The translations under genes and the position numbers were made by a program. Below the pieces are notes generated by a model. The model saw only the letters and a list, made by a program, of their open reading frames with translations, made no database searches and was not told the origin of the DNA. This document shows positions 1 through 62,191 of a stretch of DNA of 62,191 bases, in pieces (within the stretch, counting starts at the first letter, position 1; every line of letters starts with the position of its first letter). This DNA is from Pigmentiphaga humi (GTDB lineage: Bacteria; Pseudomonadota; Gammaproteobacteria; Burkholderiales; Burkholderiaceae_B), in assembly GCF_900606115.1 (NCBI RefSeq), contig NZ_UWPJ01000004.1:1-62191 (forward strand). Reading direction: 5' to 3'.

Positions 1-133
1 GCAGAAGCCGAAGAGCGTTACTATCGACAACTCGCGGCATCCGCTGCGGAATCTGTTTTACTTTAACAAAACAGCCTCCGCGATTCCCGGTGTGATTCAA
101 TCTCGCCCGCGCGCAGCAGTTCGAGGAAGTCTC
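1..133 (+). other. CRISPR leader-side region, no gene called
   Basis: This stretch lies before the first CRISPR repeat and on the side away from the degenerate last repeat, so by array polarity it should contain the leader. It has an AT-rich patch around 54-76. The first 66 bases are open in frame 1 and end in TAA at 64-66, which could be the last 21 codons of an upstream gene, but I do not recognise the residues and could not tie them to Cas1 or Cas2-3. Leader assignment is inferred from polarity only. Confidence 0.4.
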
Positions 134-1061
134 CTTCACTGCCGTGCAGGCAGCTAAGAAACAATCGAAGTAGCGTTCCGTGATGGACTTGGGCTTCACT
201 GCCGTGCAGGCAGCTAAGAAACGCAGATGGTGACATCGGCCCTAGGCGCCATGCTTCACTGCCGTGCAGGCAGCTAAGAAATGGGACGGATGGGTGCCGT
301 CAGGCATGAACGGCTTCACTGCCGTGCAGGCAGCTAAGAAAAATCCAGCATAACTAATCTTGCATCACCAGGCCTTCACTGCCGTGCAGGCAGCTAAGAA
401 AGCCGGCGATGTACCGACAATCGGTCATGGTTCCTTCACTGCCGTGCAGGCAGCTAAGAAACCGGAGTCTTGGGCGAACATCGAGTTGTCCACCTTCACT
501 GCCGTGCAGGCAGCTAAGAAAGCAAGGGGGTGCAGCATGAAAGCGGCCCCGTACTTCACTGCCGTGCAGGCAGCTAAGAAATCGGTCAGCGGCACCGCAT
601 CTACTGCGGGAGGCTTCACTGCCGTGCAGGCAGCTAAGAAATGGACGCCCATAGACAGCTCTCGGGCGATGACCTTCACTGCCGTGCAGGCAGCTAAGAA
701 AACACGTGCGGGCTTCGGTGCCGCGCTTGCCGGCTTCACTGCCGTGCAGGCAGCTAAGAAACGTACCTGGTGCTGAACCCGCAGCGTGACTCCCTTCACT
801 GCCGTGCAGGCAGCTAAGAAATATCGCCCACAACACACCGACGCGCAACCTCGCTTCACTGCCGTGCAGGCAGCTAAGAAATTCCAGCTGGAAGCGGACG
901 CCATACCACGAGCCTTCACTGCCGTGCAGGCAGCTAAGAAAAGGACGACGAGATGCTGGGCGCGGTCCGTGATCTTCACTGCCGTGCAGGCAGCTAAGAA
1001 AAAGCAAGCCAAGAACGGGGGCCGGACTTGGCTCTTCACTGCCGCATTGGTGCACGTTAAC
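134..1061 (+). CRISPR. Type I-F CRISPR array, 15 perfect repeats plus degenerate terminal repeat
   Basis: Fifteen identical 28-nt repeats start at 134, 194 and every 60 nt to 974, so every spacer is exactly 32 nt. The repeat begins CTTCACTGCCGTGCAG and ends GCTAAGAAA. It carries the I-F hairpin CTGCC/GGCAG with loop GTGCA, and cleavage by Cas6f after G20 would leave the 8-nt handle CTAAGAAA. A sixteenth copy at 1034-1061 keeps only its first 11 bases, which marks the distal end; there are thus 15 spacers and the leader should be on the left. Compared with the Pseudomonas I-F repeat, the first base is C instead of G and the loop is GTGCA instead of GTGTA. The csy genes follow on the same strand. 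Confidence 0.98.
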
Positions 1062-1064
1062 TTA

Positions 1065-1093
1065 TTGAAACTATTTGCTCGGCTCTGTAGCAT
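1065..1093 (+). promoter_or_regulatory. Candidate sigma-70 promoter for the csy operon
   Basis: TTGAAA at 1065-1070 and TAGCAT at 1088-1093 are separated by 17 bp, just after the degenerate last repeat and about 140 bp before csy1. A 6-bp inverted repeat, GGCTCT (1081-1086) and AGAGCC (1104-1109), overlaps the -10 side. This is a consensus match by eye only. Confidence 0.35.
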
Positions 1094-1230
1094 TGCGTTA
1101 GGTAGAGCCAGAACAATAAAGGAAGGCGCCTGAACCGTCATGCGATTCAGCATTTGTCGAGATAGGATGCGTCCAGCGTTTCACTGGTCTGGATCTACTT
1201 CTTCTGTGCGTTTAGCAGCGAGACAGAGCT

Positions 1231-2607
1231 ATGCCTGACCCCATCTCCGCGGGTCGTCGTGAGCGCATCCACGCCAAGATCGATGAATTCCTCGCCGGGC
1301 GTTTGATCGTCAAGCTCGACAAGCTTGCTCCTGAGGATCCCAAGCGTCAGGAGCTAATTACCCAACATCAGCGACCCGCATGGTTGGAGAACGCCGCCCG
1401 CCGCGTGCAGCAAATCCAACTCGTCACTCATACGCTGAAGCCCATTCATCCGGATGCGCGCGGAACCAATCTCTACATCGATCCGGGCGTAATGGCGCCT
1501 CGCGACGAAGTTGGCAGCCACGTTCTGAGCCCCCAGTTTTCAGCAGATGTAGTAGGCAATGCCGCTGCGCTGGATGTCTACAAATTCCTCAAGCTGGAGA
1601 TTGACGGGCGTTCGTTACTGGATTGGCTGCATGACGAAGACGGGGAGGCCATGGCGGCTCTCAGTGACGACGTTGCAGAAGCTCGGGCATGGCGCGATGC
1701 ATTCGTAAGCGTTCTGGCCCAGCGTGGCGGAGAACTATCTACGCATCCGTTGAGCAAGCAGGTGTTTTGGCTGGCGGGCAATGATGCAACGCTGGATGAG
1801 CAGTACCATTTGCTTGCTCCTCTTTATGCAAGTTCGCTGGCCCACGCCGTATTTCCGGTGATCCAGGAAGACCGATACGGAGAGAAGAACAAGGCGGCCA
1901 GGCAGGCGCGCAACGCCCGGCGGTGGCATGACGGAGCTGTGCGGGAGTATCCGGGCTTGGCGGTACAGAAGCTTGGGGGGACAAAGCCGCAAAACGTGTC
2001 CCAATTGAACAGCGAGCGGGGCGGCGTCAATTACTTGTTGGGGGCGTTACCGCCTGTCTGGCAGGCACAGGAGCTTCGTCCGCCCTGGAAAATGGAATCG
2101 ATCTTCGAGGGCGTATATGCACGGCAGGCGGGGGTGCGCGAGGTCATCGCAGCCCTATTGCGCTTCCTGGAGCAAGATCCACCGCGCAATGAGGCCACTC
2201 GGAAGCGGGTGTCCCGATACGTGGATAAGTTGATCGATGAACTGGTCGGCTTGGCGGTCCGCTATCACGAGCGGCTCGAGCCCGGATGGAGCCGCGATGC
2301 GCGGTGCCGTCTGGTGCATGTCGAGGCGCTATGGCTGGATCCGCTTCGCGCGACGTTGCGGGACGAAACCGAGTTCGCCCGGGAGTGGATGGCCCTGGAT
2401 TGGCCCGTCGCTATCGGCAGCCGTTTCGCGCGCTGGTTCAACGCGCAGTTGCGCACGCGAATTTCCGGCGTGGGCGACGATGAGCACCGGAACTGGAAGC
2501 GGGAATTGCTGGGAGACGAGCGGGACGGCGGCTGGTCTGCATTCCTGAATACGTTGCGGCGAGAGCTGGATGTGCAGCTGCGCGTGGTGGCGGAGAGCAA
2601 GGCATGA
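1231..2607 (+). CDS. csy1: Type I-F CRISPR-associated protein Csy1 (Cas8f)
   Basis: This is the large subunit of the I-F Csy surveillance complex, which with Csy2 holds the crRNA 5' handle and recognises the PAM. The 458-aa product is close to the family's usual length of about 430-460. It contains the conserved segments THTLKPIHPDARG near residue 70 and GGTKPQNVSQLNSERG near residue 250, which also occur in Pseudomonas aeruginosa Csy1, as does SDVVGNAAALDV. The start at 1231 gives an N-terminus matching the family; the ribosome-binding site before it is weak. The stop overlaps csy2 in ATGA, so the two are translationally coupled. No truncation or frameshift is visible. Confidence 0.96.
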   Translation: MPDPISAGRRERIHAKIDEFLAGRLIVKLDKLAPEDPKRQELITQHQRPAWLENAARRVQQIQLVTHTLKPIHPDARGTNLYIDPGVMAPRDEVGSHVLSPQFSADVVGNAAALDVYKFLKLEIDGRSLLDWLHDEDGEAMAALSDDVAEARAWRDAFVSVLAQRGGELSTHPLSKQVFWLAGNDATLDEQYHLLAPLYASSLAHAVFPVIQEDRYGEKNKAARQARNARRWHDGAVREYPGLAVQKLGGTKPQNVSQLNSERGGVNYLLGALPPVWQAQELRPPWKMESIFEGVYARQAGVREVIAALLRFLEQDPPRNEATRKRVSRYVDKLIDELVGLAVRYHERLEPGWSRDARCRLVHVEALWLDPLRATLRDETEFAREWMALDWPVAIGSRFARWFNAQLRTRISGVGDDEHRNWKRELLGDERDGGWSAFLNTLRRELDVQLRVVAESKA

Positions 2608-3611
2608 GCGTTTCAACCCAACGTGGCCAGGGCCTGCTGGTGCTGCCGCACCTGAACCTACAGAACGTCAATGCCATCTCCAGCCCGTTGACGCATGGCT
2701 TTCCGTCGATGACGGCATTTCTCGGCTTCATGTGGGCGTTGGAACGCGCGTTGGAGAAGCGTGGCGTGTCGTTGGCGTTCGATTCCGTCGGTGTCATCTG
2801 CCATGCTTATCAGGAACAAGTCCAGAACGGTTATGTGAAGACTTTTCATCTGAGCCGCAACCCGCTCGACAAGAATGGCAGCACGGCGGCCATAGTCGAG
2901 GAAGGGCGGATGACGCTCGACGTGACGCTCGTTTTCGGAACCTGGGGGCCGGAGGCTCGCGAAGAGAATCTGTTCTTCGTGGATGACGATGCGCGTGGGC
3001 GGACCGTTGCGCTGATCGAGGAAGTGGTTGCTACGCTTCGCGTGGCGGGCGGCACTGTTCTTCCGCCCGGGCGAATGCCGGGGCGCCGGGTCCGTCCCTA
3101 TCTGCTTGCGTGGGACGAGGACGACGATCTGCGGGATCGGCAGTTCAGATGGTTGCGCCGGCAATGGCTGCCTGGGACGGCGCTAGTGAGCAGGGACGAC
3201 CTCCTCGCTCGGCGCTTCGAGGCCATGCGTGCAGAAAACCCGGATGCGAACCTGTTGGACGCGTGGCTGGATCTATCCCGGTTCAATTGGCGGCCGGTGT
3301 CTACCGCCGAACCTGCCGCAGAAGGGGCAAAGGTGGAATGGGCGCACGATCGCAAAGGCTGGATCGTCCCGATGCCTGTGGGATATTCGAAATTGTCGGA
3401 GCTGCAGCCGGCGGGCAGTGTCCGGCACGCGCGGGACGCGCGAACGCGGTTTCGTTTCGTCGAAAGCGTGTACTCGGTGGGCGAGTGGATCGGTCCGCAT
3501 CGTCTGGACGCGATCGAAGACATGCTTTGGTATGCCGATACCGATGCGGACGGCGGCTTGTATCGCTGCCGCAATGATTATCCGCAGCGTCTTGGCACAG
3601 CGGTTGATTGA
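2604..3611 (+). CDS. csy2: Type I-F CRISPR-associated protein Csy2 (Cas5f)
   Basis: The 335-aa product is the Cas5-like subunit that caps the crRNA 5' handle together with Csy1. The N-terminus contains [16 protein letters not shown], followed by [17 protein letters not shown] near residue 90, both typical of Csy2. The C-terminal part has [12 protein letters not shown] and a DMLWY segment as in the Pseudomonas protein. Its ATG overlaps the csy1 stop (ATGA at 2604-2607), and csy3 starts 23 bp after its stop. Length matches the family (about 320-335 aa). Confidence 0.96.
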
Positions 3612-3634
3612 TTTCGTTTTTCTCAGAGGACTCC

Positions 3635-4636
3635 ATGACACTGAAGACTGCTTCCGTCCTGGCTTTTGAACGCAAGCTGGATCCGTCCTATGCGCTGTTC
3701 TTCGCCGGGCGCTGGGAGGAGCGGGGCCAGCCCGGGTGGGCCGCCGTGAAAATCCATGAGAAAGCCGTGCGCGGCACGATCTCGAACCGCCTAAAGACCA
3801 AGGACCAGGACCCCGCCAAGCTCGATGCCTCGATCGAGAGCCCCAACCTGCAGGTCGTGGACGTGGCTGCGCTGCCCGCCGCTGCGGATACTCTGCAGGT
3901 AAGTTTCACGCTGCGAGTACTGTCGGGTGTCGGCCAGCCCTCGGCCTGCAATGACAACGACTACGCAGCCAAGCTCAAAAGCACGCTCGATTCCTACGTG
4001 TCCGGACAAGGCTTCGGAGAACTGGCACGCCGCTATGCCGCCAATCTGGCGAACGGCCGTTTCCTCTGGCGCAATCGGGTGGGCGCGGAGGCCGTCGAAG
4101 TGCGGATCGAACACCGGGTTCAGGGGCGGACGGAATCGGCATGGATATTCGATGCGTTCCAGTTTTCGCTGCGGGATTTCGCGTACGAAAACGATGACCT
4201 TGGCACCGTCGCGGAGCTCATCAGGAAAGGGCTGTCAGGCGAACAGCACGTGTTGCTCCAGGTAACGGCATTCGCCAGGGTCGGAGCGGGGCAGGAGGTG
4301 TTTCCTTCTCAGGAACTGGTGCTGGAAAGGGGCGACAAGAGCAAGACGCTCTACCATGTCGATCAGGTCGCCGGCCTGCACTCGCAGAAGGTGGGAAACG
4401 CCTTGCGTACGATCGATACCTGGTATCCCGATACGGATGCGGTGGGCCCTATTGCCGTCGAACCGTATGGGTCGGTGACGACGCAAGGAAAGGCGTATCG
4501 CCAGCCCAGGCAGAAGCAGGATTTCTACAACCTGCTGGATGACTGGGTGCTCAAGGACAAGGTGCCGCCTGTCGAGCAGCAGCACTACGTCGTGGCGACC
4601 TTGATCCGCGGCGGCGTGTTCGGCGATGCGGGGTGA
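3635..4636 (+). CDS. csy3: Type I-F CRISPR-associated protein Csy3 (Cas7f), backbone subunit
   Basis: Csy3 forms the six-copy helical backbone along the crRNA spacer. The 333-aa product is very similar to Pseudomonas Csy3 over its whole length: [14 protein letters not shown] at the N-terminus, [20 protein letters not shown] near residue 40, [17 protein letters not shown] near residue 140, and [11 protein letters not shown] and [17 protein letters not shown] in the C-terminal third. I chose the ATG at 3635 because it follows a good ribosome-binding site (AGAGGA at 3625-3630) and gives the family N-terminus. An in-frame ATG at 3608 overlaps the csy2 stop and would add nine non-conserved residues. 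Confidence 0.97.
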
Positions 4637-4639
4637 GCA

Positions 4640-5197
4640 ATGGACCACTATCTCGACATCCAGATAGTGCCGGATCCGGAGTTGTCGGTTCACATTGCAA
4701 TGAGTGGCGTATTCGGCCACTTGCATCGTGCATTGGCGGCGTCGGGCCGCGAGGACATCGGCGTCAGCTTTCCCCAAGCGGCCAAGGCAGGGCTGGGCGC
4801 GGTGCTGCGATTGCACGGAACTCGGGAGGCCTTGCTGGCGATGGATCCGGCGAAGTGGGTCCATGGCGCCCGGGATTATGTGCGATGGGACACACCTGCC
4901 GCCGTCCCAGAGCGAGCGGGGTATTGCGAGGTGCGCCGGATTCAGGTCAAGAGCAGCCCGGAGCGTCTGCGCCGGCGGCAGATGAAGCGGCATGGCTGGA
5001 CCGAGGAGCAGGCTTTGGAGCGGATTCCCGATACTGTCGCCAAGACCTTGTCCGATCCTTATCTGAAGCTGTCCAGCCGCAGTACCGGGCAGTCGTTCCG
5101 GTTGTTCATTCGCCATGGTTCTCCGGTCGCACAGGCGCGGACGGGGGCATTCAACAGCTATGGCTTGAGCCAGACGGCGACGGTGCCGTGGTTCTAA
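4640..5197 (+). CDS. csy4: Type I-F crRNA endoribonuclease Csy4 (Cas6f)
   Basis: This metal-independent RNase cuts the precursor crRNA at the base of the repeat hairpin and stays bound to it. The 185-aa product starts MDHYLDI and ends VPWF as in Pseudomonas Csy4. Both catalytic residues fall at the same numbers as in the Pseudomonas enzyme: His29 (in FGHLHR) and Ser148 (in RSTGQ). The arginine-rich recognition helix (SPERLRRRQMKRH) is at about residues 106-118. It starts 3 bp after the csy3 stop. The enzyme looks fully active and fits the hairpin of the array upstream. It is the last gene of the operon. Confidence 0.97.
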   Translation: MDHYLDIQIVPDPELSVHIAMSGVFGHLHRALAASGREDIGVSFPQAAKAGLGAVLRLHGTREALLAMDPAKWVHGARDYVRWDTPAAVPERAGYCEVRRIQVKSSPERLRRRQMKRHGWTEEQALERIPDTVAKTLSDPYLKLSSRSTGQSFRLFIRHGSPVAQARTGAFNSYGLSQTATVPWF

Positions 5198-5249
5198 CTA
5201 CCGTGCCGTGGCGCCTGAGGTAGCCGGCCCGCATTCGCAGCCCGGCTTC

Positions 5250-5282
5250 GCCAGTGGCACGGCCAAAGCCCGGGCCACTGGC
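5250..5282 (+). terminator. Inverted repeat after csy4, possible terminator
   Basis: A perfect 9-bp inverted repeat, GCCAGTGGC (5250-5258) and GCCACTGGC (5274-5282) with a 15-nt loop, lies between the converging csy4 and hydrolase genes. There is no T-tract, so intrinsic termination is uncertain. Confidence 0.35.
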
Positions 5283-5331
5283 TTCGCAGTGATAGCGGCT
5301 ATGGTCGCCAATCCTGAAGGAGACCTCCAGC

Positions 5332-6180
5332 TCAGCCCGGATCGCCTGCGAACAGTTTTTCGAGCCAGTCCGAAAAGGCGCTGGCTACCTGATCAGATTT
5401 ATCCGTGTATAGATGATCCGCGCCGTCGATTACGGCACGTGTCACGGATACGGCGTTGACCAATGCTTTCTCCATATCGGCCGAGAAAGCGAGCTGTGGA
5501 TGCTCCTTCGTCCCCGCCAGCAGGAATACGGGAACGGCGATGCCTGCCGCGTCCCGAAGGACAGTGGTGACGGCCGTGGGGCCATACTTGTTGATGTATG
5601 TGTCGGCGCACATCAAGCCGCGCATCGCCGGCGTGTTGGTCGGCATCTCCACTTCCATCAGCGTGCGGCCGTCGCCGGCCTGGCTAAGCGCACGGCACCG
5701 GTCCAGTATGTCTTCGTGCCGCTTCCAGTCCCAAACCTGTTCATCGGGCAAACGCGGCGACGAAAACATTGCCAACCCCTTGAAGCTGCCGCTGGGCAGG
5801 GTGCGTAGCGCGTAGTTCGCCTTGAGTCCTCCCAGGCTGTGCCCTCCTATGACGAGATTGCGATATCCCTGAGCGTTCAACCAGTCCAGCCCCGCCTTGA
5901 AGTCGAGCGCGCAGTCCTCGATGCGCTCATGCGCGGCGCCGATCCATCTGGCGTCGATAGGATTGGCCGATACCCAATCGTGTCCACGGTTGTTGAACAA
6001 AGCTACGCCCCAGCCCAGGCGATGAATGGCTTGGGCGACTTCCCACAAGGGCGTGTTGTAGAAGGCATTGGCCACGCCGTGCGTACAAAGCACGACGGGG
6101 CGGTTCTTGTCCGCGGGCGGAAAGAAGGCTACGTGCAGGCGAACCTGATCTTCGGTATGGATGGCGTGAATCTGCATCAT
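5332..6180 (-). CDS. Alpha/beta hydrolase
   Basis: A 282-aa cytoplasmic serine hydrolase with no signal peptide. The nucleophile elbow GHSLGG is near residue 115, an HG oxyanion segment (CTHGVAN) is near residue 33, and the catalytic His is probably the one in DGADHLY near residue 258. It is the last gene of the minus-strand operon with benzoylformate decarboxylase and aldehyde dehydrogenase; its start lies 4 bp after the stop of the upstream Bug gene. It may hydrolyse an ester or thioester in that pathway, but the substrate cannot be told from sequence. Confidence 0.85.
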   Translation of the reverse strand: MMQIHAIHTEDQVRLHVAFFPPADKNRPVVLCTHGVANAFYNTPLWEVAQAIHRLGWGVALFNNRGHDWVSANPIDARWIGAAHERIEDCALDFKAGLDWLNAQGYRNLVIGGHSLGGLKANYALRTLPSGSFKGLAMFSSPRLPDEQVWDWKRHEDILDRCRALSQAGDGRTLMEVEMPTNTPAMRGLMCADTYINKYGPTAVTTVLRDAAGIAVPVFLLAGTKEHPQLAFSADMEKALVNAVSVTRAVIDGADHLYTDKSDQVASAFSDWLEKLFAGDPG

Positions 6181-6184
6181 GCGC

Positions 6185-7144
6185 TCAGTCCTCTTGAATC
6201 TTTGCGGCTTTGACCACGGCGGTCCATTTCTTCAAGTCGTCGCGGGTCAATTCGCCAAGGTTCCCGGGTGTTCCGCCTGTTGGCGTCAATCCCTGGCGTT
6301 CGAAGGTTGCGCGTACTTCGGCCTGCCGAAGGACCGCGTTGACGTCTGCATTCAGTTTTTGAACGACCGAGGCGGAGGTGTCCTTCGGCGCATAGAGTCC
6401 GTACCAGATGTCGCCGTCCACTTCGACTCCCGCCGCCTCGGTGAGGGACGGTATGGCTGGCGTGGCTTCGGCGCGATGTGTTCCGCCGGAAGAGAGAAGG
6501 CGAAGCTTCCCGTTGTTTACGTGGGGCAGCGCGACGTGAATAGGCAGGAACATCGTCTTGACGTGTCCGCCTAGCAGCCCTTGCACCGCGCCGCCGGTAT
6601 TCGAGAAAGGCACATGTGTGAGGTCCGCTTTGGTGGCTTGCTTGAATAGCTCCATCGTCAAATGGTGCGGCGTGCCGTTGCCCGGCGAGGCATAGTCGAC
6701 TTGCCCGGGTGATTTCCTGGCCAGCGCAATCAGTTCGGGAACCGAGTCGACGTTCAGGCTGGGGTGGGTGACGAGCGTCAATTGCCCGATGGCCACCGGC
6801 AGGATGGGCGCCAGGCCGCCGACGGGGTCGTAGGATGCGTTGGGGCGCAGGCTCTTGTTGAGAACCAAGGTGTTCGCAACCAGCATAAGCGTGTAGCCGT
6901 CGGGGTTGGCGTTCTGGACATGGGCCGCGCCGATGCCGGTGCTTGCTCCGGGACGGTTCTCGACAACCACTGGTGTGCGCCAGACCACCCCCAATTGTTG
7001 GCCCAATGTGCGCGCAAGTATGTCCGCGCCCGTGCCCGGATCGTATGGAACGACGATCTTCACTGGCTTGTCGGGATAAGCCGCATACCCCGTGCTTGCG
7101 ACGCCGAGCAGCAGCGCTGCCGCGATGTGGGTTTTTCTAATCAT
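6185..7144 (-). CDS. Bug/TctC-family periplasmic substrate-binding protein
   Basis: A 319-aa secreted binding protein of the tripartite tricarboxylate transporter receptor family. The first about 22 residues (MIRKTHIAAALLLGV...GYA) form a signal peptide. The family signature PDKPVKIVVPYDPGTGAD follows, then VENRPGASTGIGA and a YVPF/HVPFSNTGGAV-type ligand loop. I chose the ATG at 7144 over one nine codons upstream because it starts directly at the signal peptide. No TctA/TctB membrane genes are adjacent. It sits between aldehyde dehydrogenase and hydrolase in the catabolic operon, so it probably binds an aromatic carboxylate; this is inferred from context. Confidence 0.92.
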   Translation of the reverse strand: MIRKTHIAAALLLGVASTGYAAYPDKPVKIVVPYDPGTGADILARTLGQQLGVVWRTPVVVENRPGASTGIGAAHVQNANPDGYTLMLVANTLVLNKSLRPNASYDPVGGLAPILPVAIGQLTLVTHPSLNVDSVPELIALARKSPGQVDYASPGNGTPHHLTMELFKQATKADLTHVPFSNTGGAVQGLLGGHVKTMFLPIHVALPHVNNGKLRLLSSGGTHRAEATPAIPSLTEAAGVEVDGDIWYGLYAPKDTSASVVQKLNADVNAVLRQAEVRATFERQGLTPTGGTPGNLGELTRDDLKKWTAVVKAAKIQED

Positions 7145-7186
7145 GGCGTGTCTTCCTGTTGTAGGCCCCACGAATCACCCGAAAGC

Positions 7187-8632
7187 TCAGAACGGGTACT
7201 TCCGCGAGGTGGTTTGGATGGTTATCCACCGCAGTTCCGTGAATTCGGCAATGCCGGCTTCGCCGCCGAAGCGTCCCAGCCCGCTCTGCTTCGTCCCGCC
7301 GAAGGGCATCTGCGGCTCGTCATGGACTGTCGGTCCGTTGATGTGGCAGATTCCCGAATCGATTCGACGCGCAAGCGCCATTGCCTTGCTGATGTCGCGG
7401 CTGAAAATCGCGGAGGAGAGGCCGTATTCGCTGGCGTTGGCCAGAGAAAGGGCTTCGGCTTCGTCGCCGAAGCGGATGAGGCCTACCATCGGCCCGAAAC
7501 TCTCTTCATGGAAGAGCCTCATCTGCGGAGTGACCGAATCCACGATCGTTGCATCCATGAATGTCCCCCCCGCGGTTCCCCCGTGCAGTAGGCGGGCGCC
7601 TTTTCCGATCGCGTCATCGAGCAGGGCCTTGCAATGAGATACGGCATTGGTTCCGACCACGGATCCGAGCGGCCCTTGCTGCGCCTGGGGTAGAGCGAAG
7701 GACGACACGTGGGCGACCAGCTTTCTTGCGAACGCCTCGGCAATCGCATCGGCGACGATCACACGTTCCGTCGACATGCATATCTGGCCGCAATTGGCGA
7801 ATGCGCCGAACGCAACCGCGCGAGCGGCCTCGTCGAGATCGGCGTCTTCGAGAACCAGGAGCGGAGCCTTGCCGCCGAGTTCCAGCAGCGCGGGCTTCAT
7901 GCTGGCGGCGGCAAGGCTGCCGATAATGCGGCCGACCTTCGTCGATCCGGTGAAGTTGACTCTGCGCGTCGCCGGATGCGCAATCAGAGCCTCGACGACA
8001 GCCGGAGCGTCTGCTGGCGCATTCACCACGTAGTTGACGACGCCTGGAGGGAAGCCGGCATCGACGAAGCACTTCGCCACGAGAAAGTGCGTCATCGGGC
8101 AGAGCTCGGATCCTTTCAAAATGACCGTATTGCCGCACGCCAGTGCCGTGGCAACGGCGCGCACCGCGAGAATGACGGGCGCATTCCATGGAGCAATGCC
8201 AAGGCATACGCCGGCGGGTTGGCGCACGGCCAGGGCGAGGCTGCCCTGTACGTCGGATGGAATGATCTGCCCGGAGATCTGCGTCGTGAGGGCGGCGGCT
8301 TCGACGAGCATCTCGGCACCGAGATGCAGGTTGGTCTTCGCCCAAAGCTCCGTGGCGCCGAGTTCGGCCGTCATCGCTTCTGTCAGCGCGGGTGCCGAGA
8401 GCTCGAGACGGCGAGCGGCCTCGGTCAAGAGACGGCGGCGCTCGCCAGGCCCGCTTTCTCTCCAGGTCGAGAAGGCGCGTGCGGCCGCGTCTACCGCCAG
8501 TTTCGCGTCTGTGGCCGTGCCCGCCGGCGCTTCTGAAGCGGCGCCGGCGGATGTCGGTCCGACGCGTTGAAATACCCGGCCCCCCTGGGCCGTTCCATTG
8601 CTGCCGTCAATGATCAAAGATGCGTTCAACAT
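7187..8632 (-). CDS. NAD(P)-dependent aldehyde dehydrogenase, benzaldehyde/salicylaldehyde dehydrogenase-like
   Basis: A 481-aa aldehyde dehydrogenase of usual family length. Visible motifs are the substrate/cofactor segment APWNAPVIL near residue 145, the Glu of LELGGKAPLLV near residue 250, and the catalytic Cys of NCGQICMSTERV near residue 285; the last is like salicylaldehyde (NahF) and vanillin dehydrogenases. The start at 8632 gives MLNASLIIDG; an in-frame ATG 15 codons upstream lacks conserved sequence. In this operon it would oxidise the benzaldehyde made by the downstream-located benzoylformate decarboxylase gene product to benzoate. That substrate is inferred from context. Confidence 0.88.
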   Translation of the reverse strand: MLNASLIIDGSNGTAQGGRVFQRVGPTSAGAASEAPAGTATDAKLAVDAAARAFSTWRESGPGERRRLLTEAARRLELSAPALTEAMTAELGATELWAKTNLHLGAEMLVEAAALTTQISGQIIPSDVQGSLALAVRQPAGVCLGIAPWNAPVILAVRAVATALACGNTVILKGSELCPMTHFLVAKCFVDAGFPPGVVNYVVNAPADAPAVVEALIAHPATRRVNFTGSTKVGRIIGSLAAASMKPALLELGGKAPLLVLEDADLDEAARAVAFGAFANCGQICMSTERVIVADAIAEAFARKLVAHVSSFALPQAQQGPLGSVVGTNAVSHCKALLDDAIGKGARLLHGGTAGGTFMDATIVDSVTPQMRLFHEESFGPMVGLIRFGDEAEALSLANASEYGLSSAIFSRDISKAMALARRIDSGICHINGPTVHDEPQMPFGGTKQSGLGRFGGEAGIAEFTELRWITIQTTSRKYPF

Positions 8633-8673
8633 AGCGTCCTCATGTCTCCGTGGGCGGGATCCGGACCGTCCGG

Positions 8674-9675
8674 TCAATCCGCGCGAATACCGCGTTCCTT
8701 GGCGATCGGTCCGAATCTGCCGGCTTCCTGCCGCAAGGCCTTGAGGAACGATTCAGCGCTCATGGGAGCGGCGACCTCTGCTCCGTTCGCCAGAATCGCG
8801 GATCTGAGTGATTCGTTCTCGAGTGCCTTGCCGATCTCGGCATTGATCTTTTTCACGAGCGCCGCCGGGGTGCCTGCCGGGGCGAAGACGCCGAAAAGGG
8901 ATTCGGCGTTGAAGTCCTTCACGCCTAGTTCATCCAGCGTGGGCACGTCGGGAAACCGCGAGACCCGTTTGTCTCCGCCGATGGCGAGAAGGCGGATCTT
9001 TCCGCCAGCGAGTTGGCTGAGTCCTATGCCCGGGTCGAATACATAGTCCAGGCGGCCGGCGAGCAGGTCTTGCAGAGCGGGCGCCGCGCCCTTGTACGGA
9101 ACGTGCAGCGCCGAGGTTCCCGTCTTCGCTTTGAACATCTCGCCCGCCAGATGCGGTCCGCTGCCATTTCCCGCCGAGCCGTAGGTCATGGCGCCGGAGT
9201 TCTTCTTGACGTAGTCGAGGAACTCGCGCGCATCTTTGACCGGCAAGCTGCTGCGAACAAGCAGGTACTGGATGCCTCTCGATACGGGAGCGACCGGAAC
9301 GAGATCCTTGAAAGGGTCGACAGGCATCTTGTCGTAGACGAAAGGGCCTATCGAGAAGAGGGTTCCCGCGCTGACAAGCAGCGTATAGCCGTCGGGTGCG
9401 GATTTGGCGACGTTCTCGGCGCCGATGCCGCCTCCGGCTCCCGCCCTGTTCTCGACGACCACCGGCTGTCCGACGCGGGGAAGCAATGCAGCGCTGACCG
9501 CGCGTCCGACGACGTCGACCGCGCCTCCCGGAGCGAAGTTGACGACCAACCGAACAGGCTTGCCGGGCCACGACGTTGCAGACTCCTCCGCCGTAGCTGC
9601 GGCCAGCGGAGACAACAGGAGCAAACCGAGCGCCAGGCGGCGCGACAGGCTTTTATTCGCTGCTTCGCAGTACAT
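8674..9675 (-). CDS. Bug/TctC-family periplasmic substrate-binding protein
   Basis: A 333-aa secreted solute receptor. The N-terminus has a positively charged start, a hydrophobic run (LALGLLLLSPLAAATA) and then WPGKPVRLVVNFAPGG, the family's opening strand. VVENRAGAGGGIGAE and the ligand-site segment LHVPYKGAAPALQDL follow. It lies between the decarboxylase (stop 9725) and the aldehyde dehydrogenase (start 8632), and is the first of two Bug proteins in this operon. The two copies differ enough to have distinct ligands. No transporter membrane subunits are nearby. Confidence 0.92.
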   Translation of the reverse strand: MYCEAANKSLSRRLALGLLLLSPLAAATAEESATSWPGKPVRLVVNFAPGGAVDVVGRAVSAALLPRVGQPVVVENRAGAGGGIGAENVAKSAPDGYTLLVSAGTLFSIGPFVYDKMPVDPFKDLVPVAPVSRGIQYLLVRSSLPVKDAREFLDYVKKNSGAMTYGSAGNGSGPHLAGEMFKAKTGTSALHVPYKGAAPALQDLLAGRLDYVFDPGIGLSQLAGGKIRLLAIGGDKRVSRFPDVPTLDELGVKDFNAESLFGVFAPAGTPAALVKKINAEIGKALENESLRSAILANGAEVAAPMSAESFLKALRQEAGRFGPIAKERGIRAD

Positions 9676-9724
9676 GAACTATCTCCTTCGACGATTTGAA
9701 AGAAATTGACGTGATCTGGGCCGG

Positions 9725-11320
9725 CTAGGTCAGGACCACCTCGATGAGATACGGCGCATTGCGCTTGGAGGCTGTCGCGAGCGCCTGTTTAAGCGCGTCG
9801 GAGGTGAATACGCGTTCACCGCCGCATCCCTGTCCCTGCGCCAACGCGACAAAATCGATACCCTTGAGGTCCGATCCCAATGCGCCATCCATGCCAAATA
9901 CCCGCGCGAACTTCTTCAGCGCGGCGTAGCCGTGGTTGTTCGCAATGACGAAGGTGATCGGCAGGCCATGTTCGACGGCGGTCCATATCGCCTGGATCGA
10001 GTACATGCTCGAGCCGTCACCGATGAGGGCGATGACCGATGCATCCGTCCTGGCCATTGCGATGCCGATGCTTGCCGGCAGCGAGTAGCCGAGACCTCCG
10101 CTGCTGGCCGTAAAGAACGAGCCGGGCCGCACGCAAGGGAGGTGGTTCTGAATGTCGCCCCGGATGCTCGGGGCTTCTTCGACGATGATGCTGTTCGCCG
10201 GCCGGTTGTCGGCGATGACCTGCAACATGGCGGCCACATCGATTGCCGACCCGCCGGTGCTGACCGGCTGCGGAGCAGGCCGGCCTGTCGGCATGGCGCG
10301 TTTCGTGGGTTCGCCCTTGGCCAGAATATCTTCGACGGCGGCGCGGATGCTGGCAACGACGGAAGTGCCGATGGGGCACCATGCTGCCGAGTTCGGATCG
10401 TCGGTGACGTGAAAAATGGCAGCGCTATCGGATGCGTGGGGACCGGAGCCTTCGACGTGATACGTGAAGAGCGGCGCTCCGATAACCACGACCAGATCGC
10501 TTCCCTGGAGAGCGGAAACAATCCCTTCTCTGCTGCGAGGCAGGAACCCGGCAAAGAGCGGATGATTCTCGGGGAAACAGCAGCGGCTCGAAGCCGGCGC
10601 GACCCACACCAATGCGTTCTGCTGTTCTGCAAGCCGAACCATTTGATGCCATGCGCCGTTCCTGTCCACCTCCGATCCCACGACGAAGGCCGGGCGGCTG
10701 CTTTTCCGGAGCGCATCGGCGATGGATGCGACGGAGGCTGCAGAGGGGCGGATCGTGAAATCGATTTCCCTGGCCTGAACCAGCGATGTTCGTGCATCCC
10801 AGTCATCGGCCGGCACGGATACGAGGACCGGCCCCCGGGGATATTGCATCGCGGTGCAGTATGCGCGGGCGAGCGCCAGGGGCACGTCTTGCGCTCTTGC
10901 CGGCTCGCAGCTCCATTTCACATAAGGCTTGGGCAGCTCGGTAGCTTGTACCGAATACAGATAGGGCTCGAAAGGCAGCATCGAACGCGCCTGCTGGCCT
11001 GCGGTGATGACTAGGGGCGTGGCGTTTCGATAGGCGGTAAAAATGCTTCCCATGGCATGGCCCACGCCCGCAGCAGAATGCAGATTGACGAGCGCGGCAC
11101 GGCCGGATGCTTGGGCGTAGCCGTCGGCCATCGCCACGACCGAACATTCGCTCAGTCCGAGGACGTACTGGAAGTCGGACGGGAAGTCCCGGAACATCGG
11201 CAGCTCGGTCGAGCCCGGGTTGCCGAAGATTCGGTCGAAGCCCAGATTGCGGAACAGGTGAAACGAAGCGTCCCTGACCGTGACGTTTTCAGGATCGTGG
11301 TCGCGTGAATTGGAGGGCAT
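9725..11320 (-). CDS. mdlC: Benzoylformate decarboxylase (thiamine diphosphate enzyme)
   Basis: The enzyme decarboxylates benzoylformate (phenylglyoxylate) to benzaldehyde and CO2. The 531-aa product has the three domains of thiamine diphosphate enzymes. The active-site residues of the Pseudomonas putida enzyme all have counterparts: Ser in FGNPGSTELP (residue 37), Glu58 in LSECSVV, His81 in NLHSAAG, and the His of GAPLFTYH near residue 290. The cofactor motif GDGSSMYS is in the last third. I chose the ATG at 11320 because homologues begin close to this point; in-frame ATGs at 11353 and 11389 have no better ribosome-binding site. It is the first gene of the operon. No mandelate dehydrogenase or racemase gene is seen, so the substrate may be an arylglyoxylate taken up or made elsewhere. 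Confidence 0.9.
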   Translation of the reverse strand: MPSNSRDHDPENVTVRDASFHLFRNLGFDRIFGNPGSTELPMFRDFPSDFQYVLGLSECSVVAMADGYAQASGRAALVNLHSAAGVGHAMGSIFTAYRNATPLVITAGQQARSMLPFEPYLYSVQATELPKPYVKWSCEPARAQDVPLALARAYCTAMQYPRGPVLVSVPADDWDARTSLVQAREIDFTIRPSAASVASIADALRKSSRPAFVVGSEVDRNGAWHQMVRLAEQQNALVWVAPASSRCCFPENHPLFAGFLPRSREGIVSALQGSDLVVVIGAPLFTYHVEGSGPHASDSAAIFHVTDDPNSAAWCPIGTSVVASIRAAVEDILAKGEPTKRAMPTGRPAPQPVSTGGSAIDVAAMLQVIADNRPANSIIVEEAPSIRGDIQNHLPCVRPGSFFTASSGGLGYSLPASIGIAMARTDASVIALIGDGSSMYSIQAIWTAVEHGLPITFVIANNHGYAALKKFARVFGMDGALGSDLKGIDFVALAQGQGCGGERVFTSDALKQALATASKRNAPYLIEVVLT

Positions 11321-11433
11321 GTTGCGTAAGGCCGGTGGATGACGAGTGTGCATGCGGGGCGTGCATAAACGGCAGTTCGCCATGAGCATGGGCGCTGCTG
11401 TGTTATGCCGGTCTGGTCGCTATCATAGGTAGG

Positions 11434-11460
11434 AACATCCGTTGTTTAGTTGTGGATGTT
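11434..11460. promoter_or_regulatory. Inverted repeat, candidate LysR-type operator
   Basis: AACATCC (11434-11440) and GGATGTT (11454-11460) form a 7-bp inverted repeat with a 13-bp spacer. It lies in the divergent region between benzoylformate decarboxylase and its LysR gene, 24 bp before the LysR start. The inner ATC-N-GAT arrangement and position fit a LysR autoregulatory site. Confidence 0.5.
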
Positions 11461-11483
11461 TGATCAATTGATGAGCGATCCAC

Positions 11484-12398
11484 ATGAATATCTCAAGCCG
11501 GCAGCTCGCAGCATTCGTCAGCGTGGCGCAACTGGGCAGCTTCACGCGCGCCTCGGAAAAGGCGCATATGACGCAATCGGGCCTGAGCATCATGATTCGG
11601 GAGTTGGAAGGGCAACTCGGGTGCCGGCTGTTCGACCGAACGACCCGATCAGTCCGTCTGACAGAGGCGGGAGCACTGCTTCTGCCGGTTGCCATGCGGG
11701 CGACGGACGACCTGGGGCACGTCGTCGGCGAGATCGCCAAGCTGGAGGTCAAGCAGCAGCGGAGCTTGCGCATCGGATGTACGCCCATGCTCGCTGCTTT
11801 CTTCCTGCCGATCATCTACCAGGAGTTCCGCGATGCGCATCCACTGTTTTCTCTTCAACTCATCGATGCCGAGGCTGCTGTCATCCAGGAGCAGGTCAAG
11901 GCTGGAGAGCTGGATTGCGGTCTGGGGATTTTCTTCAAGCCGATCTCGGGCATCCAGCGCAGCCTTCTGTTTCGCTCGCGGCTGATCTATGTGCGCGCAA
12001 GCCATCAGCCACCGTTGGGCAAGCCTTTGTCGGAACTCCCGACGCTGCATTGGGCCGATCTTCCGGAGCTGCCTTTGTTGAAGCTGCCGCAGTCCAGCCC
12101 GATCCAGCAACTGGTCGAAAAGCAACTGCAGAAATGCGGCTTGAACCGGCCTGTCCATGGCCAGTTCAACCACATCGAAACCGTGGTGGCAATGGCTGCC
12201 GCTGGAGCCGGCGGCGCGGTTGTCCCGGCGTTCGCTTGGGGAAAATGCGCCCACTATGGGATCGAGGGAGCCTTCATCGGCGAGCCGAACGTCACTGTCG
12301 ATTTCTACTTGACTACGGCTAGAGGAAAACTTGCGCCGGAGTCCGTCAAGGAGCTTTCCGATGTGCTCTCGGCAGCTCTGGAGCGGGTCGCAACGTGA
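11484..12398 (+). CDS. LysR-family transcriptional regulator of the benzoylformate operon
   Basis: A 304-aa LysR-type regulator. The N-terminal winged helix-turn-helix is at residues 2-60 (MNISSRQLAAFVSVAQLGSF, then RASEKAHMTQSGLSIMIREL), followed by the effector domain from about residue 90. It is divergent from the decarboxylase operon with a palindrome between them, so it probably controls that operon in response to an aromatic substrate. It converges with the second LysR gene, leaving only 10 bp between them. Confidence 0.9.
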   Translation: MNISSRQLAAFVSVAQLGSFTRASEKAHMTQSGLSIMIRELEGQLGCRLFDRTTRSVRLTEAGALLLPVAMRATDDLGHVVGEIAKLEVKQQRSLRIGCTPMLAAFFLPIIYQEFRDAHPLFSLQLIDAEAAVIQEQVKAGELDCGLGIFFKPISGIQRSLLFRSRLIYVRASHQPPLGKPLSELPTLHWADLPELPLLKLPQSSPIQQLVEKQLQKCGLNRPVHGQFNHIETVVAMAAAGAGGAVVPAFAWGKCAHYGIEGAFIGEPNVTVDFYLTTARGKLAPESVKELSDVLSAALERVAT

Positions 12399-12408
12399 GC
12401 AACGCGCT

Positions 12409-13362
12409 TTATCGGGCGTCGGCGGCCGGTTGAGTGGTTCGGGATGTTTCGGCTGGTACTTCCCCCATCGCCTCTCGCATCCTCTCCATCAACACCCTCC
12501 CCACGATCTCCCCCGCCGCCACCAGCGCAGCGGTGCGGGGCACGTCCGGGTTCACTGCCAGCGTGACGTGCCGCACCACGCGCGGATCGTCCAGAGGCCG
12601 GACCGTCAAGCCTCGATGCCGGGCCGCTTCATGCGCCATTGCGCCTGAGAGAAACGTCGCGGCGACGCCGGTGTCGCAGATTTCCAGCAGCGAGAAGGAG
12701 TCTTCGACGTCGCCGATCACGTTCAACGGGATGTGCTGGCGGCGGGCGGCCTGGACGAGGAGTTCGTGCGAGGATTGCCGTGCGGCGGTGAGGATGGGGA
12801 TGCCTTGCAGTTCGGGCAGGGTGATGGGCCGGTTGCCGGTGCCGAGCAGCGCGGGCACGCCGACGGCGTAGAGGTGTTCGGAGTAGAGGACGCCGGTGTC
12901 GGGTTTGCTGCCGGCGGGCAGGACTTGCATGGCGAGATCGACGCGTCCTTCCTGCAGCATTTTGGCGAGTTCGGCGGAGTAGCCGGTGCGCAGGTGCGGG
13001 GTGACGCGCGGCAGTTCTTCTTTGAGGGTGAGGAATAGCCGCTTGCCGACGGCGGGCGCCATGGAACGCAGTACGCCTATGGTGAGGGTGCCCTCGACTT
13101 CGCCGGCTTTTTCCTTGACGGCGAGGCGGGCGGTGTCGATGTGTTTGGCGATGAGCAGGGCGCGTTGGTAGAGCTCCGTGCCGGAAGGGGTGAGGGCGAT
13201 GCCGCTGCGGCCGCGCACCAGGAGTTGCACGCCGAGGTCGGCTTCGAGGGCGGCCAGGCGCTGGCTCAGGGCGGGCTGCACGATGTGGAGCCGGCGGGCG
13301 GCTTCGCTGAGGCTGCCGCTTTCGGCGATGGCGATGAAGTATCGGATTTGTCGCAGGTCCAT
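12409..13362 (-). CDS. LysR-family transcriptional regulator
   Basis: A 317-aa LysR-type regulator with the helix-turn-helix in the first 60 residues (MDLRQIRYFIAIAESGSLSE, then AARRLHIVQPALSQRLAALE). The type resembles CbbR/CynR/NAC-like regulators that start with DLRQIRYF. The C-terminal effector-binding domain is complete, with a short Thr/Pro/Ala-rich tail. The upstream genes are two DUF202 membrane proteins on the same strand 90 bp away; no obvious divergent target exists, so the regulon is unknown. Confidence 0.9.
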   Translation of the reverse strand: MDLRQIRYFIAIAESGSLSEAARRLHIVQPALSQRLAALEADLGVQLLVRGRSGIALTPSGTELYQRALLIAKHIDTARLAVKEKAGEVEGTLTIGVLRSMAPAVGKRLFLTLKEELPRVTPHLRTGYSAELAKMLQEGRVDLAMQVLPAGSKPDTGVLYSEHLYAVGVPALLGTGNRPITLPELQGIPILTAARQSSHELLVQAARRQHIPLNVIGDVEDSFSLLEICDTGVAATFLSGAMAHEAARHRGLTVRPLDDPRVVRHVTLAVNPDVPRTAALVAAGEIVGRVLMERMREAMGEVPAETSRTTQPAADAR

Positions 13363-13451
13363 CGATGCCTCCTGGGTGGGCGCGTCCGGCGACGCCGGGC
13401 GGCGGGAAGCGATGGATGCGTGCGCCGAAGGCGGCGCTGCGGCCGTGGATG

Positions 13452-13760
13452 CTAGCGGAGTATAAGCCAGCCGCTGACTGCGCAGGCCAGCGCGACGGCG
13501 CCCGAGATGCCGGCCATCCAGGCCGGCGGCGCCTGGACGACGCGGTCGAGGTGCAGAGACGAGCGGCGCCAGAAGGCGGCGGCGTACATCATCAGGGCGC
13601 AGGCCATGTCGAGCGCGCCGACGGCGAGCGCGGCGGCGTCGTGTTCCTGTATGCCGGCGCGCAGCATCAGCAGGGCGACGGCGGCCATGGAGAGCCCGGT
13701 GCGGTTCCAGGCCAGCGCGGTGCGCTGGGGCTGCAGTCCTGGATCCTGGTGGGGGATCAT
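13452..13760 (-). CDS. DUF202 (YidG-like) inner-membrane protein
   Basis: A 102-aa protein with three predicted membrane segments (about residues 23-42, 48-64 and 82-101). The family motif QPQRTALAWNRTGLSM is at residues 10-25. It overlaps the preceding DUF202 gene in ATGA (13757-13760), as yidH/yidG pairs do. Function of the family is not known to me. The ATG at 13760 is chosen from this overlap and the family N-terminus. Confidence 0.85.
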   Translation of the reverse strand: MIPHQDPGLQPQRTALAWNRTGLSMAAVALLMLRAGIQEHDAAALAVGALDMACALMMYAAAFWRRSSLHLDRVVQAPPAWMAGISGAVALACAVSGWLILR

Positions 13761-14098
13761 CGGACCAGTACGTAGAGACCGGCGACGACAGCGACGAGCA
13801 GGGTCACGCCGGCGGCGACGGGGATGAGCCGCGATCCCGGCAGGGGCCGCGCGTGCCGCATGGCGCGCTGGTTGACCCGCCATTGCAGGTAGGCTCCGCC
13901 GCAGAAGACCATGCCGGCCGCCGTCATGACGGTGCTGAGCGCGACGAGCGGCCAGTGGGGCTCGACGGTGTTGCCGAACTGGTGCAGCAGGATGGCGCCG
14001 GCCAGTACCGCGAGCGCCGTCCTGATCCAGGCGAGGAAGGTGCGTTCGTTGGCCAGGGTGAAGCGGTAGTCCGGCTCCTGGCCTTCGTCCTGTTGCAT
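13757..14098 (-). CDS. DUF202 (YidH-like) inner-membrane protein
   Basis: A 113-aa membrane protein with the signature YRFTLANERTFLAWIRTALAV-type opening (residues 11-30) and three hydrophobic segments. It is the first gene of a two-gene DUF202 operon, its stop overlapping the start of the second. The two proteins probably form a complex, which is inferred from their coupled arrangement. Confidence 0.87.
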   Translation of the reverse strand: MQQDEGQEPDYRFTLANERTFLAWIRTALAVLAGAILLHQFGNTVEPHWPLVALSTVMTAAGMVFCGGAYLQWRVNQRAMRHARPLPGSRLIPVAAGVTLLVAVVAGLYVLVR

Positions 14099-14151
14099 GA
14101 AGAAGATCTCCTGCGGATGCGCCTGCGCGAATCCGCCATTTTATGCCTCGG

Positions 14152-14194
14152 CGCATCGGCGCTGCCCGGCCGTGGGCGGTTTGGCCGATGCGCG
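14152..14194. terminator. Inverted repeat between sulfatase and DUF202 genes
   Basis: GCGCATCGGC (14152-14161) and GCCGATGCGC (14185-14194) form a perfect 10-bp stem with a 23-nt loop, 42 bp downstream of the sulfatase stop. There is no T-tract; it could end sulfatase transcription or stabilise the transcript end. Confidence 0.35.
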
Positions 14195-14235
14195 CCCGTC
14201 CGGCGCAGCGGACAGGCGCCTATCCGGATCCCGGG

Positions 14236-15807
14236 TCAGGCGGCGAATTTCGCGCGGGGGCTCTGGTCCACGGCGCGCATCAGTTCCTGCGCCAGATGCT
14301 CGGAGAGGCGGGCGCGCTGGCCGGCGTAGGCGGGATCGTCCCAGCGGTTGTGAGATTCGTGCGGATCGGCGCACAGGTCGTAGAGCTCGCCCCAGCCTTC
14401 GTCCTTGTAGACCGTGTAGCGGTGGTCTTCGGTGACCAGCGAGCGCACGAAGGCGGGCCGGGCGAAGCCCTGGCGGGTCTTGCTGTCCTGGTATTCGACC
14501 AGGACGGCGTCGCGCACGCCTTCGTCGCCGTGCAGCACCGGCAGCAGCGATTGGCCCTGGATGCCGAAGTAGGGCTTGAGGCCGGCGCGGTCCAGGATGG
14601 TGGGCGCGAGGTCTATGGTCGATGCCAGCGCGCCGTGGCTCGACGGGCCGCTCGCCCGCGGGTCGGCCCAGATGAACGGCACGCGGGTGATGGACTGGAG
14701 CGGAAGCGGGCCTTTGAGCATCATGCCGTAGTCGCCCAGGTAGTCGCCGTGGTCGGAGGTGAATACCACCACGGTGTCGTCGGCATGGCCGCTGGCCTGG
14801 AGGGCGGCCAGCACGTCGCCGATGGCGTCGTCGATCATGCTGATCATGCCGCAGGTCAAGGCCATGGCTTCGCGGATCTCGCGCTCGGAGGCGAAGAAGG
14901 AATCCTGCGGTCCCTGGCCGGCGCGGCGGCCGTTGCGCATCTGTTCGCGCGACCACAGGATGGGCGGCGGCGGGTTGCGGTGCGCTTCGAAGGGCAGGGG
15001 AACGGTGAAGTCGGCCGGGTCGTACATGTCCCAGTAGCGGCCGGGCGGGGTGAACGGGTGATGGGGATCGGGGAAGGAGACGAAGGCGAAGAAGGGCTGC
15101 TCGCTGCCGGCCGTCGATCCGAGGAAGTCCACCGCGCGGTCGCGGATGTAGCTGGTCGCGTACAGGGATTCGGGGATGGCGGTGCGGTAGGCCTGCGGAC
15201 AGACGTAGTCGTGCGGCAGCTGGTTGGCGCGGTCGCGCAGCGCGTCCGCGTCGGGCGTCTGGCCGCGCAGCCATTGCAGGTAGTGCGCGCCGGCCTGGTC
15301 GCCGTGCTGGGTGACGAAGTCGACTTCGTCGTAGCCGTAGAACGGCGTCTTGGGCTGGAAGCGCTGCGTGCCGGCGTAGTGGTGCGGCTGTTCCTGCGTG
15401 TAGTCGCCGCCGTCGTCCCGCCAGGCTTCCTGGATCAGGCCCAGCGCGGCCGGGTCGATGCGCGATTCGGCGGGCTGGCCGGTCATGGGCTGGATGTGGG
15501 CCTTGCCCAGGTGGGCGGTGCGGTAGCCGGCCGCGCGCAGCACGTCGACGAAGGTATGGGCGCGCCACGACAGGATGTTGCCGTTGTCGCGCAGGCCGTG
15601 GGCCGAGGGCATGCGGCCGGTCAGCATCGAAGCCCGGTTGGGCATGCACACGGGGCTGGCGACGTGGAAGCGGTCGAAGCGGCCGCCGCGCGCGGCCAGC
15701 GAGTCGATGTGCGGCGTGCGCAGCAGCGGGTGGCCGTAGCAGCCGAGATAGTCGGCGCGGTGCTGGTCGGTGACGATGACGAGGAAATTGACCTTGGGCA
15801 TGTTCAT
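14236..15807 (-). CDS. Type I sulfatase / phosphonate monoester hydrolase family protein
   Basis: A 523-aa alkaline-phosphatase-superfamily hydrolase. The formylglycine motif C-x-P-x-R is present as CMPNR with Cys54, followed by ASMLTGRMPSAHGLRDNG. Metal-binding residues are visible near the start (VTDQHRADYLGCYG, Asp14) and in TSDHGDYLGDYGMM near residue 345. No signal peptide is seen, so it should be cytoplasmic. Its ATG at 15807 overlaps the stop of the upstream Bug gene in ATGA; an alternative ATG at 15801 is two codons in. The motif has Asn instead of Ser after Pro, as in choline sulfatase-like and phosphonate hydrolase subgroups, so the exact ester (sulfate, phosphonate or phosphodiester) is open. 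Confidence 0.88.
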   Translation of the reverse strand: MNMPKVNFLVIVTDQHRADYLGCYGHPLLRTPHIDSLAARGGRFDRFHVASPVCMPNRASMLTGRMPSAHGLRDNGNILSWRAHTFVDVLRAAGYRTAHLGKAHIQPMTGQPAESRIDPAALGLIQEAWRDDGGDYTQEQPHHYAGTQRFQPKTPFYGYDEVDFVTQHGDQAGAHYLQWLRGQTPDADALRDRANQLPHDYVCPQAYRTAIPESLYATSYIRDRAVDFLGSTAGSEQPFFAFVSFPDPHHPFTPPGRYWDMYDPADFTVPLPFEAHRNPPPPILWSREQMRNGRRAGQGPQDSFFASEREIREAMALTCGMISMIDDAIGDVLAALQASGHADDTVVVFTSDHGDYLGDYGMMLKGPLPLQSITRVPFIWADPRASGPSSHGALASTIDLAPTILDRAGLKPYFGIQGQSLLPVLHGDEGVRDAVLVEYQDSKTRQGFARPAFVRSLVTEDHRYTVYKDEGWGELYDLCADPHESHNRWDDPAYAGQRARLSEHLAQELMRAVDQSPRAKFAA

Positions 15808-16748
15808 TCGACCTTGATGCCGTTCTGCTTGATGACCTGCTCCCATCGGCGTCCTTCGGTCTTGAGCCATTGCGCGGTTTCGGCCGGGCCGAGCGTGGCC
15901 GCTTCCATGCCGAGGCTCGCGAGGTTCTCCTGGAAGGCCTTGCTGTCGCGGGCCTGGGCGAGCTGCCCCGCCAGTTCGCGCTTGATCTCGGGCGGCAGTC
16001 CCTTGGGCGCCAGCAGCAGGTTGCCGTTGCGGATCGCGAAGTCCTTGAAGCCGGCCTCCACCATGGTGGGCGTGTCGGGCAGCGCGGAAAGGCGGGCCGG
16101 ACTGGAGACGCCCAGCGCGCGCAGCTTGCCTTGCTGGATGTAGGGCAGCAGGTTGCCGACGGCCAGGAAGGCGGCATCGACCTCGCCGCTCATGATGGCC
16201 ATGACGGCGGGCGCTCCGCCTTTGTAGGGCACGTGGATCGCCTTGATCCCCGACGCGGCGATGAGGTTGGCCATCATCAGGTGGCCGCTGGAGCCGAGGC
16301 CCGCGGAGGAATAGGTGATCTCCTTCTGCTTGGCATTGGCGATGAACTCGGGCAGCGTGCGGGCGCGGTTGTCCGCGCGCACGGCCAGCACGGAAGACTG
16401 GAAGGCCAGCATGCCCAGGGGTTCCAGGCTGTCGATGTCGAAGTTCGACTTCGTGTAGAGCACCGGGTTGACGGTGACCAGGGTATCGCCCGCGATCAGC
16501 AGCGTCTTGCCGTTGGGGGCGGCTTGCGCCACGGCCTGGGCGCCGATGGTGCCGTTGGCGCCGGCCTTGTTTTCGACCACGACCGTCTCGCCGATGATCT
16601 GGCGCAATTGCTCGCCGAACGAGCGCGACAGGTTGTCCAGGCTGGCGCCGGCCGGGTAGGCCACGACGAGCCGGACCGGTTCGGCGGCATGGGAAGTGTT
16701 GATGATGCAGAGCGTGCCGAGCACGCCGATCAGGGCGCGGATGTTCAT
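15804..16748 (-). CDS. Bug/TctC-family periplasmic substrate-binding protein coupled to a sulfatase
   Basis: A 314-aa secreted receptor with signal peptide (MNIRALIGVLGTLCIINTSH, cleavage near AEP), the opening strand VRLVVAYPAGASLDN, VVENKAGANGTIGAQ, and the ligand segment IHVPYKGGAPAVM near residue 195. A ribosome-binding site (AAGGAG on the minus strand) precedes the ATG. The stop overlaps the sulfatase start, so both are made from one message. This suggests the ligand is the sulfatase substrate or product, for example an organosulfate; this is an inference from coupling. Confidence 0.9.
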   Translation of the reverse strand: MNIRALIGVLGTLCIINTSHAAEPVRLVVAYPAGASLDNLSRSFGEQLRQIIGETVVVENKAGANGTIGAQAVAQAAPNGKTLLIAGDTLVTVNPVLYTKSNFDIDSLEPLGMLAFQSSVLAVRADNRARTLPEFIANAKQKEITYSSAGLGSSGHLMMANLIAASGIKAIHVPYKGGAPAVMAIMSGEVDAAFLAVGNLLPYIQQGKLRALGVSSPARLSALPDTPTMVEAGFKDFAIRNGNLLLAPKGLPPEIKRELAGQLAQARDSKAFQENLASLGMEAATLGPAETAQWLKTEGRRWEQVIKQNGIKVE

Positions 16749-16891
16749 GGGTCTCCTTGTGGCCGAAGGCGCAGCCTGGGGCTGTCTGTGTCGCCGAGCG
16801 AGGCGGGAGCGACACTATCGCAGCGGGTGAAGGGGCCGCCAATTAGTTTTTGGCGATGCCCCATCACGGCGTGCAATGACCCGTGCGTCCG

Positions 16892-18136
16892 TCAGTGCGC
16901 CACTTGCAGCGCGGCGGGCCGGCCGCTGCGCTGCCCGGTCTGCGGGTAGGCGTAGGGACCCAGCCGCAGCACCAGCGCGGCTGCGCCCACCAGCACCAGG
17001 CACAGCGCGCCCAGCGCATAGCCATAGTGGCCCGTCAGGTCGAAGGCCAGGCCCATCAGGTAGGGGCCGGAGCCGGATCCCAGCATGAAGGCCGCGAACA
17101 GGTAGCCGTAGATTTCCCCGAAGCTCTTCAGGCCCAGGTAGCGCGACAGCAGGAAGGCGATGAGGTCGACTTCGGCGCCCAGGCCCAGCCCGATCAGCAC
17201 GACCGCGACGGCGGCGTAGGCCGGCGCCGGCGCCGCCAGCAGCAGCGCGATCCCCGCCACGGGCACCAGGAAGAAGAAGGCGGCGACCAGGGGACCGAAG
17301 ATGCGATCGAGCAGATACCCCGCGAACAGGCGGCCGGCGATCAGGGCTAACCCGGCGAATGCCAGCGACGAGGCGGCCACGCCCGCGGAGATGCCGCGGT
17401 CCACCAGCAGCGGCACGACGTGGGCGATCACGCCGTTGGTGGCCAGGGCGACCGCGCAAAAGGCCAGGGCCAGTTTCCAGAAGCGGCCGTCCGCGAGCGC
17501 CTGCCGCGCCGTCAGGCCGGGCACGTCTTGGGGAACACCGCCGGCCGGGCGGCGGGCGGCGGCATCGGGTTCGCGCACGGCCAGGGCCACCGCGGAGACG
17601 CCCACGACCAGCGTCAGCGCAGCCAGGCCGAGGTAGGCGCCGCGCCATCCCACCTGCGTGACCAGGGCCTGGGCGAACTGGGGAACGAGCGCCGCGCCCA
17701 GTCCGACCCCGGCCATGGCGATGCCCAGCGCCAGGCCGCGCTTGTCGTCGAACCAGGCGGCGATGGCCTTGGCATAGGGGAGCGGGGTCTGGCCCGCGGC
17801 GGCGACGCCCATCAACGCGTAGCCGGCGATGAGCTTGGCCGGCGTGTCGGCGAACAGCGCGACGCCGACGATGGACAGCGCGAACAGCACGATCGCCGAC
17901 AGGGTCACGGGCCGGATGCCGTAGCGGTCGATGAGTCGGCCGGCGAACGGCACCAGCACCGCGGTCGTGATCAGGCCGACCACCAGGGCCAGCGACATGG
18001 TCGAACGCGACCAATGGAATTCCGCCGCGATGGGCAGCAGGAACACCCCGAAGGTGAACTGCATGATCGGGCCGTTGCCGACGAACAGGCCGAACGCCGA
18101 TCCGACGACGACCCACCAGCGATTGCTTGTCTTCAT
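16892..18136 (-). CDS. MFS transporter, probable gamma-resorcylate/aromatic acid uptake
   Basis: A 414-aa inner-membrane protein with about twelve membrane segments. It has the MFS loop 2-3 signature as GRLIDRYGIRPVTL near residue 66 and resembles oxalate/monocarboxylate-type MFS permeases (opening WWVVVGSAFGLFVGNGP). It lies 80 bp downstream of the decarboxylase gene on the same strand, in the position of the GraK/TsdT-type transporter of known gamma-resorcylate clusters. Substrate is inferred from context. The 143 bp before the next gene hold a 7-bp inverted repeat, GTGTCGC (16788-16794) and GCGACAC (16809-16815). Confidence 0.85.
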   Translation of the reverse strand: MKTSNRWWVVVGSAFGLFVGNGPIMQFTFGVFLLPIAAEFHWSRSTMSLALVVGLITTAVLVPFAGRLIDRYGIRPVTLSAIVLFALSIVGVALFADTPAKLIAGYALMGVAAAGQTPLPYAKAIAAWFDDKRGLALGIAMAGVGLGAALVPQFAQALVTQVGWRGAYLGLAALTLVVGVSAVALAVREPDAAARRPAGGVPQDVPGLTARQALADGRFWKLALAFCAVALATNGVIAHVVPLLVDRGISAGVAASSLAFAGLALIAGRLFAGYLLDRIFGPLVAAFFFLVPVAGIALLLAAPAPAYAAVAVVLIGLGLGAEVDLIAFLLSRYLGLKSFGEIYGYLFAAFMLGSGSGPYLMGLAFDLTGHYGYALGALCLVLVGAAALVLRLGPYAYPQTGQRSGRPAALQVAH

Positions 18137-18216
18137 GTCTTCCTCCTGCGGCCGCTCGCGTCATGGGCGGCCGCGTGTTCTGGGTTACGGACTCTCCGCG
18201 CTCGGGTCGGCGCGAT

Positions 18217-19200
18217 TCAGCGGTCCAGCTTGAACAATTGCGCGGCGTTGCCGCGTCCGATCTTGGCGCGGTCGGCTTCGCTGATGCTGGCCGAATCGAA
18301 CCAGTCGGCGGCGTGGTCGATGTTCTCGAACGGCCAGTCGGTGGAGAACAGGATCCTGTCCGCGCCGATTTCCAGGATCGCGTCGATCAGCGTCTGGGTC
18401 CGGAAATTCCCGGACGTGGTGAGGTAGAAGTTCTCGTTGAAATAGTCGGCGATCTTCTTCTTGGCGGGGTACTTGGGCGGCGCCTTGAGCCAGGCGTTGC
18501 GGTGGTCGATGCGCCACATGCTGTACGGCAGGCCTTCGCCCAGGTGGCCCAGGATGATGCGCAGGCGCGGATAGTCGTCGAACAGCCCCGAACCCATCAG
18601 GCGCAGCGCATGAACGGCGGTCTCCTGGCCGAAGGCCCAGGTCGGGCCCATCAGCCAGCCGTGGCCGTCGTATTCGTTGCCGCGCCGCGGCAGCGGATTG
18701 CGCGGATGCAGGTAGAACGGCACGTCCAGGTCCTGCACTATTTTCCAGAAGGGGCGGTATCGCGGCAGGTCATAGTAGAGCGTCGTCTCCGAGCGCGCGT
18801 CTTCGGAGAAGCCGTTGACCAGTGCGCCGACGAAACCCAGGTCCTTGACGCAGCGCTGCAGTTCGGCCGAGGCCTGCTCGGGATCCTGCAGGGCCAGCGC
18901 CGCGAAGCCGCGGAAACGCCCGGGCCGGCGCGCCACCTGTTCGGCCAGGAAGTCGTTGGCGCGCCGCGCCAGCTCGGTGGCCTGGCGATGGTCCGCCACC
19001 GCCTGCACCGCCGGGGCGTTGAGCGACAGGATCATGGTCTCGATGCCGTGTTCGTCCATCAGGCGCAGGCGCCGGTCCTGGACGTCGAGCAGGCGCGAGC
19101 GCAGCTCGGGCCAGTCCTTCTCGGGCACGAAGGGGCGCGAGTCTTCCAATGTCTCGTCGAGCGCGAAATGCTCTTCGAGCGCGATTTTTCCCGTTGTCAT
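18217..19200 (-). CDS. graF: Gamma-resorcylate (2,6-dihydroxybenzoate) decarboxylase
   Basis: A 327-aa amidohydrolase-superfamily enzyme that reversibly decarboxylates 2,6-dihydroxybenzoate to resorcinol. It is very like the Rhizobium enzyme throughout: GKIALEEHFA at the start (metal ligands Glu9 and His11), MDEHGIETMILSLNAPAVQA near residue 50, FYLHPRNPLP near residue 165, GPTWAFGQETAVHALRLM near residue 190, and FSTDWPFENIDHA near residue 290 with the catalytic Asp. The ATG at 19200 follows a good AAGGAG site; an upstream in-frame ATG lacks support. It belongs to one operon with the monooxygenase and flavin reductase upstream and the MFS transporter downstream. Confidence 0.94.
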   Translation of the reverse strand: MTTGKIALEEHFALDETLEDSRPFVPEKDWPELRSRLLDVQDRRLRLMDEHGIETMILSLNAPAVQAVADHRQATELARRANDFLAEQVARRPGRFRGFAALALQDPEQASAELQRCVKDLGFVGALVNGFSEDARSETTLYYDLPRYRPFWKIVQDLDVPFYLHPRNPLPRRGNEYDGHGWLMGPTWAFGQETAVHALRLMGSGLFDDYPRLRIILGHLGEGLPYSMWRIDHRNAWLKAPPKYPAKKKIADYFNENFYLTTSGNFRTQTLIDAILEIGADRILFSTDWPFENIDHAADWFDSASISEADRAKIGRGNAAQLFKLDR

Positions 19201-19242
19201 GGTGTTGCTCCTTGGTGGCATGCGCAGAGGCGCATGGATCGC

Positions 19243-20472
19243 TCAATATTGGCCGCGCGGCGTCAGGCCCAGCAGCATCTGGCCGGACATGGTGCCCACG
19301 GCATCCCAATTCATGCTGATGTGCCGGGCGATGGCGTTGACGTCGCGCCAGGCGCGCTGCACCGGATGGTTCAGGTCCAGGCCCATGCCGCCGGTGGCGG
19401 CGTTGAGCGCTTCGACCGCGCGCAGCGCAAGCGCGACGGCATAGGCCTGGCCGCGCCGGCTGAGGATGCGCGCTTCCTCGGTGAGAACCTGGCCGCGCGC
19501 GACTGCCGCGGCGACGCGGCGCAGGTCGCGCAGCAGGATTTCCTGGGCGGCGTCGACGGCCGCCGCCGCTTCCGCCACGCGTAGCTGCACGGTCGGGAAC
19601 TCCGCCATTTTCTGCTGCCCGCCGGCGACGGCGCCGCGTGTGACGCGGACGCTGGTGGCCGCAATATAGTCGGCCAGCGCGCCCTGCGCCGCGCCGACGG
19701 CCACGCTGGCCAGACATGAGGGAATCACCGCCAGCATGGGGATGCGATAGCCGGGTTCGTGGCGATGGTGCTCGGCGCCCGGGGTGGCGCCGGACGTGGT
19801 CTGCGCGAAGGTGAGGATGCGATGGCCGGGCACGAAGACCTCGTCCAGCACCAGCGTCTTGCTGCCGGTGCCGGCCAGGCCCACCACGTCCCAGGTGTCG
19901 TCGACGCGGTAGTCGGCGGCGGGCACCAGCAGGAAGGCGGGTTCGAGCCGGCCGGGATCGGCCAGCGCCGGAATCATCGCGGCGCAGACCGCCCAGTGCG
20001 CGTTGTCGCAGCCGCTGGCGAAGCTCCATTTGCCGCTCAGGCGGTAGCCGCCGGGAACGGCCTGCGCCCGGGCGGCAGGCGCGTAGGAGCCGCAGAGCAA
20101 TGCATCGGCGTTGCTGCCCCAGACGTCCTGCTGGGCCTGCGCCGGGAAGCTCGCCACCAGCCATTGGTGAGCCGCGAGCAGTCCGCACACCCAAGCGGTG
20201 GAGGCGCAGTTGCGGGCCAGGATGAGGTTGGCCTCGACCAGGGTGGCGAAGTCCCGTTCCGCTCCGCCGTAGGCCGCCGGCTTGACCAGGTCGAAGAAGC
20301 CGGTGGCGCGGATCGCATCGACGTGGGAGGCCGGCACGCGCCGCGCCGTTTCGACCGCGCGCGCGGATGCCTTGAGCATGGGGGCAAGCGCCTCCAGCGC
20401 GTCGTGCAGGGAGTGATGACCGTCTGGCGCGCGCGGGGGCTCCAGCACGGCATGCTCGGCAAAGCTGCTCAT
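19243..20472 (-). CDS. graA: Resorcinol hydroxylase-like FAD-dependent monooxygenase, oxygenase component
   Basis: A 409-aa flavin monooxygenase with the acyl-CoA dehydrogenase fold (group D, HpaB/HsaA-like). It has GYRLSGKWSFASGCDNAHW near residue 142, the flavin-site region STAWVCGLLAAHQW near residue 92, and a helical C-terminus with a NAATGGMGLDLNHPVQRAWRD segment. With the adjacent flavin reductase it should hydroxylate resorcinol to hydroxyquinol in the cytoplasm using reduced flavin and O2. The gene lies between the reductase and the decarboxylase, as in Rhizobium gra and Rhodococcus tsd clusters. The substrate is inferred from this context; the fold is clear. Confidence 0.86.
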   Translation of the reverse strand: MSSFAEHAVLEPPRAPDGHHSLHDALEALAPMLKASARAVETARRVPASHVDAIRATGFFDLVKPAAYGGAERDFATLVEANLILARNCASTAWVCGLLAAHQWLVASFPAQAQQDVWGSNADALLCGSYAPAARAQAVPGGYRLSGKWSFASGCDNAHWAVCAAMIPALADPGRLEPAFLLVPAADYRVDDTWDVVGLAGTGSKTLVLDEVFVPGHRILTFAQTTSGATPGAEHHRHEPGYRIPMLAVIPSCLASVAVGAAQGALADYIAATSVRVTRGAVAGGQQKMAEFPTVQLRVAEAAAAVDAAQEILLRDLRRVAAAVARGQVLTEEARILSRRGQAYAVALALRAVEALNAATGGMGLDLNHPVQRAWRDVNAIARHISMNWDAVGTMSGQMLLGLTPRGQY

Positions 20473-20515
20473 GTTTTTCTCCGGAAAAAAGGGGGCGGCC
20501 GGATGGCCGCGACGG

Positions 20516-21022
20516 TCAATGCGAAGCGACGGGCGTGGGCCGGCAGTAAGTGGCGTCGTGGTAGAGCAGCGGCGCCTGCCGCCCGGACACGCGGACGTCC
20601 ACGACTTCGCCGATGAAGACGGTGTGCGTGCCGAAGGGGATGGCGAGCCTGCGGGCGCAGACGATGCGGGCGTGCGCGGAGGCCAGGTACTTCAGGCCGT
20701 CTTCGGTCTCGGCCCAGTCGCCCAGCGCAAAGCGCTCGGCCGGCGGGATGCCGCCGCTGAAGGCCTGGGACAGGTTCAGGTGTTCCTGTGCCAGGACGTT
20801 GACACAGAAGCGCTCGCTCGCCGACATGATGTCGTGCAGCAGGGTCTTGCTGTTGATGCACACCAGCAGCGAGGGCGGGTCGAGCGATACCGAGGACACG
20901 GCGGTGGCCGTCATGCCATGGCCGCGCTCGTGGTGGCCGGCGGTCACGATGGTGACGGTGGCGGCGATGTTGCGCATCGCCGTGCGGAACGCTTGCTGAA
21001 CATCCTGGGCAGGGCTGGTCAT
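20516..21022 (-). CDS. graD: Flavin reductase component of the monooxygenase
   Basis: A 168-aa NAD(P)H:flavin oxidoreductase of the HpaC/flavin reductase-like family. The flavin-binding segment GMTATAVSSVSLDPPSLLVC is at about residues 36-55, and the dimer/flavin segment GTHTVFIGEVVDV is near residue 130. It would supply reduced flavin to the oxygenase encoded directly downstream (43 bp gap). It is the first gene of the operon and is divergent from the MarR regulator, with the palindromic operator 55 bp before its start. Confidence 0.9.
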   Translation of the reverse strand: MTSPAQDVQQAFRTAMRNIAATVTIVTAGHHERGHGMTATAVSSVSLDPPSLLVCINSKTLLHDIMSASERFCVNVLAQEHLNLSQAFSGGIPPAERFALGDWAETEDGLKYLASAHARIVCARRLAIPFGTHTVFIGEVVDVRVSGRQAPLLYHDATYCRPTPVASH

Positions 21023-21076
21023 GGTCTTCCTCCGCGAGCGCTCTCACTGTGCGGCGCCCTGGCAGAAAGTTTCACA

Positions 21077-21104
21077 TACAACAGTTGATAATACAACTGT
21101 TGTA
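21077..21104. promoter_or_regulatory. MarR-type operator, 11-bp perfect inverted repeat
   Basis: TACAACAGTTG (21077-21087) and CAACTGTTGTA (21094-21104) are perfect inverted half-sites around the 6-bp spacer ATAATA. The element sits in the 135-bp divergent region between the flavin reductase and marR genes, in an AT-rich patch where both promoters should lie. Its size and symmetry fit a MarR dimer site, so the regulator probably represses both directions. Confidence 0.75.
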
Positions 21105-21157
21105 AAGTGCCGGAAACATAGGGGTTTCTACCCGGCCGCGGGCCGCGACACTCAGCC

Positions 21158-21634
21158 ATGTATCGACTCGAAGATTCTTTTCCGTACCTGCTCAACCGCG
21201 TGGGGGTGCTCATCGCGGAGCTGTTCATCGAACGGCTCAAGCCCTATGGGTTGACGCTGCCCATGTATCGGGTGCTGGTGGCTTTGTGGGAGAAGGGCGA
21301 CCAGCGGCTCAACGAGCTGAGCCGGGCCACGACGCTCGAGTTGTCGTCGCTGTCGAGGCTGGTCGGCACCATGGAGGACCGCGGCTATCTCGTGCGCGTG
21401 CGCCTGGAGGACAACGCCCGCGCCGTGGCGATCAACCTGACCGACAGCGGCCGCGCCCTGGCCGAGGAGTTGATCCCGGTGGCCCAGCACTTCGAGGAAG
21501 TCGCCATCCACTCCTTCGGCAAGGCCGAAGTCGCCCGGTTGAAGGAAGCGATGCACGCGGTGTACGAACACCTGATCGCGGTGGACCCCAAGCGGCTGGC
21601 GGAGCAGCCTTCCCGCAAGCCTCCGCGCCGCTGA
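21158..21634 (+). CDS. graR: MarR-family transcriptional regulator of the gamma-resorcylate cluster
   Basis: A 158-aa winged helix-turn-helix repressor. The DNA-binding core covers residues 35-100 (LTLPMYRVLVALWEKGDQRL, then LSRATTLELSSLSRLVGTME and the wing RGYLVRVRLEDNARA). It is divergent from the reductase-monooxygenase-decarboxylase operon, with the palindrome above between them. Known gamma-resorcylate clusters carry MarR-type (graR) regulators, so control by gamma-resorcylate or resorcinol is likely. The symbol is assigned from context. Confidence 0.85.
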   Translation: MYRLEDSFPYLLNRVGVLIAELFIERLKPYGLTLPMYRVLVALWEKGDQRLNELSRATTLELSSLSRLVGTMEDRGYLVRVRLEDNARAVAINLTDSGRALAEELIPVAQHFEEVAIHSFGKAEVARLKEAMHAVYEHLIAVDPKRLAEQPSRKPPRR

Positions 21635-21662
21635 CGCGTTCTCTTCATCCGGGACACCATCC

Positions 21663-22274
21663 ATGAACCAGCCCCTGCCGTCTCTTGCCAGGATCGCCGT
21701 CTTCTGCGGTTCCAACTTCGGCTTTTCCGATGACTATGCGCACGCGGCGCGCCGGCTCGGCGAGCGTATCGCCGCGCGCGGCCTGACCCTGGTGTACGGC
21801 GGCACGCACAAGGGCCTGATGGGGATCATGGCCGACGCCGTGCTGCATGCCGGCGGGCGGGTCACCGGCGTCATCAACCAGCGGCTCTACGACCGCGGCC
21901 ACCTGCATCCGGGCTTGAGCGCGCACGAGATCGCCGTCGACATGCGCGCGCGCAAGGCGCGCATGGCCGAGCTGGCCGATGCGTTCATCGCGATGCCGGG
22001 CGGACTGGGCACGCTGGAAGAGCTGTTCGAGGCTGCGACGCTCACGCAGCTGGGCGACCACGTCAAGGCCTGCGGCGCCTTGAACGTGCGCGGTTTCTAC
22101 GAACCCATGCGCGCCATGCTGAGCCATGCGGTGCAAGAGGGCTTCATGAAGGCCGAGCATCGCGACATGATCGTGATCGAGGCCGACCCCGATGCGCTGC
22201 TCGACGGGCTGGCGGCATGGACGGCGCCGACGGTGACCAAGTGGCTGGATGAGCCGGGCAGGCCCACGGTCTAG
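21663..22274 (+). CDS. LOG-family (TIGR00730) nucleotide 5'-monophosphate phosphoribohydrolase
   Basis: A 203-aa Rossmann-like protein that cleaves nucleotide monophosphates to base and ribose 5-phosphate (LOG/YvdD family). The two family motifs are visible: YGGTHKGLMGIMAD at about residues 43-56 and MPGGLGTLEELFEA at about residues 112-125 (the PGG-x-GT-x-x-E active-site motif). It follows marR by 28 bp on the same strand and may be co-transcribed. A link to resorcylate use is not evident. Confidence 0.9.
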   Translation: MNQPLPSLARIAVFCGSNFGFSDDYAHAARRLGERIAARGLTLVYGGTHKGLMGIMADAVLHAGGRVTGVINQRLYDRGHLHPGLSAHEIAVDMRARKARMAELADAFIAMPGGLGTLEELFEAATLTQLGDHVKACGALNVRGFYEPMRAMLSHAVQEGFMKAEHRDMIVIEADPDALLDGLAAWTAPTVTKWLDEPGRPTV

Positions 22275-22316
22275 GCGTACCGTTATTTTTACCCGGATTT
22301 AATTGATTTCTATATT

Positions 22317-22328
22317 TTACCCGGGTAA
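22317..22328. promoter_or_regulatory. Perfect palindrome with upstream direct copy before DUF2239 gene
   Basis: TTACCCGGGTAA (22317-22328) is a perfect 12-bp palindrome 40 bp before the DUF2239 start. TTTTACCCGG occurs twice, at 22287-22296 and 22315-22324, 28 bp apart, so a full site and a half-site lie in the same AT-rich promoter region. It looks like a protein-binding site. Confidence 0.55.
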
Positions 22329-22367
22329 TATTCGAACTTCTTCAATCGTTGTTGCAGGAGTTCGATC

Positions 22368-22973
22368 ATGCATGCCGCCTCTACCTACACCACGTTCGAT
22401 GGCTACCGCTGCGTGGCCGCCGGCCCGCTGCTGGACAACGTGCTCGCGGTGAAGCGGGCGCAGGCTGCCGGCGCGGCGGGGCCGGTGCTGGTTTTCGACG
22501 ACGCGACCGGCCGCGCCGTCGACGTGGATACGCGCGGTTCGGAACAGGAGATCGCCACCCGGCTGGCGGCGGTGCAGGAGCCCGCGCCGGCGCCAGGCAC
22601 CGATGCGCCGCCGGCGCGCGGGCGAGGGCGCCCCAGGATGGGCGTGGTGCCGCGCGAAGTGACGCTGCTGCCCAGGCATTGGGAGTGGCTGGCCGCGCAG
22701 CCGGGCGGGGCTTCCGTGGCGTTGCGCAAGCTGGTGGAAGAGGCGCGCCGCGCCAACGCCGCCAAGGACCGCGTGCGCCGGGCGCAGGAGCGCGCCTACC
22801 ATTTCATGTCCGCGATGGCGGGCGACCTGGCCGGTTTCGAAGAAGCCGCCCGCGCCTTGTTCGCGGGCGACAGGCCGGCTTTCCAGGCGTGCATCGCCGA
22901 CTGGCCCGCGGACGTGAGCCGGCATGCCGAACGGCTGGCTTTCGAGATGGAGGCGCCCGGCGAGGCCGAATGA
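22368..22973 (+). CDS. DUF2239 family protein, possible DNA-binding autoregulator
   Basis: A 201-aa protein of DUF2239, a family without a known role to me. The N-terminal about 65 residues (TTFDGYRCVAAGPL...) form the family core, followed by a Pro/Ala linker. Residues 84-92 (ARGRGRPRM) resemble an AT-hook. The next segment (VPREVTLLPRHWEWLAAQ, then SVALRKLVEEARRA) has the strand-helix-helix look of a ribbon-helix-helix domain. The C-terminus is helical. Together with the palindrome just upstream this suggests self-regulation, which is my inference. The ATG follows a weak GAG-type ribosome-binding site. Confidence 0.75.
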   Translation: MHAASTYTTFDGYRCVAAGPLLDNVLAVKRAQAAGAAGPVLVFDDATGRAVDVDTRGSEQEIATRLAAVQEPAPAPGTDAPPARGRGRPRMGVVPREVTLLPRHWEWLAAQPGGASVALRKLVEEARRANAAKDRVRRAQERAYHFMSAMAGDLAGFEEAARALFAGDRPAFQACIADWPADVSRHAERLAFEMEAPGEAE

Positions 22974-22981
22974 GCGCGTCG

Positions 22982-23009
22982 CCGGCCGTGCCGGAGAAAG
23001 CGCGGCCGG
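22982..23009. terminator. Inverted repeat between converging DUF2239 and ilvA genes
   Basis: CCGGCCG (22982-22988) and CGGCCGG (23003-23009) form a 7-bp GC stem with a 14-nt loop in the 43-bp gap between converging genes. There is no T-tract. Confidence 0.3.
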
Positions 23010-23016
23010 TAGCGGA

Positions 23017-24528
23017 TCAGCGCAGGAACAGCTTGTAGGCCGGGTTGTCCGATTCGTCCCAGTGACGATAGCCCAGTTCCGCCAGGAAGGCCGCGAAGGC
23101 CTTCTTGTCGGTAGTCGGCACCTGCAGGCCGACCAGGATCTGCCCGTAGTCGCCGCCCTGGTTGCGGTAGTGGAACAAGCTGATGTTCCAGTTGGGCGGC
23201 ATGGAATCGAGGAAGCGCATCAGCGCGCCCGGGCGCTCCGGGAACTCGAAGCGGTACAGCAGTTCGTTGTCCGCCGCCGGCCCCGCCCCGCCTATCATGT
23301 GGCGCAGGTGGGTCTTGGCCAGCTCGTCGTGGGTCAGGTCGATGGCGGTGAAGCCGCCGCGGCGGAAGTTGCCGGCGATCTTCGAGGATTCGCCCGCCGC
23401 GGCGATCTGCAGGCCGACGAAGACGTGCGCCTGCGTGGAACCGGCCATGCGGTAGTTGAACTCGGTGACGTTGCGGCTGCCGACCAGTTCGCAGAAGCGG
23501 CGGAAGCTGCCGCGTTCTTCGGGCATGGTAACGGCGAACACGGCCTCGCGCGCCTCGCCCACTTCGGCGCGGTCGGCGACGAAGCGCAGGCGGTCGAAGT
23601 TCATGTTGGCGCCGCTGGTGACGGCGATCAGGGTCTTGTCCTTCATGCGGTGCCGGGCGGCGTATTTCTTCAGGCCGGCCAGCGCCAGCGCGCCCGCGGG
23701 TTCGAGCACGCTGCGCGTCTCTTCGAACATGTCCTTGATCGCGGCGCAAATGGCGTCGGTATCGACGGTGACGTAGTCGTCCACGTATTTGCGCGCCAGG
23801 CGGTAGGTTTCCTCGCCGACCAGCTTGACTGCGGTGCCATCGGAGAACAGGCCCACGTCCGTCAGCGTGACCCGGCGGCCCTTGGCGGCGCTTTGCACCA
23901 TGGCGTCGGAATCTTCGGTCTGCACGCCGATGATCTTGATGTCGGGCCGCAATTGCTTGACGTAGGCGGCCACGCCGGAGATCAGGCCGCCGCCGCCGAT
24001 GGCCACGAAGATGGCGTCGATCGGGCCGGGATGCTGGCGCAGGATCTCCATGCCTATGGTGCCCTGGCCGGCGATGACGTCGGGATCGTCGAACGGATGG
24101 ACGAAGGTGAGTTTTTCCTTGGCCTCGAGTTCTTTGGCGTAGTTGTAGGAGTCGGTGAAACTTTCGCCGTGCAGGATCACTTCGGCGTTGCGCGCCTTGA
24201 CCGCGTTGATCTTCAACTGCGGCGTGGTGACCGGCATGACGATGACCGCCCGACAGCCCATGCGCTGGGCCGCCAGCGCCACGCCCTGGGCGTGGTTGCC
24301 GGCCGAGGCGGCGATGACCCCGCGTTCGAGCGCCTTGGGCGGCAGGTTGGCCATCTTGTTGTAGGCGCCGCGCAGCTTGAAGCTGAACACGGGCTGGGTG
24401 TCCTCCCGTTTGAGCAGCACCGCGTTCGCAATTCGCGCCGAAATCTGCGGAGCGGCTTCGAGTTCGGACTCGATAGCGACGTCATAGACTTTGGCGGTGA
24501 GAATGCGTTTGAGGTAGTCGGTAGCCAT
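23017..24528 (-). CDS. ilvA: Threonine ammonia-lyase, biosynthetic
   Basis: A 503-aa PLP enzyme converting threonine to 2-oxobutanoate, the first step of isoleucine synthesis. The PLP lysine lies in FSFKLRGAYNKM near residue 58, the glycine-rich phosphate cup is VAIGGGGLISGV near residue 185, and ASAGNHAQGVALAA is near residue 82. The C-terminal 170 residues hold two ACT-like regulatory domains (ERGSFRRFCELVG... and ERPGALMRFLDSM...), as in the isoleucine-inhibited form of about 500 aa. The ATG at 24528 gives the family start MATDYLKRIL; an upstream in-frame ATG adds 17 unlikely residues. Confidence 0.95.
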   Translation of the reverse strand: MATDYLKRILTAKVYDVAIESELEAAPQISARIANAVLLKREDTQPVFSFKLRGAYNKMANLPPKALERGVIAASAGNHAQGVALAAQRMGCRAVIVMPVTTPQLKINAVKARNAEVILHGESFTDSYNYAKELEAKEKLTFVHPFDDPDVIAGQGTIGMEILRQHPGPIDAIFVAIGGGGLISGVAAYVKQLRPDIKIIGVQTEDSDAMVQSAAKGRRVTLTDVGLFSDGTAVKLVGEETYRLARKYVDDYVTVDTDAICAAIKDMFEETRSVLEPAGALALAGLKKYAARHRMKDKTLIAVTSGANMNFDRLRFVADRAEVGEAREAVFAVTMPEERGSFRRFCELVGSRNVTEFNYRMAGSTQAHVFVGLQIAAAGESSKIAGNFRRGGFTAIDLTHDELAKTHLRHMIGGAGPAADNELLYRFEFPERPGALMRFLDSMPPNWNISLFHYRNQGGDYGQILVGLQVPTTDKKAFAAFLAELGYRHWDESDNPAYKLFLR

Positions 24529-24686
24529 GATGCTGCTTGAGGGGTTGGTGAGGGAAACTCGGGTCGCAAGAAAGCGCAAACGCCATGCGAGAGCAACTAT
24601 TTAGTTTGACACAGATGCCCACGCGGCGCTTTTTGCCGCCTGGGCCGCGGCGATCGCCGCCGCGGTTCGCCCGGGTTTTCCTCGCG

Positions 24687-25397
24687 TCAGGCCGGCGCCT
24701 CGCTCCTGACCGACAGTTCCACGCCGCCCTGTTTGGGCCAGAGCATGGAACGAAAGCCGTTGCGCGGATCGCGCACGTAATCGGTGTATGCGCGGTATTC
24801 GCGGGCAAACTGCCGCACGTTGTCGCACATCACGATGGCGCCCGGGCGAAGACGGGGCTTGAGCAGTTCGAGCGCGGGCAGCGCGAGCGGGATCCACGTG
24901 TCGATCAACAGGAAATCGACCGGGCCGGCGAGCGCCTTCAGCGTCAGCAGCGCGTCGCCTTCCCGGATTTCGGCGAAATCGGCCAGGCCCGCCTCGGCGA
25001 GGTTGGCGCGGGCGGCGCGCACTTTGACCGGCTCGATTTCGGTGCCGATGAGCCGCCGCTCTCCGCCGCCTGCGGCCGCGTTGTCGCGCAGGGCCGCGGC
25101 CAGGTAGATCGTGGATACGCCGAACGAGGTCCCGACCTCGACCACCTGGCGCGCATCGAGCGCGCGGCAGTAGGTGTAGGCCAGCCGCCCCTTGTCCGCA
25201 TCGAGCGCGACCAGCTTGTCGCGCAGAAAGGCCCGGTCGGCGGCGGACGAGACGTCGGCGCCGGAGCCGCCGCCGAAGCGGGACAGCAGCGCGCGGGGCA
25301 GATAGCGCAGGACGATCGACCGAAGCTGCCGGGCATCCTCGGCATGCAGGCGGCTCAGGACGGCCTCGGCGCGCGGATCGGCCAATGGACTAATCAT
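24687..25397 (-). CDS. Class I SAM-dependent methyltransferase, O-methyltransferase-like
   Basis: A 236-aa cytoplasmic protein with a Rossmann methyltransferase core. Motif I is VVEVGTSFGVSTIYLA at about residues 87-102, the acidic residue that binds the ribose is in IGTEIEP near residue 118, and the post-II segment VDFLLIDTWIPLAL is near residue 158, similar to catechol O-methyltransferase-type enzymes. The start at 25397 overlaps the end of the small membrane protein gene upstream by 8 bp, so it belongs to the iron-receptor operon. Its substrate is not evident. Confidence 0.8.
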   Translation of the reverse strand: MISPLADPRAEAVLSRLHAEDARQLRSIVLRYLPRALLSRFGGGSGADVSSAADRAFLRDKLVALDADKGRLAYTYCRALDARQVVEVGTSFGVSTIYLAAALRDNAAAGGGERRLIGTEIEPVKVRAARANLAEAGLADFAEIREGDALLTLKALAGPVDFLLIDTWIPLALPALELLKPRLRPGAIVMCDNVRQFAREYRAYTDYVRDPRNGFRSMLWPKQGGVELSVRSEAPA

Positions 25398-25605
25398 TGT
25401 TTTCTTCCTCGATGGGTGGGGGCGGCCGGCGGCGGGCCCGCGCGCCGTGGCGGAGCATCGCCAGCAGCGGGATCGCCACGCCGGCCACGCCGACGGCCTT
25501 GACGAGGCCTTCGCCGACCATGGCACCGGCCAATCCGGCGATCGTGAGCACGGCGATCAGGAACGGTTCCGCGAAGCGGCGGCGCAGCGGCATCCTCGCG
25601 TTCAT
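25390..25605 (-). CDS. Small hydrophobic membrane protein in the TonB receptor operon
   Basis: A 71-aa protein with two short hydrophobic segments (about residues 12-30 and 34-50), an arginine-rich linker and an acidic tail (PPPPIEEENND). The start overlaps the PepSY gene stop in ATGA (25602-25605) and the end overlaps the methyltransferase start, so it is translationally tied to both. I recognise no family with certainty; small membrane proteins of this kind occur in siderophore-uptake operons. The ATG choice rests on the overlap. Confidence 0.7.
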   Translation of the reverse strand: MNARMPLRRRFAEPFLIAVLTIAGLAGAMVGEGLVKAVGVAGVAIPLLAMLRHGARARRRPPPPIEEENND

Positions 25606-26714
25606 GAGCGGGACCCCATGGTGTTCGCGGATCCGCCGCGCCGGCCCAGCCAGAGCGACAGCCCGGTCAGCAGCACGCCGATGGTGGCCAGGTCGAGCAG
25701 CGCCCAGATCAGCTTGAGCGGCCAGCCGCCGTAGTCGCCGAAGTGCAGCGGTTGGGCGAGAAAGAGCGCCTGCATGTACCACGGCAGGCTGCGCGTTCCC
25801 GCCACCTCGCCGGTGCCGGCGTCCACCAGCACGGGTTGGAGCAGGTGCTGGGTCAAGGGGGTATTGCCGCGCAGGAAGACGCCGTAGTGCCGGCGGCTGG
25901 TCAGTACCGAGCCGGGCATGGCGATGAAGTAGGGCGTCATGCCCGGCACCGCGGCGCGCGCCGTGGCCACGACGCCGTCCAGGTCGACCGGCGCGGCGGA
26001 TGCGCGCGCCGTAGAAGAGGGCGCGAGCCGCGACAGTTCGCGCGCCTGCCAGACCTGCACCGCGAGATCGCCCCAGCTGTTGATGAGGCCGGTCGCGCCG
26101 ACCACCAGCGCCCAGCCGAGCGTCGCCATGCCGGCCAGGTTGTGCAGGTCCAGCCGCCGTACGCGCCGGCTGCCCGGCCGCAGCGCGCCGAAGGCCAGCC
26201 GCCTCGTGAACGGCGCATAGACGATCACGCCCGACACCAGCGAAGCCAGGAACAGCAGCGCGACCAGGCCGATCGCGAGCGGCCCGGCCGGCCCCAGGAA
26301 CAACTCGCCATGGAGTTTCAGCAGCAGGCCCATCGGCCCGCGGTCGAGCGCGCCCGCGCCGAGGATCTCGCCGCTGGCGGCATCGACGTACACCGCCAGG
26401 TTCTCGCCGGGCGGCGAGTCCGCGGCGCGTCCCAGCGCGAAGCTCACCACGCCGGGCGTGTCGGCATCCCACAGTACGAACTGCACGTGCAGGCCGGGAT
26501 GGCTCTCCAGCACGCCCGCGACCAGCGCGTCGGTCGACGCGGCGGGCGAGCCGTCAGCGCGCCCGGCCACCGCATAGCCCAGGGCCTGGTCGATCTCGTC
26601 GTGGAAGATCAGCGGCAAGCCGGTGATGCACAGTATCAACAGGAACAGCGTGCAAACGAGGCTGGTCCAGCGGTGCACCCACGACCAGCGCCGCAGCGCG
26701 GCGGACGTCAGCAT
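25602..26714 (-). CDS. PepSY-associated transmembrane protein, putative siderophore-iron reductase
   Basis: A 370-aa inner-membrane protein of the PepSY-TM family. The opening LRRWSWVHRWTSLVCTLFLLIL is the first helix with its conserved histidine and tryptophan; further membrane helices are near residues 145-165 (...IGLVALLFLASLVSGVIVY), 190-212 and 325-350. Between them lie two periplasmic PepSY-like regions. Such proteins downstream of TonB-dependent receptors are thought to reduce or release siderophore iron at the inner membrane. It starts 4 bp after the receptor stop and is coupled to the small protein downstream. Confidence 0.87.
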   Translation of the reverse strand: MLTSAALRRWSWVHRWTSLVCTLFLLILCITGLPLIFHDEIDQALGYAVAGRADGSPAASTDALVAGVLESHPGLHVQFVLWDADTPGVVSFALGRAADSPPGENLAVYVDAASGEILGAGALDRGPMGLLLKLHGELFLGPAGPLAIGLVALLFLASLVSGVIVYAPFTRRLAFGALRPGSRRVRRLDLHNLAGMATLGWALVVGATGLINSWGDLAVQVWQARELSRLAPSSTARASAAPVDLDGVVATARAAVPGMTPYFIAMPGSVLTSRRHYGVFLRGNTPLTQHLLQPVLVDAGTGEVAGTRSLPWYMQALFLAQPLHFGDYGGWPLKLIWALLDLATIGVLLTGLSLWLGRRGGSANTMGSRS

Positions 26715-26718
26715 GGGC

Positions 26719-28872
26719 TCACCAGATGTAGCGCAGCGAGGCGGTGACCGTACGGGGCTGGATGTAGTTGCAGGCGTTGTAGCCGTTGGAGCAGACCACC
26801 GCCTTGCGGTCGAACAGGTTGGCAACGTTCAAGGCCAGGCGATAGCCGCCGGTCGTATAGCTGATGCCCGCGTCGGCGACGGTGAAGCCGGGCACGCGCT
26901 GCGTGTTGGCCACGTCGGCATAGGAGGCGCCGATGTAGCGCACCCCGGCGCTCAATCCCACGCCGGCCCACGGCTGATCGTAAAAGCGGTAGTCGAACCA
27001 GAGCGAGGCCGTCTGGCGGGGCACCGAGACGGGCCGCTTGTCCAGGTCCGGCCCGTTGCTGCGCACCACCTTGCTGTCCAGGTAGGTGTAGCTGCCGATG
27101 AGCGAAAGATGCCTGCCCAGGTCGGCATGGCCTTCGAGCTCGAGGCCGCGGGCGCGCGCCCTGCCGCTCTGCACCTGGGCGAAGATGCCGTGCGTGGCAT
27201 CGGGGTCGGGCGTCTGGACGTTGTCCTGGACGAGATGGAACACCGAAGCGGTGACGAAGCTGCGGGCGTCGCCGGGCTGATATTTCACTCCCGCTTCCCA
27301 TTGCTTGCCGGTGGTCGGCTTGAACGGGGTGCCTTGCCAATCGGCGCCGGTGGTGGGCAGGAACGACGTGGAATAGTTGACGTAAGGCGAGATTCCGCTG
27401 TCGAACCGGTACAGCAGGCCCAGGCGGCCCGTCGTCGCTTCGTCGCGCACGGTGGTGGAGGTGTTCAGGCTGCGATTGCGCGTGTCGTTGTCGGCGAAAT
27501 CGCGGCGCAAGCCGGCCAGCATCACCCAGCGGTCGAACCTGATCTGGTCTTGCAGATAGAGTCCCGTCTGGCTGAGTTTCTGCTTCTGGTCGAGCAGCGG
27601 CATCGACGGCGCCGCGATGGCTTGTCCATAGACCGGCGCGTACGCATCGATGCTCGGCGCGCTGCCGAACAGCCAGCGCGCGTCGGACTCGGTATGCTGG
27701 TAGTCCAGGCCGACCAGCACGGCGTGATGCAGCGCGCCGGTATTGAAGGTTTTTTCGAACCGGTTGTCGAAGGTCCACGCGTCGATCTTGTCGCGGTCGG
27801 TGAAGGCCGCGCGGTTCAGCGTCCGCAAGTCCGGCGCGAAACCCGTGCCGTAGGCCAGCGCAAGGTCCGAGTCCAGACGGGCATAGCGCAGGCTTTGCTG
27901 CAGCCGCCATCCGCTGTCGAAGCGGTGGTCCAGTTCATAGCCGACGGCGGTCTGGGTCTTGCTGTCATGGTTGAAGCCGGGCTCGCCGTCGAAGAAATGG
28001 CGCGAAATCCTTCCGTTCGGGTTGTTCAGGAACGTCCCCTGCGCCGGCACGTAGCCGAAATGCCCGCTTTGCGGATCGCGCAGATATTGCGCGTAGAGCG
28101 TGAGCGCCGTGGCGCCGTCCGGGCGCCAGGTCAGCGCCGGCGCCACCGCGATGCGTTCCGAGCGGGTATGGTCCACGGCGGTTTCGCCCGTGTGTCCGAC
28201 CGCCGTGAAGCGATACGAGAACTTGCCGTCGGCGTCGAGCGGGCCGGACAGATCGATCCCCGTCTCGATCCGGCCGAAACTGCCGCCTGCGACGAACACC
28301 TCGTGCTGCGGTTCCAGCGTCGGGCGCTTGCTGATGACGTTGATCAGGCCGCCCGGGCTGTTCTGTCCGTACAGCACCGAGGAGGGGCCCTTGAGGACCT
28401 CGATGCGGTCGACGAAATAGGGCTCGTTCTGAAAGAAGCCGAAGCTGGCATACGGCTGTTTCATGCCATCGAGGTAGTTCGTGCCGAAGGGGCCGAATCC
28501 GCGGATGTACCGGAAGTCCTGGCGGGTGGCCGAGCCGCCGCGCGTCTCGCCCGCCACGCCCGAGGTGTAGCGCAATGCCTGGTCGATGGTCTGCGCCGCC
28601 TGGCTCTCCATCTGGGCGCGGGTCACGACCGAGATCGCCTGCGGCGTTTCGATCAGCGGCGTGTCGGTCTTGGTCGCGGTTTCGGCGCGGGTGGCCGTGA
28701 CCGTGACGGCGGGCAGCGTGGCGGTCTGCGGCGCGGCGGCGTCCGCCGCCGGCTCCTGGGCGGCCTGCTGCGCCCAGGCCGCCCAGGGCGCTCCCGCCAC
28801 GACCAGAATCCCGACGGCGCGCTGGAAGACGGGCGCCTCCCTGCCACCAGCGTGTCGATGCCCCGTTTTCAT
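26719..28872 (-). CDS. TonB-dependent siderophore receptor
   Basis: A 717-aa outer-membrane receptor. A signal sequence precedes residue 35 (Ala-rich), then a TonB-box-like/plug region (TLPAVTVTATRAETATKTDT near residue 50), the plug domain with PQAISVVTRAQMES and VEVLKGPSSVLYGQNSPGG near residue 155, and a C-terminal barrel ending in aromatic Trp (SLRYIW). This is the ferric siderophore type (FhuE/FpvA/FoxA-like). The siderophore cannot be named. It heads the operon with PepSY protein, small protein and methyltransferase, and is divergent from the AraC regulator. Confidence 0.94.
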   Translation of the reverse strand: MKTGHRHAGGREAPVFQRAVGILVVAGAPWAAWAQQAAQEPAADAAAPQTATLPAVTVTATRAETATKTDTPLIETPQAISVVTRAQMESQAAQTIDQALRYTSGVAGETRGGSATRQDFRYIRGFGPFGTNYLDGMKQPYASFGFFQNEPYFVDRIEVLKGPSSVLYGQNSPGGLINVISKRPTLEPQHEVFVAGGSFGRIETGIDLSGPLDADGKFSYRFTAVGHTGETAVDHTRSERIAVAPALTWRPDGATALTLYAQYLRDPQSGHFGYVPAQGTFLNNPNGRISRHFFDGEPGFNHDSKTQTAVGYELDHRFDSGWRLQQSLRYARLDSDLALAYGTGFAPDLRTLNRAAFTDRDKIDAWTFDNRFEKTFNTGALHHAVLVGLDYQHTESDARWLFGSAPSIDAYAPVYGQAIAAPSMPLLDQKQKLSQTGLYLQDQIRFDRWVMLAGLRRDFADNDTRNRSLNTSTTVRDEATTGRLGLLYRFDSGISPYVNYSTSFLPTTGADWQGTPFKPTTGKQWEAGVKYQPGDARSFVTASVFHLVQDNVQTPDPDATHGIFAQVQSGRARARGLELEGHADLGRHLSLIGSYTYLDSKVVRSNGPDLDKRPVSVPRQTASLWFDYRFYDQPWAGVGLSAGVRYIGASYADVANTQRVPGFTVADAGISYTTGGYRLALNVANLFDRKAVVCSNGYNACNYIQPRTVTASLRYIW

Positions 28873-28904
28873 AAACCCCTCTTATTCGGTCGATACGTTT
28901 GCGA

Positions 28905-28927
28905 ATGCGACTGCGAACCAGTCGCAT
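28905..28927. promoter_or_regulatory. Inverted repeat in receptor/AraC divergent region
   Basis: ATGCGACTG (28905-28913) and CAGTCGCAT (28919-28927) form a perfect 9-bp inverted repeat with a 5-bp spacer, 33 bp before the receptor start and 62 bp before the AraC start. Direct GCGAATGCGACTGCGAA-type repeats overlap it. It could be the AraC-type regulator site or a Fur-like site; it does not match a classic Fur box closely. Confidence 0.5.
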
Positions 28928-28988
28928 CTAGAATGTAAGGGGTTGGAAAGAAGAAGTCTGGCCAAAAAATAGCGAAAAACGGACGCAG

Positions 28989-29828
28989 ATGGATCAGGAA
29001 GACATTCCCCTCTACCCTTTCTTCGGCGCGGGACGCACGCTGGTGTTCGCGCACGACTACGCGGCCGGTTCGCTGCAGCCGCTGCATAGGCACGACGTGC
29101 CGCAATTGCTGCACGCGGCGCGCGGCGTGATGCGCGTGACCACGCCCGGCGGCTATTGGGTGATTCCGCCGAACCGGGGCGTCTGGATACCCGCGTTCAT
29201 GCCTCACGAGATCCGCATGGTCGGGCCGGTGTCGATGCGCACCCTGTATGTCGAGGCGGGTTCGGCGCCTGCCGGGGTGGAGGCCTGCGCGGTCGTCGCC
29301 ATTGCGCCGCTGCTGCAGCGCCTGCTCGAAGAGCTGGCGGTGGCCGACCCGCGGCTGCCGCGGCCCACCGATGCGCGCTATCGCACCATGGAAGAGCTGG
29401 CCTTGATCGAGATCGCCCGGCTCGAGCAACTGCCGCTGAACGTGCGCATGCCGCGCGACCCGCGCCTGCTGAAACTGTGCACGGCGCTCCTGGAGCGTCC
29501 GCACGATGCCAGCACGCTGGATGATCTGGCCTACGAAATCGGCGCGAGCACCCGGACGCTGCGCCGGCTCTTCCAGGATGAACTCGGCATGAGCTTCGCG
29601 GACTGGCGGCAGCAGGTGCGCCTCATGGAAGCGTTCGCCCGGCTGGCCGAAGGGCAGGCGGTCACGCGGGTATCGCGCGATCTCGGCTATGCGGCGCCGA
29701 GCGCCTTCATCGCGATGTTCAAACGGGCGATGGGCTGCCCGCCCAGCCAATACGCCAAGACCGATCCGTCGCTATCGCATGGATGGAGCCGGCAGGCGGG
29801 TCCGGTTCGCCGCCAGCTGCCGGCCTGA
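28989..29828 (+). CDS. AraC-family transcriptional regulator with N-terminal cupin
   Basis: A 279-aa regulator. The N-terminal about 90 residues are cupin-like (LHRHDVPQLLHAARGVMRV, GYWVIPPNRGVWIPAFMPHEI), and the C-terminal two helix-turn-helix motifs span about residues 170-265 (DDLAYEIGASTRTLRRLFQ and VSRDLGYAAPSAFIAMFKRA). This architecture is common in regulators of metal or xenobiotic response. It is divergent from the siderophore receptor with a 9-bp inverted repeat between them, so it may control iron uptake. Confidence 0.88.
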   Translation: MDQEDIPLYPFFGAGRTLVFAHDYAAGSLQPLHRHDVPQLLHAARGVMRVTTPGGYWVIPPNRGVWIPAFMPHEIRMVGPVSMRTLYVEAGSAPAGVEACAVVAIAPLLQRLLEELAVADPRLPRPTDARYRTMEELALIEIARLEQLPLNVRMPRDPRLLKLCTALLERPHDASTLDDLAYEIGASTRTLRRLFQDELGMSFADWRQQVRLMEAFARLAEGQAVTRVSRDLGYAAPSAFIAMFKRAMGCPPSQYAKTDPSLSHGWSRQAGPVRRQLPA

Positions 29829-29882
29829 TTCGCGGCGCGCCTGGGCGCGCGCAAGCGCGCAGGGCGGGTAAACTCCTTCGCC

Positions 29883-30461
29883 ATGCACCAGTGGCTTCAA
29901 ACCTCCGTCCAATGGCTGCTCCACACCCTGGCACTGCCCGAGGTCGGGCTGTCGGCGATTTTCGTCGTCAGCATGGTCTCCGCCACGTTGCTGCCCATGG
30001 GGTCGGAGCCGGCGGTGTTCGGCTATGTGAAGCTGGCGCCGCATATGTTCTGGGCGGCGGTGCTGATGGCGACCGCGGGCAACACGCTGGGCGGCGTGAT
30101 CAGCTACTGGATGGGCGCGCTGGCCAAGCGGGCGGTGGAGCGTATCAAGGCGCACCGCGAAGCGCGGCTGGAGCATGAGCATGGACATGAACATGAAGCG
30201 GCGCACGAAAGCGGGCATGGCGACGACCGCGCGCCTTCCCGCAAGGACCGCTGGCACGCCACCGCGCACGCCTGGGTGGAGCGCTTCGGCGCCAAGACGC
30301 TGCTGCTCTCCTGGGTGCCGCTGGTGGGCGATCCGCTGTGCGCGGTGGCGGGCTGGCTGCGGCTCGATTTCCGCGCCTGCGTGGTCTATATGGCGATAGG
30401 CAAGCTGGGCCGCTATTTGACGATGACGGCGGCGCTGCTGTGGATGTTCCCCGACAAGTAA
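29883..30461 (+). CDS. YqaA/DedA-like inner-membrane protein with His-rich loop
   Basis: A 192-aa membrane protein of the SNARE-associated/VTT (YqaA) group. Hydrophobic segments are at about residues 18-40, 52-75 and 140-185, with the family patterns MGSEPAVFGYVKL and GNTLGGVISYWMG. Between them an unusual loop at residues 97-118 contains seven histidines and many acidic residues (EHEHGHEHEAAHESGHGDD). The loop could bind divalent metal; the family itself is linked to lipid or ion transport. The ATG at 29883 is preceded by an AACTCC stretch without a strong ribosome-binding site. Confidence 0.82.
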   Translation: MHQWLQTSVQWLLHTLALPEVGLSAIFVVSMVSATLLPMGSEPAVFGYVKLAPHMFWAAVLMATAGNTLGGVISYWMGALAKRAVERIKAHREARLEHEHGHEHEAAHESGHGDDRAPSRKDRWHATAHAWVERFGAKTLLLSWVPLVGDPLCAVAGWLRLDFRACVVYMAIGKLGRYLTMTAALLWMFPDK

Positions 30462-30496
30462 GGGGGCGAGATGTCAACGAACAAGGGTTTCAGGGC

Positions 30497-30856
30497 ATGG
30501 CCGATATCCGCGTCTACGGACTGAACAACTGCGATACGTGCCGCAAGGCGCGCAAATGGCTCGATGCCCAGGGACTGGCCTACACCTTCGTCGACTACCG
30601 GGAGCACCCGGCGGGCGCGGACGTGCTCAAGGCCTGGGCAGGCAAGGTGGGCGGCTGGGAAAAGCTGGTCAATCGGGCCTCGACCACCTGGCGCAACCTG
30701 CCGGAAGCGAGCAAGCAGCCTGCGGGCGAGGCCGACTGGCTGGCGCTGGTGGCCGGGCACCCCACATTGGTGCGGCGTCCGGTGCTGGAGACGGCGGATG
30801 GAGCCGTGAGCGTGGGGTTTTCCGAGGCGGGCTGGCGCGGGCGCCTGGGCGCCTGA
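30497..30856 (+). CDS. ArsC/Spx-family thioredoxin-fold protein (YffB-like)
   Basis: A 119-aa cytoplasmic protein with the ArsC-like thioredoxin fold. It starts MADIRVYGLNNCDTCRKARK with a C-x-x-C pair at Cys12 and Cys15, which is typical of the YffB/ArsC-like branch rather than arsenate reductases proper. VRRPVLE, with the conserved Arg-Pro, is in the last third. No arsenic genes are adjacent. Role is probably a glutathione-dependent or regulatory reductase; the true substrate is unknown. Confidence 0.87.
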   Translation: MADIRVYGLNNCDTCRKARKWLDAQGLAYTFVDYREHPAGADVLKAWAGKVGGWEKLVNRASTTWRNLPEASKQPAGEADWLALVAGHPTLVRRPVLETADGAVSVGFSEAGWRGRLGA

Positions 30857-30912
30857 GCGTTTCCGCCGAGGGGGAAAGAGCAGGGGTGCAGCGGGTAGGC
30901 GGGCCGATCGGC

Positions 30913-30918
30913 TAGAAT
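30913..30918 (+). promoter_or_regulatory. Possible -10 element before the DUF3683 oxidase gene
   Basis: TAGAAT (30913-30918) sits 34 bp before the ATG within the direct repeat GATCGGCTA (30906-30914 and 30920-30928). A clear -35 was not found. Confidence 0.25.
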
Positions 30919-30951
30919 GATCGGCTACCTTTGGGATGAAGTACCCCCATC

Positions 30952-33900
30952 ATGAACGCCCCTTTGCCCATCGCCATCGCTTCGGCGCACACGCCGGCCC
31001 GCCTGCGGGAGATTCCCTACAACTATACGTCGTTTTCCGATCGCGAGATCGTGCAACGGCTGCTGGGGTCGCAGGCCTGGGACATGCTGTGCGAGCTGCG
31101 CGGCGAGCGCCGCACCGGCCGCTCGGCGCGCATGCTCTACGAAGTTCTGGGCGACATCTGGGTCGTGCGCCGCAATCCCTATCTGCAGGACGACCTGCTC
31201 GACAATCCCAAGCGCCGCGGCCTGCTGGTCGAGGCGCTGAACCATCGCCTGGGCGAAGTCGAGCAGCGCCGCGAGCCGGGCGAAACCGAGCGCGACGGCA
31301 AGGTCGGCCGGCTGCTGGAGCTGGCCCGCGGCGCGGTCGCCGCGTTCGAGCGCGAGTTCAACGAAACCGCCGAGCTGCGCCGGCGCGTGCAGAAGGTGCT
31401 GGGCCGCAGCACCGCACGCGACAACATCAAGTTCGACGGGCTCTCGCGCGTCTCGCACGTGACCGACGCCACCGACTGGCGCGTCGAATTCCCGTTCGTG
31501 GTGCTGACGCCCGACAGCGAAGAGGAAATCGCCGCGCTGGTGCGCGGCTGTATCGAGCTGGGCCTGACCATCATCCCGCGCGGCGGCGGCACGGGCTATA
31601 CCGGCGGCGCGGTGCCGCTGACCTGGAAATCGGTGGTCATCAACACCGAGAAGCTCGATCACATGGACCCGGTGGCGCTGGGTCCGCAGCCCGGCCTGGA
31701 CAAGGAGGTCGCCACGATCTTCACCGGCGCCGGCGTGGTCACCAAGCGCGTGGCCGACGCCGCCGACAAGGCCGGCTTCGTGTTCGCGGTGGATCCGACC
31801 TCGGCCGAGGCTTCCTGCGTGGGCGGCAACGTCGCCATGAACGCGGGCGGCAAGAAGGCCGTGCTGTGGGGCACCGCGCTCGACAACCTCGCCTGGTGGC
31901 GCATGGTCGATCCCGAGGGCAACTGGCTCGAGGTCACGCGCCTGGGCCACAACCTGGGCAAGATCCACGACGTCGACGTCGCCCGCTTCGAACTCAAGTG
32001 GTTCGACGGCGCCGGCAAGCCCGGCGAGCGCCTGCTGCGCACCGAGCCGCTGGACATTCCCGGACGCGTGTTCCGCAAGGAAGGCCTGGGCAAGGACGTG
32101 ACCGACAAATTCCTGGCGGGCCTGCCGGGCATCCAGAAGGAAGGCACCGACGGCATCATCACGTCGGCGCGCTGGGTGGTGCACCGCATGCCCAAGTACG
32201 CGCGCACGGTCTGTATGGAATTCTTCGGCCAGGCGCGCGACGCCATTCCGTCCATCGTCGAGGTCAAGGGCTACCTGGACGGCGAGGGGCGCACCCGCGG
32301 CGCGATCCTGGCGGGCCTGGAGCACCTGGACGAGCGCTATCTGCGCGCGGTCGGCTATTCGACCAAGAGCAAGCGCGGCACGCTGCCCAAGATGGTATTG
32401 ATCGGCGACATCGTCGGCGACGACGAGGACGCGGTCGCGGTGGCGGCCAGCGAGGTCGTGCGCCTGGCCAATACGCGCCACGGCGAAGGCTTCGTCGCCG
32501 TCAGCGCCGAGGCGCGCAAGAAATTCTGGCTCGACCGTTCGCGCACCGCCGCCATCGCGCGCCACACCAACGCCTTCAAGATCAACGAAGACGTGGTGAT
32601 CCCGCTGCCGCGCATGGGCGAGTACACCGACGAGATCGAGCGCATCAACATCGAGCTGTCCACCCGCAACAAGCTGCGCCTGATCGACCGCCTGGCCGGG
32701 TTCTTCGACAGCGGCGACCTGCCCCTGGGCAAGAGCGAGGACGGTGAAGGCGAGAAGCTCTCGCGCGAGGAAATCCTGGGCGACCGCGCCGTGCAGGCGC
32801 TGGAGCTGCTGGAGGAAGTGCGTGGGCGCTGGACCTGGATCCTGAACAGCATGGACCTGGCGCTGGCCGACACCATGGGCGAGTTCGCCCGCATCGGCCT
32901 GGGCGCGCTGCTGCCGGCCCTGCAGGACCGCCTGCAGGTGCAGCCCGAAGTGCGCGTGTTCGACGTGGTGCAGGACCGCACCGTGCGCGTGTCCTGGAAG
33001 GCCGAGCTGAAGGCGCCGCTGTCGCGCATCTTCTCCGGCCAGGCCTGCGCGCCCATCCTCGCCAAGGCCCAGGAGATCCACGACAAGGAACTCAAGGGCC
33101 GGGTGTTCGTCGCGCTGCACATGCACGCGGGCGACGGCAACGTCCACACCAACATCCCGGTCAACTCCGACAACTACGAGATGCTGCAGGAGGCCAACGA
33201 GGCCGTCTCGCGCATCATGGACGTCGCACGCAGCCTGGACGGCGTGATCTCGGGCGAGCACGGCATCGGCATCACCAAGTACGAGTTCCTGTCCGAAGCC
33301 GAGCTGGCGCCGTTCCAGGACTACAAGCGCCGCGTCGATCCGCACAACCGCTTCAATGCCGGCAAGCTGATGCCCGGCGGCGACCTGCGCCATGCGTACA
33401 CGCCCAGCTTCAACCTGATGGGCCACGAATCCCTGATCATGCAGCAGAGCGAGATCGGCGCGATCTCGCACGCGGTCAAGGATTGCCTGCGCTGCGGCAA
33501 GTGCAAGCCGGTGTGCGCCACCCACGTGCCGCGCGCCAACCTGCTCTACTCGCCGCGCAACAAGATCCTGGCGACCTCGCTGCTGGTCGAGGCCTTCCTG
33601 TACGAAGAGCAGACCCGGCGCGGCATCAGCGTCAAGCATTGGGAAGAGTTCGAGGACGTGGCCGACCACTGCACGGTCTGCCACAAGTGCGAGACCCCCT
33701 GTCCGGTGGACATCGACTTCGGCGACGTGTCGATGAACATGCGCAGCCTGCTGCGCCGCATGGGCCAGAAGTCCTTCAATCCGGGCACGGCCGCGGCCAT
33801 GTTCTTCCTGAACGCCAAGGATCCGCGCACCATCAATGCCACGCGCAAGGCCATGGTGGGCGTCGGCTACAAGGCGCAGCGCCTGGCGCACGACGTGCTG

Positions 33901-34884
33901 GCCAAGTTCGCCCGCAAGCAGACCGCGCATCCGCCGGCCACGGTGGGCAAGCCGCCGCTGCGCGAGCAGGTGATCCACTTCGTCAACAAGAAGATGCCGG
34001 GCAACCTGCCCAAGCAGGGCGCGCGCAAGCTGCTGGACATCGAGGACGCGAAGTACATCCCCATCCTGCGCGACCCGAAGGGCACCTCGGCCGAGACCGA
34101 GGCGGTGTTCTACTTCCCCGGCTGTGGTTCCGAGCGCCTGTTCTCGCAGGTCGGGCTGGCCACGCAGGCCATGCTCTGGCACGCCGGCGTGCAGACCGTG
34201 CTGCCGCCGGGCTACCTGTGCTGCGGCTATCCGCAGCGCGGCAACGGCATGGAAGACAAGGCCGAAAAGATCATCACCGACAACCGGGTGCTGTTCCACC
34301 GCATGGCCAACACGCTCAACTACCTCGACATCAAGACGGTGGTGGTGAGCTGCGGCACCTGCTACGACCAGCTCGCGGGCTATGAATTCGACAAGATCTT
34401 CCCCGGCTGCCGGCTGATCGACATCCACGAGTACCTGCTCGAGAAAGGCATCAAGCTCGACGGCGTCACGGGCACGCGCTACATGTACCACGATCCCTGC
34501 CATACGCCGATGAAGCTGCAGGATCCCATGAAGACCGTGCGCGCGCTGGTGGGCGAGGGCGTGGACAAGAGCGACCGCTGCTGCGGCGAATCCGGCACGC
34601 TGGCGGTGACCCGCCCGGACATTTCCACGCAAATCCGCTTCCGCAAGGAAGAAGAGCTGCGCAAGGGTGCCGGCAAGCTGCGCGCCGACGGTTTCTCCGG
34701 CGACGTCAAGGTGCTGACCTCCTGTCCCTCCTGCCTGCAGGGCCTGAGCCGCTACAACGACGATGCCGGCCTCGACGCCGACTACATCGTCGTCGAGATC
34801 GCGCGCCACGTGCTGGGCGAGCAGTGGATGGAAGACTACGTGCGCCGCGCCAATGCCGGCGGCATCGAGCGGGTGCTGCTCTAA
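30952..34884 (+). CDS. DUF3683 FAD-linked oxidase / iron-sulfur fusion protein
   Basis: A 1310-aa fused oxidoreductase. Order of parts: DUF3683 N-terminus ([20 protein letters not shown], residues 18-37); a GlcD-type FAD-binding domain ([14 protein letters not shown] near residue 205 and [11 protein letters not shown] near residue 285); the FAD-linked oxidase C-terminal domain ([18 protein letters not shown] and [10 protein letters not shown] near residue 770); two 4Fe-4S clusters ([11 protein letters not shown] and [12 protein letters not shown], residues about 845-925); and two CCG domains ([10 protein letters not shown] and CCGESGTL). Such proteins oxidise 2-hydroxyacids such as D-lactate or D-2-hydroxyglutarate and pass electrons to the respiratory chain. 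The exact substrate is open. The next gene starts one base after its stop. Confidence 0.92.
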
Positions 34885-35670
34885 ATGGCGTCGCGCGATC
34901 CAGCCGGCACGACCGCGCTCCAGGACAGCCCGCTGCTGTCCTGGACGCCGGAGCGGCTGGACGATCCGACGCTGGAGGAGTTCCGCATCGCCCAGCCGCT
35001 GGAACTGCAGACCCTGCTGGGGCGCATGGCCGAGCAGGGCGCGGTGCTGGGGCTGAGCGTGGATGAGGACGAGCTGGCCTGGAACAGCATCGTCGAGGTG
35101 GATCGAACGCGCCGGCTGCTGTGGCTGGCGGGCGCGCATGGCGAGGCCGGCCTGCATAGGCTGGTGTCCGCCGCCAGCGTGACGGCGGTCGGCTACCTGG
35201 ATCGCGTCAAGGTGCAATTCTCGGTGCAGAACCTGAAATGGCTGCCGGCGCGCGACGGCAGCCGCCGCCTGGCCTGCATGCTGCCCGTGGAGCTGTATCG
35301 CATCCAGCGCCGCGCTCATTTTCGCGCACGGCCCGTCCCGCCGGTGCCGCTGGTGCATATCGCCTCCGCGCCCGGCCGCGAGCGCAGCTTCGAGGTCATC
35401 GACATCAGCATGACCGGGATCGGCCTGCACCTGCCGCCGGACGAGGCGCCGCTGGACGTGGGAGCCTGCTTTGCCGGCGCCGTGGTGACGCTGGCGCCGC
35501 GCCTGCACCTGGAGGCGAAACTGGAAGTCATGCACATCACGCCTTCCGGCGAGCGCGGGCGCGGCCATCACATGGGCTGCGCGATCGATGGATTGGTGGC
35601 CGAGGCGGTCCGCACCTTGCAGCGTTTCATCGGCCAGGTGGAGTTGCGCCGCAACGGCCGCTGGGAATAG
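34885..35670 (+). CDS. ycgR: YcgR-like flagellar brake protein with PilZ domain
   Basis: A 261-aa cyclic-di-GMP effector. The N-terminal YcgR domain (residues 25-125, with RIAQPLELQTLLGRMAEQGA) is followed by a C-terminal PilZ domain from about residue 130. The c-di-GMP motif is complete: RIQRRAHFR (R-x-x-x-R) near residue 145 and DISMTGIG (D/N-x-S-x-x-G) near residue 172. Such proteins slow the flagellar motor when c-di-GMP rises. The start at 34885 directly follows the oxidase stop (zero gap), so the two are probably coupled. Confidence 0.88.
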   Translation: MASRDPAGTTALQDSPLLSWTPERLDDPTLEEFRIAQPLELQTLLGRMAEQGAVLGLSVDEDELAWNSIVEVDRTRRLLWLAGAHGEAGLHRLVSAASVTAVGYLDRVKVQFSVQNLKWLPARDGSRRLACMLPVELYRIQRRAHFRARPVPPVPLVHIASAPGRERSFEVIDISMTGIGLHLPPDEAPLDVGACFAGAVVTLAPRLHLEAKLEVMHITPSGERGRGHHMGCAIDGLVAEAVRTLQRFIGQVELRRNGRWE

Positions 35671-35672
35671 GA

Positions 35673-35750
35673 CCGCCCCCTACCCGCTTCGCGGGCCCCC
35701 TCGAGGGGGCGATGCGCGCGGACCGGCGGAGCCGGATCCACCGCATCCTG
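35673..35750 (+). repeat. GC-rich intergenic repeat, copy A
   Basis: One of four related intergenic copies (35673, 37532, 41221, 45780). The right part is the hairpin core GGACCGGCGGAGCCGGATCC (35721-35740); the left part holds CCGCCCCCTACCCGC and the perfect palindrome CCCCCTCGAGGGGG (35696-35709). It lies between the ycgR-like and HIT genes. Orientation is taken from the core. Confidence 0.75.
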
Positions 35751-35800
35751 GGTCAAGCCCGGCCGGGAGCCTCGTTTTTCAAGTCGTTTGACTAGGGTCT

Positions 35801-36280
35801 ATGCCTGCGATGACCGATTCTTCTTCAGTTTGCCCGCTGTGCGCCGCCGCCGAAGCGCCCGCTTTGTGGCGCGATGCCAGGCTGCGCGTGATCGCCGTCG
35901 ACGAGGCGGACTACCCCGGCTACGTACGGGTGATCTGGCATGCGCATGCCGCCGAGATGACCGACCTGTCCGAGGCCGATCGCCTGCACGTCATGCAAGT
36001 GGTGCTGGAAGTGGAAGCCGTGATGCGCGACCATCTGCAGCCCGACAAGGTCAACCTGGCGGCGCTCGGCAACATGGTGCCGCACCTGCATTGGCACATC
36101 ATCCCGCGCCGGCGCGGCGACCGGCATTTTCCCGATGCGATCTGGGCCGCGCCGCGCGTGGCGCCAGGGGAGGAGTCCCTGGCTTTCCGCGAGGCGCTGC
36201 AGGATGCCGCGCAGCGCGTGCCGGCGTTTCACCAGCGCCTGCAGGAGCGGCTGTCGCTGCGCTATCCGGCCGTCGGCTAA
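35801..36280 (+). CDS. HIT-family nucleotide hydrolase
   Basis: A 159-aa histidine-triad protein. The active-site motif HLHWHIIPR (His-x-His-x-His) is near residue 100, preceded by NLAALGNMVP. The N-terminus has CPLCAAAE with two cysteines, as in several bacterial HIT proteins of this type. It probably hydrolyses nucleotide conjugates in the cytoplasm; the substrate is not known. The start at 35801 is used; Met4 is an alternative. It converges with serA. Confidence 0.9.
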   Translation: MPAMTDSSSVCPLCAAAEAPALWRDARLRVIAVDEADYPGYVRVIWHAHAAEMTDLSEADRLHVMQVVLEVEAVMRDHLQPDKVNLAALGNMVPHLHWHIIPRRRGDRHFPDAIWAAPRVAPGEESLAFREALQDAAQRVPAFHQRLQERLSLRYPAVG

Positions 36281-36295
36281 GACGGGCCGGATGGA

Positions 36296-37495
36296 TTACA
36301 GCAGGTCGCAGCGCACGGTGATGGGCAGCTGGCGCAGCGCGTCGACGAGCGCCGGGTCGGCGGGATCGGCGATGTCGGTGAGCACGTAGCCGATGCGCCC
36401 CTTGGTCTGGAGCTGCTGGCTGACGATGTTGATCTTGCGCTGGGCGAACACGGCGTTCAGGGTGGCGAGCGCGCCGGGTTCGTTGCGGTGGACGTGCAGG
36501 ATGCGCGAGGCGCCGGCCAGGTCCTGGTGCGGCAGCTCGGGGAAGTTGACCGCGCCCTTGGTGGTGCCGCCCTGGATGTAGCGCACCAGCTTCTCGGCCA
36601 CTTCCTTGCCGATGTTCTCTTGCGATTCCATGGTGCTGCCGCCGATGTGCGGCGTCAGGATGACGTTGGGCAGGCCGATCAGCGGGCTCTTGAGAGGTTC
36701 GTCCACGCTCTTGGGTTCGACCGGGAACACGTCCAGCGCCGCGCCGCGCAGCAGGCCGGCGTCCAGCGCCGCGCGCAGCGCGGCGATATCGACCACGGTG
36801 CCGCGCGAGGCGTTGATCAGGATGGCGCCGCGCTTCATTTGCGACAGCGTGGCTTCGTTGATGATGTTCTCGGTGGACACGCCTCCCGGCACGTGCAGCG
36901 TCACCACGTCGGCCTCGGCCAGCAGCGCCGACAGGTCGGGATAGGCGCGGGAATTGCCCAGCGGCAACTTGGTTTCGACGTCGTGGAAGATGACGCGCAT
37001 GCCCAGCGCCTCGGCAAGAATGCCGACCTGCGAGCCGATGTTGCCGTAGCCGATGATGCCCAGCGTCTTGCCGCGGGTCTCGAAGGCGCCGGAGGCGCTC
37101 TTGTCCCAGTGGCCCTGGTGCACGCGCAGGTTCTTTTCCGGGATTCGGCGCAGCAGCAGGATGGCTTCGGCCAGCACCAGCTCGGCGACCGAACGCGTGT
37201 TGGAGAAGGGCGCGTTGAACACGGGCATGCCGTGCGCCATGGCGCTGTCCAGGTCGACCTGGTTGGTGCCGATGCAGAAGCACCCGATGACGCGCAGGTC
37301 GGGCAGGCCTTCGATGATGCCGGCGTCCAGGTGCGTGCGCGAGCGGATGCCGACCACGCTCGCGCCCTGGAGGGCGTCGCGCAGCGCATCGGGCGGCAGA
37401 GAGCCGGCGTGGGTGGTGATGTCGTCGAATCCGGCGGCGGTGAAGACTTCGACCGCGCTGGGATGGATGTTTTCGAGCAATACGATTTTCGCCAT
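36296..37495 (-). CDS. serA: D-3-phosphoglycerate dehydrogenase
   Basis: The first enzyme of serine synthesis, oxidising 3-phosphoglycerate with NAD. The 399-aa length fits the E. coli-type enzyme. The NAD-binding motif GYGNIGSQVG is at residues 149-158, NASRGTVVDIAAL (with the catalytic-Arg region nearby) is near residue 230, and the catalytic His is in LTPHIGGST near residue 286. The last about 75 residues form an ACT domain (HVHRNEPGALATLNAVFA), so feedback by serine is likely. The stop end converges with the HIT gene, and repeat copy B lies upstream. Confidence 0.96.
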   Translation of the reverse strand: MAKIVLLENIHPSAVEVFTAAGFDDITTHAGSLPPDALRDALQGASVVGIRSRTHLDAGIIEGLPDLRVIGCFCIGTNQVDLDSAMAHGMPVFNAPFSNTRSVAELVLAEAILLLRRIPEKNLRVHQGHWDKSASGAFETRGKTLGIIGYGNIGSQVGILAEALGMRVIFHDVETKLPLGNSRAYPDLSALLAEADVVTLHVPGGVSTENIINEATLSQMKRGAILINASRGTVVDIAALRAALDAGLLRGAALDVFPVEPKSVDEPLKSPLIGLPNVILTPHIGGSTMESQENIGKEVAEKLVRYIQGGTTKGAVNFPELPHQDLAGASRILHVHRNEPGALATLNAVFAQRKINIVSQQLQTKGRIGYVLTDIADPADPALVDALRQLPITVRCDLL

Positions 37496-37531
37496 GGGGT
37501 AGACGGCTCCGGCTAGAGGGAGAGGGAAAAG

Positions 37532-37612
37532 GCCCTCCCTACGCGCTGACGCGCGCGCCCCAGGGGGGCGGCACTGGCGGACCGGCGGAGCCGGATCCGC
37601 GGCGCCCTGGAT
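37532..37612 (+). repeat. GC-rich intergenic repeat, copy B
   Basis: Second copy of the family, same orientation as copy A. The core GGACCGGCGGAGCCGGATCC is at 37580-37599, preceded by CCCAGGGGGGC and GGCCCTCCC and followed by GCGGCGCCCTGG. It lies in the 277-bp gap between serA and phoR; the rest of that gap (37613-37772) shows no gene. Confidence 0.75.
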
Positions 37613-37772
37613 GGGGCGGCGTACTTTCGTGCGGCGGGGGTGGGGCGTTGCACCGTGGATAAATGAACTGATGGTTCAGTGTTTATGGTAACGCCAGGTC
37701 GTCCCTTTTTACCCCTTTGGGCACACCGGCTTCAGGGATACAGCGGCGCGCGCCCGCGCGTGTCCGCGGATA

Positions 37773-39074
37773 CTAGGCCACTCTGCTGTCGGGGAAATGC
37801 AGCGAGAACGTGCTGCCGTGCCCCGGTTCGCTTTCGATGTGCAGTTCGGCGCCGTGGCGCATGGCGATGTGCTTGGTGATCGCCAGCCCCAGCCCGGTGC
37901 CGCCCGATTCGCGCGAGCGGCTGCGGTCCACGCGGTAGAAGCGCTCGGTCAGGCGCGGCAGATGATGGCTGTCTATGCCTATGCCGGTGTCCTGGACGGC
38001 ATAGCGCGCGCCGCCGTCTTCGCGGCGCCAGGTGACGGCGATGTGGCCGCCGTCCGGCGTATAGCGCACGGCATTGACCAGCAGGTTGGAGATGGCCGAG
38101 GCGAGTTCCGTGGCGGTGCCCAGGATGTCGAGGCCGGGGTCGATGTCGCGGTCGAAGGTGTGGCGTCCCGCCGACAAGGCCGTGGCCTGATCGAGCGCGG
38201 TCGCGATCAACTCCGGCATGTCCACCGGCTGCGGGTCGGTGGTGGGCGAGGACTCCAGCGTCGAAAGCGTGAGCAGGTCGGCGACGATGGCCTGCATGCG
38301 CTGGGCCTGGTCGAGCATCAGCTTCAGGTAATGCCGGCGCTGGTCTTCGTTCAGCGCTTCGGCCGGCATGTCGCGCAGCGTTTCCAGGAAGCCGGCCAGC
38401 ACCGTCAGCGGCGTGCGCAGTTCGTGCGAGACGTTGGCCACGAAGTCGCGGCGCGTGGTTTCCAGGCGCTCGATCTGCGTGACGTCGCGCGTCAGCAGCA
38501 TGCGCTGGTGCTTGTTGTACGAGATCAGCTGCACCATCAGCAGGCGCTCGCCGCCGCCCGGGCTGCGCACCAGCAGCGGCGCCGGCCAATCCTGCTGGCG
38601 GGCATACTTGACGAATTCGGGCGCGCGCACCAGGTTGAGCAGGCTCTGTCCGTGATCGGCCGGCAGGCGCAGGCCCAGGTGCTGGCGCGCGATGCGGTTG
38701 CACCAGTCGATGTGGAATTCCTCGTTCAGCGTGACCAGGCCGTCGGGCAGCGCCTGGGCGGCGGCGAAGAAGCCCTGGACGTTGCCTTCCAGCTGCGAGA
38801 GCTGGCGCTGCTGCTCGCGCAGGTGGCGGTACAGCCGCGCCAGGGCGTCGTCCCACGAGCCGGCCGACGGCGGCGGTGGGCGTTGCAGGTCGCGCGTCCA
38901 CCGCAGCACGCGCGAGAGCTGCCAGATGTGCCAGACCAGCAGGACGCCGAGCCCGAAACTGAAGACGGCCCAGCCGAAGCCGCCGCCGAGCGGCCGCGAC
39001 AAGGCGGCCAGTCCTGCCCAGAGCAGGACGATGATGAGGTTGCGTATCCAGACCATGATGCGGGATTGTCGCAT
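37773..39074 (-). CDS. phoR: Phosphate regulon sensor histidine kinase PhoR
   Basis: A 433-aa membrane histidine kinase. Two hydrophobic segments lie in the first 50 residues (NLIIVLLWAGLAAL and FGWAVFSFGLGVLLVWHIW), followed by a PAS-like domain (residues 95-190). The phosphoaccepting His is in VSHELRTPL near residue 217, and the ATP site shows NLLVNAVRYTPDGG, DTGIGID and GGTGLGLAITKHI. It senses phosphate limitation with the Pst system and phosphorylates PhoB, encoded 64 bp upstream on the same strand. Confidence 0.94.
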   Translation of the reverse strand: MRQSRIMVWIRNLIIVLLWAGLAALSRPLGGGFGWAVFSFGLGVLLVWHIWQLSRVLRWTRDLQRPPPPSAGSWDDALARLYRHLREQQRQLSQLEGNVQGFFAAAQALPDGLVTLNEEFHIDWCNRIARQHLGLRLPADHGQSLLNLVRAPEFVKYARQQDWPAPLLVRSPGGGERLLMVQLISYNKHQRMLLTRDVTQIERLETTRRDFVANVSHELRTPLTVLAGFLETLRDMPAEALNEDQRRHYLKLMLDQAQRMQAIVADLLTLSTLESSPTTDPQPVDMPELIATALDQATALSAGRHTFDRDIDPGLDILGTATELASAISNLLVNAVRYTPDGGHIAVTWRREDGGARYAVQDTGIGIDSHHLPRLTERFYRVDRSRSRESGGTGLGLAITKHIAMRHGAELHIESEPGHGSTFSLHFPDSRVA

Positions 39075-39138
39075 TGCGCCGGGCGGCGGGGCGGCCCGGG
39101 AAAAAGGACGCGCCGGCGTGCCGGCGCGGGCCGGAAGC

Positions 39139-39843
39139 TCAGGCGAGGGTGGTGGCCGGATGGGCGGTGAAGCGATAGCCGCTGCCGCGCACCGTCTCGA
39201 CGTGGCTGTCGTGCCTGCTGGGTTCGAGCGCCTTGCGCAGGCGGCGGATGTGGACGTCCACGGTGCGTTCTTCGACGAACACGTGATCGCCCCAGACCTG
39301 GTCCAGCAGCTGCGAGCGCGAGAACACGCGCTCGGGGTGGGTCATGAAGAAGTGCAGCAGGCGGAATTCGGTGGGGCCGATGTTCAGCGTCACGCCGTTG
39401 CCGTGCAGCCGGTGGGTGACCGGGTCCAGGCGCAGGCCGGCGACGTCGATCAGGTCGTCGGTGAGCTGGGGCGCGCGGCGGCGCAGCACCGCCTTGATGC
39501 GGGCCATCAGTTCCTTGGGCGAGAACGGCTTGGTGATGTAGTCGTCGGCGCCGGCTTCCAGGCCTTCGACCTTGTCCTGTTCCGCGCCCTTGGCGGTCAG
39601 CATGATGATGGGCACGGCCTTGGTGCGCTCGTCGGCACGCAGCTTGCGCGCCAGGACCACGCCGGAGGTGCCGGGCAGCATCCAGTCGAGCAGGATCAGG
39701 TCGGGCAGTTCGGCGCGGATCAGGATCTGCGCCTGTTCGGCGTCGGCCGCGCGCAGGACCTTGTGGCCCGCGAAGGACAAGTTGACCGCGATCAGTTCCT
39801 GGATGGCCGGTTCGTCTTCGACGACTAGGATGGTGCTGGACAT
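39139..39843 (-). CDS. phoB: Phosphate regulon response regulator PhoB
   Basis: A 234-aa OmpR/PhoB-family regulator. The receiver has the acidic pair ED(E)P at residues 9-11 and the phosphorylated Asp53 in LLDWMLPG; the C-terminal winged helix covers about residues 135-230 (GPTEFRLLHFFMTHPERVFS, EERTVDVHIRRLRKAL). The start at 39843 gives MSSTILVVEDEP as in other PhoB proteins; an ATG 12 codons upstream is less likely. Upstream on the minus strand a weak Pho-box-like element (complement of 39894-39911) is visible, but its second half is poor. Confidence 0.94.
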   Translation of the reverse strand: MSSTILVVEDEPAIQELIAVNLSFAGHKVLRAADAEQAQILIRAELPDLILLDWMLPGTSGVVLARKLRADERTKAVPIIMLTAKGAEQDKVEGLEAGADDYITKPFSPKELMARIKAVLRRRAPQLTDDLIDVAGLRLDPVTHRLHGNGVTLNIGPTEFRLLHFFMTHPERVFSRSQLLDQVWGDHVFVEERTVDVHIRRLRKALEPSRHDSHVETVRGSGYRFTAHPATTLA

Positions 39844-39983
39844 GGGCGATGCCGATTCGGGTTGCTGGAGCGTGTCCATAGTATGGCGGTATTGTTTCAG
39901 GTATGTGACATGCGAACCCCCCGGAGCGGGGCGCGCGCCGCCTTCCCATCGGCTACCATGGAGCCCTCTCGTGCGAGAAGACC

Positions 39984-40409
39984 ATGGCAGGCCTGGATAA
40001 AAATACGCCTTTCCCCACCAACATCGTCGTGCACAGGCAGTCGCGCGTGCTGGAAATGTCGTTCGACGACGGCCAGACCTTCCGCGTGCCTTTCGAACTG
40101 CTGCGGGTCTACAGCCCGTCGGCCGAGGTGCGCGGCCACGGCCCGGGCCAGGAGACGCTGCAGACCGGCAAGCGCGGGGTGGACATCCTCGCCCTCGACC
40201 AGGTGGGCAATTATGCGGTGCAGCCGCGGTTTTCCGATGGTCACTCGAGCGGTATCTATTCCTGGGACATTCTCTATACGCTGGGCCGCGACCAGGACAA
40301 GCTGTGGGAGCAGTATCTCGCGGCGCTGGCTGCGGCGGGCGCGTCCCGCGACCCCGAGCCGGCGGGCGGGGTCGCCGTCAACGAAATACGCCGTGAAGGT
40401 AAGCAATGA
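39984..40409 (+). CDS. DUF971 / gamma-butyrobetaine hydroxylase-like N-terminal domain protein
   Basis: A 141-aa small protein with the DUF971 fold ([20 protein letters not shown] at the start and [20 protein letters not shown] in the middle). This is the domain found at the N-terminus of gamma-butyrobetaine hydroxylases, here on its own. It overlaps the ubiE start in ATGA (40406-40409), an arrangement that is common in betaproteobacteria and hints at a role near ubiquinone or iron-sulfur metabolism. Confidence 0.88.
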
Positions 40410-41182
40410 GCGATAAGCCCTATTCTTCCGCCGAAGGGGATGCCGGCCAGCCCGGCACCACCCATTTCGGTTTCCAGCAGGTGGCCGAGAACGACAAGGC
40501 CCGCAAGGTGGCCGAGGTATTCCATTCCGTGGCGTCCCGCTACGACGTCATGAACGATTTGATGTCGGGCGGCATGCACCGGGCCTGGAAGGCCTTCACC
40601 GTGGCTCGCGCCGCCATCCGGCCGGGCATGAAGGTGCTCGACATCGCCGGCGGCACCGGCGACCTGGCCAAGGCCTTCGCGCGCCGCGCCGGCCCGACCG
40701 GCGAAGTCTGGCTGACCGACATCAACGATTCCATGCTCCGGGTCGGGCGCGACCGCATGCTCGACGCCGGGCTGCTGATGCCGGCGGCGGTCTGCGACGC
40801 GGAAAAGCTGCCTTTCCCGGACGGCTATTTCGACCGCGTGTCGGTGGCGTTCGGGCTGCGCAACATGACCCACAAGGATCGCGCGCTGGCCGAGATGGCG
40901 CGCGTGCTGCGGCCCGGCGGCAAGCTGCTGGTGCTCGAGTTCTCGCGCGTGGCCAAGCCGCTGCGGCCGGTCTACGACTGGTATTCCTTCAACATCCTGC
41001 CCTGGCTGGGGCGCAAGGTGGCCAACGACGAGACGAGCTACCGCTACCTGGCCGAATCCATACGCATGCATCCCGACCAGGACACGCTGAAGGGCATGCT
41101 GGAACAGGCGGGCCTGGCGCGGGTCCAATATTTCAACCTGACGGCAGGGGTGGTTGCGCTGCACGAAGGCCTGCGGCTCTAG
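40406..41182 (+). CDS. ubiE: Ubiquinone/menaquinone biosynthesis C-methyltransferase UbiE
   Basis: A 258-aa SAM-dependent C-methyltransferase acting on 2-polyprenyl-6-methoxy-1,4-benzoquinol in ubiquinone synthesis. Family signatures are [19 protein letters not shown] (residues about 36-54), motif [16 protein letters not shown] near residue 78, and the second UbiE signature [20 protein letters not shown] near residue 145. It is coupled to the DUF971 gene upstream. The downstream gap holds repeat copy C, before a Tim44-like gene and ubiJ-ubiB. Confidence 0.96.
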
Positions 41183-41220
41183 CGCTTCTCTATCAAAAGG
41201 GCCGGGCGCAAGCCTCGATC

Positions 41221-41305
41221 CTGCCCAGGGCGCCGCGGATCCGGCTTTGCCGGTCCGTCGGCGCCGCCCCCTTGAGGGGGCCCGCGCAGCAGGGGGTGGC
41301 CCTCC
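41221..41305 (-). repeat. GC-rich intergenic repeat, copy C
   Basis: Third copy, inverted relative to A and B. The core GGATCCGGCTTTGCCGGTCC is at 41237-41256, preceded by CCCAGGGCGCCGC and followed by CCGCCCCCTTGAGGGGGC. The rest of the 297-bp gap to the next start holds only an upstream AT-richer patch (41340-41400). Confidence 0.75.
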
Positions 41306-41479
41306 CTTGGCGGCCCGGCGGCAAAAAAATCGGCGTGGTCCGGCTGGCAATTTGGGCCGCAGTCCGTTAAATTCAGCTTATTGTCAGGAATGGCATGCAC
41401 GCCACGGCACGCCGCCCCAAGGGCGCGGCGTGGCCTGGCGCGCTCCAGCCTGGTCCGAATATCACAGGAGATTCCACTA

Positions 41480-42463
41480 ATGTCTCGACGATTCTTTTCC
41501 CGGGTCCTTCCGGCCCTGGTCATTGCGGTGTCGACCGTGGCGATGCTGGGCGTCTCGCACGATGCCCTGGCCAAGCGCCTCGGCGGCGGCGGAAGCATGG
41601 GCCGCCAGTCCAGCAACATCACGCAGCGCCAGGCCGTGCCGCCGGCGCGCAGCCCGCAGCAGCAAGGCCAGCAGGCCGCGCCGTCGGCAGCGCCTGCCGC
41701 TGCCGGCGCCGCCGCCGCGGGCGCTACGGCGCGCAGCGGCATGTCGCGCTGGCTCGGCCCCATCGCCGGCATCGCCGCCGGCCTGGGCCTGGCTGCGCTG
41801 CTGTCGCACCTGGGCCTGGGCGCCGCCGCCGCCGAATTCATCGGCAGCCTGCTGCTGATCGCGCTGGTGGTCTTCGCCGTCCTGTTCATCGTGCGCCGCC
41901 TGCGCGGCGGCGGCCGGCAGCCGGCCCTGCAGGGCGCCGGCAACGCCCAGGCCAGCCGCATGGCCGAGCCCGTGCGCCAGCCCGCCGCTCCGATGGCGCG
42001 CGAGTCGCTGCAGCCGGCCGCGCCGGTTGCCGCAGCGGCGCCCGCCGCCGGTGCTGCCGCCGAGGCCGCCTCGGGTGAATGGGGCATCCCCAGCGATTTC
42101 GACACGGTGAACTTCCTGAGCCATGCCAAGAGCTACTTCGTCAAGCTGCAAGGCGTGTGGGACCGCGGCGACGTCAACGAACTGCGCGAACTGGTCACCG
42201 ACGATCTGCTGGCCGAGCTGAACCAGCAGATCGGCCAGCGCTCGGGCGATAACGTGACCGAAGTGGTGCTGCTCAATGCCGAACTGCTGGGCATCGAGAC
42301 CGTCTCCGACGGCCACCTGGCCAGCGTGCGCTTCTCGGGCATGCTGCGCGAGGCGCCGGGCACCGAGGCTTTCCGCTTCGAAGAGGTCTGGAACCTGTTC
42401 AAGCCCCGGGACGGCGGCTGGCTGCTGGCCGGCGTGCAGCAGATCCCGGTGCAGCAGCAATAA
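41480..42463 (+). CDS. Tim44-like domain membrane protein
   Basis: A 327-aa protein with an N-terminal signal or anchor (residues 8-30, ending ALAKRLGGGGSMG), a low-complexity Pro/Gln/Ala region, a glycine/alanine-rich hydrophobic segment (about residues 95-142, with GLGLAALLSHLGLGAAAAEF then LLLIALVVFAVLFIV), a second Ala/Pro linker, and a C-terminal Tim44-like domain from about residue 200 (FDTVNFLSHAKSYFVKLQGV). Such bacterial proteins are common in proteobacteria; a role in membrane import is not established. The ATG at 41480 follows CAGGAG at 41465-41470. Confidence 0.9.
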   Translation: MSRRFFSRVLPALVIAVSTVAMLGVSHDALAKRLGGGGSMGRQSSNITQRQAVPPARSPQQQGQQAAPSAAPAAAGAAAAGATARSGMSRWLGPIAGIAAGLGLAALLSHLGLGAAAAEFIGSLLLIALVVFAVLFIVRRLRGGGRQPALQGAGNAQASRMAEPVRQPAAPMARESLQPAAPVAAAAPAAGAAAEAASGEWGIPSDFDTVNFLSHAKSYFVKLQGVWDRGDVNELRELVTDDLLAELNQQIGQRSGDNVTEVVLLNAELLGIETVSDGHLASVRFSGMLREAPGTEAFRFEEVWNLFKPRDGGWLLAGVQQIPVQQQ

Positions 42464-42531
42464 CATCCCGTTGCGGCCGCCCCCACATCGGGTGGCCGCA
42501 ACCGGTAAACTCATGGGGTTGAACCCCGCGG

Positions 42532-42564
42532 AACGCCTGTCCTCGGACGGGCGTTTTGTTTTTT
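42532..42564 (+). terminator. Rho-independent terminator after the Tim44-like gene
   Basis: AACGCCTGTCC (42532-42542) pairs with GGACGGGCGTT (42545-42555), one G-U pair, followed by a T-rich tract (42554-42564). A second hairpin, TTGCGGCC (42471-42478) with GGCCGCAA (42494-42501), lies just upstream. This separates the Tim44-like gene from ubiJ. Confidence 0.85.
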
Positions 42565-42604
42565 CCATCGCCGGGGCCGCCCGCGCCACGGTTTCTCCGA
42601 CCCT

Positions 42605-43261
42605 ATGCCCGCACTCCTGCCGACTCTTTCCGCCACCGCCGTCCGCGCGCTCGACACGCTGCTGGTACGCGAACCCTGGGCCCGCGAGCGCTTGCGCCCG
42701 CATGCGGGCAAAACGGCGTGCTTGGTCTTCGGCGGCACCCGCCTGGCGCTGGCCGTTACGCCGCACGGCCTGGTCGAACAGGCCGCGCCCGAAACCGTGC
42801 CGGACGTGGTGCTGACGATCGACGCCGGCAAGCTGGCGGATCTCTTGTCCGGCGATACGGCACGGCGCATGGGCGCGGTGCGGATCGAGGGCGACGCCGC
42901 GCTGGCCCACGTGGTGGGCGATCTGGCCCGCGACCTGAGGTGGGACGTCGAGGACGATCTCGCCGGCCTGTTCGGCGACATTGCCGCGGCAAGGCTGGCA
43001 GGCGCCGCCCGCGGCCTGGCGGGCGCCGTGCGCGCCAGCGCCTGGCGGCTGGCCGGCAACGTGGCCGAGTACGTGACCGAAGAGCGCGGGGCGGTGGCCG
43101 CCGCGCATGCGGTGCAGGGCTGGGGCGCCGAGGTGCGCCGGCTGCGCGACGATGCCGAGCGCGCTGCCAAGCGCGCAGAGCACCTGCGCGCACGCCTGGA
43201 ACACCTCGAGTCGCGTCTGCCGCCTGTCGAGGGAAGCGTTGGGCGGGAAGGGGACAACTGA
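42605..43261 (+). CDS. ubiJ: Ubiquinone biosynthesis accessory protein UbiJ
   Basis: A 218-aa protein of the UbiJ/YigP family with an SCP2-like lipid-binding domain in the first about 110 residues and a C-terminal helix with coiled-coil character ([20 protein letters not shown]). It organises the soluble ubiquinone-synthesis complex together with UbiK. The neighbours UbiE and UbiB match the E. coli gene order ubiE-ubiJ-ubiB. ubiB starts 1 base after its stop. The start at 42605 gives the family N-terminus. Confidence 0.9.
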
Positions 43262-43262
43262 G

Positions 43263-44816
43263 ATGATGACCTTTCTGCGCCTGATCCGCATCATCCTGGT
43301 CAGCCTCCGCTATGGCCTGGACGAGCTGGTGGTCTCGGGCATCCGCCATCCGGTCACCGAGCGCCTGCTGGTGGTGCTGCGCAAGGGGCGCAAGCTCGAC
43401 ATGCCGCGCGGCATGCGGCTGCGGCTTGCGCTCGAGACCCTGGGTCCGATCTTCGTCAAGTTCGGCCAGGTGCTGTCCACCCGCCGCGACCTGATCCCGG
43501 CCGACATCGCCGACGAACTGGCGCTGCTGCAGGACCGCGTGCCGCCGTTCCCGTCCGATGTGGCGATCGACATCGTCTGCAAGGGGCTGGGCCGCCATCC
43601 GGATCTCGTGTTCGCCAGTTTCGAGCGCCAGCCGGTGGCGTCGGCCTCGATCGCCCAGGTGCATTTCGCGGTGCTGCCCGATGGACGCGACGTCGCGGTC
43701 AAGGTGCTGCGCCCCAACATGGCGCCGCTCATCGACAAAGACCTGCGGCTGATGCGGGCCGCGGCCACGCTGATCGAAAAACTCTCGGCCGACGGCCGGC
43801 GGCTCCGGCCGCGCGAGGTGGTGGCCGAGTTCGACAAATACCTGCACGACGAACTGGACCTGCTGCGCGAGGCCGCCAATTGCAGCCAGCTGCGCCGCAA
43901 TTTCGCGCCGGGCGGGCCGCGCGCCGACATGCTGATCGTGCCCGAGGTGATGTGGGACTACTGCGCCTCCACGGTCTTCACGATGGAGCGCATGCGCGGC
44001 ATTCCGGTCAGCCACGTCGGCCGGCTCATCGAGGCCGGCGTCGACCTCAAGAAGCTGGCGCGCGACGGCGTGGAGATCTGCTTCACGCAGATGTTCGACG
44101 ACGGTTTCTTCCATGCCGACATGCACCCGGGCAACATCTACGTCTCCGACGATCCGCGCACGCTGGGGCAGTACATCGCGCTGGACTTCGGCATCGTCGG
44201 CTCGCTGTCGGAGTTCGACAAGAATTACCTCGCCCAGAACTTCCTCGCTTTCTTCCGGCGCGACTACCGGCAGGTCGCGCGCCTGCACATCGAGTCGGGC
44301 TGGGTGCCGCGCGGCACGCGCGAAGAGGAACTCGAGGGCGCCATCCGCGCCTGCTGCGAACCGTATTTCGACCGCCCGCTGGCCGAGATCTCGCTGGGGC
44401 AGGTGCTGATGCGCCTGTTCCAGACCTCGCGGCGCTTCAACGTCGAAATCCAGCCGCAGCTGGTGCTGCTGCAGAAGACCTTGCTCAACATCGAAGGGCT
44501 GGGGCGCCAGCTGGATCCGTCGCTGGACCTGTGGAAGACCGCCAAGCCCTACCTCGAGCGCTGGATGCACGAGCGCGTCGGCTGGGCCGCGCTGCGCAAC
44601 GGCTTCAAGCGCGAGTCGGAGCAGTGGGCGCAGATGCTGCCCGAGCTTCCCAGGCTGGTGCACCATCAATTGGCGCGGCCCGACCGGTCGGGCGAGACGC
44701 TGGCCGAACTGCAGCGGCTGCGTCTGGCCCAGCAGCAGACCAACCGGCTGATGGCGGCCATTGCCGGCATCCTGGCGGTCGGGGTGGCCGTGGCGCTGTG
44801 GGCGGTGACGCGCTGA
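43263..44816 (+). CDS. ubiB: Ubiquinone biosynthesis regulatory protein kinase-like UbiB
   Basis: A 517-aa ABC1/ADCK-type atypical kinase or ATPase needed for ubiquinone synthesis. The family KxGQ motif is visible as [16 protein letters not shown] near residue 65; the catalytic loop HADMHPGN is near residue 285 and the metal motif is ALDFGIVG near residue 305. One hydrophobic segment at the C-terminus ([20 protein letters not shown]) anchors it in the inner membrane. The ATG at 43263 gives [10 protein letters not shown]; the reading frame is open further upstream but overlaps ubiJ. Confidence 0.95.
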
Positions 44817-44838
44817 GCGCGCCAAGAGCCTGCCGACG

Positions 44839-45744
44839 CTAAACGGCGCTTTGCGGCGCGTCCGACCGCAGCGCCTGGACCAGCGCCCGGGCATGGCCGG
44901 GCAGCGCCGCGAAGTCCCGCGCGCATAGCACCAGCCGGCGGTTCGCCCAGGTTTCGCCGAGCGCCAGCCGGACCAGTTCCGGGTGCCGGCCGCGGCCCAG
45001 GCTGGCGCGCGGCACGATGCCCAGGCCGGCGCCGCGCGCCACCATTCGCACCAGCGCCTCGGCCGTCTCGGCGCGCACGCGCAGCCGCATGCGCCGGCCT
45101 GCGCGCAAGGCGTGGTCCTCCAGGTGCAGGGCCAGCGCGTTGGCCGCGCCCAGCCCCACGTAGTCATGCTCCAGCGTGTCGCCGAAGCGGACCGTGCCGC
45201 GCCCGGCCAGCGGATGGCCTCTGGGCGCGAGCAGGACGAGCGGGTCGTCCCGGAAGGGCGCCCGGGCCAGTCCGGCGAGATCCATGGCGTCCGACACCAC
45301 GCCCAGGTCGGCCACGCCCTCCCGCACCGCCTGCGCCGTGCGGTGGCTGGGATGATGCTGCAGGTCCACGTCCATGTCCGGATGCGCCACCAGGAAATCC
45401 GCCAGCGGTTCCGGCAGGTGCTCGGCCGCGGCCGAACTGTTGGCCCACAGCCTGACCTGGCCGCGCAGCCCGCGCGCGTAGCCGCCCAGGTCGTCCACCA
45501 GCCGGTCGGCCTCTTGCAGCATCAGCCTGGCATGCCGCGCCAATGCCTCCCCCGCCGCCGTAGGCGCCACCCCGCGCCGGCCGCGCTCCAGCAGCGGCGT
45601 ACCCAGCGCCTCCTCCATCTGCCGCAGCCGCGCGCTGCCCGAAGCCAGCGACAAATGCACCCGCTCCGACCCGCCGGTAATACTTCCCGCCGCCACCACA
45701 TGCAGAAAAAGCTGAAGATCCGTCAGATCGAATCGAAACCGCAT
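44839..45744 (-). CDS. LysR-family transcriptional regulator
   Basis: A 301-aa LysR-type regulator with helix-turn-helix in residues 8-62 (DLQLFLHVVAAGSITGGSER, then SLASGSARLRQMEEAL). The effector domain follows. The start at 45744 gives MRFRFDLTDLQL; an in-frame ATG 14 codons upstream is less likely. It is divergent from a TauE/SafE permease gene, with repeat copy D between them, so it may regulate that permease. It converges with ubiB. Confidence 0.88.
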   Translation of the reverse strand: MRFRFDLTDLQLFLHVVAAGSITGGSERVHLSLASGSARLRQMEEALGTPLLERGRRGVAPTAAGEALARHARLMLQEADRLVDDLGGYARGLRGQVRLWANSSAAAEHLPEPLADFLVAHPDMDVDLQHHPSHRTAQAVREGVADLGVVSDAMDLAGLARAPFRDDPLVLLAPRGHPLAGRGTVRFGDTLEHDYVGLGAANALALHLEDHALRAGRRMRLRVRAETAEALVRMVARGAGLGIVPRASLGRGRHPELVRLALGETWANRRLVLCARDFAALPGHARALVQALRSDAPQSAV

Positions 45745-45779
45745 AGCTGCTCCATGTTCAGCCCCCCAAGCTGCCGCCT

Positions 45780-45860
45780 CGGGCACAGCGGATCCGGCTC
45801 AGCCGGGCCGCCGGTGCCGCCCCCTTGAAGGAGGACCGCGTGAGCGGGCAGGGGGTGGAT
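45780..45860 (-). repeat. GC-rich intergenic repeat, copy D
   Basis: Fourth copy, same orientation as C and the most diverged. GCGGATCCGGCTCAGCCGGGCC (45788 onward) is the core; CCGCCCCCTTGAAGGAGGACC follows, then GCAGGGGGTGGATC. It lies in the divergent gap between the LysR and TauE/SafE genes. Confidence 0.65.
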
Positions 45861-45914
45861 CAATGCCTTCCGTAGGCTGGCTTCGGGGAATCCGTCTTCC
45901 CGCCTGTCGCATCC

Positions 45915-46691
45915 ATGATGCAGCATAGCCGCATGAACCTCTTCGATTCAGTGCATCCGGACGGCGCCAGTATGGCGATTCTATTGGTGTTGGCGATCTT
46001 CTTCGTGGCCGGGGCCGTGAAGGGGGTGATCGGACTGGGGCTGCCGACGGTGGCGATGGGCCTGCTCAGCCTGGCTATGGCGCCGCCAGAGGCTGCCGCG
46101 CTGCTCGTCGTGCCGTCCATGGTGACCAACGTCTGGCAATTGGCCGCCGGCGGCCGCTTCATGCCGCTCGCCAAGCGGCTCTGGCCGCTGGTGGCGGGCA
46201 TTTTCGCCGGCACGCTGCTGGGAGCGGCGTGGCTGGGAACGGCCACGCAGCCCTGGGCGCCGCGGGCGCTGGGCATCGCGCTGCTGCTGTATGCCGCGCT
46301 GGGCCTGTCGTCGGTGCGGCTGTCCGTGCCGCGCCGCTTCGAGCGCGGGCTGGGGGCGGCGGCCGGCGCCGTGACCGGGGCCGTTACCGCATGCACCGGT
46401 GTGTTCGTCATTCCGGCCGTGCCTTACCTGCAGGCCTTGGGGCTGGAGAAGGACGAGCTGGTGCAGGCGCTGGGCATCGCTTTCACCGCGTCCACACTGG
46501 CGCTGGCCATCGCCTTGTCGCGCGAGGGCGCGCTCGGGCTGCAGGCGATGACCGCATCGCTCGGCGCCCTGGTGCCCGCCATGGCCGGCATGTGGGCCGG
46601 ACAGCTTCTGCGGCGCCGGATCAGCCCGGCGGCGTTCCGGCGCGGCTTTTTCTGCGGACTCGGCCTGCTCGGGCTGCACCTCTGCATATAG
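45915..46691 (+). CDS. TauE/SafE-family sulfite/sulfonate or organic-acid permease
   Basis: A 258-aa membrane protein with about eight hydrophobic segments and the family GAVKGVIGLGLPTVAM pattern near residue 35. Families of this type export or import sulfite, sulfoacetate or related anions. The start at 45915 is used; ATG at 45933 (MNLFDS) is equally possible. It is divergent from a LysR gene. No further sulfur genes lie nearby. Confidence 0.85.
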   Translation: MMQHSRMNLFDSVHPDGASMAILLVLAIFFVAGAVKGVIGLGLPTVAMGLLSLAMAPPEAAALLVVPSMVTNVWQLAAGGRFMPLAKRLWPLVAGIFAGTLLGAAWLGTATQPWAPRALGIALLLYAALGLSSVRLSVPRRFERGLGAAAGAVTGAVTACTGVFVIPAVPYLQALGLEKDELVQALGIAFTASTLALAIALSREGALGLQAMTASLGALVPAMAGMWAGQLLRRRISPAAFRRGFFCGLGLLGLHLCI

Positions 46692-46783
46692 CGTCGGCAC
46701 GCGCATGCCGGGCGTCTGTGCTTTCGCCTATCCCTGTGCGATACTCGCGCGGTTTTGGCTACCGTTTCGAGGCGCCCGGTATC

Positions 46784-48217
46784 ATGGTGTTCTGGCTCGT
46801 TCTGCTCTACCTGCTGGCTTCCATCGGCATAGGCGTGCTCGCGGCGCGCCGCGTATCGAACGCTGCAGACTACGCGGTGGCCGGCCGTTCCTTGCCCTTG
46901 TACATCGTGATCGCCACCACATTCGCGACCTGGTTCGGCTCGGAAGCCGTGCTCGGGGTGTCGGCGGTGTTCGTGCGCGAGGGCCTCGGGGGCGTGGTCG
47001 AGGACCCCTTCGGCGCGTCGATGTGCCTGGTCCTGGTCGGCGTTTTCTTTGCCGCGCGCCTCTACAAGCACAACCTGCTGACGCTGGGCGATTATTACCG
47101 GGAGCGCTTCGGCACGCTGGTCGAGGTGCTGATGAGCGTGGCGATTGTGGTGTCCTACCTGGGCTGGGTGGCGGCGCAGGTCAAGGCCCTGGGCCTGGTG
47201 TTCCACATGCTCGACCCGGCGGTCTTCTCGCAGACCGGCGGCATGATCATCGGCATGCTGATCGTCATGACCTATACGCTGTTCGGCGGGATGTGGTCGG
47301 TGGCCCTGACCGATTTCTTCCAGATGCTGGTCATCGTCGCGGGGCTGCTCACCATTGCTTATTTCGCGACCGACCTGGCCGGAGGCGTGGGCGTCGTCGC
47401 GCACCAGGCAAGCAGCCACGACCTGCTCAATTTCCTGCCGCCGGCCACGACGCACGACATCCTGTTCTTCTTCGCGGCGCTGGTGACCATGATGCTGGGG
47501 TCCATCCCGCAGCAGGACGTCTACCAGCGCGTCATGTCGTCCAAGGACGTCAAGACCGCCCGCCGCGGCCCCGTCATCGGCGGGCTGCTGTACCTGCTGT
47601 TCGCCTGCATTCCGATGTACATAGGCGTGGCCGCGCTGGGCGTGATGCCCGATACCGTCGCCACCCTGATGCGGGAGGATCCGCAGAAGATCCTGCCTAC
47701 CTTCATCCTGGAGCGCATGCCCGTGGTGGCCCAGGTGTTCTTCTTCGGCGCGCTGCTGTCCGCCATCATGTCCACGGCCTCGGCCACGCTGCTGGCGCCG
47801 TCGACCACCTTCGCCGAAAACATCCTCCGGCATTTCGTGCCGGGCATGTCCGACAAGCGCTTCCTGCTGGCGATGCGCGTGTCGGTGGTGGGGTTCGGCC
47901 TTTGCGTGCTGGTGTTCGCGCTCAATACCTCGGACAGCATTTACGAAATGGTGGCCGGCGCCTATACGGTCACCCTGGTGGGGGCTTTCGTGCCTCTGCT
48001 GATGGGCTTGTACTGGCGGCGCGCCACCACCCAGGGCGCGCTGTTGTCGGCGGTGCTGGGCGTGGCGGCCTGGCTGCTCGTCCGCGCATTCGCCGCGGAA
48101 CAGTTTCCGCCGCAGTTGGCCGGGCTGTTCGCCGGTTTTGCCGGCATGTGGGCCGGCAGCCTTCTGCCGCAGGTGATCCGGGCCCGCAGCCGGCCCGCGC
48201 TGCATCCGGTACTCTAG
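46784..48217 (+). CDS. Sodium:solute symporter (SSS family)
   Basis: A 477-aa inner-membrane transporter with about thirteen membrane segments. SSS features are DYAVAGRSLPLYIVIATTFA near residue 30 and TLGDYYRERFG near residue 95, followed by the TYTLFGGMWSVALTDFFQM segment near residue 165, which are typical of proline/pantothenate/solute Na+ symporters. The substrate is not evident. The start at 46784 is chosen because it begins directly at the first helix; the ribosome-binding site is weak. It follows TauE/SafE by 92 bp. Confidence 0.88.
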   Translation: MVFWLVLLYLLASIGIGVLAARRVSNAADYAVAGRSLPLYIVIATTFATWFGSEAVLGVSAVFVREGLGGVVEDPFGASMCLVLVGVFFAARLYKHNLLTLGDYYRERFGTLVEVLMSVAIVVSYLGWVAAQVKALGLVFHMLDPAVFSQTGGMIIGMLIVMTYTLFGGMWSVALTDFFQMLVIVAGLLTIAYFATDLAGGVGVVAHQASSHDLLNFLPPATTHDILFFFAALVTMMLGSIPQQDVYQRVMSSKDVKTARRGPVIGGLLYLLFACIPMYIGVAALGVMPDTVATLMREDPQKILPTFILERMPVVAQVFFFGALLSAIMSTASATLLAPSTTFAENILRHFVPGMSDKRFLLAMRVSVVGFGLCVLVFALNTSDSIYEMVAGAYTVTLVGAFVPLLMGLYWRRATTQGALLSAVLGVAAWLLVRAFAAEQFPPQLAGLFAGFAGMWAGSLLPQVIRARSRPALHPVL

Positions 48218-48402
48218 GGCCTGCGCGAGGTTTTCTTCAGCGTTGACGGGCCCTGGCAGGCAGCCCAGGCCCGGCGGCCGCGCGCCGCCGGGAAACGCGC
48301 GCAGGTGTCATCGGGGAGTCAAGTTCGCCCGCTACCATGGTTCGCCGAACTTCCGGCGCTCTGGTACGCACCAGCCGCCGGCTCCGACGCGGAGGCTCCG
48401 CC

Positions 48403-49242
48403 ATGCTGTATCCGGAACTATTCAAATCCCTCGAATCCGTTCGGTGGGACATGGAGAAAGACGTTCCCTGGGAACGTTTCGACCCCGGCCTGTTGTCCGA
48501 CGAGCAGGCCAACACCATCAAGATGAACGCCATTACCGAGTGGTCCGCGCTCCCGGCCACCGAGATGTTCCTGCGCGACAACCGCGAAGACAGCGACTTC
48601 AGCGCTTTCATGTCTATCTGGTTCTTCGAAGAGCAGAAGCACTCCCTGGTGCTGCAGGAATACCTGCGGCGTTTCCGGCCCGAACTGCTGCCCACCGAGC
48701 AGGAACTGGACCACGTGCGCTTCGAGTTCGATCCTGCGCCGCCGCTCGAGACGCTCACGCTGCACTTCTGCGGCGAAATCCGGCTCAACCATTGGTACCG
48801 CCGGGCATCGCAGTGGCATACCGAACCGGTCATCCAGGCCATCTACCGGCTGATTTCGCAGGACGAGGCGCGTCATGCGGGCGCCTATCTGCGCTACATG
48901 AGGCGGGCGCTTACCGACCGGGGCAAGGAGCTCGCCGACCAGGCGCGCGCCGCCTTCGCCCGCATCGGCGTGCTGATGGCCTCGGCCAAGCGCACGTCGC
49001 AGGCGCTGCATCCGACCAACCTGCACGTCAACAAGAGCCTGTTTCCCAACGATACCGTGCAGTCGCGCCTGCCCGAGCCGGGGTGGCTGGACCGCTGGCT
49101 GGACCAGCAGATCCAGTTCGACAGGGAGTGGGAAAGCAAGGTCGCCGACCGCATCCTCCACAACATGTCGGTCCTGCTGGGCCGCAGTTTTGCCACGGTG
49201 CAGGATCTGAACCGCTACCGGAAGGAGCTGGCGGGATCCTGA
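48403..49242 (+). CDS. Ferritin-like diiron protein, acyl-ACP desaturase-like
   Basis: A 279-aa soluble protein with two carboxylate-histidine diiron motifs: EEQKH (E76, E77, H80) and DEARH near residue 155, plus isolated Glu residues in ATEMFLRDN (E54) and FCGEIRLNHW. This is the arrangement of acyl-ACP desaturase/AurF-type four-helix bundle oxygenases or desaturases. Length is shorter than plant desaturases. No lipid gene is adjacent, so the substrate is unknown. The ATG at 48403 follows GGAGG at 48391-48395. Confidence 0.8.
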   Translation: MLYPELFKSLESVRWDMEKDVPWERFDPGLLSDEQANTIKMNAITEWSALPATEMFLRDNREDSDFSAFMSIWFFEEQKHSLVLQEYLRRFRPELLPTEQELDHVRFEFDPAPPLETLTLHFCGEIRLNHWYRRASQWHTEPVIQAIYRLISQDEARHAGAYLRYMRRALTDRGKELADQARAAFARIGVLMASAKRTSQALHPTNLHVNKSLFPNDTVQSRLPEPGWLDRWLDQQIQFDREWESKVADRILHNMSVLLGRSFATVQDLNRYRKELAGS

Positions 49243-49507
49243 GGCCGCCCGGGCGTCCCCGTCTGCTTTCCTCCGCTCCCTGACGTCCCGATCGTCTGCG
49301 CGCCGCCCGCGCGGCGGCGTGGCGGTGCCGAAATCCGGTCCCGCCACGCCGTAGCGTTCCACCGTTTCGTTCCCCCCATCCCCCGGTTCACACCCGTTCT
49401 TGTCCGCCTGCCTGCCTGCATGCGGCGTCGGCCGGTCGCGTCTGCCGCCAGCCCGCCGCATGCCACGGCGCGGCCGCGCATGTTTTCGATTAAGGGTTAA
49501 TGCTTAG

Positions 49508-49535
49508 TCGACAGCGGCAGTTCACCGACTATAAT
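49508..49535 (+). promoter_or_regulatory. Sigma-70 promoter of the accessory operon
   Basis: TCGACA (49508-49513) and a perfect TATAAT (49530-49535) are 16 bp apart, giving transcription start near 49542. This is the best consensus promoter seen in the window and precedes the DUF35 gene by 45 bp. Confidence 0.7.
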
Positions 49536-49540
49536 TTTCA

Positions 49541-49572
49541 TTAAACAGAATTTATTTCCGTTAAATGGAATT
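49541..49572 (+). promoter_or_regulatory. Tandem direct repeat at the transcription start, candidate operator
   Basis: TTAAACAGAATT (49541-49552) and TTAAATGGAATT (49561-49572) agree at 10 of 12 bases and are 20 bp apart start to start, that is two DNA turns. They cover the expected transcription start and the ribosome-binding region, so a repressor bound there would block the operon. No regulator gene is adjacent. Confidence 0.5.
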
Positions 49573-49580
49573 ACGAAAAC

Positions 49581-50048
49581 ATGAGTGACGACATTGCCGA
49601 TTTCAGGTCGGGAGCCGCAGTGCCTCCCGGCGGTACGCCGAACAGCGATCTGGCGCGTCTGGACGACGCGCAGTTCCTGGTGCGCGACGGACAGACCATG
49701 CTCAAAGGGAGTGTGTCGCGGTCATCGGGGCGGGCAGCCTTCCCCGAGCGGGAAACCTGCCTGGTGACGGGGGCGCGCGACATGGAGCCGGCGACTTTCG
49801 GGCCGCGCGGTACGCTCTATTCGTTTTCGACAGTGCACGTATCGGCCAGCCGCCCGACGCCGTACACCATCGGCTATGTGGATCTGGACGACGACGTCCG
49901 GGTGCTGGCCGAGGTGCGCGCGCCGGCCGGGGAGCTGTCCTGCGACCTGCCCGTGGTGCTGGCCAACGACGGCCAGTCCTGGTTCGCGGTGCCGGAGGCG
50001 GCCCCGCGGGAAACGATGCCGCGCGGCGGCAGGGAGGGTATGCAATGA
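49581..50048 (+). CDS. DUF35/Zn-ribbon OB-fold protein with degenerate zinc ribbon
   Basis: A 155-aa acyl-CoA-associated OB-fold protein of the type that pairs with thiolases. The OB-fold is recognisable at about residues 72-120 (GPRGTLYSFSTVHVSASRPT and YTIGYVDLDDDVRVLAEV). The usual two C-x-x-C pairs are reduced to one cysteine (ETCLVTGARDMEP), so the ribbon probably binds no zinc. It overlaps the thiolase gene in ATGA (50045-50048), consistent with a complex with it. Confidence 0.75.
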   Translation: MSDDIADFRSGAAVPPGGTPNSDLARLDDAQFLVRDGQTMLKGSVSRSSGRAAFPERETCLVTGARDMEPATFGPRGTLYSFSTVHVSASRPTPYTIGYVDLDDDVRVLAEVRAPAGELSCDLPVVLANDGQSWFAVPEAAPRETMPRGGREGMQ

Positions 50049-51229
50049 GCGCCGCCGCGAATGGAACGGGGGGCAGCCCCGTCACGCAGGCCTGCATCGT
50101 CGGCGCCGCCATGATTCCCATGGGCAAGTACCGCGATTCCAGCTACGCCGGACTGGCCGTGCCGGCCATCCTGAATGCGCTGAGGTCGGCCGGCCTGGCT
50201 CCCGCCGACGTGCAGGCCGTCGTCTGCGGCCATGCGTTCGGCGGCATGCTCGCAGGCCAGCGCATCGTCAAGGAAATCGGCATCGGCACGGTGCCCGTGG
50301 TCAACGTGGACAACGCCTGCTCGGGCGGTGCGAGCGCATTGCATCTGGCGTGGAAGGACGTGACGGCAGGACGCTACGACGTGGTGCTGGTGGTCGGAGT
50401 GGACAAGCTCACCCAGTTCGGCGGCGGGACGCTGCCGCTGGTGGCCGAGGACCCGGAGGTGCGCGCGGGCATGGTCATGCCCGCCCTGTATGCCATGCGG
50501 GCGCAGCGCTACATGCACGAGCGCGGCGTGGGCGCGGACGTGCTGGCCGGGGTCAGCGTCAAGGCGCGCCGCCATGGGGCCCGCAATCCTTACGCGCAGT
50601 TCCGCAGCGAAGTGTCGGTCCAGGAAGTCCTGCAGTCGCGGCCGATCACCGATCCGCTGACCTTGCTGCAGTGCTGCCCGACCGGTGACGGCGCTGCCGC
50701 CGTGCTGATGGTGTCCGAACGCGTGCGCAAGCGGCTGGGGTTGCCCGCGATCCGCATCGCCGCCTCGGTGCTGCACTCGGGACAGGTCACCGCGGGCTTC
50801 CGCGATATGCTGCGGCCCGAGATTTCCTATCACTCCGCCAGCGACGCCTATGAGGCGGCGGGCTTCGGACCGCAGGACCTCGACGTAGTGGAACTCCACG
50901 ACGCCTTCACGATCGCCGAACTGATCTACTACGAGGCGCTGGGATTGTGCGAAGCGGGCGCTTCGGCCGATTTCCTCGCGGCGGGGCGGTCGACCTATGG
51001 CGGGCAGGTGGTGGTCAACCCCAGCGGAGGCCTGTTGGCCAAGGGGCATCCGGTGGGCGCGAGCGGGGTGGCCCAGGCGGTGGAAATGTTCTGGCAACTG
51101 ACCGGCGCGGCCGGCGCGCGGCAAGTGGAGGGCGCCCGGCTGGGCTTGAGCCACGTGACCGGGGGCGGCATCGCGGGCCTGGACCACGGCGCCTGCACCG
51201 TGCACCTGTACGAGGCGATACGGCCATGA
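50045..51229 (+). CDS. Thiolase-family acyltransferase (SCP2-thiolase type)
   Basis: A 394-aa condensing-fold enzyme. Cys92 in VDNACSGGASALHLA is the nucleophile, HDAFTIAELIYYEAL near residue 285 and NPSGGLLAKGHPVGASGVAQ near residue 325 give the active-site His and the second Cys/His region. It fits the acyl-CoA thiolases that work with DUF35 partners in ring or side-chain degradation. The stop overlaps the CoA-transferase start in ATGA (51226-51229). The acyl substrate is unknown. Confidence 0.88.
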   Translation: MSAAANGTGGSPVTQACIVGAAMIPMGKYRDSSYAGLAVPAILNALRSAGLAPADVQAVVCGHAFGGMLAGQRIVKEIGIGTVPVVNVDNACSGGASALHLAWKDVTAGRYDVVLVVGVDKLTQFGGGTLPLVAEDPEVRAGMVMPALYAMRAQRYMHERGVGADVLAGVSVKARRHGARNPYAQFRSEVSVQEVLQSRPITDPLTLLQCCPTGDGAAAVLMVSERVRKRLGLPAIRIAASVLHSGQVTAGFRDMLRPEISYHSASDAYEAAGFGPQDLDVVELHDAFTIAELIYYEALGLCEAGASADFLAAGRSTYGGQVVVNPSGGLLAKGHPVGASGVAQAVEMFWQLTGAAGARQVEGARLGLSHVTGGGIAGLDHGACTVHLYEAIRP

Positions 51230-52464
51230 CGGGCACCGACGCACGCGCGTCCGGCACGGCGCCGCCGCTGGCGGGCTACCGCATCCTGGACATGACCACC
51301 TTTCTGTCCGGTCCTTTCTGCACGCAGATCCTGGCCGACCTGGGTGCCGAGGTGGTCAAGCTGGAGGCGCCGGAAGGGGACTCCAGCCGCGCCATTCCGC
51401 CGCATTTCGTGGGTGCCGAGAGTGCCTATTACCTGGGCATCAACCGCAGCAAGCGCAGCATCGCGGTCGATCTCAAGAGTCCGGCCGGCCTGGACCTGGT
51501 CAGGCGGCTGATCGGCCAGGCCGACGTGGTGGTGGAGAATTTCCGCCCTGGCGTGCTGGCCCGGATCGGCCTGGACGTGGCCGCGCTGCGGGCCGCCAGC
51601 CCGGGCCTGATCTGGGCGTCGATCAGCGGTTTCGGACAGAGCGGCCCGTGGCGCGACCTGCCCGCCTACGACATGATCGTGCAGGCGCTGTCCGGCGTGA
51701 TGAGCCTGACCGGCCAGCCGGGCCAGCCGGCGGTCAGGCTGGGCATCCCGGCCGGCGATACGGTGGCGGGCATGTATGCGGCGATTGCGATCAATGCCGC
51801 CTTGGCGGACCGGCAGCGCAGCGGCCTGGGGAGAGTGATCGACGTGGCCATGCTCGACTGCCAGTTGGCGATGCTGGCCTACCAGAGCACGTATTCGCTG
51901 GTGGCGGGCGTGACGCCGGAGCCGCAGGGGGCGCGCCACGATTCCATCCCTACCTATCGCTCGTTCGTGGGGCGCGACGGGCGCGAACTGGTCGTGACCG
52001 CCAATACCGAGCGCATGTGGCGCGGCTTGTGCGAAGCGCTGGGGCTGGACGAACTGCCCGGCGATGCGCGCTTTGCCAGCGCGGCCGCGCGGCTGGAGCA
52101 CCGCGGGGCGCTGTGGCCGCTGCTCGAGCGCGCGTTCGCCACGCGCGATGCGCAGGCATGGATAGAGCCGCTGAGGGCGCGCGGCGTCCCCGTGGCGTTG
52201 ATCAAGACCGTGCCCGAGGCGCTTGCCGATGCCCGCCAGGGAGAGCGGGAGATGATCCTGCACCTGGAGGGAGGCGGGCACGCCATCGACGTGGTGGGGA
52301 ATCCGATCAAGTACGCCGGCAGCCGCCAGCAGGCGGCCGGTTATCCGCCCGCATTGGGCGAGCATGCGGCCCAGGTGCTGGCGGACTGGCTGGGCATGGA
52401 CGGCACACAGGTCGCCGCGCTGGGCGATGCCCTGGTCCGCCCCGCGCCGGAGGCCGGATCGTGA
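51226..52464 (+). CDS. CaiB/BaiF family III CoA transferase
   Basis: A 412-aa CoA transferase. The N-terminus has GYRILDMTTFLSGPFCTQIL and LGAEVVKLEAPEGD, followed by NRSKRSIAVDLKSPAG and VVVENFRPGV. The catalytic aspartate is in LPAYDMIVQALSG near residue 145. It would move CoA to or from a carboxylic acid, probably activating the operon's substrate for the thiolase. It is coupled to its neighbours at both ends. The start at 51226 gives MTGTDARASG. Confidence 0.9.
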   Translation: MTGTDARASGTAPPLAGYRILDMTTFLSGPFCTQILADLGAEVVKLEAPEGDSSRAIPPHFVGAESAYYLGINRSKRSIAVDLKSPAGLDLVRRLIGQADVVVENFRPGVLARIGLDVAALRAASPGLIWASISGFGQSGPWRDLPAYDMIVQALSGVMSLTGQPGQPAVRLGIPAGDTVAGMYAAIAINAALADRQRSGLGRVIDVAMLDCQLAMLAYQSTYSLVAGVTPEPQGARHDSIPTYRSFVGRDGRELVVTANTERMWRGLCEALGLDELPGDARFASAAARLEHRGALWPLLERAFATRDAQAWIEPLRARGVPVALIKTVPEALADARQGEREMILHLEGGGHAIDVVGNPIKYAGSRQQAAGYPPALGEHAAQVLADWLGMDGTQVAALGDALVRPAPEAGS

Positions 52465-53297
52465 GCGGCGGCATGAATGCGCAGGATGCCGGCGCCGTGC
52501 CGCCGGACGACGCGCCTGCCGGCCTGGCCGGTTTGCCGACGCGCTGGCGCGCGGGGGGCACCGGCGCGCACGGTTCGGTGCTGATGCTGCATTCGCTCGG
52601 CCTGGACCGACTCGCATTCGATCCGCTGCGCGCGGTGCTGGACCGGGGATGGCGGGCGGCTTCGTTCGACCAGTACGGGCACGGCGCCGCGTCGATGCAC
52701 GTGCGCTTCACGCTGGACGATTGCGTGGATGCTGCCCGGGCAGCCATCGAGGCGCTGGGCCCGGGGCCCGTGCACCTGGTCGGCCATTCGATGGGCGGCG
52801 CGATCGCCGCTCTGGCCGCATCCCGCGCCGGTGCGCGCGTGGCCAGCCTGGCACTGATCGCGAGCCCTCCTGCGGGCGGCGCGGCCTACCGCGACCGCGG
52901 CGAGCAGGCGCGGCGGCAGGGCGTGGAAGCGCAGGTCGCCGGCACGATGGCGCGTTGGTTCGGCCCGGAGCCCGGACCGGCCGCCGCGGCCGGGATGGAT
53001 TACGCCCGGGCCGCGCTGCGATCCATGCAGGCCGAAGGGCTGGCCTGCAGCTGGGACGCGCTGGCGGCATTCCCTGGCTACGCGGGCTTGCGTGATGCGC
53101 TGCCCCGCGTGCTGTGCATGGCCGCCGCCGACGACCTTTCCACGCCGCCCGAAGCCATGGCGCGCATCGTCCGGGACTGTCGCCCCGGGGCGGCCGAGCT
53201 TCGGGAGCTCGCCGGCGGCGGCCATATGGCGCCGCTGGCCAGGCCGGCCGACGTTGCGGCGCTGCTGCAGGCCTTCTGGCGCCGGACTTCATCTTGA
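52461..53297 (+). CDS. Alpha/beta hydrolase, enol-lactonase-like
   Basis: A 278-aa cytoplasmic hydrolase with the nucleophile elbow GHSMGG near residue 110 and the oxyanion HSLGLDR near residue 45; the Asp (AADDLSTPPEA) and His (GGGHMAPLA) of the triad are at about residues 220 and 255. It is closest to 3-oxoadipate enol-lactonase-type enzymes. The GTG start at 52461 overlaps the CoA-transferase stop and follows GGAGG at 52449-52453 with 7-bp spacing; an ATG at 52473 has no such site. It may open a ring lactone in the operon's pathway, which is inference. Confidence 0.82.
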   Translation: MSGGMNAQDAGAVPPDDAPAGLAGLPTRWRAGGTGAHGSVLMLHSLGLDRLAFDPLRAVLDRGWRAASFDQYGHGAASMHVRFTLDDCVDAARAAIEALGPGPVHLVGHSMGGAIAALAASRAGARVASLALIASPPAGGAAYRDRGEQARRQGVEAQVAGTMARWFGPEPGPAAAAGMDYARAALRSMQAEGLACSWDALAAFPGYAGLRDALPRVLCMAAADDLSTPPEAMARIVRDCRPGAAELRELAGGGHMAPLARPADVAALLQAFWRRTSS

Positions 53298-53368
53298 AAT
53301 CGCTGTCATTCAGAGCCGGGCACCTGCGCGACGTACGCATTGCCCGGCAACAACCAAAGGAGATTCAC

Positions 53369-54343
53369 TTGAACACACGCATATTCGCTTCGGCGGCCCT
53401 GGCCGCGGCCTTTTTTTCGTGCGCGGCGCCCGCGGCGCATGCCGACGCTGCCTATCCCACCCGCGCGGTGCGCCTGATCGTGCCGTTCGCCCCGGGCGGC
53501 CCCATCGACCAGACCGCGCGCATCATGTCGCAGCGGCTGACCGAGCTGTGGGGCAAGCCGGTGGTCGTGGAGAACCGCACCGGCGCCAACGGCGTCATCG
53601 CCGCCGAGGCGGCCATGCAAGCCCCGGCCGACGGCTATACCCTGCTGTTCTCGGTGATCCACCACACCGTGCTGCCCAGCCTGCAGAAGCTTCCCTACGA
53701 TATCGAGAAAGACTTCCTGCCCGTTACGCTGGCGGCGGTCTATCCCATCATCCTGGTCGTGCGCCCGGACCTGCCGGTGCGCACGGTCCAGGAACTGACG
53801 AAGATGGCCAAGGCGCGCCCGGGCAAGCTCAGTTTCGGCCACTCCGGCTACGGCGGCGGCACCCACCTGGCGGGCGAGCTGTTCAAGATGCAGGCCGGGG
53901 TGGACCTGCTGGCCGTTCCCTACAAAGGCAGCGCGCCCGCGATGGCCGATCTGCTGGGCGGACATGTCGATCTGATGTTCAGCGACGCGCCCACCGCGCT
54001 ACCCCACATCCAGATGGGCAAGCTGCGTCAGCTCGGCATCTCCACGCCGGAGCGTTCGGCGCTGGCGCCCGAACTGCCGACGATTTCCGAGAGCGGCGTG
54101 CCGGGCTACGAGGCCTATTCGTGGGGAGGCATTTCGGTGCGCGCCGGGACGCCGCCTGCGGTCGTGGCGAAGATCAACGCCGACATCGTCAAGATGCTGA
54201 AAGACCCGGCGACCCAGGAGCAGATGCTCAAGATCGGCGCCGAGCCCAAGCCCCAGACGCCGCAAGAGTACGCTGCCTTCATCCGGACGGAAATCGAGAA
54301 GTGGGCCAAGGTGGTGAAGCAGGCCAACATTCGCATGGATTGA
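53369..54343 (+). CDS. Bug/TctC-family periplasmic substrate-binding protein
   Basis: A 324-aa secreted receptor starting with TTG at 53369 after a good AAGGAG site (53357-53362). The signal peptide is residues 1-26 (NTRIFASAALAAAFFSCA...HA), then YPTRAVRLIVPFAPGGPIDQ, VVENRTGANGVIAAE and the ligand loop LAVPYKGSAPAMADL. It lies between hydrolase and NicC-like monooxygenase in the same operon, and is the fourth Bug protein in the window. Its ligand is probably the operon's substrate. Confidence 0.92.
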   Translation: MNTRIFASAALAAAFFSCAAPAAHADAAYPTRAVRLIVPFAPGGPIDQTARIMSQRLTELWGKPVVVENRTGANGVIAAEAAMQAPADGYTLLFSVIHHTVLPSLQKLPYDIEKDFLPVTLAAVYPIILVVRPDLPVRTVQELTKMAKARPGKLSFGHSGYGGGTHLAGELFKMQAGVDLLAVPYKGSAPAMADLLGGHVDLMFSDAPTALPHIQMGKLRQLGISTPERSALAPELPTISESGVPGYEAYSWGGISVRAGTPPAVVAKINADIVKMLKDPATQEQMLKIGAEPKPQTPQEYAAFIRTEIEKWAKVVKQANIRMD

Positions 54344-54389
54344 CCCGCGCGCAGCCGGGCGGGCAGTCGAATCAAGGAGCAAGCACACA

Positions 54390-55532
54390 ATGAGTATCAA
54401 GACAGTCGCAATCATCGGCGCCGGCATCGGCGGCCTGACCGCCGCCGCATTGCTTCAGCGCAATGGCTTCCAGGTGCGGGTCTACGAGCAGGCCAAGCGC
54501 TTCGCGCGAATAGGCGCGGGCATCCAGCAGAGTTCCAATGCCGTGCGCGTGCTGCGCGCGCTGGGCCTGGAAGACGCCCTGCGCCAACTGGCGTTCCGTC
54601 CGCAGTCGTGGAATAACCGGGAGTGGGACACGGGAGCGGTCAAGTACGAGCTGCCCCTGGGGGATACCTTCGAGCAGCGCTATGGCGCGCCGTATCTGCT
54701 GATGCATCGGGGCGACCTGCACGCGGCGCTGTTCGGCGCGGTGGACCCGGACAGCGTCCAGCTCGACAAGACGCTGGAAGAGGTTTCGCAGGACGGCTCC
54801 GGCGTGGCCATGCGTTTTGCCGACGGCAGCAGCGCGCAGGCCGATGTGCTGATCGGCGCGGACGGCGTGCACTCGGTCGTGCGCGAAACCCTGCTGGGCC
54901 AGGAGGCGCCGCGCTTTACCGGCCGCGTCGCGTACCGCACCACTTTTCCCGCATCCCTGCTCGATGGCTACGCGATCGACGACTGCACGAAGTGGTGGGG
55001 GCCGGACCGCCACATCGTGATCTATTACGTCACGCCGCGCCGCGACGAGGTCTACTTCGTGACCAGCGTTCCCGAGCCGGAGTGGCGCACCGAGTCGTGG
55101 TCGGCCAAGGGCGACATGGACCAGCTCCGCGCCGCGTTCGAGGGCTTCCACCCGCAGGTCCGGCGCGTGCTGGAGGCCTGCCCCGAAGCCTACAAGTGGG
55201 CGCTGTACGAACGCGATCCGCTGCCGCGCTGGAGCGAGGGCCGCATCGCGCTGCTGGGCGACGCCTGCCATCCCATGGTGCCGTATATGGCGCAGGGCGC
55301 GGCGACGGCGATCGAGGACGCGGCGATGCTGTTGCGCTGCATGCAGGAAGGGGGCGGGGCAGAGACGGTGTTCACGCGCTATGAGGACAGCCGCAAGGCG
55401 AGGGCGTCGCAGATACAGTTGACCTCCCACCACAACAAGTGGATGAGTACCCGGACCGACCCGGACTGGGTCTACGGCTACGACGTCTGGAAGGAGCCGC
55501 TGGCGCCCCGGCGCGCGCACGCCGAGGCTTGA
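54390..55532 (+). CDS. NicC-like FAD-dependent aromatic monooxygenase
   Basis: A 380-aa group A flavin monooxygenase close to 6-hydroxynicotinate 3-monooxygenase. FAD motifs are GAGIGG (residues 10-15), ADVLIGADGVHS near residue 151 (DG), and LLGDACHPM (GD, residues 288-295). The NicC-like block CTKWWGPDRHIVIYY (199-213) keeps Cys199, His208 and Tyr212; the C-terminal DWVYGYD is also shared. Two residues reported as important in NicC (His47, His302) are replaced by Gln46 and Tyr299 here. So the enzyme probably hydroxylates a related but different aromatic acid. It is the last gene of the operon and converges with htrA. Confidence 0.85.
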   Translation: MSIKTVAIIGAGIGGLTAAALLQRNGFQVRVYEQAKRFARIGAGIQQSSNAVRVLRALGLEDALRQLAFRPQSWNNREWDTGAVKYELPLGDTFEQRYGAPYLLMHRGDLHAALFGAVDPDSVQLDKTLEEVSQDGSGVAMRFADGSSAQADVLIGADGVHSVVRETLLGQEAPRFTGRVAYRTTFPASLLDGYAIDDCTKWWGPDRHIVIYYVTPRRDEVYFVTSVPEPEWRTESWSAKGDMDQLRAAFEGFHPQVRRVLEACPEAYKWALYERDPLPRWSEGRIALLGDACHPMVPYMAQGAATAIEDAAMLLRCMQEGGGAETVFTRYEDSRKARASQIQLTSHHNKWMSTRTDPDWVYGYDVWKEPLAPRRAHAEA

Positions 55533-55546
55533 GCGGACCCGCGGAG

Positions 55547-56998
55547 TCAGCCTATCCGCACCGGCACGAAGAGCTTGGCATCCCCGCGCTGAACCAGCAG
55601 CGCGACGTTCTTGCCCGCCTTGTCCAGCAGCGAGCGGACCTGGCCCACGCTTTGCACCGGCACGCCGTTGAACGACAGCAGCACGTCGCCCGCTTCGACG
55701 CCCGCCTGTTGGGCCGGGCCGCCGACCTGCTCGATCAGCAGGCCGTCCTGGCTGCCCAGCGCCTGTTGCTCCTGCGGCGTGAGCTGGCGCAGCGCCAGGC
55801 CCAGCTTGCCGTGCGCGGCGCCCTGACCATCGGCGCGGGCCGAGGCTTCCGGCTTGGCGCCGCCCAGCGTGGCGACGATGTTGCGTTCGCTGCCGCCGCG
55901 CCAGACCGAGAGCTCGACCTGGTCGCCCGGCGAGGCGAGGCTGATCACCGCGGGCAGGTCGCCCGACGAGACCACGGGCTTGCCGTCGATCTTGCGAATG
56001 ACGTCGCCGGAGGCCAGGCCGGCCTTGTCGGCCGGGCTGCCTTTTTCGACGCTGGCGATCAGCGCGCCGCTGGGCGAGTCCAGCTTGAACGAGTCGGCCA
56101 GCGCCTGGTTGACGTCCTGGATGGTGACGCCCAGGCGCGCATGGCGCACTTCGCCGTGGGCCACGATCTGGTCCTTGATTTTGCCTGCCAGGTCGATGGG
56201 AATGGCGAACGACAGGCCCTGGTAGCCGCCGGTCTGGCTGTAGATCTGCGAGTTGATGCCGACCACCTCGCCGCGCGAATTGAACAGCGGTCCGCCCGAA
56301 TTGCCGGGGTTGACGGCCACGTCGGTCTGGATGAACGGCACCGAGCCGTCATTGGGCAGCGAGCGGCCCTTGGCGCTGACCACGCCGGCGGTGACGGTGT
56401 TCTCCAGGCCGTAGGGCGAGCCGATGGCCAGCACCCATTCGCCCACGCGCAGGTCGCCCGGATTGCCGAGCGCGACCACGGGCAGGTCCTTGGCGTCGAT
56501 CTTGATCACCGCGACGTCGGTCTGCGGGTCCGAGCCGAGCACCTTGGCCTGGAATTCGCGCCGGTCGGTCAGCTTGACCGTGACTTCCTTGGCGCCGTTG
56601 ACCACGTGCGCGTTGGTCAGGATGATGCCGTTCGGGCTGACGATGAAGCCCGAGCCCTGGCCGCGCATGGGCACGCTGCGGGCGCCGCCGCCCTGGCCGC
56701 CCGGGTAGCCGGGAAAGCCGTGGAAGAATTGCGCGAAGGGGTCTTCTTCCTCGGCCGACACCTTGGTGGTGCCGACCACGCTGATGTTGACCACGGCCGG
56801 GCCGTAGCGCTGGGTGATCTGCGAGAAATCGGGGGGCGTAACGGCACCGACCGGCGCGGCCTGCTGGGCCGGGGCGGCCGCGGCGACGGTTTCGGGCGCG
56901 GATGCCTGCTTGAAGGCGGTGGCGCCGGCGGCGCCGAAGACGCCTGCGGCAACCAGCGCCACGGCAAGATGCGAAGCGGAGAATCTGCGGGTGTTCAT
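55547..56998 (-). CDS. mucD: Periplasmic serine protease/chaperone of the DegP/MucD (HtrA) family
   Basis: A 483-aa secreted protease. A signal peptide (residues 1-28) precedes the chymotrypsin-like domain with triad His131 (TNAHVVNG), Asp161 (TDVAVIKID) and Ser234 (GNSGGPL). Two PDZ domains follow (about residues 280-370 and 390-475, with PADKAGLASGDVI and QQAGVEAGDVLLSF). It degrades or refolds misfolded envelope proteins. Start at 56998 gives MNTRRFSASH; an ATG ten codons upstream is less likely. The two-component genes upstream (kinase, regulator) read into it on the same strand. Confidence 0.93.
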   Translation of the reverse strand: MNTRRFSASHLAVALVAAGVFGAAGATAFKQASAPETVAAAAPAQQAAPVGAVTPPDFSQITQRYGPAVVNISVVGTTKVSAEEEDPFAQFFHGFPGYPGGQGGGARSVPMRGQGSGFIVSPNGIILTNAHVVNGAKEVTVKLTDRREFQAKVLGSDPQTDVAVIKIDAKDLPVVALGNPGDLRVGEWVLAIGSPYGLENTVTAGVVSAKGRSLPNDGSVPFIQTDVAVNPGNSGGPLFNSRGEVVGINSQIYSQTGGYQGLSFAIPIDLAGKIKDQIVAHGEVRHARLGVTIQDVNQALADSFKLDSPSGALIASVEKGSPADKAGLASGDVIRKIDGKPVVSSGDLPAVISLASPGDQVELSVWRGGSERNIVATLGGAKPEASARADGQGAAHGKLGLALRQLTPQEQQALGSQDGLLIEQVGGPAQQAGVEAGDVLLSFNGVPVQSVGQVRSLLDKAGKNVALLVQRGDAKLFVPVRIG

Positions 56999-57079
56999 GG
57001 TGGGCTCCTGCGCCATGTAATGAGACATGGCGTCATGGTGGAGCCGGATTCTTAAAGCACGCTTAAGCGGGGAAGAGCC

Positions 57080-58402
57080 CTAGGCTTTGCGCGGAGGAAA
57101 GCGGACCCGCACGCGCAGTCCGCCCAGCGGCGCGTCCAGCAATTCCACCGTGGCGCCGTGGCGCTGCGCGATGGCCTGGACGATGGCCAGCCCCAGTCCG
57201 CTGCCTTGCGCGCCGGCGCCCTGCGCGCGGTAGAAGCGGTCGAAGACGCGGGCGCGCTCGCCGGGCGGGATGCCCGGGCCGTCGTCGTCGATGTCGAGCA
57301 CGGCGCCGGCCGGGCTCTCGCCCAGGCGGATATCCACCCGGCCGGCGTCGGGGGCGTACTTGACCGCATTGTCCAGCACGTTGCGCACCAGCAGCACCAG
57401 CCCGTCGTGCCGGCCCTGCACGCGCGCGTGTTCCTCGCCTTCCATGCCGATGTCGATGCCGCGCGCCTGGGCCTGGGGCAGGACGTCGGCCAACGCGGCG
57501 CGGACCACGTCGGCCAGGTCTATCCACGACGTGCCGGATTCCGCGTCTTCCTGCCGCGCCAGCGACAGCAGCTGCTCGATCAGCCGCGTGGCGCGGTCCA
57601 TGCCTGCGGCCAGGCGCTCCATGGCGAGCTGGCGCGCGGGTTCGTCGCCCGCGCGCCGCAGCGATTGCAACTGCAGCTTGAGCGCCGCGAGCGGTGAGCG
57701 CAGCTCGTGGGCGGCATCGCCGACGAACTGCTTCTGCGCGGCGAAGGCGCGGCGCACGCGCGCCAGCAGCAGGTTCAGTTCGTGCACCAGCGGCTGTACC
57801 TCGTCGGGCAGGCCGGCTTCGCTCACGGGAGAGAGGTCGTCGGGCTGGCGCGCCGCCACCTGGCGGCGCGCGCGTTCGACCGGCAGCAGCGAGCGGCTCA
57901 CCACCCACCAGACCACCAGCATCAGCAGCGGCGCCATCGCGGCGATCGGCCAGATGGTGCGCAGCGCCAGCGTGCGCGCCATGCCGGTGCGCACGCGCAT
58001 GTCCTGCGCGACCTGGATGATCTGCAGCGGCGCCTGCATGGAATACATCCGGTAGGTCGTGCCCTCGGTTTCGACGTTCGAGAAACCCAGCACGATGCGG
58101 TCGGGCAGCACCAGCCGGGGCGTGGAGCGGAACAGGCGCACGCCGTCGGGCGTCCAGATCTGGATGATGAGGTCGCGGCTGGCGGGGTCGTCCAGCAGGC
58201 CGCCTTCCGGCCCGCCGCCCAGGAGCGGGTTGCCGCCGCTCAGCGAGATGGCGGTGCGCTGCAATTGGTAATCGAAGATCTCGTCGGTCTGGATCAGCGC
58301 GCCGCGGTAGGCGATGGCGCCCTGGATCAGCGCGGCCACGAAGATCGCCGCCGGCAGGAAGACGAGCAGGCGTCCGCGCAGCGAATGGGCGGCCGCTTTC
58401 AT
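57080..58402 (-). CDS. Sensor histidine kinase, TctE/QseC-like
   Basis: A 440-aa membrane sensor kinase. Two membrane helices are at about residues 12-30 (LVFLPAAIFVAALIQGAIA) and 155-178 (LRTIWPIAAMAPLLMLVVWWVVS), with a periplasmic sensor between. A HAMP-like stretch is followed by the phosphoaccepting His in DAAHELRSPLAAL near residue 235 and the ATP site (NVLDNAVKYAPDAG, DDGPGIPPG, GSGLGLAIVQ). The start overlaps the response-regulator stop in ATGA. The type resembles TctE of tricarboxylate sensing; the ligand is unknown. The downstream gene is mucD. Confidence 0.9.
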   Translation of the reverse strand: MKAAAHSLRGRLLVFLPAAIFVAALIQGAIAYRGALIQTDEIFDYQLQRTAISLSGGNPLLGGGPEGGLLDDPASRDLIIQIWTPDGVRLFRSTPRLVLPDRIVLGFSNVETEGTTYRMYSMQAPLQIIQVAQDMRVRTGMARTLALRTIWPIAAMAPLLMLVVWWVVSRSLLPVERARRQVAARQPDDLSPVSEAGLPDEVQPLVHELNLLLARVRRAFAAQKQFVGDAAHELRSPLAALKLQLQSLRRAGDEPARQLAMERLAAGMDRATRLIEQLLSLARQEDAESGTSWIDLADVVRAALADVLPQAQARGIDIGMEGEEHARVQGRHDGLVLLVRNVLDNAVKYAPDAGRVDIRLGESPAGAVLDIDDDGPGIPPGERARVFDRFYRAQGAGAQGSGLGLAIVQAIAQRHGATVELLDAPLGGLRVRVRFPPRKA

Positions 58403-59058
58403 GATTTGGGGATCACGTAGCCCACGCCGCGCACGGTCTGGATGAAATCGGCGCCCAGTTTCTTGCGCAAGCCATGGATGTAGACCTCGACCGCGTTGCT
58501 GCTGATTTCGTCCTTCCAGCTGTAGAGCTTTTCCTCCAGCTGTGCACGCGACAGGATCAGGCCGGGCCGGGCGAGCAGGGGTTCGAGCACGGCCCATTCG
58601 CGCGCGGTCAGCGCGACCGGCTGGCCGTTCACCGCCGCTTCGCGCGTGGCCGGGTCCAGCGTGACGCCGGCGTGCTCGTACAGCGGCGCGGCGCGGCCCG
58701 CGCTGCGGCGGATCAGCGCCCGGATGCGGGCGAGCACTTCATCCACGTCGTAAGGCTTGACGACGTAGTCGTCGGCGCCCGCATCCAGTCCGGCGATGCG
58801 CTGCTCGACCGCGTCGCGCGCGGTGGCGACGATGACCGGCGTAAGCAGTTTGCGGGCCCGCAGTTCGCGCAGCACCGCCAGACCGTCGCCGTCGGGCAGG
58901 CCCAGGTCCAGCAGCACCAGGTCGTAGCGCTCGGTACGCAGCGCGGTATCGGCGCTGGCGGCATTCTTGACCCAGTCCACCGCGTAATGCTCGGCGCGCA
59001 GCACGTCGAGCACGCTTTCGCCGATCATGGGGTCGTCTTCTACCAAAAGGAGCCTCAT
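58399..59058 (-). CDS. Response regulator, TctD/QseB-like (OmpR family)
   Basis: A 219-aa regulator with a receiver (acidic EDD at residues 7-9, phosphorylated Asp51 in LLDLGLPDGDG) and a C-terminal winged helix (about residues 125-215, LTAREWAVLEPLLARPGL and NAVEVYIHGLRKKLG). It is translationally coupled to the kinase (ATGA at 58399-58402). The two, with mucD after them, may form an envelope-stress unit; this is inference from order. Confidence 0.92.
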   Translation of the reverse strand: MRLLLVEDDPMIGESVLDVLRAEHYAVDWVKNAASADTALRTERYDLVLLDLGLPDGDGLAVLRELRARKLLTPVIVATARDAVEQRIAGLDAGADDYVVKPYDVDEVLARIRALIRRSAGRAAPLYEHAGVTLDPATREAAVNGQPVALTAREWAVLEPLLARPGLILSRAQLEEKLYSWKDEISSNAVEVYIHGLRKKLGADFIQTVRGVGYVIPKS

Positions 59059-59079
59059 ATCCCTGCGAGTTTATCTGCA

Positions 59080-59107
59080 TTGGCCGCGCTTGGCGGGCGC
59101 ATACAAT
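59080..59107 (+). promoter_or_regulatory. Candidate promoter overlapping an in-frame ATG of rfaE2
   Basis: TTGGCC (59080-59085) and TACAAT (59102-59107) are 16 bp apart in the divergent gap between the response regulator and rfaE2. The -10 overlaps the ATG at 59106, so a transcript starting near 59114 would lack that codon. Confidence 0.45.
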
Positions 59108-59147
59108 GCAGGGTCCGCCCGTGTGGCGTTTTGCGTCGTTTCCTATC

Positions 59148-59627
59148 GTGCCTGCCAGTTTCGAAGCCAAGATCCTCAGTCCCGAAGCATGCGTGGCCGC
59201 GCGCGCGGGGTGGCCGCGGCCGGTGGTGTTCACCAACGGGGTGTTCGACATCCTGCACCGCGGCCATGTGAGCTATCTGGACGAAGCGGCCCAGTTGGGC
59301 GCGATGCTGGTGGTGGCGGTGAATACCGACGCGTCGGCGCGGCGGCTGGGCAAGGGTCCGGACCGGCCGCTCAATGGCCAGGACGACCGGGCCGCGTTGC
59401 TGGCCTCGCTGGCGTCGGTGGACGTGGTGACCTGGTTCGACGAGGATACGCCGCTGGAACTGATCGGCAGGCTGCGTCCCGACCTGATCGTCAAGGGCGG
59501 CGACTACGACATGGACAAGCTGGCCGAGACCGCGCTGGTGCGCAGCTGGGGCGGCGATGCGGTCGCTATCGATTTCGAGCACGACCGCTCGACCACCACG
59601 CTGGTCCAACGCATCCGCGCGCGCTGA
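59148..59627 (+). CDS. rfaE2: D-glycero-beta-D-manno-heptose 1-phosphate adenylyltransferase (RfaE domain 2)
   Basis: A 159-aa nucleotidyltransferase that makes ADP-heptose for lipopolysaccharide core. The signature VFTNGVFDILHRGHVSYL (residues 27-44 from the GTG start) has the HxGH motif; VNTDASARRLGKGPDRPLN and ADLIVKGGDYD-like RPDLIVKGGDYDMD are further family blocks. A GTG start at 59148 gives about 160 aa as in stand-alone RfaE2 proteins. The ATG at 59106 would add 14 unconserved residues and overlaps a -10 box. No kinase (rfaE1) domain is fused. Confidence 0.87.
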   Translation: MPASFEAKILSPEACVAARAGWPRPVVFTNGVFDILHRGHVSYLDEAAQLGAMLVVAVNTDASARRLGKGPDRPLNGQDDRAALLASLASVDVVTWFDEDTPLELIGRLRPDLIVKGGDYDMDKLAETALVRSWGGDAVAIDFEHDRSTTTLVQRIRAR

Positions 59628-59633
59628 GCCCCG

Positions 59634-60503
59634 TCAGGGGCAGGCGCGCAGCGTGGCCAGCGCATAGCGCTGCCGCGCTTCGTCGAGGGTGCGAAGGTCC
59701 GCCGGCCGCAGTCCTTCCAGGCGCAGCCACCCTTTGGCCAGGCTGGCGCGTTCCAGCACTCTGGCATTGCGCACGCCCTGCTCCTGCAGCGCGGCGGCAT
59801 GTTTCTTCGCGCCGGCCTCGGTACTGAACACGCCCAGCGAAATGGCGTGCTGCAGCGGCCCCTCCTGGATCACGAAATAGTCTTTGACGCCGCTCTTGCC
59901 GAGCTGCGCGGCAGCCGCCTGCACGGCGGCGGCGTTGGGCAGCGGCGGCACTATGACCATCCACCCCGGCTTGCCGTTCTCGCGGCGGATGTCCTGGCGG
60001 GCGTGGGGCAGGCGTTCGCTGGCCCATTTGCGGGCGCCGGCAAGCTCGGCCTCGGCCAGCGCCCCCCATTCGCGGCAGGCGAGCTCGACGGGCGTGGAAG
60101 CGGGCGCAGGCGTAAGCGGAGCCGCCTGGGATGGGGCCGCGGCCTGTCTTTCGGCCGCTTCTGCGGCCTCGCCGGGTGCAGTGGCGGTAGCGTCGCCGGC
60201 CGCCGTTTCGCCGGGGCCCGCCGGTGCGGCGGCTCCGGGCGCATCGGTGGATGCCGCGGGCGGCCGTGGCGCAGCCGGCTCGGGCGCCGGCGAGACCGGC
60301 GCCTCGGCGGGCGCGACGGGAACGGTCTCGGCGGTGGCGTTCATGCCGGGCAGCCGCGGCACCTGGATCGTGTCGGCGCGGATTTCGGTACGCAGCCGGG
60401 CAGGGTCGCGGCCGCGCTCCGAGATGGGCTGGCCGAACCAGCCGTGGTCGAGCGCGAACAGCGCGACATTGGCCAGGAGCAGGATGACGAACAGGCTGCG
60501 CAT
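59634..60503 (-). CDS. SPOR-domain membrane protein
   Basis: A 289-aa protein with an N-terminal membrane anchor (MRSLFVILLLANVALFALD, residues 1-19), a long Pro/Ala/Glu-rich periplasmic linker (about residues 55-140), and a C-terminal SPOR domain (about 175-260, with YFVIQEGPLQHAISLGVFST and AAALQEQGVRNARV) that binds denuded peptidoglycan at division sites. It lies directly downstream of coaX. The role is probably in cell division or wall remodelling. Confidence 0.85.
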   Translation of the reverse strand: MRSLFVILLLANVALFALDHGWFGQPISERGRDPARLRTEIRADTIQVPRLPGMNATAETVPVAPAEAPVSPAPEPAAPRPPAASTDAPGAAAPAGPGETAAGDATATAPGEAAEAAERQAAAPSQAAPLTPAPASTPVELACREWGALAEAELAGARKWASERLPHARQDIRRENGKPGWMVIVPPLPNAAAVQAAAAQLGKSGVKDYFVIQEGPLQHAISLGVFSTEAGAKKHAAALQEQGVRNARVLERASLAKGWLRLEGLRPADLRTLDEARQRYALATLRACP

Positions 60504-60508
60504 GAGGG

Positions 60509-61330
60509 TCAGGAGGAGGGGGGGGACGATTCGGCCAGAAAGGCCAGTCCGTCGAGCACGGGATTATCGACCACCTGGACGTGCTGCGTCGAGCCGGCCG
60601 CCTGCATCAGGTGGGCGACTTCGTCGGCGATCGCGCTCCAGGCGCCGCCGCTGGCGACCAGCCGGGGCTCCTGGCCGTAGCGCGCCCGCGCCGCCAGCCA
60701 CTGGCGCACTACCGCGCCGGCCTGCGCCGCCGCCACGCCCGACATGATCGCGTCGTCGGTATTGTCGGGAAACGGGACCGCGCGGCCGTCGGCATGCGGC
60801 AGATCGGCGGTGCCCGCCGCCAGCGCCCGCCGCATCATGTCGCGGCCGGGCAGGATCAGGCCGCCGGTGAAGACGCCGGCCGGATCCAGGGTATCGACCG
60901 TGGTGGCGGTGCCGAAATGCGCCAGCACGTGCACCGGCGGAGCCTGGCCGCCGGCCTGGCGCAGCCAGCCGTTCCAGGTGCCGACCAGGCCCAGCCAGCG
61001 GTCCGCGCCCAGCCGTTCGGGATCGCGGTAGCCATTGGCGACGCCCAGCAGGGAGGGGGTGGAGCGTATCCAGCTCATCCGGCAGCCGTAGGGCCGCAGC
61101 AGTTCGCCCAGCCGGATTTCCATCGCCGCGCCCGCTACGTTGGTGCCCCAGGCGCGCTGCGGCCGCAGTCCCGCCTGGCGCAGCCATTGCGGCAGCGCCC
61201 CGGCCAGTTCGTCGTGGCCGAAGGCCGCCTGCACGGGTTCGCGCGGCGCGCCGGGCCCGGCATAGGCGCCGCCGCGGCGCCAGCCTATCTTGATGCGGCT
61301 ATTGCCGGCGTCGATCAGCAGCGTGGTCAT
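60509..61330 (-). CDS. coaX: Type III pantothenate kinase CoaX (Baf)
   Basis: A 273-aa kinase making 4'-phosphopantothenate, the first step of CoA synthesis. It opens MTTLLIDAGNSRIKIGW with the phosphate motif DAGNSRIK (residues 7-14); LGADRWLGLVG near residue 118 and FGTATTVDTLDPAG near residue 150 are the other family motifs, with GGLILPGRDMM following. In Bordetella this protein is known as Baf (Bvg accessory factor), named for its effect on virulence-gene expression. The start overlaps the birA stop in ATGA. Confidence 0.93.
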   Translation of the reverse strand: MTTLLIDAGNSRIKIGWRRGGAYAGPGAPREPVQAAFGHDELAGALPQWLRQAGLRPQRAWGTNVAGAAMEIRLGELLRPYGCRMSWIRSTPSLLGVANGYRDPERLGADRWLGLVGTWNGWLRQAGGQAPPVHVLAHFGTATTVDTLDPAGVFTGGLILPGRDMMRRALAAGTADLPHADGRAVPFPDNTDDAIMSGVAAAQAGAVVRQWLAARARYGQEPRLVASGGAWSAIADEVAHLMQAAGSTQHVQVVDNPVLDGLAFLAESSPPSS

Positions 61331-62191
61331 GGATGGGCGGCGGCCTGCGCGGGACGGACGGAGACATCGCCGACCATGATGGCCGTACGTCCCTGCCGGG
61401 TATCCACCTGGAGCCGGCCGGTGGCGTCCACGCCGCGGGCAATGCCTTCGAGCCGGAGCTGGCCGTCGTCGAGGACGCGCACCGCCTGTCCGTAGAGCGC
61501 ATCCCAACGCGCGAAACGCGTCAGGAAGGGATCGAATCCGCCTGCGGCATACAGATCGAGCGCCGCATGCCAGGCGTGCGCCACTTCGGCGGCCAGCCGG
61601 CTGGCGTCGGCCGCGCCGCCCGTCTGCTCCCAGTCGGCGACCTCGCGGCCCAGGTCGTCCGACAGCGCATCCGCGCCGCGCAGGTTGATGCCCATGCCCA
61701 GGATCAGCCCGAGGCTGGCGCCGCGGCTGCGCTGGCCGGCGGGCAGCGCGGTGGTCTCGACCAGGATGCCCGCCAGCTTGGCCCCATGCCAGTACAAATC
61801 GTTCGGCCATTTGAGCGCGAGCGCGCCATCCCGGCCCTGACCGAGCAGCCTGCTCAGGGCTTCGCAGGCGGCCACGCCTGCCACCAGCGACAGCGGCGGC
61901 AGGCGCGCCGGTTCGATCAGGGTGCGCCAGCCGCAGGAAAAAAGCAGGGCGTCGCCGGCCCGGGTCTGCCAGGGGCGTCCGGCCCGGCCGCGGCCGGAGG
62001 TCTGCGCATGGGCGCCCAGCAGGGCAGGCCCGGGGTTGCCGCTGCGCAGGTAGTGCTGGAGGTCGGCGTTGGTCGAGGCGGTCGCCTGCTGCCACGCAAC
62101 GTGCCATCCCGGCAAGGCTCGGCGCAGCGCGGCGGCCAGCGATGCGGGAGCCGCGAGCGGTGCGGCCGATGGGGCGGGGGTGGGGGAAGGC
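61327..62191 (-). CDS. birA: Biotin--[acetyl-CoA-carboxylase] ligase BirA, 5' end cut by the window
   Basis: The enzyme joins biotin to the carrier protein of acetyl-CoA carboxylase. At least 262 aa are seen, with SGRGRAGRPW (biotinyl-AMP loop, GRGRxGR) and LKWPNDLYWHGAKLAGILVE. The frame stays open to the window edge, so the start lies beyond 62191 or is an unclear non-ATG; a TTG at 62115 is possible but too close to the conserved ATASTNADL block. No N-terminal DNA-binding domain is visible in the stretch seen, which suggests a class I (non-regulatory) BirA, but the edge limits this. Confidence 0.9.
   Translation of the reverse strand, partial: PSPTPAPSAAPLAAPASLAAALRRALPGWHVAWQQATASTNADLQHYLRSGNPGPALLGAHAQTSGRGRAGRPWQTRAGDALLFSCGWRTLIEPARLPPLSLVAGVAACEALSRLLGQGRDGALALKWPNDLYWHGAKLAGILVETTALPAGQRSRGASLGLILGMGINLRGADALSDDLGREVADWEQTGGAADASRLAAEVAHAWHAALDLYAAGGFDPFLTRFARWDALYGQAVRVLDDGQLRLEGIARGVDATGRLQVDTRQGRTAIMVGDVSVRPAQAAAHP

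Follow-up and report, generated by a model that had tools for sequence, protein, structure and literature searches.

Gene content and organization of the locus

We analysed a stretch of 62,191 nucleotides of the Pigmentiphaga humi genome (the window), in which six consecutive genes are preceded by a promoter-like site and a predicted operator (Table 1). The list of open reading frames confirmed the positions that a first-pass annotation had given for the six genes, and Pfam bears out the family name of all six proteins. The first four genes are linked by three overlaps of four bases (ATGA, ATGA and GTGA), as had been described, and gaps of 71 nt and 46 nt lie ahead of the Bug and the monooxygenase genes, respectively. 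The TTG at 53369 was taken as the start of the Bug gene and has an AAAGGAG sequence upstream of it, and an AAGGAG sequence is also found upstream of the start of the monooxygenase gene. The promoter that had been noticed ahead of the set was recovered in a consensus scan of positions 47000-58000, which returned two sites against 0.6 expected, the second of them at 56598, beyond the operon, and no promoter-like site in the gaps ahead of the Bug and monooxygenase genes. Terminator-like sites numbered six, against a chance expectation of 5.1. Gene calls at the loci compared below combined tblastn anchors, lists of open reading frames and position-specific GC; calling by codon usage was dropped, because it picked wrong strands in GC-rich loci, including the window.

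Table 1. Genes and regulatory features of the operon (positions in the window)
Feature	Position	Strand	Family match or remark
Sigma-70-like promoter TCGACA-16-TATAAT	49508..49535	+	11/12 consensus matches
IclR-type palindromic operator (predicted)	49536..49571	.	overlapping forward and reverse boxes, directly 3' of the -10 hexamer
DUF35 / OB-fold thiolase partner subunit	49581..50048	+	PF01796, 48.7 bits (OB_ChsH2_C)
SCP2-type thiolase, BbsB-like	50045..51229	+	Pfam Thiolase
Type III (CaiB/BaiF) CoA transferase	51226..52464	+	PF02515 (CoA_transf_3), 399.6 bits
Alpha/beta hydrolase, GTG start	52461..53297	+	Pfam Abhydrolase
Bug / TctC periplasmic binding protein, TTG start	53369..54343	+	PF03401 (TctC), 236.4 bits, over cut-off
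NicC-like group A flavin monooxygenase	54390..55532	+	FAD_binding_3; Gln47/Tyr302 type (NicC numbering)

Phylogenetic distribution of the operon and its core

A search for conserved clusters, which the first-pass annotation had suggested as a check, found the six-gene set, in identical order and on the same strand, in Variovorax sp. Sphag1AA, where genes for an aldehyde dehydrogenase and a TPP enzyme precede it. The proteins of the two sets are 75% (NicC-like monooxygenase), 79% (thiolase), 74% (CoA transferase) and 59% (Bug) identical. In Variovorax the Bug and hydrolase genes overlap by 4 bp and the monooxygenase gene follows 60 nt further on (with the starts as chosen), which makes separate transcription of the Bug and monooxygenase genes look less likely, while the synteny of all six genes in another bacterial family supports a single transcript across them. 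Judged from its sequence, the set is one conserved, transferable operon. The trees of the thiolase and the CoA transferase do not resolve the window and Sphag1AA as sisters, and a search of plasmids with the thiolase gave 147 records, of which the best (from Mycobacterium branderi) is 65% identical and the others less than 60%. The Gln47 type of monooxygenase (discussed below) was found in 2 of 101 genomes of the genus Variovorax (E <= 1e-140), so it is rare in this outside genus.

The DUF35-thiolase-CoA transferase core, by comparison, is present at all 15 named loci from Proteobacteria and Actinobacteria, its hosts being Alcaligenaceae, Comamonadaceae, Azospirillaceae, one Rhodobacteraceae bacterium and Actinobacteria, and a relative of the hydrolase lies 3' of it at eight of the 15. 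Because the core recurs across taxa with different front ends, it probably carries out the last steps on a beta-keto acid at which several uncharacterised pathways converge, and solving one of these pathways would aid the annotation of the others. The NicC-like monooxygenase adjoins the core at only one of the 15 loci; at another (L084) a relative with 38% identity lies 5.6 kb off, at 11 no relative was found near the core within the sequence examined, and at two (L074 and L076) the sequence ends too early to judge. Since the core mostly occurs without this monooxygenase, the two halves of the operon may serve separate steps. These counts, together with the monooxygenase-Bug pairs that occur without a thiolase match at other loci of the genus, would also suit two independent cassettes that are merely joined and share no common pathway, one for the activation and thiolysis of beta-keto acids (DUF35, thiolase, CoA transferase and hydrolase) and the other comprising the monooxygenase and Bug. 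We regard this as unlikely, however, in view of the six-gene order shared with another family, of the overlap between the Bug and hydrolase genes in Variovorax, and of the operator, which precedes the whole six-gene set in the window and in Variovorax alike.

A shared operator and a second locus

The window operator has a counterpart on another contig of the same genome (C9), to which it aligns without gaps over 33 bp with four mismatches. Neither the operator nor the second locus had been noted in the first-pass annotation, which also made no mention of the absent zinc site of the DUF35 subunit (see below). A pattern drawn from these two sites has two perfect matches in the 5.12-Mb genome, against none for the reversed-pattern control. 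A relaxed pattern allowing at most one mismatch, written, like the former, after the sites had been seen, matches four times in the genome, always at the window and C9 (control: none), and did not match in 10 Mb of simulated sequence. It was found at 11 of the 12 named proteobacterial loci, the twelfth of which starts inside the neighbouring gene, and among its 28 matches in 13 genomes, eight lie away from the cassettes and C9.

Besides an IclR regulator, the C9 locus encodes a TPP enzyme and a paralogue of Bug. The regulator is 72% identical to the IclR protein encoded within the homologous DUF35-thiolase-IclR-CoA transferase operon of Achromobacter veterisilvae, and only 35% identical to the IclR of locus L078, where the operator has one mismatch. 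The TPP enzyme is 63% identical to that of the Variovorax operon; no ALDH gene was found adjoining its gene on C9. Searches of solved structures gave no match for the C9 TPP enzyme (limit 1e-30) or the C9 amidohydrolase (limit 1e-6). The genome holds both a palindromic promoter operator shared by two loci and an orthologous IclR gene, the combination expected of an IclR regulon, and we infer that the regulator binds the operator. The operator offers a handle on the pathway: once the ligand of the IclR protein is found, the substrate would follow.

The thiolase complex, CoA transferase and hydrolase

The DUF35 subunit and the thiolase resemble BbsAB, the benzoylsuccinyl-CoA thiolase of the anaerobic toluene pathway, in which genes for a DUF35 protein and an SCP2-type thiolase likewise adjoin. 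BbsB of PDB 7pxp is the best solved match of the thiolase by sequence (E 4.7e-88), BbsA of the same structure is the closest fold to the AlphaFold model of the DUF35 subunit, and in both systems Val stands two positions ahead of the GGG motif (Cys at L069-L071). Both proteins, however, score under the curated NCBIfam cut-offs (50.6 bits against 250 for BbsA, 342.3 against 750 for BbsB), genes for a type III CoA transferase and for an aerobic monooxygenase belong to the operon as well, and the DUF35 subunit has no Cys4 zinc ribbon, a feature absent from all 14 of the proteobacterial copies compared. The pair is probably zinc-free, and a DUF35 protein without the zinc site provides a test of the purpose of the zinc finger in partners of thiolases and aldolases. 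The catalytic residues of the thiolase (Cys92, His285 and His335) are retained. An aldolase of the thiolase fold (Sal/Ltp2 type) was thought unlikely because Cys92 is kept and because the window protein has HDAF at the position where, in an excerpt of PMC12329534, such aldolases have YDHF, YDCY or YDCF.

The best curated family matches of the CoA transferase include succinyl-CoA-dependent type III enzymes, namely the succinate-glutarate and mesaconate CoA transferases, but its scores (302 against a cut-off of 750, and 248 against 700, respectively) fall short of membership. The aspartate of the GD motif (Asp178), which we take to be the catalytic one, is conserved across the clade. For the hydrolase, PcaD-type models score best with the copy of the window as well as with those of Variovorax and Mycobacterium, the window copy being under every PcaD cut-off (127.8 bits against 390 for NF051488; 107.6 against 255.85 for TIGR02427, the 3-oxoadipate enol-lactonase PcaD). 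A fold search returned generic esterase neighbours, with the enol-lactonase 2xua only tenth, and the fold does not tell a lactonase from an esterase. The succession of hydrolysis, CoA transfer and thiolysis and the nearness of the hydrolase to PcaD recall the lower beta-ketoadipate pathway (PcaD, PcaIJ, PcaF), from which the operon differs in having a single type III CoA transferase rather than one of the two-subunit PcaIJ type, and a DUF35-partnered SCP2-type thiolase rather than PcaF.

The NicC-like monooxygenase

The closest solved structure to the monooxygenase is NicC (PDB 8uiq/5eow, E about 1e-118); a ring-opening flavoprotein of the MHPC-oxygenase type was rejected as a candidate, with about 105 bits only against 400 for NicC. 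His211, Tyr215, Cys202, Val227 and Thr228 of NicC are kept, while His47 is replaced by Gln, Met213 by Val, and His302 by Tyr. In the tree the window protein falls outside the five-row clade that holds 5eow (100/100 branch) and is the sister of the Variovorax protein (support 92/98, just under the star of the tool), and by its sequence it is a member of a sister group of NicC. The earlier label "NicC-like" needs qualifying: it is apt as regards the nearest solved match and the retention of His211 and Tyr215, but does not extend to membership of the NicC clade or to the three changed positions. According to an excerpt of PMC9304392, His211 and Tyr215 of NicC bind 6-NA, His47 and Met213 belong to the active site, and the fungal 6-NA monooxygenase HxnX has Gln at the position of His47 and Val at that of Met213; Gln47 was therefore dropped as proof against a 6-hydroxynicotinate hydroxylase.

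Along with the five retained residues, the likeness to HxnX speaks for the monooxygenase being another decarboxylating hydroxylase of 6-hydroxynicotinate or a close pyridine acid, in which case a NicX-type dioxygenase, with its gene elsewhere, would open the dihydroxypyridine formed and the CoA genes would deal with a by-product. The genome of P. humi has six matches, the best at 77%, to a protein of locus L091 that we took for NicX and that no family model names, and none of its five NicC-like proteins inspected (the window protein and L031-L034) is of the His47/His302 type, both of which agree with such a reading. Two further NicC-like proteins, encoded on contig C22 and outside the inspected five, lie about 4 kb or less from NicX-like matches. 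On the other hand, all six NicX-like matches are on contigs other than that of the window. At L091, the one His47/His302 cluster inspected, the monooxygenase gene adjoins the gene for the NicX-like protein and genes of the molybdenum hydroxylase type, whereas Gln47/Tyr302 genes are found in the company of Bug and, in some clusters, of a CoA transferase, TPP enzyme or thiolase. The nicotinate route is not known to need a CoA transferase or a thiolase. We consider this explanation rather improbable.

Ring opening and the proposed pathway

Neither the window nor the part of C9 examined shows an enzyme that would clearly open a ring. The first-pass annotation had concluded from the lack of a dioxygenase that ring opening is hydrolytic or CoA-dependent, which is not established: six matches to the intradiol-dioxygenase domain exceed the Pfam cut-off in the genome, and because these, like the NicX-like matches, lie on other contigs, cleavage in trans is possible. 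A dioxygenase-free route, which we think quite unlikely, would have the monooxygenase itself make a hydrolysable ring by decarboxylating hydroxylation beside a ring heteroatom (e.g. of a 2-furoic-, pyrrole- or pyrone-type acid), yielding an enol-lactone or lactam that the PcaD-like hydrolase would open directly to a beta-keto dicarboxylic acid, the substrate of the CoA transferase and then of the zinc-free DUF35/thiolase complex. If true, this would be a beta-ketoadipate-type pathway entered via a monooxygenase in place of an intradiol dioxygenase. In one genome of the genus Variovorax, a relative from the monooxygenase group directly precedes a gene for a PcaC-like carboxymuconolactone decarboxylase.

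From what was observed, namely the genes present, their synteny, the operator sequence common to two loci, the clade placements and the retained catalytic residues, we infer, with moderate confidence, an IclR-regulated catabolic operon. It would break down a carboxylated acid with a (hetero)aromatic or comparable ring, and its last steps would be the transfer of CoA to a beta-keto acid and the thiolytic cleavage of the product. We propose the following reactions, order, substrate and CoA donor. The Bug protein would capture the acid and the NicC-like flavoprotein would hydroxylate it, probably at the ipso carbon, with the carboxylate leaving as CO2. A ring-derived lactone, amide or beta-diketone would then be cut by the PcaD-like hydrolase, and the type III CoA transferase would put CoA, probably from succinyl-CoA, on the beta-keto dicarboxylic acid that results. 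The DUF35/thiolase pair would yield two acyl-CoAs, one of which could, as in the beta-ketoadipate pathway, serve to renew the CoA donor. The C9 locus would contribute a further Bug protein and an enzyme that resembles TPP-dependent decarboxylases. The sequence of uptake, hydroxylation, hydrolysis, CoA transfer and thiolysis had been put forward in the first-pass annotation and is supported as the most economical one. Its suggestion that no described pathway has this gene set also agrees with our search of the open-access literature, in which, judging by listings, no description of the six-gene set or of the route was found. The enzymes themselves look familiar; what is new is the way in which they are combined, the alteration of one subunit and the shared switch.

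A pathway that degrades an alicyclic or a branched aliphatic acid, in which the substrate of the flavoprotein would be a cyclic enol or ketone without aromatic character, would accord with the pairing of the core elsewhere with SDRs and a DHQase II-like protein, with MmgE/PrpD, with a P450 and SnoaL, or with genes for an FAD-dependent oxidoreductase and an enoyl-CoA hydratase, but is very unlikely given that NicC is by a wide margin the best solved match of the monooxygenase and that its substrate-binding residues are kept. Indole-3-carboxylate monooxygenase was not used for comparison, since an excerpt of PMC6692525 places it nearest to enzymes other than NicC. In one genome of the genus Variovorax, a relative from the monooxygenase group directly precedes a gene for a PcaC-like carboxymuconolactone decarboxylase.

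The operon and its relatives

The six-gene operon is a genuine conserved catabolic unit built from known kinds of enzymes. All six genes proposed in the first-pass annotation were found at the claimed coordinates in the ORF list, and those described as joined proved to be the first four, linked by three 4-base stop/start overlaps. The gaps preceding the Bug and monooxygenase genes (71 and 46 nt, respectively) contain no promoter-like site according to a promoter scan, each of these two genes has a good ribosome-binding site, and the sole promoter-like site detected ahead of the operon is TCGACA-16-TATAAT. The operon most likely terminates at 55532, since a long ORF on the opposite strand, located 3' of it, ends at 55547. 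Families were assigned with Pfam and NCBIfam models, and for the monooxygenase also by a search of solved structures (Table). None of the NCBIfam models listed for the six proteins was matched above its cut-off, so these models do not allow any gene of the operon to be identified as a known enzyme. We met no description of a pathway with this gene set in the papers searched.

Table. Features of the window and of compared loci, with identities to the proteins of Variovorax sp. Sphag1AA (L078)
Feature	Position	Assignment or content	Identity to L078
Upstream ORF, outside operon	48337-49242	ferritin-like; weak FA_desaturase_2 and AurF matches	
Promoter	49508-49535		
Operator	49536-49571	palindromic, IclR-type	
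Operon	49581-55532 (+)	genes 1-6	
Gene 1		DUF35/OB-fold (Pfam/NCBIfam)	57%
Gene 2		SCP2-type thiolase; closest, benzoylsuccinyl-CoA thiolase BbsB (Pfam/NCBIfam)	79%
Gene 3		type III CoA transferase; closest, succinate-glutarate CoA-transferase (Pfam/NCBIfam)	74%
Gene 4		alpha/beta hydrolase; closest, PcaD-type enol-lactonases (Pfam/NCBIfam)	47%
Gene 5		TctC/Bug (Pfam/NCBIfam)	59%
Gene 6		group A flavin monooxygenase; best solved match, NicC (Pfam/NCBIfam, structure search)	75%
Paralogue cluster L036	8000-14500	Gln47-type monooxygenase, Bug and TPP enzyme, as in L031, L032, L035 and L037 (5/5)	
L093 (G757, genus of Variovorax Sphag1AA)	8763-11450	Gln47-type monooxygenase directly 5' of PcaC-like carboxymuconolactone decarboxylase (143.8 bits, cut-off 155.7); Bug	
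L062 (Alcaligenes-type)	3616-4149	DHQase II-like protein, 105 bits (cut-off 170)	
L095 (own contig C24)	9008-10039	best own-genome match to NicX-like protein, 77%; further ORFs adjoin	
L097 (own contig C9)	4362-5513	operator-like site between IclR and divergent Amidohydro_2 genes	

A scan of genome contigs with a thiolase alignment yielded 15 core loci, in all of which the DUF35, thiolase and CoA transferase genes are clustered (the CoA transferase of L074 is cut by the contig end). Eight of them have an IclR gene between the thiolase and CoA transferase genes, and in eight a relative of the window hydrolase follows the core. All six genes, arranged as in the window, were found in one locus only, that of Variovorax sp. 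Sphag1AA, where, with the start codons chosen, 4-bp overlaps join the CoA transferase to the hydrolase gene and the latter to the Bug gene; upstream lie aldehyde dehydrogenase and TPP enzyme genes, which share a 4-bp overlap, together with an IclR gene in divergent orientation. Among the other 14 loci, L084 encodes a monooxygenase relative (38% identical) 5.6 kb from the core, 11 show none in the sequence at the locus, and L074 and L076 are too short to judge. Seven genomes besides Sphag1AA, among those of 13 core loci, have a monooxygenase match elsewhere (E <= 1e-60), with identity of at most 47%.

The thiolase was detected (E <= 1e-90) in 14 of 268 genomes of the window's family, nine of them at 74-100% identity, the window included, and in none of ten other genomes of its genus; at E <= 1e-170, it occurs in one of 399 genomes drawn evenly from the order, namely that of the window itself. 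Because its spread is patchy and yet the identity is high, the core appears to have been spread by horizontal transfer. In seven loci (L062, L072, L079-L082 and L086) the core, with its internal IclR gene, is followed by genes for a DHQase II-like protein, two SDRs and a TRAP transporter, a version that probably represents a second undescribed pathway.

The monooxygenase

The window monooxygenase has the same residues as NicC at positions 202, 211, 215, 227 and 228 (NicC numbering), but differs from it in having Gln47, Val213 and Tyr302. With identical rows removed beforehand, Gln47 and Tyr302 are common to the Variovorax enzyme and all 11 rows at 58-62% identity, and His occupies both positions in 21 of 24 rows at 45-51%, the exceptions being L023 (Gln/Phe), L033 and L034 (both Asn/Phe). 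In a tree of 19 of the 38 rows, one clade consists of NicC (PDB 5eow) with four His/His rows, while the other comprises the window enzyme, its paralogues, L023, L033 and L034, the window and Variovorax enzymes being paired with support of 92/98. Since HxnX also has Gln at position 47, according to PMC9304392, the substrate may nonetheless resemble 6-hydroxynicotinate.

The neighbours of Gln47-type monooxygenase genes include Bug genes. A TPP enzyme gene is found nearby in L031, L032 and L035-L037 (in L036 it matches NF006203 with 651 bits, over the cut-off of 456), and a CoA transferase gene in L032 and L035-L037, with none seen in the L031 cluster. L036 also has an annotated aldehyde dehydrogenase, whose ORF group recurs in L031 and L037. 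These five paralogue clusters thus represent a further catabolic gene set in the genus for which no pathway is known.

Proposed pathway

The hydrolase, CoA transferase and thiolase, acting in this order, would suit an ending like that of the beta-ketoadipate pathway, with regeneration of acyl-CoA, although the window enzymes for it are unrelated. The front end would involve decarboxylating hydroxylation; an alpha-keto side chain might in addition undergo TPP-dependent decarboxylation followed by oxidation of the aldehyde. The hydrolytic or CoA-dependent ring opening proposed at first is not established, as the organism's own genome has, elsewhere, six intradiol-domain matches over the cut-off (two adjacent on contig C25), and the NicX-like protein of a His47/His302 NicC cluster (L091) is also matched six times in it; this protein is so labelled from its position beside NicC and molybdenum hydroxylase genes, and no family model names it.

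The DUF35 subunit

The zinc-site motif of the window DUF35 protein reads VSRSSG...FPERETCLVTGARDM. With rows from the same contig taken once, the Cys4 zinc ribbon is incomplete in all 14 distinct proteobacterial cassettes (the window, 12 named loci and L062), with two Cys remaining in L073 and L079 and one in the other 12. Four or more Cys are present at this site in all four actinobacterial relatives (L083, L084, L085 and L087) and in five of six more distant proteins with a DUF35 match, the exception, L070, having none; L068 has no DUF35 match. The fold seems to be kept, since BbsA of PDB 7pxp is the structure closest to the AlphaFold model, whose mean pLDDT is 83.7 (96-97 for blocks 31-80). 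The homologues compared in PMC12329534 (2025) are reported to bind zinc via four Cys, except for CtShy (Cys3His), and the apparent loss of the site in the proteobacterial proteins is a further departure from the Cys4 ones.

A putative IclR regulon

Judging from sequence, the operon is probably part of one small IclR regulon together with a locus on own-genome contig C9, found with the Bug and TPP proteins of Variovorax as queries, where TPP enzyme and Bug genes are followed by an oppositely oriented IclR gene. The C9 TPP enzyme is 63% identical to that of Variovorax and the C9 Bug 65% identical to the window Bug; these two Bug proteins are the best of 150 scored matches to the Variovorax one (60% each; next 46%). 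A search of all contigs of the genome gave at least 150 Bug/TctC receptor matches over the cut-off (150 of 294 candidates scored).

A stretch of 33 bp just 3' of the window's -10 box recurs, with 4 mismatches, ahead of the TPP gene on C9 (alignment score 46 vs a maximum of 26 in 500 single-base shuffles). The operator pattern from both has two perfect matches in the 5.12 Mb of the own genome, against none for the reversed pattern, and the other matches at <=3 mismatches consist of the two overlapping reverse boxes plus a pair of isolated sites. A relaxed pattern (<=1 mismatch) occurs in all but one of 12 named proteobacterial loci, ahead of the cassette or an associated gene, the sequence of the twelfth, L076, starting inside a neighbouring gene; both patterns were drawn up after the sites had been seen, and matches there arise partly by construction. 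Of two more distant plasmid loci, L088 has a perfect match before its first gene, and the match in L087, which has 1 mismatch, is not located near the thiolase genes. At <=3 mismatches there is none in actinobacterial L083-L085, in monooxygenase-paralogue loci L031, L032, L036, L039 and L093, or in L066, L067, L071, L095, L098 and L099; four sites with 2 mismatches occur in L068 and a single site with 3 in each of L069 and L070, and a single-base shuffle control gave 10 in 743,673 bases.

A scan of 13 genomes (10 with the cassette, the own genome and two of its genus without the cassette) gave 28 matches at <=1 mismatch vs 3 for the reversed pattern; eight are found neither at a cassette nor on C9, including two in cassette-less G179, and G043 has none. 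Ten megabases of simulated sequence contained no match at <=1 mismatch. The C9 IclR protein is 72% and 65% identical to those of Achromobacter L058 and L059, and 52% to that of L062; for L060, L061 and Variovorax L078 the identity is just 35-36%. All four own-genome matches at <=1 mismatch fall at the window or C9 promoters or between the C9 IclR and Amidohydro_2 genes; the latter gene is a possible third member of the predicted regulon, and its product may serve this pathway as a lactonase or decarboxylase.
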